Shown: positions 1 to 64,000 of the stretch, one piece after another | Position numbering within the stretch: position 1 is the stretch's first letter | Layout: the number at the start of each line of letters is the position of its first letter | Origin: Craterostigma plantagineum | Lineage: Eukaryota; Streptophyta; Magnoliopsida; Lamiales; Linderniaceae | Length of the DNA stretch: 64,000 bases | Assembly (NCBI GenBank): GCA_027422505.1 | Contig: JAPQWV010000330.1 | Span: 434,001 to 498,000, forward strand | Reading direction: 5' to 3' | Translations under genes and position numbers: made by a program | The notes under the pieces: model-generated | Told to the model about the DNA's origin: nothing | Databases searched by the model: none | What the model saw: only the letters and a program-made list of their open reading frames with translations

Positions 1-101
1 GAGCATTGGGTTGGAAAATTTAATGTCAATGAGGAGAGGCATAGCATGCAAACGAAGGACGATACCTCTTTGAACCTCTGTTTTTTTATCAACTGAGATA
101 T

Positions 102-107
<6 letters not shown>

Positions 108-140
<33 letters not shown>
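108..140. repeat. (AT)n microsatellite
   Basis: A run of alternating A and T of about 33 bases. No function is implied. Confidence 0.9.
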
Positions 141-142
<2 letters not shown>

Positions 143-310
143 TTGTCTGTGTTGTCACCATAGTTAGATCGAATTTGTATGAGAATGTAATGATTGGAAA
201 CGAAAGGAAGACTTGCATTGATTTCAGACCAGCAAACAGCATTCTTTATGCCAGATATTCATCAATCTACCTGATAAAACCAAGAACGATAAGACTTCAA
301 AATCTTGATT

Positions 311-1084
311 TTAACTCCCTAAACAGTTCAAAGTCTTGATCAATTCCAACAATCCCCATCGTCTGTCTATTCTCTCCTTACAACCATCATTCTCTTTGTC
401 CATGTAATCTCCTAACCCAAACGCCGGCGAAATCCGAGATGGGCTGCGATCGCTGCTTATTCTTTCCAACCTATTCTTCAGATCCCTCAATTCTATCTTT
501 GTCGGAAAGCTCGATATTCCAAACAACAAAAGGTACCACTTGGCCTTCCCTGAGGAAGACGACGTCAGTATAGACACCTTATGCCGGGAAAATCCATAGT
601 GCTCCTTTTCAGGCTTTTTCTTCATTGACTTGGAAGCTTGAACTTTGCTGTTCAAGCTTTTATCTCCGTTCTTGGAAAACCTTAGCACTTGTTGTCCCTT
701 CGTAGAACTCCTCCTCGAGCCAAAGTTCCATCCAAACAGCCTCCAATAAGAACGTTTCTTCGTCTTGCTTACGCCGTCATTGATGGACGGCGGCGCCGCA
801 TGTTCCTTTTCGGAGGGTTGTTCTTGTTTCTGACCGATGAGCTTCCCGCAAAATACGATGTTTTCCTGTGGGAAATCGCTGGTGGCGGCGGCGGCGCCTT
901 TCAAAGAAGTAAGTTCTTGGCTGGAGAACTCGAAATCTTCGTCGTTCTTAGATGTTTCGTCTCTTTCGTCATCTTCTCCTCTAGGAAGATGGTCATGATC
1001 ATCGCCATACAATGGTAGATCGCTTAAAGAAAGAGTCTCAAATTCTAATTCATCGTCTATTTGTGGCTCCTCCGTGGCTTGCAT
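311..1084 (-). CDS. Conserved plant protein of unknown function
   Basis: A single-exon frame of 257 codons from an ATG at 1084. The N-terminal third is acidic (many D and E). A basic, serine-rich middle includes the stretch KKRSYWRLFGWNFGSRR. A short conserved-looking block follows at about residues 178-205, with KWYLLLFG, then FPTKIELRDLKNR. The protein ends with WGLLELIKTLNCLGS. I recall plant proteins with a similar 'KWYL-FG-PTEMELRDIK' block and a 'WGLL..L.C' end, but they have no agreed name or activity. No signal peptide or membrane segment is visible, and the charge pattern suggests a soluble, partly disordered, perhaps nuclear protein. The function is not assigned. Confidence 0.75.
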   Translation of the reverse strand: MQATEEPQIDDELEFETLSLSDLPLYGDDHDHLPRGEDDERDETSKNDEDFEFSSQELTSLKGAAAATSDFPQENIVFCGKLIGQKQEQPSEKEHAAPPSINDGVSKTKKRSYWRLFGWNFGSRRSSTKGQQVLRFSKNGDKSLNSKVQASKSMKKKPEKEHYGFSRHKVSILTSSSSGKAKWYLLLFGISSFPTKIELRDLKNRLERISSDRSPSRISPAFGLGDYMDKENDGCKERIDRRWGLLELIKTLNCLGS

Positions 1085-2026
1085 TTTGTAGGTGTATTTT
1101 TTTAATTCGACGAATCTTATGTGGAAAATGGATGAAATGCATCTATATATATGTCTTGCATTGTGGGGTCAATTCACGAGATAAATAGGAGAAAAGAATT
1201 CAAAGAGGCCAAGTGATGAGAATGGTTTGAATATTGTGGTGGTTTTCTAGAAGAGTAGGCAGGTCAATTTTGTTCGTGTGTGGCTATGCATTAGGACATA
1301 ATCCCTGGATTAAAGGTGGGTCTACCTTAATTTTAATTACACATAATGTATGAATGTATTGTTATGCTAAGAAAGGAATCATTGCAATTCGAAATTTTTT
1401 ATGTTCAACTCGTTGTAAGAAGGGCTCTATCGGCTAAAACTAAAAATCGATTCTTTATGAACTCTAATTGGCATGTCATGCTTACTTTGCAATTTTGTAA
1501 CTTAACTATGAAAGTCAAAATCAATCAAACTTAATTAACTAAGATTTAAGATTTTTCTAACATGTTGTAACATTACCGTTTGTGGCTGCCCCTTAAACTT
1601 TAAACTAATGGGCCGTCTTCCTTTGACTTATACTTCTTTCCATCTAATATTCTTTTGGCTTTCTACTATGTTAAATATTGCACTATAGCCAGCACATATA
1701 CAACGTGCTAATTGATCGAACCTCCAGTATTTATTACGAAGATACCATTTGACTTCTCATTTGAACAGAGAGCTTCGAATCGGTATTGATGGAGCACACC
1801 AAGTCTGAGAATTCTAATTTATATAATATGCCTTATTATATATATATATCTATACTTCTATATACTATTTTTATTTATTATTTTTTTTTCGGTATATACA
1901 GCCCGACTATGGGCTAATCGCCACACACTCCAGAGGTGGGACTAATCCCGGGGTCAGATGGATACATCCCAAACCCACTCAACAACGATAGTCATGGGCC
2001 ACTGGAGCCAAGCCTCATTGGCTACT
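1085..2026. other. Intergenic; unidentified GC-richer block at 1888-2026
   Basis: This is AT-rich sequence with no supportable gene. It holds the promoter and 5' leader of the minus-strand gene ending at 1084. The stretch 1888-2026 is clearly richer in G and C than its surroundings, contains CCCGACTATGGGCTAATCGCC and GGTGGGACTAATCCC, and abuts the probable Helitron start. I take it as a fragment of a dispersed repeat that I cannot name. Confidence 0.4.
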
Positions 2027-2395
2027 TCTATACTACTATAAAAAGAGAATATGGCCAGTTTCCACAGCAGGTTACAAGTCATCATTTAGCTTAAATAATT
2101 TAGGTCTCTGACTTGTATTTCCAAGTTGCCTTGTTCTTTTTTTCTTTTCATTTTTCCTTAATGCTATATATATCACTTTTAACTTAAAATATAATTGGAA
2201 ATTAATACTTTCTATACTACTATAAAAAGAGAATGTGACCGGTTTCCACAGCAGGTTACAAGTCATCTTTAGCTTAACTAATTTGGGTCTCTGACTTGTA
2301 TTTCCAAGTTGCCTTGTTCTTTTTTTCTTTTCATTTTTCCTTAATTGCTATATATATCACTTTAACTTAAAATATAATTGGAAATTAGTACTCTA
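2027..2395 (+). repeat. Direct tandem duplication of about 185 bp
   Basis: Bases 2027-2210 and 2211-2395 are near-identical copies. Both contain the probable Helitron left end, the phrase CCACAGCAGGTTACAAGTC and a T-rich block ending near AATTGGAAATTA. The differences are a few substitutions and one-base indels. Confidence 0.85.
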
Positions 2396-3183
2396 ACGTG
2401 AAGTCAATATTCCAAAGTGATCCATAATTACAATTATACCCCTAACTTACTAAAATTGCAAAATGACCCATAATATATAAACCTACAATTTAGTTATTAT
2501 TATTTTTTTTCAAATAATCACATAATAGTGAGTCAGAATAATATATAATTTTGTATAATTGTTATGTTTAATAAAAATGAATTAATAAATATAAATGAAT
2601 ATACGAAGGAATATATCTCGTGAATAGTTTTCTATAGATGGAAATTTAAAGGAAATTGGTAGGGTTCGATGTATTGTTCAAATAATAAATGTTGAGAAAT
2701 GACATTGTAGTAGCTCTATATTGATGAATAGTTGGTGATAAGTCTGATGACCTTATTTTGACTTTAATGTGGCTTAGTATTCCCATTGTCATGTATTACA
2801 GATTATATGGATGTTTTTTAAAAATCGTTGTAACAAAGTTCCGTAAAATTAAAAAACGATCACTTTTCTCCCATACGTATTGATAAATGAATGCTAGCTA
2901 TGTATCTAAGAACAAAACATAAGCGTCGTGGTTGAGATGTTGTTGAAGGGTGTCTATCTAAACACATTCCATTATATTTTACTCATGCAAATAAATTCTG
3001 ATTTATAATCTCAACGGCCAATTGTATATGTATGTAGAATACCTAACCAATATTATTTTGTCGCATTACACGGATATTCAATATACACCATTTACTTTGT
3101 GTATATGTAGATTAACCATTTAACCATTCACTTCCGGGAAACGGTTGCATAGAAGCCGCAAAACGTGCGGCGACGTCATCTAG
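2027..3183 (+). mobile_element. Probable non-autonomous Helitron
   Basis: The left end reads TCTATACTACTATAAAAAG, which resembles plant Helitron 5' ends that begin with TC. The right end has a small hairpin (GCCGC, loop, GCGGC at about 3155-3171), then about ten bases, then CTAG followed by T at 3180-3184, as Helitron 3' ends do. The first ~185 bases are duplicated: a second TCTATACTACTATAAAAAG starts at 2211, so the element has two candidate left ends. No RepHel coding sequence is present. Weak point: the base before each left end is T, not the A expected of a Helitron target. Confidence 0.45.
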
Positions 3184-3200
3184 TATATATATATATATAC

Positions 3201-3454
3201 AGGGGCGGACCCAGCCTGGAGTGACTGGGGGGTCAAGCCCAGCACACAACCCGGCCCACAGTCCACACATAATTATTTAAAATGAAACAAAAGCTTCCAG
3301 GAGATTCGAACCCTGGATTTTACAGGTAAAAACTTCAAAGCAAGTACAAGAACAACTGCACCGAAGTCGATTTCGAAAATTCTAACGCATATAATATACT
3401 TAGCAGGACGATGGCGGGGGGTCAATGGCACCCCGAGCCCCTACGGTCCGCCCC

Positions 3455-3455
<1 letters not shown>
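3201..3455. mobile_element. Short terminal-inverted-repeat element (MITE-like)
   Basis: The element starts with AGGGGCGGACC and ends with GGTCCGCCCCT, a perfect 11-base inverted repeat, and is 255 bp long. It is set inside a TA-rich microsatellite, so the target duplication cannot be measured. Internally, GATTCGAACCCTGG is the reverse complement of a tRNA-like B box, so a SINE-like origin is an alternative. There is no coding capacity. Confidence 0.6.
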
Positions 3456-3495
<40 letters not shown>

Positions 3496-4263
3496 ATGTG
3501 TGTGTGATTTTGTAATGATCTGCATGTTCAAGAAAACACAAGTAGTTGCCAAATGGTATTGAAATAGCTTGTCAATTAGGTGTGCTTCCATTCCCAATAT
3601 TCGAACAACATTATTTAGCGTTTGTCTGTACGTTTTGTGTATGTGTGGTCGTAGTGTCAAAAAAACAAGTTTGTTCTACTTTGAATTAAGTTCAATTCTT
3701 CTAGAGAAATAAGAACAATAAAATATGTAAGAGGGCCAGATAGGTACGAGTTTGTCAAAGATAGATAAATACGGGTCTCTCACATCTAACGAAAACAAAT
3801 CGAAACTAAAAATTATCTAGTATTACCATTTGCTATGTACTTGGAAATCAAATAGTAGGCGTTCACAATACGCATAAATCTACAATGCAATTATATCGCA
3901 GACTATCAAACGATAGAGAGATCGATCCCTTGCCTATCGTGGGAGGGAATATATATTCTAATTACTGCAAAGATATTTTGTTCCACGTGAATGTCTCTGA
4001 CAGATGAGGAGGAATCATATTCATTTCCAAGAAACTTAAATGAAGTATTGCATACGTAACTAGCTAGCTAGTGTGCCTATACGGATATATGATTTCATAG
4101 CCCAGTTACTAATTGAAAGGAAAGGATGAATGACTTACTCATCGATATGATATATTGCTATACAAATCCCAGGTTAAGAAGAAGAAAGATAAACTAATCG
4201 AGTGGATACCATTACATTACTGTGTCGTTCCTCGGTGGTTTTCTCTAACACACACACAAAGTA

Positions 4264-4289
<26 letters not shown>
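3456..4289. other. Intergenic with TA and GA microsatellites
   Basis: It opens with (TA)n then (GA)n at 3456-3494. The rest is AT-rich with no gene seen. The (AT)n tract at about 4263-4297 runs into the base of the MIR160 hairpin. Confidence 0.6.
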
Positions 4290-4298
<9 letters not shown>

Positions 4299-4385
4299 CT
4301 TGGTTCCTCATACGCCATTCACGGAGGGCCGAAGAAATTCCGGCGAGCTCTTGCAAATGGCATACAGGGAGCCAGGCATATGTGA
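4290..4385 (-). ncRNA. MIR160: MIR160 precursor
   Basis: The plus strand at 4358-4378 is the exact reverse complement of the conserved 21-nt miR160 (on the minus strand it starts TGCCTGGCTCCC and ends GTATGCCA). The plus strand at 4295-4315 is the reverse complement of a miR160-star-like sequence (minus strand GCGTATGAGGAACC..., ending AAGCATA). The two arms face each other across a loop of about 42 bases and pair as a plant pre-miRNA should, with mature miRNA on the 5' arm. miR160 is known to guide cleavage of ARF10/16/17 auxin response factor mRNAs. A target site would lack the star arm, so this is the gene. An (AT)n tract lies at the hairpin's 3' base. Confidence 0.93.
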
Positions 4386-6547
4386 TGTATTACATATACA
4401 TCAAAATGCATCCATTTTTTTTTTTAACTTTGTTAACACTCAAGTGCGCGCTTGCTTTGCTGCTATTCTATTACACACGGAGATGCAAACATAGAAGAAA
4501 GTTAAAGGGATTAAAGAAAGAAATCGGAGAAGAGTTTTGTATATAGCAGAGAGGAGGAATAAAACTATAGGGTAATTGTGGCACTTGTATATTTATACAC
4601 AGCATAAGATTTAGCTAGCTAGCTAGCGACAGGCACAAAGAACAAATTGGATTGGGAGTATATATCTAACATGGGGTTAAGCTGTAAAGCAAAAGACAAT
4701 GTAATTAAAAAAGGAGTAAGCTATATCAATCAGAGCCCTTTAGCAACCCCACATTGTAATAAGATATTGTGTGGATTGAATTATAAAGAGAGCAAGGCGA
4801 TATTTGTGGGTTGCTTGGCTTCAGCAGCGATGACTATATATATATAGCACAGAAGATAGTGGAGATCTATACAGAAAGAGAGATGATGTCTGATTTGATG
4901 AGGAGGAAAAATAAATTAGGGTTTAGTGAGGTAATAAAGTTGCTGCTGTCCGCGCACTGTCCTTAAGATCATGTGTGTTCCTTTTGAATGTAATCTTGTT
5001 CTTTCTGAAAAGAAATATTCTCTCTTTCTTTAGTGGATAGTGAAAGTTAAAAGGGGATTGCTTTTCTTTTCTGAATCGACCAAGGCTACTTTGTCTGCAA
5101 GTGTTTGGAGCACAAGAAGATGGGGAATATGTACGTCGTGTGTATGTACACACAAATCAAAGGTAACGAAAGAAATAACCCAAGATAGTAAAGAGAAATA
5201 TCAAATTAACCTGTGTAATAATGTAGTGCGATAGAGTTGATGTAGATTAACCAAGACTTTTGCTATAAATAAAAAGGTCGCAAAAACATTTAGAAATCAT
5301 GGTCGAAGTGAAAGAACATTGAGAACAAATAAAGAAGAAGAAGTAGGTGTGACAAGAAATGATAGAATGATGAAAGGTTCACGGACATCATGAGTAGTCA
5401 AAACCTTTGATTTTGAACCAAACAAAGCTAATGATCACGACCAAGTAGCTAGCTCAGCTATAGGGGACAACTTTCTTAGCTTTTCATTGCGTTTTTTTCC
5501 ACGCTTGATAAGCGAGTTGGGCTTTTCGGAGAGGAAACGTGAGCCCAACAAGAAGAGGCCCGGCCCGTCGACCAAGCCCAGGCTTAACCCAATCTTTGTC
5601 GTGACCCAATAGCCCAATTTTCTTAAAAGAACAATTAGTTAACAAGATGATGTTTATAGTCCACCTACCTAGCTTCCTTTGTTCTTTTTTTTTTTTTTTT
5701 TTTTTCTTTTATATACATCAAATAGACAGACACGATGAATTGTTTCTTTAAATCAAATAAGCAAAAAGTGCATGATGATTGAATAGTGGGAAAAGAGAAT
5801 TCTTTAGACCCCGACAAGTCATAATCATCACTAATAAAATAAAATCAAGTGGATATTAGTAGCCGTCTAATTTATTTAAACCACACATAGCCCCAATCCT
5901 AATCCACGCTATAGATTAATCAAATATGTAGATGAGGCGTCAAAGCATCAAATAGAGCCCTATCATCATCACTTCTTTTCCTAATTGTCCCTCTTTCCTT
6001 TTTCCTTTTCCCTTTCTAGTTTACTTATCCTTGCAGAAATAGAACGACAATAGAGGGAAATGGATTTAGTATTACATGAAGGAAATCATATTGTCTCATA
6101 AATACAGATACAATTATGCACTCTAATTACAACATGTCACGAAGAATTGAAGATGCAAGTCACGGAATGACGAATATACCCTCCCTCATAGCCCTCACTG
6201 TATACACTGTCGGTGAAAAACAAGGGCATGTACGGTATGTTGCTCGTCCTTCCTATAATAATAATATAACATTTGCGAATATTTTTTTGTGGTTATCTTG
6301 CGTGCGCAGAAAAATAACAGGGTAAGAGCCCACGAGGTTTGAATGGAACGAAAAGTGTTAAAAAGTTACATATTCAACGACAAAAGAGAAGAACAATATG
6401 ATATCACTATACAAACGAGCAAGCTATTATATTTATATGTTTTCCAAAAAGAGTATGGCCTCCCTGTCTTGGCCTGTAATATGGGTCCTATGTAGTATTT
6501 CCAGGCAATATTGAACGCATGCAAGAAACAACAATGCATGTCAACTC

Positions 6548-6594
<47 letters not shown>

Positions 6595-6633
6595 CCTGTG
6601 TCTTAAACTGACATCTTTTGGGGTTTTTTTTTT
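4386..6633. other. Intergenic, MIR160 upstream side
   Basis: I see no protein gene that can be supported. The minus-strand promoter and start of the MIR160 primary transcript should lie here. Runs of GCTA repeats sit at about 4613-4628. A poly(T) tract of roughly 30 bases lies near 5676-5705, and a (GA)n tract spans about 6553-6590, just past the 3' end of the patatin-like gene. Confidence 0.5.
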
Positions 6634-9069
6634 TCAGGAAATTCTTGAGGCATTGGGTTGTTTAAGTGCAACAGTGGGAGCTATTCTTGAACTTCTCCTC
6701 TGATGTTCTATCACGAGTTGCTCTGCAAACCATTCGATTTTCTCAGCATTGCTCTGTTCTCCTATGCTCTTCCCACTAAAGAGAATCGACTCAACGTTCT
6801 TCTGTTTCAGCGATTCATCCGCGATTTCAATCAGCCTCTTTACATTGCTCGGACTCGTTGGATCAGAGTAAATATCAGTGCCAAACTTTGCAAAGCTTGA
6901 ACTGTTCGCCTGCAGTTCATGAATTGTATTACATGAATAAGAAGCAAGCAAAGGTTGCAAAAGACACTGTGTTTGTTTACAATAATGGACGGACGAGGCT
7001 CTAGTTTAGACAAACTATTGCCATAAATCTGTGATACCAAACAAAACATATATGCCTACTTATTATATCAACAATCATCCAAAGACCTAATAATTCACAT
7101 GCATCAACAGTACTCTTGTTGTTTTTAGTCAATTCTATATAAGGCCTCATCATGCCAATACACGTCAAGAAAGTAATACTTTATAACAAACCATCAATAG
7201 TCAACATGCAATGAATATATAGTGTGGCAACTTCAAGTCTCCCAACATAAATTATTTCAATTTCATGAAGAATGGAGATGCAGTCCAATAAGGGAAATAA
7301 CCCCACTCTATTGCCACTGGTCTACGACTACAGGTTTAGGTGATATACAACAATGAGAAAAAAGTTAACAGAGACGACTCTTTTTTCTGCCACATATCTT
7401 GATAGAAATATTTATATCATTTTTGGAATCTGCAATTGGTTGTTGGGTCGCACCTTACTGAACTATAGCTGTTATTTTTACAAAACTTTAGCACAGATAC
7501 GATCAATATAGTGGTGAGGTGTGAGGTAAAGGGACTCTATCTACGGGCTAAAATGACAAAACGTGATAGGATTGAAGTTTGAACACTAAAGTTCATGTTT
7601 AAGCAAAAAAGGATCTAAACATTCTTATTGGAAATAAAAGACAAGATTTAGCCACACAACATCCTCGAAAGTCTGCAGATACTTGTTTGTTTTTAACATT
7701 GACCTCTTACTTAATTGATTCTATCATACTATCCCCACGTAATTGACCCATTATCAAGTAAACTTGAATGGCTAAAAAAAATCCCATCTTTAAAGAAAGA
7801 AGTTAATACCAACACAAAGATTCCCATACCTGAATCCGAAGGTAATTCCCCCTCCGAGCCTGTCCGAAAGCCATGGCCACAGCATGGTCCACCATCTCCG
7901 CCGAGCTTTCCCCTAAAATACGTGAAATCGGCCGAGCCCAATCACGAGCCTGCCACTTCCTAACCTCCTCGTACGCGAACCCACCTTCCACGACGCCGGC
8001 CCCGATGGAAATGACCAAAATGTCCTCCACGCCTCTAACGAAAGGAAACTCCTGCTTGTTGTGCAGCACGTGTGTAATGGCCGCCGCCGTTGGGTTGCTC
8101 ATCGCAAGACCACCGTCGACGCCCAAGACTCGGTTCGAACCGTCGACTGAGCTCAAGCTGACCGGACCGAACGAGCCGGGCTCCGCCGACGTGGCCATGC
8201 AGACCTCCCAGAGCTTGAAGTTGAAGCTTTCGCTCTCCAATGCGTCGGCGCGGGAGAACAAAAATGGCGCCGTACTTGTTAGATCGTAGCAGGGGATTAG
8301 CACGGGCTTTGACATGTCCTTTATTGTGATCTCATCTTTGAAAATTTTCCTCAACGCCTTTTCCTGAAAGAGTTTTAAAACCAAAAGCAGATTAAACACG
8401 GATTTGTTGCAAAAGTAAAGCAGTAATTTTCGATCGACTCCGTAATAAGCTAAACAAAACCAGGAAAAATGAAACGACTGAGGCCCAACACGAATTTGAT
8501 TATACCTTCTCCAAACCGGCGAGCGAACCGCCTCTGTTTCTACCGAAGAAGCTGCTAAACAGACCACCCCGTTTTCGCTGACGTGGAGGGCAAAACCTGG
8601 GGCCCTCCGACGACAAAAACCGCCACGTGTCGTCGGCTTTAAAAATCGGCCGGCCACGACCGTCCGACGCAAACAACATCGCCGAGAACACGCCTCCGAT
8701 TCCCGTACCTGCCGCGACGTCGAAGTAGTCAGCAATCCTCGCGTCGGGATTTCCCGATTTCTTCTTCAACGCCGCCTCCAAACACGACAGCGCTTTGCCG
8801 GAGATCACGTTTTGCAGGCCATACCCACCGTCTATCGACAGCACGCAGATTTTTCCCCGCTGCGACCTAAGCTCGCCGACGCCGTCCTTGTTCTGAGGTG
8901 AGTACAGTTTGCTGCTGTCCTTCTCGTAGTCGAAGAGGAACTTAGACTCGAGAATCGAAAAGATTTCGTAGCTGAGCTTGTCCGTATCGATGCTTGGCTC
9001 GAGCTGCTGGGATGATGATTTTAGAGTCTCATCATCGCTGTTGATAGTTGTCTTCGTTGTGTTAGCCAT
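6634..9069 (-). CDS. Patatin-like phospholipase, pPLAIII (PLP6-9) type
   Basis: Three exons on the minus strand: 9069-8506, 8363-7830 and 6909-6634, all GT-AG and phase 0, giving 457 residues. The family hydrolyses acyl esters of membrane lipids. Exon 1 has VLSIDGG (D80-G82) followed by ADYFDVAAGTGIGG. Residues 121-125 read GTGIG where canonical patatins have the serine nucleophile in GXSXG, which places this gene in the pPLAIII group with altered nucleophile elbow. The Asp of the catalytic dyad is in VDGGLAMSNP (about residue 271). Exon 3 is the usual short C-terminal helix region. The oxyanion loop reads DGGYGLQ rather than the DGG-G-R form common in patatins. Known pPLAIII proteins affect cell-wall and lipid metabolism; the role of this copy is not known. 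Confidence 0.9.
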
Positions 9070-9082
9070 TGGGTGACTATGA

Positions 9083-9128
<46 letters not shown>

Positions 9129-10424
9129 GCAGGTATAGACTTTGCAGGTTGTCGTGTATTTTGTATTCGAATTTTCCTGAGAATTGCAGAGAGATTAATT
9201 CATTAATTAATAATGGCTAATTAATAACAATATTGACTTCTCTTTGTAGGGTTTATTAGCTAATAAATGGCGATGTATTCGCAAACAGTAACAATGTAAC
9301 GGGACAATTTTTTTCTTCTCATTTTACTGTTAGAATAGAAATTAAAAATATGGTAGTTGAATTGAAGTGATTAATTGAAGGTTTTCATCTTGCAGTGACC
9401 AATGTTAAATGGCGATGGCGGGCAACGAAATAAACAAATAATTTTTTCGTACATATATATGATATTCTAAAGTTTTTTCCTTCTTTATCTATGTTTCCTT
9501 TGTTTTATTTTAAATTTTATGCTTTATACTTTCTTCGTTTGACTGACAGACAAAGTACTTGTGAAGTTGGGACTTCCCGGGCATTCATTAGAGTTTTAGT
9601 TCAAATGTTATATGGTTATTATTGTACATGTATCTACAATACAAAGCCATCCTTGTAGTGTAGTTCAGACGGATTTATTTATTAGCATTTTTGAAAATGT
9701 ACACCGTTGATCACGCAATTAACAAGTGGTTGACTCGGAGATTAATGGTATACCTTATTATTCTTTCCTTGTTTTTAGAGTATCTGGTAATCGTTTGAAA
9801 TTCAATTTCTATTAATGAAACGAAAGAAAAGAAGATCAATAATCATTGCTTGTTGTTCGCCGTCCTTGAAATGAAGAACGTTGTGTGGTCAAGTTTCTTG
9901 AAACGGCTTTCGATATATTAAGTTTGTAATAATTCGACTGTCTCGTAATTTTCCTGTGATGTGTGGTGTGGGGTTCGACGTTATCGTTGATGTGCCGACA
10001 GTTATTAACGAAACAATTATTGGAAAATTAATAATAAAATCAAATAATAATAATAAGCGAATTAGTAAAAGATCTGCGTAAGTGTCATGGTGATTTTCCA
10101 TTAAAAAAAAAAATTATAACGTGGGTTGAGACGATGCTACATGCATATATTAACAACAATAAATATGAGAGATCAACATTTATATATATCCACATATGCA
10201 TATAGGTATATGTATATAAAACTTTTACGCATTCAATTTCTACACATCCATCATCTTCGTCGTCATAAGCAATCATGACAATGAAAATTAGTACCACTCA
10301 TGCTCAATTTACTTGAATCCACATTCCACGCCAATTCTTCTTTTTCTTCCTTTTGTCTTTCCTTTATTACTTACACCCATGATCCCCACTATTGACTTAC
10401 ATTTAATGCTTGAACTTGCATTTA
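9070..10424. other. Intergenic with GA tract
   Basis: It holds the 5' leader and promoter of the patatin-like gene, with a (GA)n tract at about 9089-9123 just upstream of its ATG. No coding sequence is seen up to the last exon of the WAP-like gene. Confidence 0.6.
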
Positions 10425-12584
10425 TTACAATTCCCTCCTTCCTTCATTGCTCAGCTCCCGCTTTATCAACTTCAACGTATCACCAACCTACAAACAGATA
10501 TTATTATCATAAATTAATAACATAGACGTAATAAGGTCGCAGCATGAGATAAGGGAATTCACTCACTGGAAAGTAGCGTGACAAGGCTATTGAATTTCTG
10601 TCCAATTCGACGTATATTTTCTCTAGCACCAACAAAAGGGATTCCACTTGATCTCCAAGCAAATCAACCTATGACCATTTTTTTTAATTTATCCACACGT
10701 GTAAAACATTTTCAAAATCAATATAACAAGAATCATATATATATACACCTCAGTTTCAGCAAGTTTCAGGTTATGACACCTTGAGAAGAAAGCATTCTTG
10801 TACAGCAACTTCCTTGTCCTAACGACAGCTGCTTGTTTGATCAATGAATCCAACCTATGCTTCAATGCACCTAACCTGTAAGCACGCAATCCATTTTCAT
10901 GACTCAAAAAGTCGAGATATAATCAGCACAACAAAATATACCACCTTACGCTGTTGTTCTTCAGATTCTCACGCACAACATGCTCGACTTTCCCGAACAA
11001 CTGCTGAAACTGAACGATCACGGCCACAGCATTCTCCTCGAGGGAAGCGACTCTATCGTTGCTTTCTTTGCAAACGTCGTTTTCTTCCGAGTCCTCCGAT
11101 ACTTCCAAGCTTTCTTCGAGCTCCACCAGCAAGTCTTTGCTCGCGTAGAGCTGCTGCAGGGCCCTCTCGAGCTTCTCGCTCACGGAGCTGAACATGCTCT
11201 CGTCGTCCGTTATCAGCCATTCGATGGCGTCTCTCTCTTCGACCTCCTCGCAGCTCGATATCACCAAGCTGTTGTTTGCGCTTCGCTCCTTTATCTCCGA
11301 GCTCGCGCTGAGCATGAGGTCCTCCTCTGCCTCCAAGCACCTTAGCAGAGAATCGAGCTTCTGAATCAAGCCCTCGTCTCCTTCGATGTCTGATTTCTTG
11401 CATCGCGGGCTTAAGATCCTCGAACGAGGCGTGCATTCTTGGGAACGAGGCGTCGTTCCTTGGAGATGATCGCCGTTGAATTTTCTAGAACGAGGAGTTC
11501 GTTCTTGAGTGTCCAGGAATTTCAGAGCATTTGACTCAGACTTACGACGAACGTGGCTATCTTTAGCCGCCTGAGCGACGATGAACTGGTAAATATCTTC
11601 TCCGATGAGTCTCTCGGCGTCGTAATCCTCTTTCTCCGACTCGAAAGTTCGTGCTAAATCTCTGAGGAATACCTTGTGAAGATCCTCAAGCAGCAGGTTT
11701 TTGATTGATTCCTCGTTAGAACGACCTTGGAGATTACTGATGAACCCTTTCATCAGTATCCTCTCTATATCCTTCTCAACGTTGCACCTCCATTGTCGCT
11801 CCAGAGGTATTGCCCCGGCGCTGCGCATCTTACCGAAAGCGAGGTCGAGCGTTTCCTTCAACACGTCGATGTCCGAACTCATTCGCCCGATCAGCACGTT
11901 TTGGCATTTCGACGGCTTGAATCTCGAATCTCGCTCTGTGATGTTCGAACCTCCGTCTACCTCCTTTTCCAGGAATTCGAAGCTTAGGTTGGGACTCGAA
12001 AGGCGGGACTGCCTCTTTTTTAAGATCATCTCAGAACTCAAGAAGCTTTTCTTCTCATTCTCCAGATTCTGTTTTATGTTCGAAACCTGCAAATCCACCG
12101 TGTTTTTCCATTTAGAGATGTCGAGCAGCTCCGTGCACGCGTCGTGGATGATGGCATTACTCTCTGCAAGGACACCATCGTTCTTACCATTCCCAGGCTC
12201 GAGATTTTCGTTCGAATCAGACAATTCTTGCTCCTTCAATTCTATTGCATCCCTGAGTTCGTTGTCTTTGTCAGCTATGAGAAGCCTCATGTCTCGAATC
12301 CTCCCATGAAGCCAATGTCCGATTTCTGTTAGGTCGGCGAGGATCTTATCTACGCCTCCTCCTCCGAGGATATCTGTCTCCTCCTCCTCTCTAACAATAC
12401 TGAGACCACCCTCCACTAAGATCGAAGCGAGCTCGTAAAATAACGATCTCTTGTGTAAGAACTCGATAGGCCCGTCGTTGGTTTGTAGTTCCCCGTGAGC
12501 TTTGTCCATTGCAGATCTCAGAATTCTCATCACTACCGAATCTGATCTTGACCTGCATTCGATCTGACCAAATATGTCCTCCAT
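10425..12584 (-). CDS. WAP: WPP domain-associated protein (WAP)-like coiled-coil protein
   Basis: Four exons: 12584-10945, 10875-10749, 10668-10567 and 10487-10425, all GT-AG and in frame, giving about 643 residues. The protein is long, charged and helical with extended coiled coils. The small exons encode the block around LYKNAFFSRCHNLKLAETE, then VDLLGDQV and LLLVLEKIYVELD, ending with TLKLIKRELS. This end matches plant WAP, which binds WPP-domain proteins at the nuclear envelope and Golgi. Tomato WAP is longer (about 830 residues), so this copy has less coiled coil. It is divergent from ELP6, with 546 bp between the two start codons. Exon borders were read by eye but keep frame throughout. 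Confidence 0.85.
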
Positions 12585-13130
12585 GATTGGAAATTAAACA
12601 AGAGAGCGAGAGAGTATTGATTGCTTAGATGATTCATATGAATCTTCCAGGAAATGCTAAATTTACTATAAACACGGTTGGAGGAGACAGACATAGACAC
12701 CATTGGATAATTAACAAATTTAAAGATCCAAAGATTCGGCTATATTTAGTGATATTTAACGTTTTCTGTGACACAATTGAGTGTGTGTGCGGGGAATATT
12801 GTATATCACAGAGATGTTTTCTGGAGAATAAGGCATGATCTTGCAAGATTGCCAATTAAAAAGTGCAGAGCAATGTGAATCTTTATGGCCTGAAATTTGA
12901 ACATTGAAAAAAGGCAGTTATCAATACTATATAACATCCGTTCAATTTTTGCCTGGTCCATAATTAAAATTTTTAAGCCCAAAGCCCAAATTCACTAGAT
13001 ATTATTAGTAAGTTGTTGAGAATTTTAAACGAATTTTTGTATTATGAAAAAAATCATTCGCTTAGTGTTGAGAGTTGTAACATCGAAGTTGCTGTAAACC
13101 CTAGATTCCATCCCTGTTGTAAGGCAGAAC
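12585..13130. promoter_or_regulatory. Bidirectional promoter region of WAP and ELP6
   Basis: These 546 bp separate the divergent ATGs. On the ELP6 side there is a telo-box (AAACCCTAG at 13097-13105) about 26 bases before the ATG. Further up are two GCCCA repeats (AAGCCCAAAGCCCAAAT, about 12975-12991), which are TGGGCT (site II) elements on the other strand. Both motif types are typical of genes expressed in dividing cells; their use here is inference. Confidence 0.55.
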
Positions 13131-14592
13131 ATGGCGAACCAGCGGCAAAACAGCCTCCTCGACGAGGCCGTGGCGGCGACCGATGGGTTTATGATCGTAG
13201 TCGAGGACTGCGTGGAGACAAGCGGTGCTTTCGTCGTCCACCACCTGCTCAAGCGTGCCCTTGATCGTCAGTCGTCGGACGTCGTCGTTTTCGCCTCGTT
13301 CGCGCACCCATTCTCCCATTACGACCGCATTCTTCGCAGGATGGTAGCTTGAACTTTCATTTTAAAAATGTCTTCTTTTTTATTAAGCATGAATTTTATC
13401 CCATATCATTAATGTATCGGCTAAATTAGAGCTCCCTGAGAAAAAGAAATTTACTGATCTTACTTGTGTTGATAGGCAATAATATGATATCCATGTTTTT
13501 TTGAGTGCTAAGATACGAAGCTGCTAAAATGTTAGGGCTGCAACTTACTTGCCCAACGGGATGCTAAGAGATTGTTTTTCCTCGACATGCTTTCGGGGGA
13601 CAGACACGGTGAGTCCCATTTATTGAAAATTACGGAGTTTTTCTTAAAGGTTTTTCTTTTATCACGATGATCAATGTGTTTTATCATTTCAATTTGTGAT
13701 TGATTAAACTAGTTCGGATTAGGCAATAGCTGTGATTTTGTAAAGTTGAAATAGTCTCTATGTGGATTGCTATTCCTTCAGATTAATCAACGTCTATTGT
13801 TTCATTCACTAATAATTGATTAAGCTACGCTGCATCACAGTTCTGAATTTGTACTGCAATTATAACCGTATTTGTTGGAAATTTGTCAAATGATGTTACA
13901 ATCTATGTTTGCTGTCGTTGTTAGAAAGAAACCAATGGAAAACGAGCGAAGATTTACTTGTTACATTGTATGGAAAAATTCAGAAGGCTGTCGAGATCTG
14001 TGAGTCCCCTGAAGCCGGACAACAAATCACTATAATGATTGACGACGTGTCTCTCATGGAAGTGGATGCTAAGGGTTCCTCAAACCTTGTCCTGGACTTC
14101 TTACATTACTGCTGCACCTTAAGAACTCAATACGTAAGTATTCCTCATGCCTTCTCCTTCCCTCTTTTCCGTAACTCGCTCGATGTTTATGTTGTCCACA
14201 ACGTCTGTTCATGATTAGGGGTGTTCGCTCATTATTCTCAATCACCACGATGTGTATGCAACATCTGATGGACCAAATATGCTTTTATTACAATTGGAGC
14301 ACACAGCTGATATTCTAATGAAAGTCCAACCTCTAGCAACTGGTTTGGCAGCTGATGTCCATGGACAGGCACGATTTTGTTTGCTCGAAACGTCTGTTAA
14401 AAGCATATATTAGTTCGCATATATGTAACTGACTTGCAAGCATATATATATGATCGTTTTTCTTGGCAGTTGACTGTGCTAAACAAAGGGCGTGGTGGTC
14501 TGCTCGACTTGTCGAAGAACAAGGTCAACAATTTCCAGTTCAGGATTAAGGATAACACGGTCGAGTATTTCTACCCCGGAAGTCGCAGCTGA
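13131..14592 (+). CDS. ELP6: Elongator complex protein 6
   Basis: Five exons: 13131-13343, 13536-13608, 13925-14133, 14219-14368 and 14470-14592, giving 255 residues (plant ELP6 is about 260). ELP6 is a RecA-fold subunit without catalytic residues. It forms the Elp456 ring with ELP4 and ELP5, and Elongator modifies wobble uridines in tRNA. Recognisable stretches are [44 protein letters not shown] and [13 protein letters not shown]. The fourth intron (14369-14469) appears to start with GC: the reading frame needs CAG|GCACGA, and the nearby GT sites break the frame. The start codon has a telo-box just upstream. Confidence 0.92.
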
Positions 14593-15135
14593 AGTTCTTG
14601 TTAGAAGAGTTAAAATGGAAGTCTTGTTGTGTACTGACATGGGGAAATTATATTTTTGCTAATCCGTATATATGTCTCCAAGGTTTTATCTGAGGTTTGC
14701 GTTGTGTAAGAGAATTTGTCTCCAAATTGCAGATGTAATTCATAATTTCTCGACTTCCTGAAGAAATGGTACGGGGTTATATTTTCTAAAAACTCGACGT
14801 TTTTAACACAAACAGCATTGAATGCTACTGTACTGTATAATCTACCGAGATTTGTGCTTTGCTACAATTATCAATAGCAAAAATAAATTATTTGATGCTT
14901 CTTCAAGCAGTAATAAGAAATGAAAAGAAAGGAAAAATTATTCCTTCCGCTCGATTCGCACAAAAGAAAAGTTAAGTAAAATGTTTCTTTAATCACAAAG
15001 AAAATACCCCAAATGAACAATTATAAATGTTAAACGGAAAGTCTTCTTCACAGTTCCTCTCCTGTAAACTCTACTTGAAAGGGTATAAAGCAGCAAAGCA
15101 GCTCTCAGTCTCTGATCTGAGTCGTCTTCTCAACA
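14593..15135. other. ELP6 3' flank and LTA4H promoter
   Basis: AT-rich spacer between two plus-strand genes. No ORF or RNA gene is seen. Confidence 0.6.
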
Positions 15136-17445
15136 ATGGCTCCAATTGATCCTCATTCATACACAGACTCGAGCCACCCACTCACTACCCACGTCTCCCT
15201 CTCTCTCTACTTCTCCTTCCCCACCCAAACCCTCCTCTCCTCCGCCGTCCTAAGCCTACCCGCCGCCCACGCCGGAGAACTCACCCTCGACACCCGCTCA
15301 CTCACCCTCGCCTCCGCCCTTACCTACCCCGATCCCAATCCTACGCCCCTACCCTACACCCAACCGCCCACCGCCGACCCCGTACTGGGAACCCCTCTAA
15401 CCCTCAACCTCTCGAACCACTCCCAAGTCCTTTTACTCTACCAAACCACCCCTCAATCGTCGGCCCTCCAATGGCTCACTCCTATTCAGACCCTCACGAA
15501 GAAACACCCCTTCGTGTACACTCAGTGCCAGTCCATCCACGCGCGCTCGATCTTCCCCTGCCAGGACACGCCGGCCGCGCGGGTGACCTACACCGCCAAG
15601 CTCAACATCCCTAAGAACCTCACGGCGGTCATGGCTGCCAGACACGTGGCCAGAAGAGACCCCGTCCCAGGGGAACACGGAGGCGCGTGTGAGGACGCGC
15701 TGTGGTGCTCGGAGGACAGGATCGTCGAAGAATTCGTCATGGAGCAGCCGATTCCGCCGTACCTGTTCGCCTTCGCTGTTGGGGAATTAGGGTTTAGGGA
15801 TTTGGGATCGAGGAGTAGGGTTTATGCTGAAATTGGGGGAAATCTTTTGGACGAGGCTGCGAGGGAATTTTCAGGCACGGAAGCCATGATTACCGTCGGC
15901 GAGGAGCTGTTTGGGAGATACGAGTGGGAGAGGTTCGACTTGCTTGTTCTGCCTCCAAGCTTTCCTTATGGAGGAATGGAGAATCCGAGGATGGTCTTTT
16001 TGACGCCTACTGTGATCAAAGGCGATGCGAGTGGTGGACAGGTCGTGGCCCATGAGCTCGCTCATAGTTGGACGGGGAATTTGATCACAAACAAGAACAA
16101 CGACCATTTTTGGTTGAACGAGGTATATCTTTTTGATATGATTGGATTTGGTTAAGATATTTTTTGTTGGGAGTCCATGCAACTACATATGTTTCTTTGT
16201 TCTTGTGTGGAAAACTGAGGGTTGTGCTTTGTTGGACTTGTGGAGAGAACTCATACTTGTTATAAAGATGGAATCTTTATACGATTTCTGGATCGCTTTT
16301 CTTGGCTTCAGTTTCCGTCACCCCCTAACCTCTACATGAGTATTTTCAGCATCATTTTCAGATTCTTCATTAAATTCGTGTTTGTAGGGCTTCACTACCT
16401 ATGCAGAACGACGAATAGTCGAGGCTGTGCAAGGAAAGGAGCGTGCTGCGCTGAGCATTGGAATCGGTTGGAGAGGCCTTCTTGCAGAGACGGATAGGTT
16501 TAAAGACAACATGGAATTCACTAAACTGAAAACTAATCAAGAAGGCGTGGACCCCGACGATGTGTATTCTCAAGTTCCTTACGAGAAAGGATTCCAATTT
16601 CTATGGCGTATTGAGAGAGAGGCAAGCACAACTTGGGCACTCTTATGTGTAATTTTTCCTCACGTTCTTTTAATTGTTTAAGACGCATTCTTTTCTGTGC
16701 ATTAACAGATTGGCAGGCCTGCATTTGATGAGTTCCTAAAGAAGTATATCGCCACGTTCAAGTTCAAATCCATCGACACCGACACGTTTCTTGATTTCCT
16801 CAAGTCTAATATTCCAGGAATTGAAAGCCGCATCGATTTGGAACTATGGACCGAGGGTACTGGCATACCTTCAGATGCAATGGAACCCGTCTCTGATATC
16901 TATACGAAGATTGTGTCTTTGGCCAATGAGTTCAAGTCGGGTAGAGTGCCCAACGATGATGAAGTTGCCGACTGGGGAGGCCAAGAATGGGAGCTTTTCC
17001 TGGAAAACCTACCTAAATCCGTCGAAGCTTCACAGGCACTATTTTGTTCTTGAAGAACCACTGATCTAATATATATCATCTTTCGAAAATTTCAGATCTG
17101 TGACTTTGGTTATCTTCTTGTGTTCTTCATCCTCGATGTTTATGGTAGGTCTCGGCCTTGGATGCGCGCTATAGGCTTTCTGAGTCTAAGGACTATGAGG
17201 TGAAGGTGGCGTTTCTCCAGATTGCTATCAGTGCAAGGTGCAGCAGTTACTACGCTGAAGTCGAGAAAACTCTGAAACAAGTGGGAAGGATGAGGTATCT
17301 CCGCAGGCTCTACAATGCATTCGTGCAAGGCAATGGTAAGGAAGAAGAGAAGGTATTTGCTAAGAGGGTTTTCTCAGAAGCGCGGGATTGTTATCACCCT
17401 ATAGCTCAAGGAGTCGTAGAGGCCATTTTTGCCAAACATACCTAA
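15136..17445 (+). CDS. LTA4H: Leukotriene A4 hydrolase homologue (M1 metallopeptidase)
   Basis: Four exons: 15136-16122, 16388-16621, 16709-17035 and 17149-17445, giving 614 residues, the normal length. It is a soluble M1-family zinc aminopeptidase with epoxide hydrolase homology. The exopeptidase motif GGMEN is at residues 279-283. Zinc ligands are HELAH at 306-310, with the third ligand E329 exactly 18 residues on, at the very end of exon 1. The C-terminal helical domain is complete and ends at a normal stop. Introns 2 and 3 seem to start with GC (GAG|GCAAGC and CAG|GCACTA); both are phase 0, and no GT site nearby keeps the frame. The plant substrate is unknown; peptides are likely. Confidence 0.95.
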
Positions 17446-17871
17446 GAGTGAAGCATCCCCGCGACAATCTTTGCATGCTTCTTCCCTTTTTTTTTTTATT
17501 ACATAAGCTCGGGTATGTAGATGAATGAACGAACGAACGACCATCCCGGCAATTATCGTATCTGTAGGGTTTATTAAACTGAAAAATTAGTGTTATGACT
17601 GCTGCATTGGTATTTTATGTTGCTTGCTTGATTGACTACCCAGGATTTTGGTGTAATCCTAAGGGGTAATTCTATTCTATCACATAGGCCATTTTACGCT
17701 GAATTATCCTGACATTCGTAAGATCTTTATTTCCTTCATCGGTCTCTGTTTTGCTCTTGGATTGTTTGGTTTTCTTACTGGTATTGGTATTTTTCATCGA
17801 TGTCCTAAGTGAAAATAAAGTTCATACAAGATATTTCTACGTTGGATTACAAGTTCCACGCATTACATCTA

Positions 17872-17896
17872 TGGGCCGCACGATTTTCTCGGCCCA
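17872..17896. promoter_or_regulatory. Pair of site II (TGGGCC) elements
   Basis: TGGGCC at 17872-17877 and its reverse complement GGCCCA at 17891-17896 lie upstream of the complex I subunit gene. TGGGCY site II motifs are common in promoters of plant nuclear genes for oxidative phosphorylation, which fits the downstream gene. Confidence 0.6.
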
Positions 17897-17989
17897 TTAT
17901 CCATTAAAGAAGAAATCACCCCAGCGGGTAAAGACGAGAGCCCCAGTGGCAGTATGTAATTACGGAAACAGTAGTTCATAGTGTTCGAA

Positions 17990-18635
17990 TCGTTACGGAG
18001 ATTTGTTTTCATCTATCAGCTGGAGGAGAAAGTGTAGAGAAGAAAAGGCAACAATCGAGGTGGGTAATCTTATCTTGGTGAATGTTTCTCTTTTTGGTGG
18101 TCATCATTATCTATTTTTTGGGTTGTATACTCCTAAGTATTGGTCTATTTTTTTTTTCAATCCAAATTTATCATGAATTGCAAGCTTATTTAAGTGTGTA
18201 TGCCAAGTAATTGGTGATTTTTCATCGTCGAGAGAAGATTATACATTAGAAATTTTGGTTTGCCTCCAATTCGATGCCATGTTAAATTTTGCGTGTTTCG
18301 AATAAATTAGTTGCAGGTGGAATTGTATCTTCTTTCTTTGATCCGATTGATCACTGCCGTGCGAGCTTGTAATTACTGGTTTGGTAATGCAATTGAGCTA
18401 GGATCAGTTGGTTAATAATTTGTAACACTTGATTTCCCTTTGCTTGCTCACTGGTCGTCCACTAATTTTTATGGCAAATGGTTTTTACAGGAAATTATCT
18501 CAATTCAAAAGCATGTGTAGTTGAATGATTTATTTATAGCTCAGTAGTAGAGTGTTGAATAAAGACCTTGTACTTAATGTGCTTATGAATGAAAGCGGTG
18601 CTTGTGATTATGGTTTTGATGTCTGTTAATACAGA
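17990..18635 (+). other. Probable 5' UTR exon and leader intron of NDUFA8
   Basis: A donor-like AATCGAG|GTGGGTAATC near 18058 and the acceptor AATACAG just before the ATG suggest a leader intron of about 575 bp. The T-rich sequence between them fits an intron. This is inference from splice signals only. Confidence 0.45.
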
Positions 18636-19389
18636 ATGGCGAGCACGATAGATGTGACTGGAGAGCAAGTCCCGACGTCATCTGTTCTGATGGCAGCAGC
18701 AAAGCACATTGGAACAAAATGCCGTGGTGAGAATGTGGCTTTCCTCAAATGCAAGAAGGAGGATCCAAATCCTGAGAAATGCCTCGAAAAAGGGCGCTTG
18801 GTTACGCAATGCGTGCTTCACCTGTAAGTATTGTTGCATAAATGGTATGGGAGCACTGTTTTCTGGCCAGGACATTTTCAGCTCGTTTCTCATTACACTT
18901 CTGTGGATGGATCCAATTTGAATCGTTGCTGAATTCACCATCATTGGTTTATCTAGTTTTGAATGTGCTGTCTGGAAACTGATTTCAAATTTGACTTATT
19001 TCTCCTTTTCCTTGAGCTTGCAAGTACATGATGCCCAAAGCCATCACCTATGCATCACTGTTGGACCACACTAATCACTCCTTGCATCACCACTACTGCA
19101 TCTGGAAAAAAAGGCTCTTAGTCTCTTTTGAAGACTACTTCACATCCTATTTTGTTAATGGCTGACCCTATTCTTTAGCTCTGTGTGATGAATCCAAAAG
19201 TTGTATCGCTATATCATATACATTGAATAAAGGGTCACTTGGTAATGTGTTATGTGCAGGTTGAAAGATCTTCACCAGACCTGCAACAAGGAGCTTGATT
19301 CGTATGCTGGGTGCATGTACTACCACACCAACGAATTCGAATTCTGTCGTGAAGAACAGAAGGCCTTTGAGAAGGCTTGTCCATTCTGA
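18636..19389 (+). CDS. NDUFA8: NADH dehydrogenase 1 alpha subcomplex subunit 8 (complex I)
   Basis: Two exons, 18636-18823 and 19260-19389, giving 105 residues, as in the Arabidopsis 8-B isoform. It is an accessory subunit of mitochondrial complex I on the intermembrane-space side. The spaced cysteines of a double CHCH domain are visible: C-x9-C in KCRGENVAFLKC, C-x9-C in KCLEKGRLVTQC, C-x9-C in TCNKELDSYAGC and C-x10-C in FCREEQKAFEKAC. Such proteins enter mitochondria by the MIA40 disulfide relay and need no cleaved presequence, and none is seen. Upstream site II elements agree with this role. Confidence 0.95.
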
Positions 19390-20339
19390 TATAGCATGCA
19401 TGCATGCGTAAATGCCCTCTGACTCTAATAATAAAACTTCATCCCTGGTTCTGAAGGGCAGAAAAACGATTCCTATTTTCTTGAACTTGCTGTTTTTCTG
19501 CATGACGAGTTCTTGTGTTGTGAAAAGTTTATTGCAGAACATCGACATGGGTCATGGATTGATGTCGGGCAGTTCAGTTTGCTAAATTTATCGGTCACTT
19601 TTTTGAAATGATCTGTTCATGTGGTTTTTTTTTCCACTTATATCAGACATAAATCCCAACAATGGACTGTGTCTGGACACAATATGTGATGCTAATTGCT
19701 ATGTTTGGATGGGAAGATGATAATATGACCAACGAGATTGAAATTTGAAATTAGACTCCCAAGGACCGTGGGAGGTGAGAGCCAACTAAAAGACATAGTT
19801 CAACTTATCACGTATAATCGCTTAGCCCTAGTCAACGTTTATAAAAACTTGGGCCCAAATTCACGCACGCATGATATCAGGATTCAGGACTACGAAGAAA
19901 AATAAATTAATTACCTATTAATAATAAATCCAGCATCATCCATCATTTCATTTAACAATCAGGAACTAATAATGATTAACTTATTTCCTGTGCCAGTGAT
20001 ATTAAATACAGCGTCATCCATAAGTTAATGATCATTAAATTCGAAATCCAGAAAAAAACAAAACCATTAAATGACCAATCATTATCCAATTCGAAGAGGA
20101 AAATATGTATTTGAGCAAGTAAACAACATAATAATCCGCCCCAAAATACATCAAAAGGACAAAATGAAAAAGACAGCAGCAGCAAACAGGCGCCACAATT
20201 ACGAAAAAAGAAAGGGTTCAAAACAACAGCAAACACATAGAAACATCATTTGGACCATATATATATGACATAAACTTGATATCAATGTAAGGTATTATAT
20301 GGCGCTCCAAGTGATGATGATGATCCATGGGATTATGTA
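19390..20339. other. Convergent 3' flanks
   Basis: This is AT-rich sequence between NDUFA8 (plus) and the RRM gene (minus). No further gene is seen. Confidence 0.6.
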
Positions 20340-21754
20340 TCAGCCAGAGGAAGAAGAAGCAGCGCTTTGATTCGTCGGCTTCTTCACGTACTTCCTCGCC
20401 CATACGTGCTTGCCGTTGATGTTGTATTTAGCCTTGTATGGCGTGACAATCGGACGTATTACTGACAATGATCGACAAACCATCCTCGCATATAGCGCCT
20501 GCTCTCCCTCGGGAACCTCCTGCATAATGACGTCTTCAATGAAGTCCCCGAACTTCCTGCGATAAATACGAATCGGTGCAAAGAAAAGACATAAATATAT
20601 ACGCGACAATCTGGAACAATTAAGCCACGAGTGGTGCTCCAAACATTTTGAAGTTAGGTAATAATACCCGTAGAAGATAGATTCTACTATTATTGCCGAC
20701 AGCCGACTATGCACATATCATATAATCATATGCAATCTAAACATCATCACCGATTCGCCAAATTCTACAATTAATATACAACATCAATCAATATGCTTTA
20801 CCTCGTGAAGAAATCGCGCACTTCTTCTTCGCTCGTGGGGTACCCCTTCGAGAACGTCAAGAATATAGTTCTATCATCAGGAGCTATTTCTCCCTCATCA
20901 CCTTCAGCCTCTGATGATGCACCATGACCGTCGTCGACAGCCAATAAGCTCTGACCGAAAACCTCAGACAAATCATCAGCCAGCATTATCTTAATAAAAT
21001 TCGGCAAAAGATGGCCCACAGATTCTAGAGGCAAATCCGCCGGAGCACTGACAGCAGCAGGCACATGATGAGACTCCACCAAGGGAACAAACGGCTGCTG
21101 CTGATGGCCAACCATCCCATGGAAGCGATCATTAGATTGATACATCGCCGCCGCCGGGATACTCACCAAGCCATGGCTGCCGCCGCCACCTTGGTGGTGG
21201 CCGAACGGAGCACCGCTGCCAGTGTTTCCACTGGCCATCATGAAAGGACTGTTGTTTATTTGAGAACTGATGAGCATATGGTTCTGAAGTATGTCACTGA
21301 ATGCCCGAGGGCAAATGGTGGCTAAGACCTCAGTCACTCCCTTCGAAACCTCAGCACGGTTCTCACGGAAGAACTCAAGGCTCAGGGCCGGCCCACGGTT
21401 GATGATCTCTGGTATCAGAGTTATTTCATCGAGACGACCTTCATTGCCTTTAGCTGAAGATGGGTGGTTATTCCTCCCAATGCACCTAAGGCATATCATG
21501 GATTCATCCACCAGCACCTTTACGACCACAAGAGAAAGGCACATGATCTGATGTATGAGGTTCGTGTTATTCAATTCCTGCTCCAGCCACATCCACAGAG
21601 CCATCACATGCAAGAGCTCCATGGGGTTGACAGCCATGTTTCTGACCAGGCGTGCGAACAGCTCTCGGTCGATGGAGTAAAAGAGCTTGAAGGCTTCGTC
21701 TGTAACGATGGTCGTCTCGAAGGGGAATAGTGGGGGTAGTTTCTTGGACTCCAT
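20340..21754 (-). CDS. Plant RRM-like RNA-binding protein
   Basis: Two exons, 21754-20802 and 20556-20340, joined within an Arg codon, giving 389 residues. The N-terminal ~130 residues are helical and hydrophobic (FPFETTIVTDEAFKLFYSID..., then LLHVMALWMWLEQEL). A flexible G/H/Q-rich linker follows. The C-terminal ~85 residues look like one RRM: the strand RTIFLTFSKGYP (RNP2-like), helix SEEEVRDFFTRKFGD, strand IEDVIMQEV, then LYARMV and NGKHVWARKYVKK. I recognise this as a plant family with an N-terminal helical region and a C-terminal RRM, annotated only as RNA-binding proteins. Targets are unknown. The final SAASSSSG tail is low complexity. Confidence 0.85.
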
Positions 21755-22513
21755 TTCTCTTTCTGAGTTTTTTTTTTTTCTCTTCTAGGGTTTTGTCTGT
21801 GGGTGGCTGCTGCTGCTGATGATTGAGTGTGAGTGAGTTTTTTAGGTCTTGGGCGAGGGGTATATATATGTGTGTGTGTGGTTGGTGGGTGTTTTTAGTG
21901 TGTGTGTGTGTGTGGGCGAAGGGTTGTCTTGAAAGGGTGTTGCTGTGCTGGATTATTGTACTGTAATGAAGTTTTTTCCATAACAGTTTCCCTCCCCACC
22001 AACGGCTGTGTTTCTTTGCTGTTCAAAGGAATCGGCAACATATATTTCATGAAGAGGTGTTATTATTATTGGATATTTTGTGATGAGGGGGAATGTACAT
22101 TGACACGTGTTGGTGTAATTCTCCTTGATTCTGTTGTGGAAATTGTATTAATGAGATTGATGACTGAAGAACATATTTCCAGCATATTGCACCTCTGTAA
22201 TATTATTATTCTGTGGAAGAAGACTATGAAGGGTTTTGTTGACTATATAGTGAAAAGACGCTGACGTAGGCGACGGTTCATATTCAAAATTTTCCGGGAA
22301 AGGAGAAATGGAAAAGTTGCTTATTTGAACAACGCGATTATCGAACTTGCAAAAACGTTTTTATAAACTTTGGTTCAATTTTAGAATATCGCTCAAGTGA
22401 GGGGCTCAAGTGCAGTTTTCAGTTCTACTTCTCCAGTCCAGCACATTGAAGAAAAACGTCGCAATTCTCCATTAGAAATCACTCTGGTCAGTAACATATC
22501 GTTGCGCGGGAAC
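21755..22513. other. Divergent promoter region (RRM gene / aminotransferase-like gene)
   Basis: It contains (TG)n stretches near 21870-21915 and no convincing gene. The plus-strand frame through 22397-22514 lacks an upstream ATG, so the aminotransferase start is placed at 22514. Confidence 0.5.
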
Positions 22514-24926
22514 ATGAATTTGTTTAAGAACCGCGCCATCTTCGCTGAAGCTGAAACGCCTTCGGTTACGGCGTTTCTCGAAGCTCACCCAGGTTTCCTT
22601 CACCTGCAATTGTGAACATATAGTATGGTATGGTTATCGTTTTATCGATTTCTTTTAATTCATTGCATCGCTTTTCACGATGGTTCAGGCGCATACACGA
22701 CGACTCGTACTCACAATAATGGCTCAGAAATTTTGTTTTGGGAAAGACACACACGCAGGATATCAAGCTCCGTTGGGTTACTGCTGAAAGCCAACCCAAG
22801 GTTGTTATTCCCAAACCCTGAAAATTTTAACAATAACACCCTTTGGGAGCTTTCGAACCAGCTCATGAACTGCGATGCCTTGTTTCGTTGTCTTGTTGAT
22901 GATTCTATGAGAAAAGTTATGCCAATTGTGGTCAGAAATGGGAAATTTGAGCGGGAATTGGCGATTACGATCCTCGTTAGTGGAAAGACAGAGGATATGT
23001 GTAGTTCATTGGCTGACGAGAAAAGGGTTGTCAATGCTTTTGATGTGTACTTGCACATTGGTGGATACGTACCTCCTATCTTCGGCGTTAAGGGGAATGG
23101 GGCACATACTGCTTTGGTTGGTCGGGGAAGAGATTATGCAAATGCAAAGTATTCGAGCTGGGTTCGGTAAATATCAGTTTGGTTAAAATGTGCAGTGGTA
23201 TTACTTTTATGTGTGCTATTAAATTGGTTTTGTGGGATTAACATGCTTGCGTGCCTTCTATTGATTGTTCGGTATTTTATTATATCACCATAATCTGAGC
23301 ATAGTAATACTATTGTACTAATGCGTTTCTGTTTAGCACTTGGCTATGCCATCAAACATGGTTTTAAGGATTTTCATTAATGTTACAGCATATTGCAACC
23401 TTTTACTATCGCGTCGGTAAGTTTCTGACAGACTTTTTTTAACGCGTTCGAATGTGGTTGGTGCGATAAATAGATGTCTGTCAATTATATCGGATCGTTG
23501 GTGTATGACCTAACTTTTTAGGTAGGCAAAGAAAAGTATTGGAGAAGTTGAGACCACCATTGGTTACTGAGCTTTTGCTGTCAAACGATGGTGATCGGAT
23601 ATTGGAAGGTTGTCTTACAAACTTCTTCGTGGTTTGTCGCAAGGTAGTTGTCTGAGATCTACTCATCTGAACTCTGTTTTGCTTCTGCTTCAGTTTTCTG
23701 AGCGAAGTCTCATTCGTTTGGAGTTTGGGTAATTATTGCGCATGAGATTGGAGTTTAAAGGTGTCTTTAGCATAGTATAAGCTTAACTTCCTGGTAGAAT
23801 AGATTAACGCATCCGTAGTATGTTATCGCTTATACTCCGATATGGAAGTAGCGCGTCGATTTTCGACCTCGGCAATTAATGCGCTTGATCTATGACTGAC
23901 TCTATGAATCAAGTAAAAGGTTCAGTGATGCTCTACATCAGATACTGTATTGAGCTTCAAATCCTTTTTTGCAGGAGAAAGATAGAAATAGCTCCACCGT
24001 TGAGGTGAATGGCAACTTTCGAAGTCTTGAAACTATGGAAGTGCAGACTGCCCCACTGAATGATGGTGTTCTTCCTGGAGTCATACGCCAAGTGATTAAA
24101 GAGTAAGTTTTCAGTGGAAACTTATTCAACTCTTTGATACTCATGGTAAAAGTTACTTATATTCAATTAAGAGCTCTTTTCAGTGAGAACTCATCTGTTT
24201 AGGATCGTACTTAAAACCCGTGTTTTCTGTATAATATATAAGGATCTTAAGCTTTACAGTTTTCCTTGTCTGCAGAATATGCATGAAAGTCGGGATTCCA
24301 TTCCGGGAAGTTGCACCTTCATGGTCAGATCGGCAATATTGGGCAGAAGCTTTTATCACCAGTGAGTTGATTACTTTGAACGTGCCTTAAAAAATCGTTA
24401 TAACTCGCAGGACTCGAAGTTTTTATCTTATGCACTTCATCTCATCTCTGATATGATCTTTAACTTTTCGGCCTTACGCAGGCAGTCTAAGGATAATTCA
24501 ACACGTGGAACTCATCCAAGCCCCGAAATTATGGGAATCACTTGGAGAATCTTCCAACACTTGGAAAGAGATAACATGGATAGAAAAACGATTCGAGGTG
24601 AGTTAATGTCCAAACATATAGAAAATGACTATAAATAAAGACCCAACCAACTCTTATCACTGCTCTCTTTTTTCTTCGTTAGGACGTTCCAGGGTTGATC
24701 ACGTCTATTCTGCATGTAAGTAGAAATGCTTTAAGAAGTTTTCGTTTCGACTTTGATAGTTATATGCTCCCGTTTTTCCTTTATGTTCTCACACAAAACT
24801 CTCCCAACCAAACACAACTCAAGCTTTGTGTGTCAAGAGTTATAGACTCATTCCTGGTTTTGTTTCGTGCAGAAAGAGATATTGAAATCCTCCATCGTTG
24901 AGTCCATTCCGATTACTTCCTTATGA
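22514..24926 (+). CDS. Class IV (D-amino-acid/branched-chain type) PLP aminotransferase-like protein
   Basis: Eight exons: 22514-22592, 22689-23166, 23526-23643, 23975-24102, 24276-24361, 24482-24597, 24683-24715 and 24873-24926, all GT-AG and in frame, giving 363 residues. The opening PSVTAFLEAHPGAYTTTRT matches plant 'D-aminoacid aminotransferase-like' proteins. The class IV signature is clear in exon 4 (LNDGVLPGVIRQ). The likely PLP lysine is in AKYSSW (about residue 180), by analogy with the fold. The C-terminal block runs VGIPFREVAPSW, then AFITSSLRIIQ. No transit peptide is evident. The substrate is unknown; relatives include ADC lyase and D-amino acid transaminases. Pieces of this gene recur at 27.8-28.2 kb and about 40.9 kb, ahead of the next two NF-YB copies. 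Confidence 0.9.
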
Positions 24927-25654
24927 GGCATCATCGTTTCCATCGAACGATTGTTTACCTCTTTAGCGATTAATCCGCATTGTATTGAATGAAGTGTTTT
25001 CTTTTGATTTTTAGATATTTAAGATTCTTATATTTTCTTTTATTGATTTTTCTAGTTTTGTTTAGCTTTTCGGAGATAGTTGAAACTGTTTTTTTTTTTT
25101 TTTTGTTTACATAATTTCATTTTAAATTAACGAACAATTAGTTAAGAAAGCGATATCTTAATAATAATAATTATATGTATTCTGTGGATGAACAAATGCT
25201 TAATGAAAAAATGCTTCGTTGCCATCCTATTCCTAGGCCCTAGCAAAGCATTTTAATTTTGTGTAACAATAAAACTATTTTAATATATCAAAAAATTATA
25301 GAAGTAAGATACTCCACTCCAACAAAACATCGTCTCTCAGCCGTCCGATCTTCTCATCCATCTCTCAGATCATCATCTCCTTCCTTTACTCCAACTGTAT
25401 CCGCGCTCCCGCCATTTATAAATTCAAGGTGAGTTCTCTTCAAACTCCAAGCTCTTCAAATCTACTGTACCTTCCATCGTCTTCTCTTCTTTTGATTTGC
25501 TTCTTGACGTCGATCAATTCTCAAACCTGTAATTTCACACACTTCTACGGATGATACTTTTTTCTCCTCATATGGACGATTGAATTTCATTTGATTTTAT
25601 TCCCCATTCCTTTCTATTGGTTGATTATTTCTTTGTTCGTGGAGTTAGGTTCTG
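24927..25654 (+). promoter_or_regulatory. NF-YB copy 1 upstream region (duplicated in copies 2 and 3)
   Basis: This is AT-rich spacer. The block at about 25318-25380 (ACATCGTCTCTCAGCCGTCC...) recurs before copy 2 (about 31400) and copy 3 (about 41170), so the promoter was duplicated with the gene. The stretch at about 25005-25270 is the paralogous empty site for the Mutator-like MITE and the gutted copia inserted before copy 2. Confidence 0.65.
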
Positions 25655-27538
25655 ATGGAAGAGAGTGGAGAAGGCGGAGATCAGAATGATAGGTTCTTAC
25701 CATTTGTAAATGTTAAAAGGATAATGAAGAAGGGTTTGCCTGCGCATGCAAAGGTTTCCAAAGATGCTATAGAACTTGTTCAGGAATGTGTTTCCGAATT
25801 CATCTTCTTAATTACCGGCGAGTATGTTGAAAGATTTTACGTTTAGATGTAGAGCCAATAGCAGTACATTCTTGATTAATTCCTTCCTTTTTATGTTCTT
25901 CGTTGGATAGAGCAAGTGACAAGTGTATAAGGGAGAGTAGGAAGACCATTAACGGGGACGATTTGTTGTGGTCAATGCAAAGATGGGGATTTGTCGATTA
26001 CACCCCTGCCCTGAGGCTTTACTTGAAAAAGTACCGAGAGGTGATCTCCTTGGCTTTTTTGATTCGTTTTCTTCAGCTGTTTATTGCGCACCTATATATA
26101 TATAACGGAGAATAATAATCTTGTTGGTTCTTTTTGTTTGTGTTTTCGTTACATTGCTAGATCGAACAGACGTCAGAGGTACGCAGTTTCCCTCTGTTTT
26201 TCTCTCTAATTTGTGGCTCTAGAACGAACTTTCTGAGCCGTTAACTCTTATCAATCAGGGTGGCGGCAGCACCAGCGCTGGAGTGAAGCGCCCGCTTGGT
26301 TCACATGTGCAGGTTTTTAACCTTTTTTCTTAACTTTCTCGGTTGATCAATCTTGGATTGAAGTGTTTTTCTCCATTTCTTGATGGGTATTTTTCTTTTC
26401 TTTTCTTCCCTTCCCCTGCAGTTTGTTCCTCTTCAAGGATCTTCTTCACAAACAAAAGATATGGGCTTCGGGTCCAATTTCCCAGGTTCCCAAAACCCCA
26501 AACTGGTCAGCAGAGGCCTTCTTCTTCTTCACAAGTTACGGGTTTGGGGTTCCCTGGTTACAACGTCCAAATGCCCAAATTGGTCAAGTAGGACCACCAT
26601 CTTCTTCGCAAGCTTTCAACTATGGGTTTAATTTGCCCGGTTTCAACGTCCCAAATCCCCAAATTGGTCATCAGGTGGTGGAACCATCTTCGCAAGCTTT
26701 CAATTATGGGTCTAATTTGCCAGGTTTCAACGTCCCAAATCCCCAAATTGGTCAAGTGGGACCACCATCTTCTTCGCAAGCTTTCAGCTATGGGACCAAT
26801 TTGCCCGGTTTCAACGTCCCAAATGCCCAAATTGGTCATCAACTGGAACCATCTTCTTCGCAAGATTTCAACTATGGGTCTAATTTGCCAGGTTTCAACG
26901 TCCCAAATGCCCAAATTGGTCAAGTGGGAGCACCATCTTCTTCGCAAGCTTTCAACTTTGGGTCTAATTTGCCCGGTTTCAACGTCCCAAATGCCCAAAT
27001 TGGTCATCAGGTGGAACCATCTTCTTCGCAAGCTTTCAACTATGGGTCTAATTTGCCAGGTTTCAACGTCCCAAATGCCCAAATTGGTCAGGACCCTTAT
27101 TCGCAAGCTATGGGCTTCGGGTCAGATTTCCCAGGTTACGCCCCTTATGCTCAAGTTGGTCAAGGACCTCCTCCTTCTTCACAAGTTATGGGTTTAGGGC
27201 CAAATCTCCCAGGTTTCAGCGTCCCAAATGCTGCCCAAATTGGTCAGGTGAGACCTTCTTCTTCTTCTTCTTCGCAAGCTATAGACTTAGGGTCAAATTT
27301 CAGCGTCCCAAATGCTGCCCTAATTGGTCAGGTGAGACCTTCTTCTTCTTCGCAAGCTATGGACTTAGGGTCAAATTTCAGCGTCCCAAATGCTGCCCTA
27401 ATTGGTCAGGCGAGACCTTCTTCTTCTTCGCAAGCTATGGACTTAGGGTCAAATTTCAGCGTCCCAAACGCGCCTGGTCAGGTGGAACCTTCTTCGCCAA
27501 CAGATAGCAGCATCCATGCTTTTCTAAATGGTCCATAG
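25655..27538 (+). pseudogene. NF-YB: NF-YB copy 1, histone fold intact, repeat tail out of frame
   Basis: Exons 25655-25821, 25911-26040, 26161-26178 (18-nt microexon), 26259-26312 and a last exon from 26422. Exons 1-2 encode an NF-YB histone fold: [26 protein letters not shown], then RKTINGDDLLWSM. NF-YB pairs with NF-YC and NF-YA to bind CCAAT boxes. In the last exon the frame from exon 4 runs to a stop at 26631, a product of about 192 residues. Compared with copy 2, single bases are missing near 26495-26500 and near 26566, so the 300-codon repeat tail (open to 27538) lies in another frame. The gene is either a recent partial pseudogene, a truncated NF-YB, or affected by sequence error. Splicing that restores the frame cannot be excluded. 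Confidence 0.75.
26570..27470 (+). repeat. Coding minisatellite: 84-bp units (28 residues) in NF-YB copy 1 tail
   Basis: About six units of 84 bp, then shorter derivatives of about 78 bp. Each unit encodes PNAQIG, a linker, PSSSQAF, then [11 protein letters not shown]. Linkers alternate strictly between QVG-type and HQV/HQL-type, so the true period is a 168-bp dimer. The last units change to AMDLGSNFSVPNAALIGQ. The composition is rich in S, N, G, P, F and Q with almost no charge. Confidence 0.9.
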
Positions 27539-27779
27539 AATATTAGTTTTTACTTTGGTAATAGAATCTGTTGTTTTTACGAGTCTCTCCTCTCTTATTC
27601 AGTGAATAAATAAATAAAGATTCATTCTTTCATTAGTCGTTCGTTTTCATTCTTGACCGTTTTCGTAAGTGTACTTATCTTCATGCCACGTGTAGAGTAG
27701 ACAACTCAAACTGATCAAACCCCATAAGTACTCTCCGCACTCCATGGAAGTAGGGCTTCAATTAATTGTCCGACTTCAG
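27539..27779 (+). other. Shared 3' flank of the NF-YB copies
   Basis: The block at about 27598-27722 (AATAAATAAATAAAGATTC..., then GTTTTCATTCTTGACCGTTTT and GCCACGTGTAGAGTAGACAA) recurs at about 38655-38760 and 42823-42935. It marks the 3' boundary of the duplicated unit and includes likely poly(A) signals (AATAAA). Confidence 0.75.
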
Positions 27780-28231
27780 CAATGAATACGCTTGATCGAT
27801 CGATGAATCGAGTAGAAGGTTGAGTGATGTTCTTCAGTATTGAGCCTCAAATCAAATCTGCAGGAGAAAGTTAGTTAGAAATAGCTCCAACGTTGAGGTG
27901 AGTGGCAGCGACTTTCAAATTAAATTTGAGCAAGTGATTTTGGGAAGAGATAACTTGGATAAGAAAGACGATTTCGAGGTGACGATAATCACGTCTAGTC
28001 TATTTTTCCTGCATGTAAGTAGAAATATTTTTGGAAATATTTTCGTTTCGACTTTGAAATGATAGCTATCCTCTGTTTTCCTTAATTTTCTCACACACAC
28101 TTTCCTCACCAAACACAAATCTGTCAAACCTTATAAATAATGTTCTTAGACTCGTTGCTGATTTTGTATCGTCGCAGAAAAAGATATTGAAATCCTCCAT
28201 TGTTGAGTCCATTCCAATTGCTTCCTTATGA
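27780..28231 (+). pseudogene. Truncated copy of the aminotransferase-like gene (3' exons)
   Basis: Sequence matching intron 3 and exons 4, 6, 7 and 8 of the gene at 22.5-24.9 kb. The exon 4 remnant starts at 27864 after CTGCAG and has an early in-frame TAG. The exon 5 region is lost and exons 6 and 7 are fused. The last exon is well kept at 28177-28231, ending in the same way as the parent. It cannot make a working enzyme. Confidence 0.9.
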
Positions 28232-28295
28232 GCCATCGTCGTTTGGAACTTTACTGTTGTACCGAGTGAAAGGGTTTTCTTTTGTTTTTTAGATA

Positions 28296-28552
28296 GGCAA
28301 AATTATAACAATGGGTACCATATTTTTTTTTTTATTTTGGGTCACTATGTTTGCAATTACAAAACTAGGTCAGTATGTATATAGTAACAAAATTGGGTCA
28401 TTAAGTATGTATATAGTTACAAATTTGGGTCACTAAGTATGCACATAATAAGAAGAAAAAAAGAGGTCAGTGATCCAATTTTGTAAATGGCAAACATAGT
28501 GACCCAAAATCGAAAATTAGCATACTTATGTGATCCATTTTTATAATTTCCC
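28296..28552. mobile_element. Mutator-like MITE with 9-bp target duplication
   Basis: This 257-bp element starts GGCAAAATTATAACAATGG and ends CCATTTTTATAATTTCCC, with long imperfect inverted arms (the phrase GGGTCACTATGTTTGC recurs inverted). It is flanked by TTTTAGATA at 28287-28295 and 28553-28561. The 9-bp duplication is the Mutator hallmark. The parent locus at about 25010 has a single uninterrupted TTTTTAGATATTTAAG, the empty site. Confidence 0.85.
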
Positions 28553-28640
28553 TTTTAGATATTAAGAAACCTTATTTTTTTTCTTTTATTTAAGTATAAG
28601 TTTCATTTAGCTTTTTGGAAATAGTTGAAACTGTTTAAAC

Positions 28641-29194
28641 TGTTGACTTTTCAACGTGAGGTGGAGTGGAGAAAATCAAAATGCATTTTTCTTGTAATGA
28701 TGCATGCAATGACGATTGTGTGTTTGTTGTTTTGTGTATGAGCTTGCCTATAAAAAGACTTGCTCGATGTGTTGAAGAGCTCACCCCAAATTAGATAGAG
28801 AGAGAGACGCGAGTAAGAGAGAAAGGAGAGGTGAAAGAAAATGAGAGGAAAAAAGAAAAGAAAAAAAAGGAGGAAATCTTGTCCGGGTGGATAAGGGTGA
28901 GAGGGTATAGTTTTTACTAGGTAGTTGAGAGTGGGTACAAAAAACATTACCCGAGGGGTAAGGAGTCTCGAGTTTGGGTTTAAACACGAGCGTTATTTTG
29001 TACGGTGTAATATTCTCAAATATAGTAAAACTATTGTCTCTCCGTGGATGTAGGCGGTATTGGCCGAACCACGTAAAAATCTCGGTGTTCTTTCGGTGTC
29101 ATTTCGACTTTAATTAATATCCCGATGATTTGTCGCGGGGTCCAAATACAACTACCGCTGGCCCGGAATTAAATATTACCGCTCAACCCCAACA
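28641..29194 (+). repeat. Left LTR of copia element A
   Basis: 554 bp, TGTTGACTTTTC...CCCCAACA. It contains a GA-rich transcribed-looking section and a TATAAAAAG box near 28751. Confidence 0.9.
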
Positions 29195-30670
29195 AGTGGT
29201 ATCGGAGCCAAATCCTACTGGTATTCTGAGTATGCTCTGTGGTTGCAGCTGTGTCTGATCTTCCACATCAGAAAAGATATCAGAAGGGAACGTCGATCGG
29301 GGGGAGCCAGTGTCAGAGCGAGGTTCAACGAGGTGATGCCTTGTGTTGAGAAAATGATGGTACAGGATGGTTATCGTTGATGGTATGCTCGGTGTGGGAG
29401 GAGCTTGTGCGGCGGTGGAGTTTTGGCGAGTTATGGCAATAGACTGTGAGGCAGGTCGTTAGCCTTTCGTGGGAAATATCTGATCAGTACTATTTGGGCC
29501 GGGCTGTTAAATCTCTGCAAGGATAATAACGACGTATGACAGCAAATTGCGACAGTGTGCTGGTTCAGGAGGTTTCACTCTGCGGCAGAGAAGAGTGAAG
29601 GATGTGCTCGTTTGTCAAAGCTGGGTGATAAGCTTTGATGGGAGACGAGGAAAAGTCGGAGTAATGACGGAAGATTTGGGGTCATGATGTGTCGAAGAGG
29701 AAGAAGTGAGGCCCTGTTACTTCTTACCTCACTTCCTGATTCGGGTAATAATTTGATCACACCATCCGATACGAGACGGTAGATGGTGGAGTCAACTCTT
29801 TTGGAGCATGAAAAGATAAGGCGGTCAAATTATGGTGATAGCCGGACATTGGCTATTTTTCAGAGTGAATCATAGAGGAAGGTGATACGCCAGGGGATTT
29901 GGTGACAGCAGCAGGTCCAAATCCAGGTGGCGGGAAGGGCATGCGATGATACAAATGTGGTGAGCCGGGACACATCAGGAGAAATTGTCCGATCTTGGAG
30001 GAAGAAGGACAAGAGGCTAGGAAAATTCCACAACGGAGGTAGCACACGGTTTATCTTGGAGACATTCTCACAGTCTCTAATGATGGCGCTCGTTCTCAGG
30101 AAGAAGAATATATGATTCGGTATTGAAATGGTGAATATCAAAATGGTTGACGGAGCGGTATGCATTTTGGATGGTGTGACGTTGTCCCAAAGTTGCTAGA
30201 ATTTAATATTCTTGAGCCAGTCAGATTCCAGGGCTATGGGGTTTTCATAGCAGGGGGAGTCTGGAAAATCACACATGGCAGAATGGTCCTACCAAAGGGA
30301 GAAGAGTGCAACGGTTTGTATCGTCTGGACGTGAGTATGATATATAATACTCAGACTTCGATGGGTTCACGAAAATCGCGCGCGTGGTATAAAGACAAAT
30401 GATGGTGAGAAGGAAAGTCCTGCTGGGGAAGGGGTTGCATTGAAGTCTCTCTTCGGGAATCGATGGGTCGAGTCGGTTAAACATAGCTGCACATAAGATT
30501 GGTCGTTGAATGAATCAAATGGGGTAGGATCGGAATTCTTGATTCGGATTATGTGTAGGTGCTACAAGGAAGGCCAATGGATATTCGTGGTATTTACGAA
30601 CGGGTTACTCTCATTCTCGGGTTCGCTGGAGTGCTCTCTGAAGACACCGATGTTGAAAAGGGGGGAGAAT

Positions 30671-31223
30671 TGTTGACTTTTCAACGTGAGGTGGAGTGGA
30701 GAAAATCAAAATGCATTTTTCTTGTAATGATGCATGCAATGACGATTGTGTGTTTGTTGTTTTGTGTATGAGCTTGCCTATAAAAAGACTTGCTCGATGA
30801 GTTGAAGAGCTCACCCCAAATTAGATAGAGAGAGAGACGCGAGTAAGAGAGAAAGGAGAGGTGAAAGAAAATGAGAGGAAAAAAGAAAAGAAAAAAAGGA
30901 GGAAATCTTGTCCGGGTGGATAAGGGTGAGAGGGTATAGTTTTTACTAGGTAGTTGAGAGTGGGTACAAAAAACATTACCCGAGGGGTAAGGAGTCTCGA
31001 GTTTGGGTTTAAACACGAGCGTTATTTTGTACGGTGTAATATTCTCAAATATAGTAAAACTATTGTCTCTCCGTGGATGTAGGCGGTATTGGCCGAACCA
31101 CGTAAAAATCTCGGTGTTCTTTCGGTGTCATTTCGACTTTAATTAATATCCCGATGATTTGTCGCGGGGTCCAAATACAACTACCGCTTGCCCGGAATTA
31201 AATATTACCGCTCAATCCCAACA
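30671..31223 (+). repeat. Right LTR of copia element A
   Basis: 553 bp, differing from the left LTR by about four changes seen by eye, including one A in a poly(A) run. Confidence 0.9.
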
Positions 31224-31623
31224 TAAACAACATAATTTCATTTTTAACGAATAATTAATTAAGATTAATAATAATTATATATTATATTTCCAAATGCTTA
31301 ATGTAAAAAGATGCTTCGTTGCCATCGTAGCAAAGCATTTTAATTTCGTGTAACAACAATAAAACTATATATAAAAAATTACATAATTAAGGTACTCCTC
31401 AACATCATCTCTCAGCCGTCCGATGTTCTCATCAGCTAATCATCATCTCCTTTCCAACTGTACGCCAATTACAAATTCAAACCGCGTCAATCCCCAAACC
31501 TGCAATTTCACAAAGTATTCTACTGTTGATTTTTTCTTTTCCTCCCAACGTAGACGATTGTGATTCTTTTCCCTTTCCTTCGTAATTGGCTGATTATTTC
31601 TTTGTTTGTGGAGCTAGGTTTTG
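31224..31623 (+). promoter_or_regulatory. NF-YB copy 2 upstream region
   Basis: It continues the paralogous spacer seen before copy 1 (AATGCTTAATG..., AGCAAAGCATTTTAATTT) and the shared TCTCTCAGCCGTCCGATG block at about 31408. Element A interrupts the match just upstream. Confidence 0.6.
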
Positions 31624-34600
31624 ATGGCAGAGAGTGGCGAAGGAGGAGGTCAGAAGAAGGGCAGGTTGATACCCATGGAAAATATCAAACGGATAATGAG
31701 GAAGACGTTGCCTGCGCATGGAAAGATTTCCAGAGTTGCTATAGAACTTGTTCAGGAATGTCTTTCCGAATTCATCAGCTTCATAACCACCGAGTATGTT
31801 TAAAGCTTTTGTTTTTAATCAGTATAGCCGGTCAAGATGGTTAGGAGATGTATGTTGAATATTGGAGTGGGACAATGAATTATTATAACAAAAGTTCTTT
31901 TATTATTGAAGAGGGCCACACACTTATTATTAAATTCTACACCTCACGTATATTATTCAAAGCACTCACTCTCATAGACTTTATGACACTAGACAACAAC
32001 TCACACAACACAACCACATGCATATTACATATTTATAATGTTCTTATGTCGGTTTATCATCTCTAGATGATGCTACGTGTAGATATTACTTAGAATATCT
32101 ATTTTACAATGCAACATGTGGCTCTATACGTGGTTGATGACTCATGCTCTATTATGTCTGTTGCAATTATTAAGTCGGTTCATTTAAGTCGGTTCTAGAT
32201 GGTGGTGATGACTTTCTTCAATTCTCCCCTTCAGCACCGACATCCTCTCGTATAGTATTTTCTGTTTGAATCATTCCTAAGCGTGTACGAAATTCCTCGA
32301 ATTTTGAAACTGTAAGTCCTTTCGTGAATATGTCGGCTACTTGATTTTCTGTACCAATGTGTTTCAGCTCAATCTCCCCTTTGAGCACCTTTTCGCGTAC
32401 GAAGTGGTAGTGCACTTCAACATGTTTTGTCCTCGCATGACATACCGGATTCTCTGCTATGCGTATAGCAGATTGATTGTCGCAAAATATCTGTACCCCG
32501 TCGCTGATTGACTGATGTAAGTCGTTCAATAACTGCACAAGCCAAGTGCTTTCTTGAGCTGTCATTGCTGCTGCTCGATACTCAGCTTCGGCGGTAGATA
32601 AAGACACTGTCGGTTGTCTTTTACTACACCATGATACTGCAGCTGATCCTAACTTGAATACATACCCAGTAGTAGATCTTCTTGTATCACGACATCCAGC
32701 GTAGTCCGCATCGCAATAGCCAGTGATCTTGACATCTTTATTCTTTTCGTAAAGTATTCCATAATTAATTGTTCCTTTTACGTACCTCAGTATACGTCTG
32801 GCGAGCTCAAGATGTGGCTTCTTTGGCTTCTCCATAAATCGACTCGCGATCCCCACTGCGTATGAAATGTCTGGGCGAGTCAACGTCAAGTAAATTAGAC
32901 TCCCAACAAGCTGCCTGTACATAGTTGCATTCTCCAGGTCTTTGCCATCTTCCGCACATATCTTGGCGTTTGCTTCAATTGGGGTTGATATTGGCTTGCA
33001 GTCAATCATGCCGAATTTTCTGAGCAGATCTTTTGCATATTTTAACTGGTAAAGTAGTAATCCATCACCTCTCTCCTTTAACTCGAGCCCCAGAAAATGT
33101 TTAAGTTCTCCAAGTTCTTTCATTTGGAATCTCACCGATAAATTCCTCCTTGTTTGTCGAATTTCGTCTTCGTCGTCTCCAGAAATAATTATATCATCGA
33201 CATATACTAGCACTATTGCTAGTTTTCCTTTTGTTTCCTTGACGAAGAGGCTCGAGTCTGCTGGTGTCACTGAGTACCCGCATTGAACTAAGAATTCGGC
33301 GATCTTACCGTACCATGCTCGTGGTGCCTGTTTTAACCCGTATAAGGCTTTCTTTAATTTGCACACGTAGCTTGGATTTTCTTTATCTTCGAACCCTGCC
33401 GGTTGGATCATGTATATCTCTTTATCGAGTTCTCCATGTAGAAACGCGTTCTTTACGTCCATTTGCCATAACCTCCAGGACTTGCTCGCTGCTAGCGCGA
33501 TTAGTACTCGAACAGTTGTAATTTTTGCCACCGGACTAAATGTCTCATCATAGTCTATCCCATACTGTTGCGAAAATCCCGCGCTACTAGTCGAGCTTTA
33601 TATCTTTCAATTGATCCATCAGGTCGCCTTTTAATTTTATAAACCCACTTACAAGATATAGGTTTAACCCCATCTGGTTTAGGTACTAAATCCCATGTTT
33701 CATTTTGTTTTAAGGCCATAATTTCCTCGCTCATTGCTTTTCTCCATTCAGTATATTTAACTGCTTCCTCAAATATTTCTGATTCTTTGATATTTTCGTC
33801 TTCTTCTAAAGCTATATTGGCATACCTGGGATTTGGCCTTCTTTGTCTGGAGGATCTTCGTAGTTGTGTTGGGCTTGGTGATACTTCATCATGTTCCTCC
33901 CCTGTTGGCTCGGTCTCCTCAATCTGACTTGGCCTTGAAACTTCTGGAGTTGTTTGGTGCACACCCGTTCGCCAGGGACTTTGAGGTGTTCTCGGAGATT
34001 GTACGTCCTCTTCTGGCTCCTGCAATGTTGGATTTTCTTCCGGGAGTTTCACTATTTTCTCGAATTGTTCCTCAGTTTCTTTTGAATCGGGTAGCTCCGA
34101 TTTTTGTGGTGTCCACCAGGAGGATGCTTCGTCAAATACTACATGGCGAGATGTATAACACCGTCCAGTAGTTGGATCGCAACATCTCCACCCTTTCCTT
34201 TGGCTGTCGTACCCCACAAATATACACTTGATCGCCTTTCGATCAAATTTGGTTCGTAAATGACTTGGTACGAAAACATAACAGACGCATCCGAAAACTC
34301 TGAAGTGGCCAACAGTTGGTTTGATTTTCCACAGCTTCTCAAATGGTGATATGAATCCCAACTTTGCTTGTGGTAGCCTGTTTATTACGTGCGCTGCCGT
34401 CTTCATACATTCAGCCCAAAATCTTGGTGGTACATTCTTCGCATGTATCATGCTTCGACACGTTTCAGCCAAATGTCGATTTTTCCTCTCTGCCACACCA
34501 TTCTGCTGAGGTGTGTTTGGACACGTCAGCTGATGACGTATTTTATGCTCCTTCAGTAATTTGGAGAATTCCCTTGACGTGTATTCTCCCCCGTTATCCG

Positions 34601-37600
34601 TGCGAAGGCATCGGATCTTATCTCCGACTTCTCTTTCAACAATTTCTTTAAATTCCTTAAATTTCAAAATAACCTCTGATTTTTCTTTTATAAAAAAAAC
34701 CCAGACGTACCTTGAAAAGTCGTCAATGAATGTCACCATATAGCGCATACCACTGACTGAAGGTTGTTTGACTGGTCCGAACACATCAGAGTGGATTGTC
34801 TCCAAAGGTTTCTTTGCCCTGTAGCTCGAATCTTCGAACGGTAACTGATGTGCTTTTCCGTACTGACAACCAGCGCAGACTGTGTTATCCTTTATATCTA
34901 GTTGAGGAAGACCTTTCAACATTGATTTCTTCACCATCACTTTAAGCTTGTGATAACTCACATGTCCCAGCCTTGCATGCCACAACTCAGCTGTTTCATT
35001 CTTTCGAGCCTTATCTACGTAAGCTGACTCAGCCGACATTACATAGATAGACTCGAGTTTTCTACCCTCCATGATTGGTGTACCATTGATTTTAAGATTT
35101 CGATACACCGTAACGTTATCGGGTCCGAAAATAACATAGTTTCCCGAAGTCGTTAGTTGTGACACTGATATAAGATTTTTCTTCATACCTGGGACATGGT
35201 AAACGTCGTGTAGCTGCACTTGTCCAGGGCTGAATCTTGGGGTGATGCTCGTTTTGCCAATATGAGCTATTGGCAACCTTGAATTATTTGCAGTAACCAC
35301 CATTCGTCCTCCCTTATACTCAGTCGTGTTTTGCAGCTTCTCCTTGTCTCCCGTCATATGATTGGAGCAACCCGAGTCTACGATCCAATCATTTTCATAA
35401 TTTATTTTTCCAGGGATGATGACGGCCAATGCCGATGATTCCTCCTTTACATCTTCGATTATTGCAGTAGATGCCTCTACGTCCCACTCATCCTCGCTGT
35501 TCTTAGTCTCGTGACTTTTTAAAATTACTGTATTACCCTCAGCGGTCTTTTTCCTATGCCAACAATCTCTAGCAAAGTGATTTGGTTTACCGCAAACGTA
35601 GCATGGACCTTTTTTAATTCCTTTGAGCTTCTGATTTTTGTTATAACGACCTTGCTGGAACCCCCTTGTTTCAGAGCTTATTTCTTCCTTTTTAATACAC
35701 TCTTTCTTATCTCGCCTGTTTTGTTGGTGAGGTCTCCCCTTAATTTTATAACTTAATAAAACTTCATCATCTTTCTTTAATGAGACCTCCGCCATTTGTC
35801 TGGTCAGCACTTCCTGGTCAGCTAAAATATTTTCAAGATTGACCAAGGAAGGCTGCTCTTTCCAACCTTGTATAGCGGCTATAATTCCTCTAAATTCAGG
35901 TCTTAGACCGTGAATAATAATTCTTCTTGTTTTAGCATCTGAAACTTTATCAGTCGGGTCCAATTCAGATATTTCACGACAAAGGGAACGTACCTTATTA
36001 AAATACTCGCGTATCGTCATCTCCCCTTGTCTGATTGACAGAAGCTCATTTTCGAGAAGTTGCAGCTTGAATTCATTTTTCTTCGAAAATAATGCCGCCA
36101 GTGTGTCCCAAGCTTCTTTTGGAGTGCTTGCATCTCGTATGTGTTCCAGCAACTCTTTGCTGATAGTCGTCTTGAGTGCGTACATGGCCTTTCCCGCTTT
36201 AATTTTCCATTTCCGTAAGGCTCCAGCTTCTTGTGGTTGTGCGACCTCGTCTCCGCCGACTACCTCCCATATATCTTGTCCTTGAAGATATGACTCCATA
36301 CAGGTCTGCCACGTTGTGTAATTTTGATTGGTGAGTTTCTCCATTCCGCCTACTGACTGTAGGTCCGCCATCGTGACTTGGATTACCTCCTCGTAACCAA
36401 GCAAGCCTCACGCGCTTCACAATATTTAATTATTTATTTTTATTGTGCACGATGTCTCCGACTCAAACTTCCTTTATCGGTGACAACAGATGAACCCGCA
36501 GTATTTCCGCTGTCACTCAAACTTTCCAACGTGGCTGACGTTTATCTGGCGTGACTCCGGCGTGGCTCTGTCGTGGCTCTGACGTGGCTCTGATACCACT
36601 TGTTGAATATTGGAGTGGGACAATGAATTATTATAACAAAAGTTCTTTTATTATTGAAGAGGGCCACACACTTATTATTAAATTCTACACCTCACGTATA
36701 TTATTCAAAGCACTCACTCTCATAGACTTTATGACACTAGACAACAACTCACACAACACAACCACATGCATATTACATATTTATAATGTTCTTATGTCGG
36801 TTTATCATCTCTAGATGATGCTACGTGTAGATATTACTTAGAATATCTATTTTACAATGCAACATGTGGCTCTATACGTGGTTGATGACTCATGCTCTAT
36901 TATGTCTGTTGCAATTATTAAGTCGGTTCATTTAAGTCGGTTCTAGATGGTGGTGATGACTTTCTTCAATGTAAAGCCAATAGCAGTGCATTATTGATTT
37001 AATACCTCTTTTCTCTTTTTTGTCTTCTTTGGATAGAGCAAGTGACAAGAGCGAAAGGGAGAAAAGGACGACCATTAATGCGGACGATTTGTTGTGGGCA
37101 ATGGAAAACTTGGAACTTCACGACTACATCCCTCCCCTGAGGCTTTACTTGGAAAAGGTCCGAGAGGTAATTAGTAGTTTCTCTCCGTCCTTTCTTATTC
37201 ATTATGCCGATATACGTTTCTTCAGCTGTTTATTGCCCACCTGTAATAATCTTGTTTATTCCTTTTGTTTGTGTTTTCATTACATTACTGGTTCAAACAG
37301 TCGTCAGAGGTACGCAGTTTCCCTCTGTTTTTCTCTAATTTGTGACTTTAGAATGAACTTTCTGAGCCTTAAAGTGTTATCTTCAGAGTGGCGGCAGCAC
37401 CAGTGGTGGACGTGGTTCACATGAGCAGGTAACCTTTTTTTTTCTTTAGTTTTGTCGATTGATCAAATCTTGGGTTTAAGTGTTCTCTTCTCTATTTCTC
37501 TTTTCTTTGTTTTTTCCTTCCCCTGCAGTTCGCTCCTCTTCAAGGATTTTCTTCACAAGCTATGGGCTTTGATTCTAATTTCCCAGGTCTCCAAAACCCC

Positions 37601-38464
37601 CAAGTTGGTCAGCAGGGGCCTTCTTCTTCTTCACTAGTTACGAGTTTCGGATCTAATTTCCCAGGTTACAACGTCCCAAATGCCCAACTTGGTCAAGTGG
37701 GACCACCATCTTCTTCGCAAGCTTTCAACTATGGATCTAATTTGCCAGGTTTCAACGTCTCAAATGCCCAAATTGGTCAGGGACCTTATTCACAAGCTAT
37801 GGGATTTGGGTCTAATTTGCCCGGTTTCAACGTCCCAAATCCCCGAATTGGTCATCAGGTGGAACCATCTTCTTCGCAAGCTTTCGACTATGGGTCTGAT
37901 TTACCAGGTTTCAACGTTCCAAATTTCCAAATTGGTCAGGGACCTTATTCACCAGCTATGGTCTTCGGGTCAAATTTCCCAGGTTACGCCCCTTATGCTC
38001 AAGTTGGTCAAGGACCTTCTTCTTCTTCTTCTTCACAAGCTATGGGTTTAGGGCCAAATCTCCCAGGTTTCAGCGTCCCAAATGCCGCCCGAATTGGTCA
38101 GGTGGGACCTTTTTTTTCTTCTTCACAAGCTATGATGGACTTAGGGCCAAATTTCAGCGTCCCAAACGCCGACCAAATTGGTCAGTTGGGAACTTCTTCT
38201 TCACAAGATAACAGCTTGGGGTCTTTTTTACCAGGCGTTCATCAAAACTCCCAAATTGGTCAGGTGGGACTTTCTTCTTCTTCTTCTTCTACACAAGCTA
38301 TGGAGTTGGGGTCAAATTTCAACGTCCCAAACGCAGCACAAATTTGTCAGCTACCTTCTACACCACAAGATAGCCTCCAAGTTTTTTTAGAAGGTGTCTT
38401 TGTCGACGAAGAGCCCGAAGTTGATCGATCAACAGGGCTCACCCAATCGTCAACAACGCCATGA
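31624..38464 (+). CDS. NF-YB: NF-YB copy 2 with long repeat tail; copia inserted in intron 1
   Basis: Exons 31624-31793, 37037-37166, 37301-37309 (9-nt microexon), 37387-37428 and 37529-38464 join in frame to about 428 residues. Intron 1 is 5.2 kb because a copia element sits in it, antisense. The histone fold is recognisable ([41 protein letters not shown]) but changed at usual NF-YB positions: LIPMENI where LPIANV is typical, and SRVAIE where SKDAKE is typical. The last exon encodes a 311-residue uncharged tail of [20 protein letters not shown] units, ending with an acidic [10 protein letters not shown]. If spliced, it would be an NF-Y subunit with a disordered tail more than twice the size of its core. 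Expression is unproven. Confidence 0.75.
31853..32220 (-). repeat. 3' LTR of the intronic copia (left in window)
   Basis: 368 bp, TGTTGAATATTGG...TTTCTTCA. The stop codon of the RNase H reading frame overlaps its border (32218-32220). Confidence 0.95.
32218..33531 (-). CDS. Copia reverse transcriptase-RNase H (polyprotein, part 2)
   Basis: This continues the polyprotein in another frame after the single-base lesion. The RT core is visible in [26 protein letters not shown] and [11 protein letters not shown], where YVDD is the catalytic box. RNase H follows, with [18 protein letters not shown] and FCDNQSAI, then [13 protein letters not shown]. The stop lies at the LTR border. The frame is otherwise open, which agrees with a young element. 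Confidence 0.95.
33555..36371 (-). CDS. Copia gag-protease-integrase and start of RT (frameshifted polyprotein, part 1)
   Basis: The likely start is the ATG at 36371 (MADLQSVGG...); the open frame extends slightly upstream. The N-terminal part is the copia gag domain. A zinc knuckle ([14 protein letters not shown]) lies near residue 260. The protease active site is in [12 protein letters not shown], and the GAG-pre-integrase motif is [12 protein letters not shown]. Integrase residues are visible in [16 protein letters not shown] and [14 protein letters not shown] begins at [12 protein letters not shown]. The frame ends after the 'LVAR' block because of a one-base loss near 33588. These proteins copy and insert the element; this copy could not make full RT without frameshifting. 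Confidence 0.95.
36601..36968 (-). repeat. 5' LTR of the intronic copia (right in window)
   Basis: 368 bp; no difference from the other LTR was seen by eye, which implies a recent insertion. Confidence 0.95.
37560..38350 (+). repeat. Coding repeats in NF-YB copy 2 tail
   Basis: About ten units related to the 84-bp units of copy 1 but more degenerate in length (about 60-84 bp). Recurrent pieces are [25 protein letters not shown] and SSSSQAM. All stay in frame. The HQV-type linker appears only once here, so the strict dimer pattern is special to copy 1. Confidence 0.85.
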
Positions 38465-38465
38465 G

Positions 38466-38503
<38 letters not shown>

Positions 38504-38996
38504 CTGATGATGATGATGAGGGGGGAGGAGATCTTTCTTCACAAGATTTCGGCTACCCCAAACCCAAAGTGAATATTAGTTGTTACTTAGGTAATAGATC
38601 TTTTGTTTTCTCTTAGGTCTCCCTACTCTGTCGAGGATAATGAGTCTTGTTTCAGTGAATAGATAAACAAAGATTCATTCTTTCATTAGTCGGTCGTTTT
38701 CATTCTTGACTGTTTTCATAAGTGTACTTATCTCCGTTCCACGTGTAGAGTGGACAACCCAAACTCAAACCCCATTATCGCTGCATTTGACTGTTAGAAA
38801 AATCATGAAATAGAAGAGCAAGGTTGTCCTAGACTACGACAAAGACTACTACAAAAATCTCTGAATAAATATAGAGATGGTCAGAAAGAATATAAAGATA
38901 TATTGGACTATATTGATCCGAGTCAAAGGGAAGCATTGCATATGTACTATGATGCGTTTGAGATGTATTTGTTATTTTTTCATAGTAAGCTCCTAG
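38465..38996 (+). other. NF-YB copy 2 3' flank with (GAT)n tract
   Basis: A GAT microsatellite spans about 38465-38518 directly after the stop. The shared 3' block follows at about 38655-38760. The stretch 38780-38945 (ATCATGAAATAGAAGA..., AAAATCTCTGAATAA) recurs at about 42975-43115 after copy 3. Confidence 0.7.
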
Positions 38997-40921
38997 TGAT
39001 AAAAGAGAAAGATTTGTATTTTATATCTTATTCTGTTACAGTCGAAGATGACCTCATTATATAGCAGATGATTTCTAAACTAGCCATTGAGACACAATCA
39101 TTTTAATTTAGCTAATCATATTTTTCTTTAATTGTATAATCTTTGACTTGATTTCTGATTTTGTGCCTTGATCGGTTGAGTCTTTTCTTCAATCTTCAAC
39201 ACTCCCCCTCAAGTTGGTTTCTTTATATTTATAGGACCCAACTTGATTAAAAACCTTTCAAATATTTGTCGATCAATTGCCTTTGTAAATATATCTGCTA
39301 GCTGATTTTGGCTTTTGAGAATGGGGTCTCGATTTCATTAGCTTGTACTTTTTCATGAACGAAATGACAATTCACTTCAATGTGTGTTTGTCATCTCGTG
39401 GAACACAGGGTTAGATGCTATGTGTCTCGTTGCGTTATTGTCGCAAACAATTGCATCGGTTCTTTGCATTCTATCTTCACGTCTTGTAGTAGTTGTTTTA
39501 TCCATATTAGCTCGCATGTTGTTAAAATCATAGCCCAATATTCTGCTTCAGCAATTGTTCATGTTACGACTTTCTGTGTCGCATTCTGTCCTGGGTTCTC
39601 GAGGAAATGGAGACACGGGGGGCTTTTTGTGGCTTTTTGCTTTGAACCATGGTTTGATTAGGGATGGCAGTGGGGCGGGGATTCCCCGTCCCCGCGGGGA
39701 TCCGCCCCGAAAGGGGCGGGGAATCCCCGAGTTTTTATCCCCGCGGGGCGGGGACGGGGACTGATTTTTCCCCGCGGGGATCCCCGCCCCGTTCCCCGCC
39801 CCGCCCCGAACCTATATTATATATTAAAATATATATAATTTTAGATTATAATTTAAATAATAATAAAATAATATCAAAAATTAGATTAAATAATATTAAA
39901 ATAATACAAATAATATTTAAAAATTATAATTTATACAATATTTATAACAAAAAATATCCAAATTTATATATTATGTTAAAAACATTATATTTTAAAAAAA
40001 AATATGAATCCCCGCGGGGAATCCCCGCCCCGCGGGGATCCGGCGGGGACGGGGACAGTTTTGTCCCCGAATGCATCGCGGGGACGGGGACGGGGATTGG
40101 ATCCCCGCCCCGAATAGGGATGGCAGTGGGGCGGGGATTCCCCGTCCCCGCGGGGATCCGCCCCGAAAGGGGCGGGGAATCCCCGAGTTTTTATCCCCGC
40201 GGGGCGGGGACGGGGACTGATTTTTCCCCGCGGGGATCCCCGCCCCGTTCCCCGCCCCGCCCCGAACCTATATTATATATTAAAATATATATACTTTTTA
40301 ATTATAATTTGATAAATAATAAAATAATATCAAAATATAGATTAAATAACATTAAAATAATACAAATAAGATTTAAAAATTATAATTTATATAATATTTA
40401 TAACAAAAAATATCCAAATTTATATATTATATTAAAAATATTATATTTTAAAAAAATATGAATCCCCGTGGGGAATCCCCGCCCCGCGGGGATCCGGCGG
40501 GGATGGGGACGGGGACAGTTCTGTCCCGGATGCATCGCGGGGACGGGGACGGGGATTGGATCCCCGCCCCGAACCCGCCCCGTTGACAACCCTAGCCCCG
40601 AACCCGCCCCGTTGACAACCCTAGGTTTGATTTCTTACATGGTTTTTGAGAGCTTCTGTAAATGAGTTTTTTTTTTTTTTTTGCAATGGTCGAGACTCGA
40701 GATCTCTTTTTTTTGTAAAAGAGAAAGATTTATATTTCATATCTTATTCTATTGCAACCGAGGATGACCTCATTATATAGCAGATATTTTTTAAACTAGC
40801 CGTTGACACACAATCATTTTAATTTAGCTAATCATATCTTTTCTTTAATTGTATGATCTTTGACTTAGATTTCTGATTTTGCGCCATAGGTCAGTGTAGT
40901 CTTTTTCTTCAATATTCAATA
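38997..40921 (-). mobile_element. Relic copia element with nested hAT MITE
   Basis: Two LTR-like copies at about 38997-39201 and 40714-40921 share ...AAAAGAGAAAGATTT..., GATGACCTCATTATATAGCAG and AATTTAGCTAATCATA. Beside the left one is ACTCCCCCTCAAGTTGG, a purine tract on the minus strand. Bases 39250-39560 read, on the minus strand and with frame breaks, as the end of a copia RNase H (ASNPVFHE... followed by an HIEVNCHF-like stretch). Most of the interior is deleted. The LTR borders are approximate, and no target duplication was found. Confidence 0.7.
39659..40623. mobile_element. hAT-type MITE with palindromic GC arms, internally duplicated
   Basis: The 965-bp insert is flanked by a perfect 8-bp duplication GGTTTGAT (39651-39658, 40624-40631). 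It starts TAGGGATGGCAG and ends GACAACCCTA. Its unit is a GC arm packed with CCCCGCGGGG palindromes, an AT-only core of about 200 bp, and a second GC arm. The unit occurs twice (from 39659 and from about 40115), and the right tip (CGAACCCGCCCCGTTGACAA) is also doubled. It carries no transposase. The frame through it is an artefact of the repeats. Confidence 0.85.
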
Positions 40922-41498
40922 TATTCTTTTGAACCCTATTATGCTTCTGATTCTGAGTTGTGTCTTTCTTTTGGAGTTTGGGTTCTTATTGCGCACGATA
41001 TTTTTAACAAATGATTACTTAAAAAGGATAATTTAACACTGTGGATTACCAAATGCTTTGTTGCAAGCAAACCCCTCCCTAGCAAAGAATTTTAATTTTG
41101 AGTAACAACAAAAACTATATTAATATAATGTGTATACTATAGGTATAGAAATAATATTGTCCTCCAACAAAACATCATCTCTCAGCCGTTCGATCTTCTG
41201 ATACCTCTCTTAGCCGATCTTCTCCAACTGTCCGCGCTCTTGCCAGCTATAAATTCAAGGTTTAGCTCTATTCAAACTCCAAGCTCTTAAAAACTACTAT
41301 ACCTTCCCTGCCTGCGTTTTCTCTTCTTGATTAGTTTCTTGACGTCGATCAGTCTCCAAACTTGTAATTTCACGCACTACTTATACGTACAATCCTCTTT
41401 TCTTTATGTTTCCCACATTATGGACGATTGAATTTGATTTTCTTATCCCTATCCTTTCTATTGATTGATTATTTTTTGTTTGGTGGAGCTAGGTTTTG
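40922..41498 (+). other. Aminotransferase intron scrap and NF-YB copy 3 promoter
   Basis: The stretch 40930-41000 (GCTTCTGATTCTGAG..., TTTGGAGTTTGGGTTCTTATT) matches intron 3 of the aminotransferase-like gene at about 23685-23745, so the same duplication unit preceded this copy. The shared CATCATCTCTCAGCCGTTCG block follows at about 41171. Confidence 0.65.
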
Positions 41499-42667
41499 AT
41501 GGCAGACAGTGGTGAAGGGGGAGAACAGAGGCCATCTTCGTCCAACGTCAGTAACAAGGATCGGTTGTTACCCATTGCAAATGTTGATCAGATAATGAGG
41601 AAGATAATGCCTGGGCATGGAAAGATTGCCAAAGATGCTAAAGAACTTGTTCAGGAATGTGCTTCAGAATTCATCAGCTTCATAACTAGCGAGTATGTTG
41701 AAAGATTTATGTTTTTTTAAATCATTATAGCCAGTCCAGTCAAGATGGTTAGAACGAAGATGTAAAGCCAATAGCAGCAGTGCATTCTTGATTAATTCCT
41801 CCCCTTTTTTTTTGGTCTTCTTTGGATGCAGAGCAAATGAAAAGTGCGAAAGGGAGAAAAGGAAGACCATTAAAGGGGAAGATGTGTTGTGGGCAATGGA
41901 AAACTTGGGTTTCGACAACTACGTCGCTCCCCTGAGTGTTTACTTGAAAAAGGTGGTAGTAGTTTCTCTCTGTATTCTTCAGCTGTTTATTTCCGCCCAC
42001 CTATGTATGGAGAATAATAATCTTGTTTATTTCTTTTTCTTGCGTTGTTAGTGGATGGACCAGCAGTCAGATGTAGGCAGTTTCCCTCTCTCTCTCTCTC
42101 TCTCTTTTTTTTTTTTTTTTTCTCTCTATAATTTGAGACTTTCGAACGAAATTTCTGAGGCGTAAACTGCTATGTTCCTCCCATGAGAAGGTAAGCCGCT
42201 TAGTTGGAGTAATACAGAAGACGCCGCTTAGTTCCCATGAGCAGGTAAGCCTTTTTTTTTTTTCTTAATTTTCTCGGTTCCATCAAATCTTGGATTGGAG
42301 GAAGTGTTTTTCTCTCTATTTCTTGATTTGGGTTTTCTTTTCATTCGTTTTTGATATCTCCCCCCCTGCCCTACAGTTTGTTGATCCTCTTCAGGGATCT
42401 TCTTCTTCGCAAGATAACAGCTTGGGGTCTCTTTTACCAGGCGTTCATCAAAACGCTCAAATTAGTCAAGTGGAACCTTCTTCTTCACAAGCTATGGACT
42501 TATTAGGGTCAAGTTTCAGCGTCCCAATTGATCAGCAGCTACAACCTTCTTCTTCTTCTTCTTCAGCAGATAGCCTCCAACTTCTTGTAGATAGTTTCTT
42601 TGTCGACGAAGAGCCCGAAATCCATCAGCAGGGCTACTCTCCCAAGCGTCAAAAACGCCAAGAGTGA
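41499..42667 (+). CDS. NF-YB: NF-YB copy 3, short tail
   Basis: Exons 41499-41692, 41832-41952, probable 42052-42072 (21-nt microexon), 42218-42244 and 42377-42667, giving about 217 residues. The core is closest to canonical [58 protein letters not shown]. It lacks the Asp that marks LEC1-type NF-YB at the position after 'KIA'. Exon 2 ends at YLKK, three residues earlier than in the other copies. The tail is only about 96 residues, without [11 protein letters not shown] arrays, and ends with FFVDEEPE and a basic KRQKRQE. It probably resembles the ancestral form. The third and fourth exons are the least certain. Confidence 0.75.
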
Positions 42668-43328
42668 TGATGGGAGGAAGATCTTTCTTCCCAAGATTTC
42701 GGTTACACCTCCCAAAAGTGAATATTAGTTAGTATGGTAGGGAAAATAGAATCTGTTTTCTCTTATATTGGTCTCTCTCTACTCTTATCAGGGATGGATG
42801 ATGATTCTCTCATATTCAGTGAATAAATAAACAAAGATTCATTCTTTCATTAGTCGTTCGTTTTCATTCTTGACCGTTTTCATAAGTGCGTAGTTTATAT
42901 CTCCATGCCACGTGTAGAGTAGACGACAACTCAAACTGATCAAACCCCCCATTATCGTTGCATATTTTGACTGTTGGAAGAAAAATCATGAAATAGAAGA
43001 TCAAGGTTGTCCTAGACAAAGACTACTGCAAAAATCTCTGAATAATATAGAGATGGTCTGGAAAAAATAAAAATATATTGGCCGACTATCGAACCGAGTC
43101 AAAAGGAATGCGATGCATATATACTATGCTATTTTTCCTCATTCAAATCTCACCCTCTTTAACTTCATATAGTTTTATCCTTGCAGAACGAATAATTATT
43201 AGTCTATTTTAATACATTCCGTGTCCTAAAAAAAAGGTTCCGGAAATTAATTGATCAACGGTAGATAGATGATCTCGCTCGTCGTCATTTCAAAAACAAG
43301 ACAAGCAAAATATTGTGTTGAGATCATA
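42668..43328 (+). other. NF-YB copy 3 3' flank
   Basis: The shared 3' block is at about 42823-42935 and the ATCATGAAATAGAAG block at about 42985. The match to the copy 2 flank ends near 43130, marking the edge of the duplication. The RCI2 promoter follows. Confidence 0.6.
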
Positions 43329-43653
43329 ATGGGTACAGAAACGTTTGTTGAAGTTATTCTGGCTATTTTGTTGCCACCTGTCGGAGTCTTCCTTAGATAT
43401 GGCATTGGAGTAATATATTATATGTAGATAGATACTTTCATACATTCATTCATCCTTCACATTCTGGACCTTTTTTTTTCATTTTAATATATGGGTTTTC
43501 TACAATATAATTATGAAATTAATTAATGATCTATGATGTGATTATGGTTTTTTTATTGTGTTTCAGGTGGAGTTTTGGATCGATTTGTTGCTGACACTAT
43601 TTGCGTACTTACCTGGGATCATATACGCCATTTACGTTTTAGTTGGAAAGTAA
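43329..43653 (+). CDS. RCI2: RCI2/PMP3 small hydrophobic membrane protein
   Basis: Two exons, 43329-43409 and 43567-43653, encode 55 residues, too short per exon to stand out as open frames. The protein is the classic PMP3 fold: MGTETFVEVILAILLPPVGVF, RYGIG, then FWIDLLLTLFAYLPGIIYAIY, two membrane spans joined by a short loop. Splicing falls between G27 and V28 at a normal GT-AG intron. The Arabidopsis relatives RCI2A/B are plasma-membrane proteolipids induced by cold and salt that limit Na+ uptake and hyperpolarisation. No stress elements were examined in detail here. Confidence 0.95.
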
Positions 43654-44160
43654 AATGCAAAGATCGTGTTAAAATATTGATTTGTTGGTACAGTGTAATG
43701 TTTTATCAGCAGATTATGGTTTAATTTTTTGAATTTATAGTTTGGTATCAGTTAAATTCAGGCATTCTTTTGGCGTCGTGTATCATAAAGCATTCTTGAT
43801 TTCGACGTTGTCAACTATGGCAAGTCAAAGAAGGGAATACTTGAGAAGCCATACTGTGTACTCATCGTGTATTTTGGCCTGGAATTCATACAAGAAAATA
43901 AATAGTTGATAATATAGCACTACCGTTTCTTTATTCAAACGATTGCCGCTTTTTCAAGGTTTGACGTTTTTCTCTACTAAACGGAGTCGTTTTCAAGGCT
44001 GCTCTTTTTTTTTTCTTCCATAATAAAATATGTATACCATAACCTAAATAGTAATAATCCCAAATCCCAAATCCCAATCTAGGAATGGAGTTCTTCGCTA
44101 ATCTGTCCATACTCTTGAAGAAGTTAGAGCTGTAGGAAAGAAAAGCAGGGAAGAAACGTA

Positions 44161-45040
44161 ATGGGTTCATCGATTCGAGGGGCAAACACGACGGCGAAGT
44201 CCGTCTACAGAGATCTGCTAAAAGCAGTCAACAAGTACGTTGGCAAAGAAGAACGCCACTCTCATTTTACCGATTATATCAGGCAGGAATTCAGAAATAA
44301 TAGCACCAGTCGAGGAATCCCACAACAATTGAAGCTTGCAAAGGATTATACTCTATACCTCGCAAGTGTCCACCATCACAAGGTAATGAATCTTTAATCC
44401 CTTTTTTTCTATGTGAAATAGCTGGAGTTTTATTAGGATTTCCAAATGTTGGTTTTTCTGTACTATATCAATAAAAGTTGAGGAAAGATGAAATCTTGTC
44501 GTATGAAGAGTTAAATTCTATATTTCGCATGGGTTGTTTCAGCTATTAGGGCTTTACACTAGCGTCATCCTTACTTATGTGTGACACTCGTAGGTTTTTG
44601 AGCGATGTAAGTGCTGTTCTGCACATAAAGTTCCCCATTCTGAAAGATTGAGGCCTTGAGCAGATTCTCCTTTTGCTTCGTTGTGATCATAAACTAGTTA
44701 ATATGTATCTTCCCTTGTTGCATAATTGAGATAAGAAAACTGGTGTTTGGTGTAGATGATCTAATCTTTCAACTATATGTTGACGGGGCAAGCATAATCT
44801 TACTTTTAGCATTTGCAGAAACAAACGCCATATCACATGTGCATTGACTCATAAGATTGATTTGTAACCTTCAAATATTTTCTTCTTCTCTTGAATTCCA
44901 GCCTCATAAACTATATATTTATGCAGGAACTGCTGTTTTCGTATAACATTGCTGTGGATCGGTCTGATGAAATGAAAAGGGTGCTTGGAAAATCTGCTGC
45001 AAGTGTAGGCCTCAAACTTCCTGATGTTTATGAGTCGTGA
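44161..45040 (+). CDS. FMC1/LYR-family mitochondrial assembly protein
   Basis: Two exons, 44161-44382 and 44927-45040, give 111 residues. The N-terminal helix has SVYRDLLKAVNKY, an LYR-like start, followed by an F-x-DYIRQEF helix. The C-terminus has a SAASVGLKLPDVYE block that matches the 'VGLKLP' end of FMC1, an ATP synthase assembly factor of the LYR superfamily. The Arabidopsis relative is annotated only as an LYR Fe/S biogenesis family protein. The likely site is the mitochondrial matrix; the exact partner is inference. Confidence 0.8.
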
Positions 45041-45474
45041 TCGTAATATTTCCAGTCATCTTGCACTTGCTTTGCTCCCACACCAATTCATGCTTAGTTG
45101 ATGTTTTAACTCTGATAGCAAAGGTTTCATCGTGTATATTAACTATGTATCATCTGTTATGTAATAATCACGATGAATTCTTCCCCATCAGATCCTAGTT
45201 GCATCGTTTGTCCTCAGTTAAAAAAGATCACTACGATGGATCTCGAGACATGCTAAACTAAAGTCATTCTCTTACGATGGAGCGAGCAACCGTTCCATAG
45301 CACGCTCGCAAATCCTTCAACAGATATGTTTCATCAGATGATAAAAAACTCGAGATGGGCATACCAAAATATCCATCAGAAGTTCAAAAAGAAAAGAAAG
45401 ACGAACTTTCGACAGATTACAGGAACGAGCAGCTGCAACTTTAAAAAAAATTCACCAGCGTCAACTCTCACTCT
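45041..45474. other. Convergent 3' flanks
   Basis: Spacer between the FMC1-like gene and the carrier gene. No gene seen. Confidence 0.6.
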
Positions 45475-48400
45475 CTATTTCTGCTGCTGCACCAATGCCT
45501 CGGCGCTGCCCTCCTCTTTCTTGTCCATTATAGCCTTCTTCGCAAGCTCATAGCCCGCAAAATTCATTGCGCCGAGCGGAGCTATCCAAAAGAACCTCGG
45601 CAGCGCCCCTTTGAACAATCCCAGCGGTCCTTCGTGGCGTAAGATGGAAAGCGCAACAATCGATAGAGTCACAGGTCGGCCTTGTGGGGCCGTCATGGTG
45701 CGAGTCTTTATCACGTCGAAAGGCGTCGTTAGGACAGCAGACAAACCGCCCGACAAAGCGCCGACCACTATCGTCTCCCAAGGCTCGAGTTCCCTTTCTA
45801 GAACCCTCTGTGCAGCCTAATTAATCCACAAAAGAAAAGATATATATACATATATGCATGTCATATATGTCAATACATATTCAATTCAACTAATTTTCAG
45901 TCGAATACCTTCTTGGATTCAGCGTAGAGGCCCATCCCAGCAACGTAGAAAGGGACCTCACGGCAAAGAGTAGCGCCTGTCCCACGAAAGAAGCCCTTGG
46001 GACCGTCTTGCTGCCAAGTTCCTACAATGGCTTCCCCGACGTTGTTGAAGAGGCCCGCCTGCAATCGTTGCTTCAGCACCTCACATGGGATACGTACAGC
46101 TGTGCCTAAAATAGTGCTGCAAAAGGTCGCCATTGTTTGAACCTACAGCGTTGTAAACGTGCATATTAAGTGCATATCAAGGAGAAAACGTAAGCCCTTG
46201 TACTGTTTTTAACATCGTGGAAAAGGAAGAGACTTTTCACCTGTAACTCTGGGAGTGACGGGCCGATGTGAATCAAGAGAAGTCTGCTAGCCTCGAATAT
46301 TCCAGTTCTCAAACCATGGCTGCCATTATTTCAATGATTAGGGTGGAATTAAGGTACTTGATTATGGGAAAACAGTTGAGGGACGATGTGAAACCTTGAG
46401 AACTGTCCCCATATAGCGGGAATGGATCCTCTGTAGAATCCACGGACGCCGAGATGAGGTAAAGTTGATATGATTTCTGGGAACGTACTGGTCGAGGCTT
46501 GTAATCGTGTCTGATAGAACAATTTTAAGAACAATAAGATTATTTCTGTATGATTGAGTTCGACTGAATAGTATAATCTGAAGCACAGATAGGGCTATAT
46601 TCGTATGTACTCTTAGTTCATAAAGATCGGGGATTCAAGTCCAAATGGAAAAGAAAGTAGAAGAGCGTTGCAGCGCCGAGTTTCTTACCTTGATCGTGTC
46701 AATGGGATGCAATAAAGACGTAGATAATGCAGACGAAAGCCCACCAGCCAAAGCCGATTTTAAGACACTGCCAGCTGGTATTTCCACGGGGGGCGGCACA
46801 GCAACAACTGTAGCAGCTTCGAACCATATACTTCTGTAGAATTACAACAGCGTAGAAGTTAACAAGGTAATACGAAAATCAATTTAATCGTCCCATACAG
46901 ATATACGATTCATGCATTTTCAAAAATCACAAGTCCTTGGCTGAAAAAAAATGTAAGGATCATAATTGGACAGCCAAAATGAGTTAAACCTTTAGCGATT
47001 TACCGTGGATCCTCTTGAAGTCTGTCAGAAGGAAGCAAGAGCATGAAATTTCGGAAATGCCCGTACGAAATAGATTCCTCGGAGTCGGCCTTTAGAAAGC
47101 GCATCATGGCAACAGCATTGTCTTCGCTCGCTGGGAGCCCTGAATTCTTGAGTGAAGCCAAAACCTCACTTTTCTGCAGTGTCCCAGACTTGCTCAAGCA
47201 GAGACTTGTATAAGCCCGAAGAATGGTCGGTTCTTTCTGTTCTATCAAGGACAAGAATTCTTCCAAGCCAAAAGATTTCGAGAACAAGTGACTCCTCGTA
47301 CGCCTCATGAACTCACGTGCGTATCTCTTTGGCAGTTTTCTCTTTCTCATGGCTACTTCGAGATCTTCCATTGTTACACGACCGTCGCCGTCTCTGTCCA
47401 ACTCCTGAAAGAACCTTTTCCCTGCACTCAAATCGATATTGACAAAGATTTCGACACATGTATGCCACACAAAGAAGAAAAGATTCAAACAAGTCTTTCA
47501 ATATATTGAACCGAGCTCATAATCATGACAAACACACCTTCGGCTTCTGTGTATCTGAAGAAATCTTGGACAGAGAACAGCTTCTTTTTGTCAGGATGAT
47601 CTTCTTTTGAAGCTCTTCCTAACGGAGGCAGAAGCTCAATTAGTTCTGTCAACGACACCGTTGACAATGTAGCTCTCAAACGCTCAACATTAGGCAATGG
47701 AATACTCAACAACCCATTTGCCAACTTCTGTGTTGAGCCACCTCTGTTATCATCTCTACTAGTGTCAGCAGTATCAATGCTCTCCTCTCCCACTTCGTCT
47801 ACTGAAGAAGGCACTTCGACGACACTTGGTGGAACACCACCTACTCGGGCAAACTTTAGATTTCCAAAGAACCCATTCACATCTGCTGTTTTACCTTGTA
47901 GAACACTAGTAAGCGACTTAAGGTGGTCAAACATACTAAAACACTCCCCCGGGGCTTCACTATCCCTGCTCTTATGCTCGTGATCTTGAATAACATCAAG
48001 CTTCGGGATATGACTCAACTGATCAACCACAAACCCTATCAAGTACTCAAATGGCATATCTTTGCTTTTGTTAACCATTGTTTGTTGATGCTTTGTTTCG
48101 CGAACCCTCACTTCCTCACACGAATCAGCACAGTGAGAGACATCCCCTCCACCCCTCTTATGAACCCTTTTCTTCTCGCCCTTCGACTTAATTGGAAATG
48201 CCTGTATAAAGCCACTAATCAAAATCGATAGTGCCACGTCCACATGTAAGCAATTGCCACATGAATTCCCATCCCCCTCAGCAGTTCCATATCTATCTTT
48301 CAACCCTTTCTTCGGGACATTTAGGTTCATTTCCCCGTTCCCCTCACAGCCTTTACTAGAACGGCGAGCGTTGTTTCCATTTTTCTCGGTAAAAATTCCA

Positions 48401-48624
48401 ATGAGTATCTTAAGGGGTACTTTACCCTTTTTATGATCGCCACCATTCACAAGAACCTGCTGGCTGCTACTCCTTTTCACCCCATTCTTGGAAAGACCAT
48501 TAAAGCAATGCTCTAAATTCTTGGCAACCTTCCTAAAATTTGACTCGAAAGGCGAAAACACATTCTTGACGACATGAAAAGAGTTCAAGAACGACTCTAA
48601 TGGATCATTTCGTGAAACTACCAT
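45475..48624 (-). CDS. SAMTL: EF-hand mitochondrial carrier, SAM transporter-like (SAMTL)
   Basis: Seven exons: 48624-47538, 47421-47004, 46833-46689, 46510-46395, 46319-46241, 46142-45909 and 45816-45475, all in frame, giving 806 residues (Arabidopsis At2g35800 is about 820). The first ~360 residues are a poorly conserved, low-complexity extension. An EF-hand follows (LDRDGDGRVTMEDL), then a helical region. The C-terminal ~300 residues are a mitochondrial carrier domain with its three PX(D/E)XX(K/R) signatures: HPIDTIK, IPCEVLK and TPFDVIK. Carriers of this clade resemble S-adenosylmethionine transporters. Calcium control through the EF-hand is inference, and the substrate is unproven. Confidence 0.93.
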
Positions 48625-49851
48625 CCCTCAAATCCCTAGCTTAATCACAGCTCATATAAGGAAATTGAAGCTCAAAACATAAATTGATTGCAATCCCACC
48701 AACAACAAACACCAACCAAATTTATGTAGTAACCTTTAAATCCAACAAACCAGACCAGCTTGCAATAGCCTATGGACCCTTATACCACAGAAAAATGGAA
48801 TACAAAAAGGTTACAGATCTTCAGCAAAGAAAGTCAACTGGTGATTGCAAAGCCAGTTTGTAGCCACCATTTGATGGGAAGTAATGCAACTCTCAGGAAG
48901 ATGGGAAGTTTCAAGCAACCATCTTTTTTTCTTGTCAAAATGTAAATCTAAAAGTGAAAAAACGAAAAAAAGATAGATGGATAATCTTGCATTCACTACA
49001 ATTCCAACAAAAGATAAAAACATCAAAAAATATGTATTTATGAGGCCGACAACTCTTCAGATAAACGGCTCTTAGTTCTCTTGCTTAAAGTCTCAGGACA
49101 AGCTGAAGAATCTGAAAGACATGGTGAACCGCACAACTACAGAAAGAGAACACATTCGTTTGAGCTCAAATATTCATCTCACCATTGAATTGAAATAAAT
49201 ATAGTATATAATCCACTCTCAGCATTAAATAACACGAAGTGGATTAGTTTAATCGGCTTAAAGACGGATATGTCCTTAATCTCCATCCTTATCCAGTCAC
49301 GTCAGCAGCTTGTATTTGTCATATATCCAAAGGGCGTGTTTGGCATTTCAAAATACGTGGCCGGTTCGTGCACTTCGACGAGGATATAAAAACATTGTCT
49401 TTTAATTATTACATAAAAAGTATATTGTTATACCTTTAATCACCATCGGTATTAACACGAAAATTCTCCCTTTTGTCACAACACAACTGTCTCGATTGCT
49501 GTTGGATTTTGGTTTATTATTTTTTTACATATAGAATTACTATTTTGTTTAGTTCGGTATAAGTAAAATAATTACTATAGCAACAACAAATAAGTCAAGG
49601 CTCACCATAAAGACACGTCATCTTACATTTTCAACGCATAATCATTCTAAAGGGCATCTACTTGTATTTTTTATGCCCTGAACCTGCAATATACCATTAT
49701 GTATATCCTGTAAACTCTATATATACTTTATTTTTTTTTATAGCGTTTACAATGAATGAATCGTTTAGTCTCCCGAAAGAAATATAACACGCAACTCCTC
49801 TCCCTCAAAAAATGAATTACTCAAATGGTGGGCCGGGCCGGGCCGGGCCGA
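48625..49851. other. SAMTL 5' region and SKS-like gene 3' flank
   Basis: It holds the leader and promoter of the carrier gene and AT-rich spacer. A short GGGCC-type tandem (about four copies, 49830-49850) sits just past the stop codon of the next gene. No gene seen. Confidence 0.55.
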
Positions 49852-51621
49852 TTAAGTTCCGCTGTACGGCATTGGGTTGGGCATGCCCTTGACGATCCCA
49901 CAGAGAGGCTGAGAGTCGAACATATTGTACTCATCACGGAGAGAACGCGCCGGAGATAGGACGCTGACGTAGAGCTGCTGCCCTAAGTACTGATTCTCAA
50001 GCACCATCGATCTCAAGCTCCACATTCCGGCGTTGTCCAAGGTTGTCATGACGGCGGCCCAGCTCCTGGGATACACCTGCACCGTGTGCCTGCTAACGGC
50101 GTCGATCAAGTTGTAGTTCTGCCTCTTCGCCGGCGTCCACGTCCCTGGCTCGATCCTGTCGTAGGAGAAACTCCATTGACGACGTTGTAAGAGAGAAAAA
50201 ATAGACGGCGGCGATAAATTAATTAATCATGGATGGAATATGGTCCCTTACGCGACTGGGAAGAAAGCGTAGCCGTCCAAGTGGTAAGACTGGACGGAGT
50301 CGGTGGGGTTTTCAAAGACGATCTCCACAAACTCTCTGAAGTTTCCGGCGATGACATTGGGAGCCACGGCGAGCGGCCTGCGCAGGTCCCTAGCCGTGGG
50401 CTGGTCCTTGATGACGTTGTACTTGAAAACCCTATCTGCGACGCCGAAGTACTCGGCGAGCTTCACTGGGGTTTCCGGGTCGACGTGCGACAGCCCATTT
50501 ATGCCGTACCTGAGCTTTCCGGCGACCGGCGCCGACGTGCCCACGACCTTAATCGTGCGGGCGATGGTGATTTTCCCGTAGTGGTACGAGCCTTGTGGGT
50601 TGGGTCTGGCCGCGCTCGCCGTGAGGTTCCAGTGCAGGGAACGGAACTGGCTGAGCGAAAACGCCACGTCGGTCGGCGCCGGTGGTATCACCGGCGAGGC
50701 CGGACCGACCCCGCCGACGTAACCCACGACCGCCGTCGCGGTGTACTCAGGGGAGACGAACCTCGTCGAGGCCACCAAAAGGTAGTCCTTGGGCGCCTGG
50801 TCGGCGGTGACGAGGACGGAATAGCACTGTCCAAGGTGGACGTCGAGCGATTCGTAGACGTTCTGCACCGTGTGCGAGCCCTCGGTTTCGACGAGCTTCA
50901 TGGTGTGCCCTTGCAGGCGAACGTTGACCGAGTTCTTCATGCCCACGTTGCAGAACCTGTAGCGATACGTCTTGCCGGCGACCATTCTGTAGATGGGTCC
51001 GCCGTCGGAGGCCTTCTTCCCGTTAATAATAACTCCGTCGGGGTTTCCAATCCCAAACCCGCCGTCAAGCATGGCCCTGAGCTCGCCGTGGTCCTTAGCA
51101 TACCAATCTCCGACGAGCACCTCAAATTCGCCCTCAGGCCTGTCAAACGGCACGGGGATGAGGTCGCGGCTGTGCACCGTGATGGGGCCATAGCCACCGG
51201 CGGCGCGGTGGAGGGCGGTGGTGGGGTAGTAGTAAAAGGAGCCGATTTGGTCCTTCACCTGAAAACGGTAGGTGTAGTTGCCGCCGGGGGGAATGGGGCA
51301 GGTGGTTCCTAATGTTCCTTCCTGCCAAGAATTCTTCCTCTGCTGTATTCCGTGCCATGTGAAGAGCAGAGGTTCGTCGAGGTTGTTGATGACGTTGACC
51401 ACCACGTTGTTGTTCGACGTGCCGTTGATCCTTGGGCCGGGAAATTGACCGTTGATGGTGATGACCCTCTGTGGGACCCCCAAAGGGGCTAGGGTTGAGT
51501 AGGCGACGTTCCACGTGTAGAACAAGTATGGATCTTCGCAGCTGACGAGGCATGACGATGATGATAGGAGAAGAACGAGCAGTGAAAAGAAAAGGCCCTT
51601 CTTCATCGCCATGCCGCCCAT
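49852..51621 (-). CDS. SKU5-similar / Bp10-type multicopper-oxidase-like protein
   Basis: Two exons, 51621-50252 and 50155-49852, joined within an Ala codon, giving 557 residues. A hydrophobic signal peptide (FFSLLVLLLSSSSCLVSCE) leads into three cupredoxin domains: LYTWNVAYST-like start, VINNLDEPLLFTWHGI, RAAGGYGPITVHSR, ETPVKLAEYFGV, QSYHLDGYAFF, then SRHTVQVYPRSWAA and DNAGMWSLRS. It is secreted to the cell wall. As in SKS proteins, most copper ligands are missing: the HXH of the second motif is replaced by GSFYYYP, and no Cys stands in DNAGMW. Oxidase activity is therefore doubtful. It resembles pollen-expressed Bp10/NTP303 proteins. No GPI-signal tail is seen. Confidence 0.92.
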
Positions 51622-54436
51622 TATAATAATCTTGCTTCTTTCGAGGGGGAGGACTTGATTTTTATTTATTACATCGATTGAAATTTCAGGACATGTTTTC
51701 CTAGTATTTATATTGCCAGCAGTTTGAGTTATGTAAAGGTAGCCCGCGATGAGCGCTTCGTCTGATTGTTTATCGCCTTTGGTTTGAATCTCTTGACTGA
51801 GAGTAATTTCATGCTGTTTTGACTCTGATGACGACGAAAATGGAGAATGATAAATGGGCCTAATAACTCAAATTGGGTTGGCCCAAAAAATGCACACGTT
51901 CGTCATCTTGTGGCACACGTGTGTCTATATTATCTATTGTGGTGGCCGAAGCAAAGCCCTAGCTATTGAGCCAATAACTAAACCCTACATGCCATAAATG
52001 TCTGAAATTTGGTTTGGGAGAAAGATGCTATAAGAAAACAAATGAAAAGGAAACATATCCCACAATGATGTATCCAACACATGCATACATCTATATCAAA
52101 AAGAATAGAGAAATTATTACAACGACCTGCAAAATATGTAAAAGAATAATGAATTAAAAGGAAAGGTCATGTCACGACACGAGACAACTCGCTCTCAAAA
52201 TCTCTGCTGCGCTTCTGAGATATGTAAGAATAGTCATAGTGATTATACTAATGCCCTTTTCCCTTATTCACAGCAGCCCACCTCCAACCAACTGCATAAC
52301 AATTATTGTGATTCAACTTTCCTTCACCTTCTTCAAATATAGACAAGAGAGAACCCTCACACACACACACACAGACGACACACACACTGTTGACTTGTGA
52401 GAGAACTCTTTTTTCCTTTTTGCTCTATATATATTATTACTTTCCTCTGTTCGCTTTATCCCCGACTCCATAGCCTTTTCTCTTGGGGGAAAATCCTCCG
52501 CCTACACCTCATCACAAGCAACATATCATCTCTCTCACTTTGTATATTTGCAGACGACTTTACATTACCTTCTTTCTCTCTCCGAGCGTACGTGCTTTTT
52601 GCGTGTTTTTATGTATGTGTGTGAGTTGAGAGAGAAAGAGATAAGCTCATGAGATGGGAGTTTCTTCCTGATATTACGGTTGCACCATCTTTATATGCAT
52701 AGTTATGATTTTATCTTTATCACCTGCGAAAAGATTGATGAGCCCTTTTGCATGATTCTTGAAAAGTATAGGAGAAGGAAAAAGATTATATATAAATCAC
52801 ATCCGTAGGCAGACAAAAAGGGTAGTAGTAGTACTTTCCGCAAACTTCAGCAAAGGCTGGGGCTTTGCAGACTCAAAATTATTATATATACTTAATATTC
52901 CTTTTGTTCCTCAGGAAAGAAAAAAAAAAAGAAAAGTTCGAGAGAGAGAGAGAAAGCGAAGAAGAGGAAAGGTATTGAACTGGGCTCCGATCTGTTTTGT
53001 CAAAACTGCACAGCACAGCACAGGGACGAACTGTAGAGAAGGTGGAAAAGGGAGTAAAAGGGAAACCTTTGTGCTGTGTCATTGTTTACATTTGACCGCA
53101 TATCTCGAGGTCGTAGTTTGAGTTTTCAACAAGGAAAGAAACGAAGCGTTTAACAACTTTTATTCTGTCTAGGTATAAACGAGATTTCTTAGGAAGCTAT
53201 TTTTCTTTCTTTCTTATTTTTTCATTTTTCACACGTTTGCATATTATTTTATTTTACTTTCATTATTCTTTCCTATATTTGGGTTCTTGATGTGATAATC
53301 TTAACAGTAGTAGAGGAACAACTGGGTTAGCTAGCTTTCACGGCTCTCTCTCAAAAGTCTCCCTGTCCGAAAGGTAAGTGATGCAAGTCTTCCTCTTTCT
53401 CTCTCTCTCTCAATCTATATACGTAGGTTTGTACGTATGTTTATTTTTTTAATGTTTATTTGACACTAACTTACATGTGAGAATGAAATGAATTTCAAGC
53501 AAGATCTGGTTTTTAATAATAAGATTAACATCGATGTCAGTGACATTATAGGAATGAAGAAAGAAAAGAAAACTCGCTTTCACGAGATCCAATTCGGAAA
53601 TCTTCTTTTAATCCTTTCTTCTCCTTCTTGGGAAAAATAAAACCCTAATTATAATACAGTGTGTGTCATGACCGAAGAAGCCTACTCTCTTTTTATCTTC
53701 CCATCTGCCCGTAAAAGACCAAACTACATCTTGCTCAGCCGTCGTCGTTAGTTTTCTTTTCCTTTTAAGAGAAGAGAAGAGATTAATATCGTGGCACTGC
53801 AATTCTTGAATTTTGTTTCTTGACAGCCCATATATCTTACACATAAAATCTTTACACGATAGTCATATGGTTTATGATGCAGTTCTCTAAAGTCAAGAAA
53901 ACACAAAGGAGAAGACAAGAATTTGACCAATTCTGAGAGAGTTGAGCATACGAAAGGCAGGTATATATGTATCGAGCATATACATTTCCCAGATTTGGGT
54001 CATTACTTTTTGATGTAGTTTCTTTCATCCTTTATACTCCACCTCAGCTCTATTAGACTGTTTTCTTGCAAAAGCCAAAACTTTACAATGATTTTTCTGC
54101 CCATGTCTGGATAAAAAACTGTTGGATATTTCAATGATGGCCTGAAATGCTCCATTCAAAGAACCTCCTATTCATTCATTTTACTCCTTTTCATCAAGTT
54201 TTACAGCTTTCGTTCATTTTCTCGAAATGAGAGATGTAGGCGCGTTAGAAAATTCTCGCCGATGCATAGATCGTAGCTACCCATATAGTCAAATACGCAA
54301 TTTTCCTTTCTTCCAATAATAAAAATGACAGAAAGAAAAACAAAAGTTCATCTTTTCTCACTGTACTTTTTCTTCCTTTTTGTCCTTTTCCGTGTAGATA
54401 AACAGTCGCCACAACAACAAGTCGTGCACGCCGTAC
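51622..54436 (+). other. Long AS2 upstream region with probable 5' UTR intron
   Basis: Divergent spacer between the SKS-like gene and AS2. CA and CT microsatellites occur (about 52361-52388 and 53392-53411). A donor CGAAAG|GTAAGTG at about 53372 and an acceptor CCGTGTAG at about 54397 suggest a leader intron of about 1 kb, as known for AS2 genes. No other gene is supported. Confidence 0.5.
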
Positions 54437-55051
54437 ATGGCCTCTTCAACCTCGCCGTGCGCCGCCTGCAAATTCCTCCGGCGAAAGTGCCAGCCCGAGT
54501 GCGTCTTCGCACCGTACTTCCCACCTGACCAACCCCAGAAATTCGCCAACGTCCACAAAGTCTTCGGCGCCAGCAACGTCACAAAGCTCCTCAACGAACT
54601 CCAGCCCCACCAGCGCGAGGACGCCGTCAACTCCCTCGCCTACGAGGCCGACATGCGCCTGAGGGACCCAGTCTACGGCTGCGTCGGCGTCATCTCCCTC
54701 CTTCAGCACCAGCTAAGGCAGCTTCAGATAGACCTCAGCTGCGCCAAGTCTGAGCTCTCAAAGTACCAGAACAGCACCACCGCCGCCCACTTTTACCACC
54801 ATCAGTTCTTCCCCCACCACCACCACCACGTCGTGGCGGCGAGCCACCAGCAGCAGGCGGTGAGGTCCGCCTTTGACGGGCTTAATAATAACAGTAGTAA
54901 CGGCGGCGGTGGTAATAATATCAGCGGTTACGATCACCACGTCGGCGGTGGTGGTGCAGGTGGGCTTCTCGCCGTGAACCATGTCTCGGCTCAGCTCGGC
55001 GGGTTTCAGCACGCTTCTAGGGCGACGGCCGATCATGGGCGTCCAACTTGA
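54437..55051 (+). CDS. AS2: ASYMMETRIC LEAVES 2 (LOB-domain transcription factor, LBD6)
   Basis: A single coding exon of 204 residues. The LOB domain starts near the N-terminus: the zinc C-block CX2CX6CX3C (CAACKFLRRKCQPEC), the GAS block with FAPYFPPDQPQKFANVHKVF, and the leucine-zipper-like end (VISLLQHQLRQLQIDLSCAK). The match to AS2 is nearly exact through this domain. The C-terminal half is lineage-specific and rich in H, G and N. AS2 with the MYB protein AS1 represses class I KNOX genes and promotes adaxial leaf fate in the nucleus. A copia-derived element lies 350 bp past the stop. Confidence 0.95.
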   Translation: MASSTSPCAACKFLRRKCQPECVFAPYFPPDQPQKFANVHKVFGASNVTKLLNELQPHQREDAVNSLAYEADMRLRDPVYGCVGVISLLQHQLRQLQIDLSCAKSELSKYQNSTTAAHFYHHQFFPHHHHHVVAASHQQQAVRSAFDGLNNNSSNGGGGNNISGYDHHVGGGGAGGLLAVNHVSAQLGGFQHASRATADHGRPT

Positions 55052-55397
55052 ATTTGATGCGTCGTCGCCGGTTATTATTATACTATGTTTGAATATCGTT
55101 TTTTTTTTTCATTTTGATTTTGTGTTTGCTGTCTATCGCTAACGCTAAACAAAGCCAATCAGTTATTGCGTATGATTTGGGGCTCTCCCTCTCTCTCTCT
55201 TTATATATAGTTGATTGGTTAGGGTTTAGTGCTAATTAATTACATAGTTGAGTTTTATGGATTACGTACGGTGTAATGAAATGATCGGAACTTAAAAATG
55301 TATGTGTGTGCGAGTGTTGTGTGAACACTTTATTGTATTTGTTGATCATTCCTCTTTTTTTTTTTTTTTTTAAACCGAATTTTCTTTAAGTGATTTT

Positions 55398-55960
55398 TGT
55401 TGGGGTTGAGCTGTAATATTAATTTCGGGCCAGCGGTAGTTGTATTTGGACCCCGCGACAATTTATCGGGATATTAATTAAAGTCGAAATGACACCGAAA
55501 GAACACCGAGATTTTTACGTGGTTCGGCCAATACCGCCTACATCCACGGAGAGACAATAGTTTTACTATATTGAAGAATATTACACCGTACAAAATAACG
55601 CTCGTGTTTAAACTCAAAACCCCGAGACCCCTTACCCACCCGGGTAATGTTTTTGTACCCACTCTCAACTACCCAGTAAAACTACACCTGCTCTCACCCT
55701 TATCCACCCAGACAAGATTTCTTTTTTTTCTTTTCTTTCTCATTTTCTCTCTCTCTCACTCCACCCCTCTCTCTCTCCCCTCTCTCTCTCTCTCGTTGGG
55801 GTTTTGGGGTGGTTTCAAGTGAAGATTTCATCCCCTTTTATAGCCAATTGCCATGGGAAGATGACAAACAACAATGCCTCATTGCTTACATCATTGGAAG
55901 AGGAAATCAAAATCATTTTCTCCATCTCTCGGCATGTGTGGGTATGTTGAAAAATCAACA
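55398..55960 (-). repeat. Left LTR of copia element B
   Basis: 563 bp, TGTTGGGGTTGAG...AATCAACA in window orientation. It contains a long CT-rich tract near 55735-55795. Confidence 0.9.
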
Positions 55961-57547
55961 ATTCTCCCCCTTTTTCAACATCTACGCATTCTTTAGAGAG
56001 CATTCCAGTGAACCCGAGAATAAGGGTAACCCGTTCGTAAATACCACGAACGTCCATTGGCCTTCCTTTGTAGCACCTACACATAATCCGAATCAAGAGT
56101 TTCAGTCCTACCCACTTGATTCTTTCAACAGCCAATCTTATGTGCAGCTATGTTGAATCGACTCGACCCGTCGATTTCCGAAGAGGGACTTCGATGCAAC
56201 CCCTTCTCCGGCAGGATTTTCCTTCTCACCATCGTCTGCTTTTATACCACGCTCGAGCGATTTTCGTGAACCCATCGAAGTCTGAGTATTATATACCATA
56301 CTCATGTCCAGACGATACAAACCTTTGCACTCTTCTCCCTTCTGTAGGACCATTTCCACCATGTGTGATTTCTCAGACTCCCCCTGCTATGAAACCCCAT
56401 AGCCCTGGAATTTGACTGGCTCAAGAATATTAAAAACTACGCAACTTTGGGACAACGTCACACCACCCAAAATGCGCACCGCTCCACCAACCATTTTGAC
56501 GTTCCTCGTTTCAACACACCGAACAACACAACGATATCCATCGGCCCATGGAGATCGAAAATCGTTCGCATCTTCCCGAACGCATCAAAATATTCTCTTG
56601 GAGCAAACTCGAATTTAATATCCTTCTTCCTGAGAATGAGCGCCATCATTAGAGACTGTGAGAACGTCTCTAAGATAAACTGTGTGCTACCTCCGTTGTG
56701 GAATTTTCCTAGCCGCTTGTCCTTCTTCCTCCATGTTCGGACAATTTCTCCTGATGTGTCCGGCTCACCACATTTGTGGCATCACATGCCCTTCCCGCCA
56801 CCTGGATTTAGACCTGCTGCTGTCTCCAAATCCCCTTGGCGTATCACCTTCCTCTATGATTCACTTTGAAAAAATAGTCAACGCCCGACTATCACCATAA
56901 TTTGACCGCCTTCTCTTTTCTTGCTCCAAAAGAGTTGACTCCACCATCCACCGTCTGCACCGTCTCGTACCGGATGGTTGTGATCAAATTATCATCAGAA
57001 TCAGGAAGCGAGGTAAGAAGCAAGAGGGCCTTACTTCTTCCTCTCTGACACATCTTGACTCCAAAATTTCCGTCATTTACTCCGACTTTTCCTCGTCTCC
57101 CATCAAAGCTTATCACCCAGCCTTGACAAACGAGCACATCCTTCACTCTTCTCTGCCGCAGAGTGAAACCTCCCGCATCAGCACATTGTCGCACTTTGCT
57201 GTCATCCGTTACTATTATCCTTGCAGAGATTTAACAGCCCGGCCCAAATAGTACTGATCAGATATTTCCCAGGAAAGGCGAACGACCTGCCTCACAGCAC
57301 TATTGCCATAACTCGCCAAAACTCCACCGCCGCACAAGCTCCGCCCACACCGAGCATCCCATCAACGATAACCATCTTGTACCATTATTTCTTCAATACA
57401 AGGCATCACCTCGTTGAACCTCGCTCTAACATCGGCTCCCCCCTATCCATATTCCCTTCTGATATCTTTTCTGATGTGGAAGTTCAGACTCAGCTGCAAC
57501 CACAGAGCATACTCAGAATACCAGCATAGTTTGGCTCTGATACCACT

Positions 57548-58108
57548 TGTTGGGGTTGAGCTGTAATATTAATTTCGGGCCAGCGGTAGTTGTATTTGGA
57601 CCCCGCGACAATTTATCGGGATATTAATTAAAGTCGAAATGACACCGAAAGAACACCGAGATTTTTACGTGGTTCGGCCAATACCGCCTACATCCACGGA
57701 GAGACAATAGTTTTACTATATTGAAGAATATTACACCGTACAAAATAACGCTCGTGTTTAAACTCAAAACCCCGAGACCCTTACCCACCCGGGTAATGTT
57801 TTTGTACCCACTCTCAACTACCCAGTAAAACTACACCTGCTCTCACCCTTATCCACCCAGACAAGATTTCTTTTTTTCTTTTCTTTCTCATTTTCTCTCT
57901 CTCTCACTCCACCCTCTCTCTCTCCCCTCTCTCTCTCTCTCGTTGGGGTTTTGGGGTGGTTTCAAGTGAAGATTTCATCCCCCTTTTATAGCCAATTGCC
58001 ATGGGAAGATGACAAACAACAATGCCTCATTGCTTACATCATTGGAAGAGGAAATCAAAATCATTTTCTCCATCTCTCGGCATGTGTGGGTATGTTGAAA
58101 AATCAACA
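57548..58108 (-). repeat. Right LTR of copia element B
   Basis: 561 bp; it differs from the left LTR only in a few homopolymer lengths. Confidence 0.9.
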
Positions 58109-58113
58109 ATTTT

Positions 58114-59407
58114 AGCCTTGTTATATAGGTAAATGTCCTCTCCTCGTTATACACTACATATCTAGGGTTTTCGTATATTTTCTTGTTAGAAATTAAATAA
58201 AATTGGAAGTGTTCTCAGATTTATTGGAGAAAACAAGGATTCACTAAAAGAGTAGTAAATAGGTGAGAAGTTAAAAAAAACGTACGCGTACTATTTGATG
58301 GAGCCAACAGTACTAATAATGACTCAATGGGTTGAGAAAAGGCCCCGCTCTACTTCAATATATTTAATTATATTGTTTTTACTTACATATGTCGTGTACT
58401 CCCACCAGATACGAATGCTAAACATATTGGAATCATCATGATAATTTGAAATATTAAAAAATGTTGAGTTTCTAAATCGTTAATTTATTATTTATCTTTT
58501 GTCTTGAAGCTGTTTTTTGAATCGTGCCTGGCGCATCAATCACTCATTATGGAGGTTAGAGACATCGGAATTTATTGCACCGCAATGATTTGAAATCTGG
58601 TTATTCATTCTCTTTATGATGTTATAGAACATTTATGCTCACTGAATGTGGTTGATAAATCGCTAATGTAATTTTTTATTTTTGTTTTCCAGTGACATTA
58701 TATAGATAGATAAATACGACACACCGATGGAAGGGTAAAAGCTACACAAGGCCCATTGCCAAGTACAATGACCTACCCTATTGATCTTTGTTTAAAAAAT
58801 TATAGATTTTTTTTCTCCGTTAATAATATTTGTACAATAAATACACAGCCGTGCAATGCAATGATGTCCTCAACTTTAAATACGCTTGAACAGTGCATCT
58901 GATCTCATATACACAAAAACATGCATGTCTGAATATCAAACACCGATCTCTAATGGCCATCATTTGATCTTTTTTATGTATAACAATAGCACGTATCTAT
59001 TAATATAAATATGTGCATATTAGTGCTTACTTATATCCATTCATGCTTGCATCATTGCAGGCGCCATTAATAATATTCAGACGACTGAAGGAGAATTAAG
59101 AGAACAAACAGCAGTAAGGACTAAGGTCCATTTTGTATTGTGAAAGAGCGTATGTACTTATTACATACATACACACATAAACATATACAGTGCGGAAGTC
59201 GAAGTGTGTTTGGTCTTATTATGTTTATTGGTCAGCGTATGTTACTGGGGAAGAGGAAAATAATGGACCTATCATGCTTCAATTTTATGTTCTTTTCTTT
59301 TTAATGCTTAGTCAGAAGAAAAATATTATGTTCTACTCAGCAAAACACTAGATTACATATCTTGTACTTGTACTACTGCATAACTATATTAATTTAACTT
59401 GTTTCGC
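58114..59407. other. Intergenic, AT-rich
   Basis: No gene, hairpin RNA or clear transposon is seen. It contains scattered short microsatellites only. Confidence 0.5.
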
Positions 59408-59415
59408 GTTTTGGC

Positions 59416-60039
59416 CATGGTTTTGAAGATCGGACCGGACTGGCCGGTTTTGGTCGGTTCCGACCGGACCGGTCAAAAATCCGGTCCGATGGTCTTCTTT
59501 AATTTAAAAAAAAAAGAAAAAAAATATTAATTATTAATTAACTTCGGTAAAACAGAATTATATTACATAAAAGTTGGGTTGATATAGTGGTGATGCACTC
59601 AATTATTTAATAGCTTGGCCTGGATTCGAGTTCTATTTTGCCACAAAATTTTCGAATTTATAATTAATTATCAGCTCAATATTTTCTTTCTATTTAATTT
59701 TGACCCCCGAATTAGCCCAATATTTTCCTTCCATTTAATTTTGACCTCCAAATTGATAGGTTTAATACTTCACATCCCATGTACAATTAATTTTTAATCT
59801 CCAATACAATTTACTTTTATTAATTTTTCCCCCTTAATTTTATAAAACTAGAATTTCGAAAAAGTCCATATGTATATTTTCTATTTAACTTGATTGATTT
59901 ATTCATAAAATATATACTTTTATAATCTAATGATACCGGTTTAACTCCGGTTTGATTCCGGTTCTATACCGGTTAAACCAATAAACCTTAAACCAGTAAA
60001 ATTTCCGGTCCGGTTCGAAAACCCGGCTTCAGAACCTTG
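59416..60039. mobile_element. hAT-type MITE with 8-bp target duplication
   Basis: This 624-bp insert is flanked by a perfect GTTTTGGC (59408-59415, 60040-60047). The ends CATGGTTTTGAAG and CTTCAGAACCTTG form an imperfect terminal inverted repeat. Subterminal arms are packed with CCGGTCCGG and CCGGTT words in opposite orientation. The core is AT-rich with no transposase. Confidence 0.85.
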
Positions 60040-60152
60040 GTTTTGGCACAAACTGTACTTTTATTGTTTATTAGGGTCCTCATATACGTATTATACATTT
60101 TTCTATTCAATAACTTTCCCTACGTAATAGTATACATATACATACAAGAAGG

Positions 60153-61802
<1,650 letters not shown>

Positions 61803-62666
61803 ATGTTATCGTCTACATCCATGCCGACGAAGCTTCTCCACGAGTCTACGTTGAATCCCCTCTCATCGTTATCATCCCTAAAACCCCTATCCACAAGCCT
61901 ACCCCTGATTACGAAGCTCCCCCGCCTCGCCGCCGCCGGGCACAATGTCCTGCAACCGATTCGAATGGGCGGCGGACCGCGGACTTATCCCGGCGGCGTG
62001 TCCAAGTGGCAGTGGAAGCGCATGCAGGCGAAGAAATCCAAGCAGCTGCTGAAAGCTCGCCTCGGCCGTGAGCGTCAGATATACGAGATGCGGAAGCGCG
62101 CCGAGCTGAAGGCGGCGGTTTCCGAGCTCGAACGTCCATGGGAGGCCGTTGAGAAGCCGCCGAATCTGTTCTCCGTGAGCGCCGACGAGCAGCTGAAGGT
62201 GTTGGCTGACCGATTTCACAAGCCCGGCGGGCTCGATTTGTGGTCGGAGAGGGACGGGCCTCAGCTATTCAGGCCGGATAACGACGGTGTGCCGTCGTCG
62301 AGGTTTTTCCCAAAGGGGGCTGTTCACAGCGTGAGGCCGTACGGAAAAGCCGAGGGAGAGGGTTTATTGCCAGAAAGGAAGGGAGGTGATGCCGAGGAGT
62401 TGGTTAGAAAAGGGCATTCGAATGGGCGTTCGAAGACACGTGGCAATGATGATTCTGGTCTTGTAAAGGAGGTTAAAGGTGAGAGCTTTGATAACGGGAA
62501 GGTGGAGAAGAAGGGAATTAGGGGAAGAGATGGTAGGAAAGGTGTTGGAGTAAATAATGGTGGCGATTCTTGGGGGAATGAACGGAGGAATAAAGCTAGT
62601 AGGAACTCAGAGATGTTTGATATGACTTTGCTAGATGATGGTAAGTATGGCTTTGCATTTGATTGA
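61803..62666 (+). CDS. Probable organelle-targeted protein with RH33-like N-terminal motif
   Basis: A single exon of 287 residues; the start could also be the ATG at 61821. The first ~55 residues are rich in S, T and L with few acidic residues, like an organelle transit peptide. A block MGGGPRTYPGGVSKWQWKRM follows; I recall a very similar block near the N-terminus of plant DEAD-box helicase RH33-type proteins, but no helicase domain is present here. The middle has LKVLADRFHKPGGLDLWSE and SSRFFPKGAVHSVRPYG. The C-terminal third is a K/G/N-rich linker ending MFDMTLLDDGKYGFAFD. Nucleic-acid binding is plausible from the basic WQWKRM region but unproven. Confidence 0.7.
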   Translation: MLSSTSMPTKLLHESTLNPLSSLSSLKPLSTSLPLITKLPRLAAAGHNVLQPIRMGGGPRTYPGGVSKWQWKRMQAKKSKQLLKARLGRERQIYEMRKRAELKAAVSELERPWEAVEKPPNLFSVSADEQLKVLADRFHKPGGLDLWSERDGPQLFRPDNDGVPSSRFFPKGAVHSVRPYGKAEGEGLLPERKGGDAEELVRKGHSNGRSKTRGNDDSGLVKEVKGESFDNGKVEKKGIRGRDGRKGVGVNNGGDSWGNERRNKASRNSEMFDMTLLDDGKYGFAFD

Positions 62667-63006
62667 TGATGACGATCTTTTCCTTGTTTGTGTTTTACCC
62701 TTCTTCATCAGAAAACCTGCGTAAACCATGATCGTTGGTTTCGTTGATATGTAATATGAAAGTTTCGAACAGAGATGTTGTTGGATATGTAAGCCATAAG
62801 CATGATTTATTATCAGAAGGTATGTTATCTGAGAAACCACAGTGAAAGAAACTAGAAACAGTGATCAACTTCGATACATATTCTTGAATAACGACCCAGC
62901 ATCATTCATATCTGAGTTGTAACGATACGTCAATGAAGTTTTAGACAATACGGTGATCATCAGGAAAACAGAGGAGGCAGACAAAGACTGGTTATTACGC
63001 ATACTG
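62667..63006. other. Convergent 3' flanks
   Basis: Spacer between the plus-strand gene and the minus-strand RETICULATA-related gene. No gene seen. Confidence 0.6.
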
Positions 63007-64000
63007 TTACTGCACGCCAGACCACCTTGCCCAGTCGACAAACTGCATCCCGCCATATACGTTGTTGGCGAATCTAACGCCGACTGTAAACGCCAGCGCA
63101 ACGATGGGAATCTGCTTAGCCAATGAAGAGGATTCAACTACGAGTTCCAGCCCGTTGATAATCTGATAGCGAGTGTTGGAAGAAACTGCCAGGAAAACTC
63201 CTGCAAAAAATTGGTCCGAAATCGAATCACATCAGTCATACAAACAGAAACGGTGATGGGAAAGAGTACCCCAAAGTGCTGCGCTTTTTATAAGAGGAGG
63301 AACTGGGATGTCATCTTCTGATTTCTTGATGCTCCTGATAAACAAGTAATGAATCTTTCTTGGCGGTCATTACTAAATATTGATGCAAGATAGGATCTCA
63401 TGAAAAAAGATACCTCTTGGCGGTCATTATTAAATTAGCGATTCCTTGACCAACGATGCCACAACCAAATCCTACTAGTCCATAGAGAATACCCTGAAAA
63501 CCATATTCAGTGTCGATGTTATAGCACCATAGCATACATAAAGAAAGAAGACAAGGGACATAAAGTTCTCGTCTTTTGTTAGGAGATGATATTCAAGAAT
63601 CGAGGGTCAACGATGAAACCTTCAAGAAATATGTGGCAACTCTCTGGCTGACTGAGAATCGAGATCCAGGCCTTTCTGCTTCAAATACACTGTAAGGATC
63701 AACTGTAAGTATAGATTTGAAGTTTATTGATCAATGATGAACGAAGGTGAAAACAATTACCTGCTGGGTAGTGCCCCATATGCTCTCATCAAACGTCCGA
63801 AAACCCCTTGAGATGCAGAGGAAGGCTGTCCAATTCGAGCATATGGAGCTAACATGCCAACTAGGGCAACATTAACAACTACCCCAACTAAAAGGTCAGC
63901 CATATACAGTTCAAATTCTGCCCAGAAATCTTTCCCTCTTTTCTTGACTTCAGCAAACGTTGCGCAGCAAGAATCTATGACGATCTGATACAAAAGAATC
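63007..64000 (-). CDS. RETICULATA-related protein (DUF3411), 3' part
   Basis: Five visible exons on the minus strand: about 63984-63761, 63689-63620, 63493-63414, 63334-63270 and 63200-63007; the gene continues beyond the window. The protein reads IVIDSCCATFAEVKKRGKDF, YMADLLVGVVVNVALVGMLAPY, YFLKGILYGLVGFGCGIVGQ, DDIPVPPLIKSAALWGVFLA, then VGVRFANNVYGGMQFVDWA and stop. This is the DUF3411 domain with several membrane segments. RETICULATA-related proteins sit in the chloroplast envelope and affect mesophyll development. Which member this is cannot be settled from the C-terminal part alone. All introns are GT-AG. Confidence 0.9.

Follow-up and report, generated by a model that had tools for sequence, protein, structure and literature searches.

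Tandem NF-YB Genes with Repeat-Built, Probably Disordered Tails in Craterostigma plantagineum

Three adjacent NF-YB histone-fold genes were found by tblastn at positions 25655-42667 of the window, i.e., the whole 64,000-nucleotide stretch of the Craterostigma plantagineum genome that was analyzed. The explanation favored here, with a probability of about 0.55, is that these are tandem, diverging NF-YB paralogs and that the last exon of copies 1 and 2 has grown in frame into a translated, flexible and disordered arm on the NF-YB/NF-YC dimer. That the tail is coding and that it was derived from the ordinary NF-YB tail are both likely.

The gene cluster and its five alleles

The gene models and the insertions in the window's cluster were as follows.

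25655..25821, + strand: copy 1 exon 1, start of the NF-YB histone fold, with a GT donor whose phase agrees with copy 2
25911..26040, + strand: copy 1 exon 2, remainder of the histone fold
26170..26178, + strand: copy 1 micro-exon 3, 9 nt, phase 0, splice sites in 5/5 alleles
26259..26312, + strand: copy 1 exon 4, linker
26422..27538, + strand: copy 1 exon 5, carrying the array of 28-residue repeats, whose frame is interrupted in the window
28638..31223, no strand assigned: a second insertion, bounded by LTRs and situated between copies 1 and 2, with 557-bp ends 99.1% alike
31624..31793, + strand: copy 2 exon 1
31853..36968, - strand: copia LTR retrotransposon in copy 2 intron 1, with LTRs and the 5-bp target duplication ATGTA
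37037..37166, + strand: copy 2 exon 2, remainder of the histone fold
37301..37309, + strand: copy 2 micro-exon 3, absent from the C12 and C36 alleles
37387..37428, + strand: copy 2 exon 4, of which the C7 allele has lost most
37529..38464, + strand: copy 2 exon 5, encoding the 311 residues of the repeat tail, which has an acidic block near its end, and the stop codon
41499..41692, + strand: copy 3 exon 1 (PF00808 89.4 bits for the core)
41832..41952, + strand: copy 3 exon 2
42377..42667, + strand: copy 3 last exon, 96 residues, with an acidic C-terminal block common to copy 2

The tandem trio of NF-YB genes proposed in the earlier note was borne out by the tblastn matches in the window and by scores for the histone-fold model CBFD_NFYB_HMF (Pfam PF00808) above the cut-off of 21.4 bits (76 for the copy 1 core, 71.7 for the whole of copy 2, and 89.4 for the copy 3 core); exon 2 of copy 2 taken alone scored 14.2 bits, below that cut-off. 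Four further contigs of the 1.71 Gb assembly carried the same cluster, which gives five homologous clusters (hereafter alleles C330, the one in the window, C165, C12, C36, and C7), and all three histone-fold cores were present in each, with splice sites and phases common to the alleles. In the core tree the five cores of each copy formed one clade (support 96/92, 100/99, and 97/98), and therefore the three copies are older than the split of the alleles.

The earlier note had also stated that copies 1 and 2 both run into a long tail. This holds for copy 2, an open gene of 428 residues with a 311-residue repeat tail, but not for copy 1 as it stands in the window, where two one-base losses separate the repeat frame from the histone-fold frame and the transcript model drops out of the repeat frame within exon 5, giving 189 residues. 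Because of this broken frame, a tail protein of copy 1 is unsupported in the window. In the other four alleles (C165, C12, C36, and C7) the tail frame of copy 1 is open and continuous with the fold, with 465 residues in C165 and 412, 298, and 412 among the rest. Copy 2 is open and joined in 4/5 alleles, with 428, 427, and 346 residues and, if exon 4 is skipped, 409 in C7; exon 3 or 4 is lost in three of its five alleles. Over both copies, 8/10 alleles have an open repeat frame continuous with the fold (for copy 2 of C7 on condition that exon 4 is skipped), and the other two are frameshifted. In copy 3, a provisional model with exon 2 joined directly to the last exon preserves the frame, and with 96 residues in that exon it is indeed short-tailed, as had been claimed.

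The tandem arrays are real. In copy 1 an 84-bp unit with a 168-bp higher-order unit at 92% matches extends over 26556-27090 and a 78-bp unit at 94% over 27214-27468, while in copy 2 (37625-37985) the units are of 84 bp at 76% and of 75 bp at 73%. The description of the tail as nearly uncharged and repeat-built proved accurate for copy 2, in which the 311 residues include 3 K+R and 15 D+E (Q+N 18%, G 13%, S 16%, P 11%, and F+Y+W 9.6%). Basic residues are scarce throughout, with 3-6 K/R in each of the long last exons analyzed. The length of the last exon differs among alleles, from 177 to 345 residues in copy 1 and from 227 to 311 in copy 2, and this polymorphism supports the earlier suggestion that tail growth was recent.

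The copia element splitting copy 2 intron 1 is young; its 368-bp LTRs (31853-32220 and 36601-36968) are identical, and the same intron is just 123-142 bp long in the other four alleles. As for the second insertion, the alignment of C330 with C165 has a gap that takes in the stretch 28638..31223, and the starts of copies 1 and 2 are 2.7 kb nearer each other in C165 than in the window.

Family placement and origin of the tail

Judged by sequence scores, the cores of copies 2 and 3 are nearer NF-YB than NC2 beta, CHRAC-14 or other histone-fold subunits. The copy 3 core matched the NF-YB-3, -6, and -2 chains at E values of 5.6e-37 to 9.8e-36 as compared with 4.8e-17 for NC2 beta, and the copy 2 core matched NF-YB-3 at 5.5e-33 as compared with 7.1e-08. 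NC2 beta (Dr1), which has a Q-rich C-terminal region, shares an NF-YB-like histone fold (1jfi_B was matched) but scored far lower than the NF-YB chains. Of 69 near-invariant core positions, 14-22 were changed in the 15 alleles (18-22 in copies 1 and 2), while the reference NF-YBs showed a median of 0, a 90th percentile of 1 and a maximum of 21 (n=121). On these comparisons the cluster proteins are diverged rather than typical members of the NF-YB (HAP3/CBF-A) family, and given so many changes, ordinary binding of NF-YC, NF-YA or DNA should not be assumed.

Within the family the cluster most likely belongs to class I (NF-YB1/8/10), following the class naming of plant NF-YBs in PMC11719662, where NF-YB2 is placed in class II. 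The resemblance to class I consists of the histone fold, an intron that interrupts it at the residue where the genome's own ordinary paralogs have theirs, a last exon that follows a phase-0 acceptor and starts FV..QG.S..Q, and a repeat unit like the tail block PNAQLAHQGSFSQGMNYGNSQ. A small middle exon was also read by eye in an ordinary paralog, at locus C53 only. This exon layout is possibly not exclusive to class I. The differences are the changed core positions mentioned above and a last exon of 177-345 residues in copies 1 and 2 against 20 in one group of the genome's own paralogs. In the tree the cluster lay on long branches drawn outside class I, with the deep forks weakly supported.

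The tail probably arose from the ordinary NF-YB tail, because it occupies the same exon position as the last exon of NF-YB1/8/10-type genes and its 28-residue unit resembles a block of their tail; its growth was probably by in-frame tandem duplication. Ordinary paralogs of the genome have the last exon FVHQGSFSQGFSYPNSQIEY, followed by a stop, after a phase-0 acceptor in 5/8 loci displayed, and exon 5 of the copies begins with FVPLQGSSSQ or similar, also after a phase-0 acceptor. The whole post-core tail has a median of 58 residues among 118 listed NF-YB proteins. When the unit consensus was compared with these tails, fewer than 1% of shuffles scored as high in 26/118, while 2/118 reversed and 0/118 shuffled tails passed at that level; at the 5% level, 61/118 real tails passed versus 18/118 reversed. 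For the tails of Ribes, Bertholletia, Davidia, and Diospyros, 0, 0, 0, and 7 of 1000 shuffles were as high, respectively. The likeness to the genome's own ordinary tails was weaker than to those of other plants (11/1000 and 252/1000 shuffles as high for two tails, both hand-joined). At the DNA level, three models gave a borderline match between exon 5 and the ordinary exon, equalled or exceeded by 2 to 9 of 443-460 control windows; for exon 5 of the window's copy 2 the match lacked significance (34/437 and 50/433). One of the 15 best-scoring tails in the unit test (P0089) was unlike an ordinary NF-YB tail. Among 123 proteins, one of Ribes rubrum was the best match for two of four ordinary NF-YB loci of this genome.

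No NF-YB with a tail of this kind was found described in the open-access literature searched. The earlier note's statement that none is known agrees with the protein collection searched. There, none of 6269 candidates reached E <= 0.001 with the full-length copy 2 query, and three matches to the copy 2 core among proteins of about 235-749 residues (56 candidates) included none with this tail. The full-length query was of low sensitivity for the fold, since it missed even ordinary NF-YBs, of which the collection includes some with 236-247 residues. The copy 3 query gave 2321 matches; among the 120 listed, identity was at most 69% and query coverage at most 83%.

Translation of the tail and competing explanations

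Indels between alleles were divided into those with lengths divisible by three and those without, using all allele pairs, so that alleles are reused and the counts are non-independent. The ratios for the three copies were 54:12, 47:10, and 20:2 in the last exon; 10:46, 15:50, and 5:23 in introns 2-4; 0:14, 2:7, and 4:13 in intron 1; 18:26, 15:35, and 18:32 in the 3' flank; and 6:0, 0:0, and 3:0 in the core exons (14/15 alleles counted). Frame-breaking indels per kb were 1.19-1.63 in the last exon versus 7.88-16.23 in introns and flanks, and because they are thus about 5-14 times rarer, the long tail is very probably translated in most alleles. With disjoint pairs, a version that omits the two broken alleles and thereby favors the coding reading, the comparison was 15:0 versus 7:15 for copy 1, 8:1 versus 4:12 for copy 2, and 4:2 versus 8:14 for copy 3 (p 0.35).

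It is very improbable that the array is a non-coding minisatellite, open by chance beside NF-YB fragments and outside any protein. The array is open in several frames, and for this reason the open frame itself was rejected as proof of coding (in copy 1, a further forward frame is open over 201 aa and one on the reverse strand over 187 aa); the broken frame of the window's copy 1 would also agree with a non-coding array. However, the indel spectra, the splice sites and phases common to the alleles, and the open frames joined to the fold in most of them all speak against it. Processed copies were of no help as proof of splicing, since the dispersed fragments that were inspected retain intron-like sequence before the exon.

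A weightier alternative, less probable than the favored one but with a serious claim, is that the paralogs are relaxed, i.e., that the genes are translated now or were until recently, that the tail is near-neutral filler gaining and losing length by replication slippage and unequal crossing-over, and that the cluster is heading for loss. The frame would then be kept mainly since the units (84, 78, and 75 bp) and TCT slippage come in threes. The tail dN/dS of 0.25-0.92 in copy 1 and 0.55-1.00 in copy 2, near 1 in many copy 2 pairs, would be expected in this case, as would the frameshifted alleles, the lost exons of copy 2, the two insertions and the many altered near-invariant sites of the fold. 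Slippage in threes alone, however, is no explanation for the deficit of frame-breaking indels in the last exon relative to introns and flanks. The complete lack of such indels in the core exons counted and the core dN/dS, 0.15-0.51 in copy 2 (9/10 pairs; the tenth had a dS of 0) and 0-0.73 in copy 3, also argue against relaxation.

Amino-acid constraint on the tail is weak, given its dN/dS of 0.25-1.0, and such values are weak proof of tail function and speak against a finely tuned tail. Among 22 distinct 28-residue units, positions 16 and 18 were aromatic in 22/22 and position 25 in 21/22; this was not used alone as evidence of selection, as the units were picked by a pattern and the codons hardly vary. 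Positive selection on the copy 1 core (dN/dS 1.27-2.59, C330 and C165 versus C12 and C36) is not claimed, the counts being small and non-independent.

Proposed function and precedents

Under the favored reading, three tandem paralogs of a plant NF-YB gene would be diverging rapidly, and in-frame tandem duplication would have given copies 1 and 2 a low-charge last coding exon of the observed lengths. Once expressed, as we infer that they are, the proteins would bind NF-YC via the histone fold, and the arm, with its regularly spaced F/Y and many Q/N/S, would add weak multivalent contacts, to which copy 2 may add an acidic, activation-like end. In this way copies 1 and 2 could alter coactivator recruitment or clustering relative to ordinary NF-YB. 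The tail is probably disordered and may be so in the cell as well; a structure model gave a mean pLDDT of 46.7, which is hardly evidence of disorder and was set aside as uninformative, because it was built from a single sequence.

It could instead be supposed that the proteins are dominant negatives, in which the diverged folds would bind NF-YC yet neither NF-YA nor DNA, with the long tail blocking or sequestering the dimer. The altered near-invariant positions in copies 1 and 2 could suit this, but we consider it distinctly unlikely. Somewhat less doubtful, though still unlikely, is that the array is a selected, length-polymorphic tuner in which the number of repeats sets NF-Y clustering or activation strength at CCAAT promoters. 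If so, the NF-YBs encoded in one plant genome would have last exons ranging from about 180 to 345 residues, made from a repeated ancestral tail motif.

In the favored reading, a conserved transcription-factor subunit has apparently been caught in the act of acquiring a long disordered arm through repetition of the motif in its short tail. If the tail is neutral, it would still be a clean case of a minisatellite that grew within a transcription factor while keeping the frame. Since one genome offers an allelic series of tail lengths together with near-isogenic controls (the short-tailed copy 3, ordinary paralogs, and frameshifted alleles), the effect of arm length on NF-Y behavior is directly testable.

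Tail-driven condensation is plausible by analogy. According to PMC11696179, Arabidopsis NF-YB2 forms droplets in vitro and the polyQ length of NF-YC9 affects CO/NF-Y condensates and flowering. Both are NF-Y subunits with disordered arms, as the present proteins probably are, and repeat length in NF-YC9 changes condensate properties. However, the NF-YC9 polyQ is of 6-7 residues, as opposed to a 28-residue array in an NF-YB, and longer and shorter versions gave similar effects (PMC11696179); NF-YB2 in turn is class II (PMC11719662). The transcription factors listed in the predicted rice prionome include the NF-YB family, thus predicted to be prion-like, but as a prediction only and with no tail repeat named in the available part of that paper (PMC8350573). 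In view of these precedents a condensing NF-YB is not in itself new; the tail is what is new. Both the N and C termini of NF-YB alter its ability to rescue, as stated in PMC11719662.

The NF-YB cluster and its five alleles

In the assembly studied here (1.71 Gb, 6262 contigs, with plant genes present; the window is G000:C330:434001-498000), the cluster of three adjacent NF-YB genes described in the earlier note was borne out. They form a tandem array on the + strand, and all of them exceeded the Pfam PF00808 cut-off of 21.4 bits (76 for the core, or histone fold, of copy 1, 71.7 for copy 2 and 89.4 for the core of copy 3). Among Protein Data Bank sequences, the cores of copies 2 and 3 matched plant NF-YB chains best, with NC2 beta far below.

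Genes in the window
7806-9216 (-): patatin-like phospholipase, two overlapping open frames, one under the Pfam cut-off
15121-16152 (+): M1 peptidase gene
25655-25821, 25911-26040, 26170-26178, 26259-26312, 26422-27538 (+): copy 1 exons
31624-31793, 37037-37166, 37301-37309, 37387-37428, 37529-38464 (+): copy 2 exons
41499-41692, 41832-41952, last exon 42377-42667 (+): copy 3 exons
50251-51867 (-): multicopper oxidase gene
54398-55048 (+): LOB-domain protein gene

In copies 1 and 2 every modelled intron is GT-AG, the first in phase 2 and the others in phase 0. A repeat tail (the exon 5 array of ~28-residue, 84-bp units) had been claimed for both of these copies. It stands for copy 2, which is open over 428 residues, but not for copy 1 of the window, where two one-base losses in the last exon relative to the C165 allele take the modelled protein out of the repeat frame to a stop at 189 residues; assembly error is a possible cause of these losses.

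Searched with the copy 3 core, the whole assembly yielded the cluster on five contigs (C330, which holds the window, C165, C36, C12 and C7), and all 15 cores (five contigs, three copies each) were read. The five clusters may be haplotypes, homeologs or partly duplicate contigs. In copy 1 the frame stays open to the end of the tail in every allele except that of the window (total and exon 5 residues: C165, 465 and 345; C12, 412 and 292; C36, 298 and 177; C7, 412 and 292). Copy 2 is open in four of the five (window, 428 and 311; C165, 427 and 310; C36, 346 and 227; C7, 409 and 306, counted open only with its mostly deleted exon 4 skipped), the C12 allele having a late frameshift; its micro-exon 3 is missing in C12 and C36. 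The last exon of copy 3 was modelled in four alleles, that of C36 being located further downstream.

Since 1.66% of aligned bases differ between the window and C165 (matches >300 bp only), the two look like real alleles. Gaps in the same alignment (matches >300 bp only) span two insertions of the window. One is a copia element in intron 1 of copy 2 (31853-36968, -), which separates the first exon from the rest; its two LTRs, of 368 bp each, are identical, and its target duplication is ATGTA. The resulting intron is 5.2 kb, against 123-142 bp, by coordinates, in the other four alleles. The other is LTR-bounded (28638-31223, ends 99.1% alike) and lies between copies 1 and 2, the starts of which are, by coordinates, 2.7 kb nearer each other in C165. 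A stretch related to this element (55394-57903) occurs 24 kb away in the window, in opposite orientation.

Frame conservation in the repeat tail

An open frame was rejected as proof of coding, because an 84-bp unit naturally yields multiples of three. Indels between alleles were instead sorted by whether their lengths were divisible by three, over all pairs and with broken alleles included; such pairs are not independent.

Indels divisible by three : not divisible, for copies 1, 2 and 3
Exon 5 (four alleles for copy 3): 54:12, 47:10, 20:2
Intron 1: 0:14, 2:7, 4:13
Introns 2-4: 10:46, 15:50, 5:23
3' flank: 18:26, 15:35, 18:32

Per aligned kb, exon 5 of copies 1-3 had 1.63, 1.27 and 1.19 frame-breaking indels, against 7.88-16.23 in introns and flanks, and none occurred in the core exons of the 14 alleles counted (C36 copy 3 left out). 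When the test was restricted to disjoint pairs of open alleles, so that the two broken ones were left out, the exon 5 contrast held for copy 1 (p 2.1e-5) and copy 2 (p 0.0036) and was not significant for copy 3 (p 0.35). Because indels mostly keep the frame in exon 5, unlike in introns and flanks, we conclude from the allele comparison that exon 5 is very probably translated together with the fold, or was until very recently, in agreement with the earlier assignment of the tail to the coding sequence.

Novelty and probable origin of the tail

NF-YB proteins average 190.3 residues in a published survey of 320 plants (PMC12936444). The view that no known NF-YB carries such a tail agrees with the protein collection and open-access literature searched. 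The whole copy 2 protein gave no match at E <= 0.001, in a search of low sensitivity to the fold; copy 3 gave 2321 matches, with no close one among the best 120. Of 56 candidate proteins of about 235-749 residues searched with the copy 2 core, three matched, all with other tails. Nothing was found in the open-access literature on NF-YB with a minisatellite and, on NF-YB with C-terminal repeat expansion, only work that looked unrelated. Within the genome, the copy 2 tail had 30 matches, 24 inside the five clusters and six short ones elsewhere. Of the latter, the three that were read (L038, L039 and L040, on C10, C17 and C31) are dispersed fragments 85-89% identical to the last exon of copy 3 over 46 residues; the 2-2.5 kb of sequence read for them contained no histone-fold core.

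The cores are themselves odd for NF-YB, judged by sequence: of 69 near-invariant positions, copies 1 and 2 have 18-22 changed and copy 3 has 14-18. The median in 121 reference proteins was 0 and the maximum 21; this set was drawn almost wholly from the top copy 3 matches and leans to class I (NF-YB1/8/10 type). The tree gave one clade per copy with five alleles each, copies 1 and 2 pairing weakly; the cluster was drawn on long branches outside class I, its placement among NF-YB classes being weak.

Among ordinary NF-YB genes of the genome that have an intron at the same fold residue, five of the eight loci displayed have a short last exon FVHQGSFSQGFSYPNSQIEY* after a phase-0 acceptor, the tail being split differently in the other three; exon 5 of the cluster starts with FVPLQGSSSQ or similar, also after a phase-0 acceptor. 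Splitting the array gave 47 pieces of 24-31 residues, of which the 32 that are exactly 28 residues long were used for the unit consensus. This consensus aligns with the NF-YB tail block of other plants. With 300 unit shuffles for each of 118 of 123 NF-YB proteins (five skipped), <1% of shuffles scored as high for 26 real, two reversed and no shuffled tails (61, 18 and two at the 5% level). Each unit thus resembles a lengthened version of the ordinary tail block. Because the match to the genome's own ordinary tails is weaker and the DNA-level match of exon 5 to the ordinary last exon is only borderline, this origin is likely rather than proven.

Possible role of the tail and other features

As established for the family, the NF-YB fold dimerises with NF-YC, and this dimer recognises CCAAT together with NF-YA. 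The tail would add a long flexible arm to this fold, with regularly spaced aromatics and few charges, and an acidic end in copies 2 and 3. Tails have few charges. When distinct 28-residue units were selected with a pattern, all 22 had aromatic residues at positions 16 and 18, and 21 had one at position 25. An acidic-hydrophobic C-terminal block, DSLQ......FVDEEPE, is common to copies 2 and 3 in the alignment (absent from the C36 copy 2 allele) and is a possible activation motif.

The main rival explanation is near-neutral growth of the tail in relaxing paralogs. Amino-acid constraint on the tail is weaker than the frame constraint, with dN/dS between alleles of 0.25-0.92 (copy 1) and 0.55-1.00 (copy 2); core values were 0.24-2.59, 0.15-0.51 (where defined) and 0-0.73 for copies 1, 2 and 3. 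In the copy 1 core, replacement differences exceed silent ones between C330/C165 and C12/C36 (dN/dS 1.27-2.59, small counts). We favour, by analogy, an arm that would change recruitment or clustering, because Arabidopsis NF-YB2 forms droplets in vitro, deleting or lengthening the polyQ of NF-YC9 affects condensates and alters flowering (PMC11696179), and NF-YB N- and C-termini may alter which rescue a subunit achieves (review, PMC11719662).

Elsewhere in the window, a MIR160 microRNA precursor lies at 4294-4381 (-; 62.1 bits, gathering score 48). At 39656-40573 a sequence of about 460 bp is tandemly duplicated (copies 94% alike), creating an open frame of 267 residues that has Pro/Arg/Gly-rich parts and matches no Pfam family at E 0.001.
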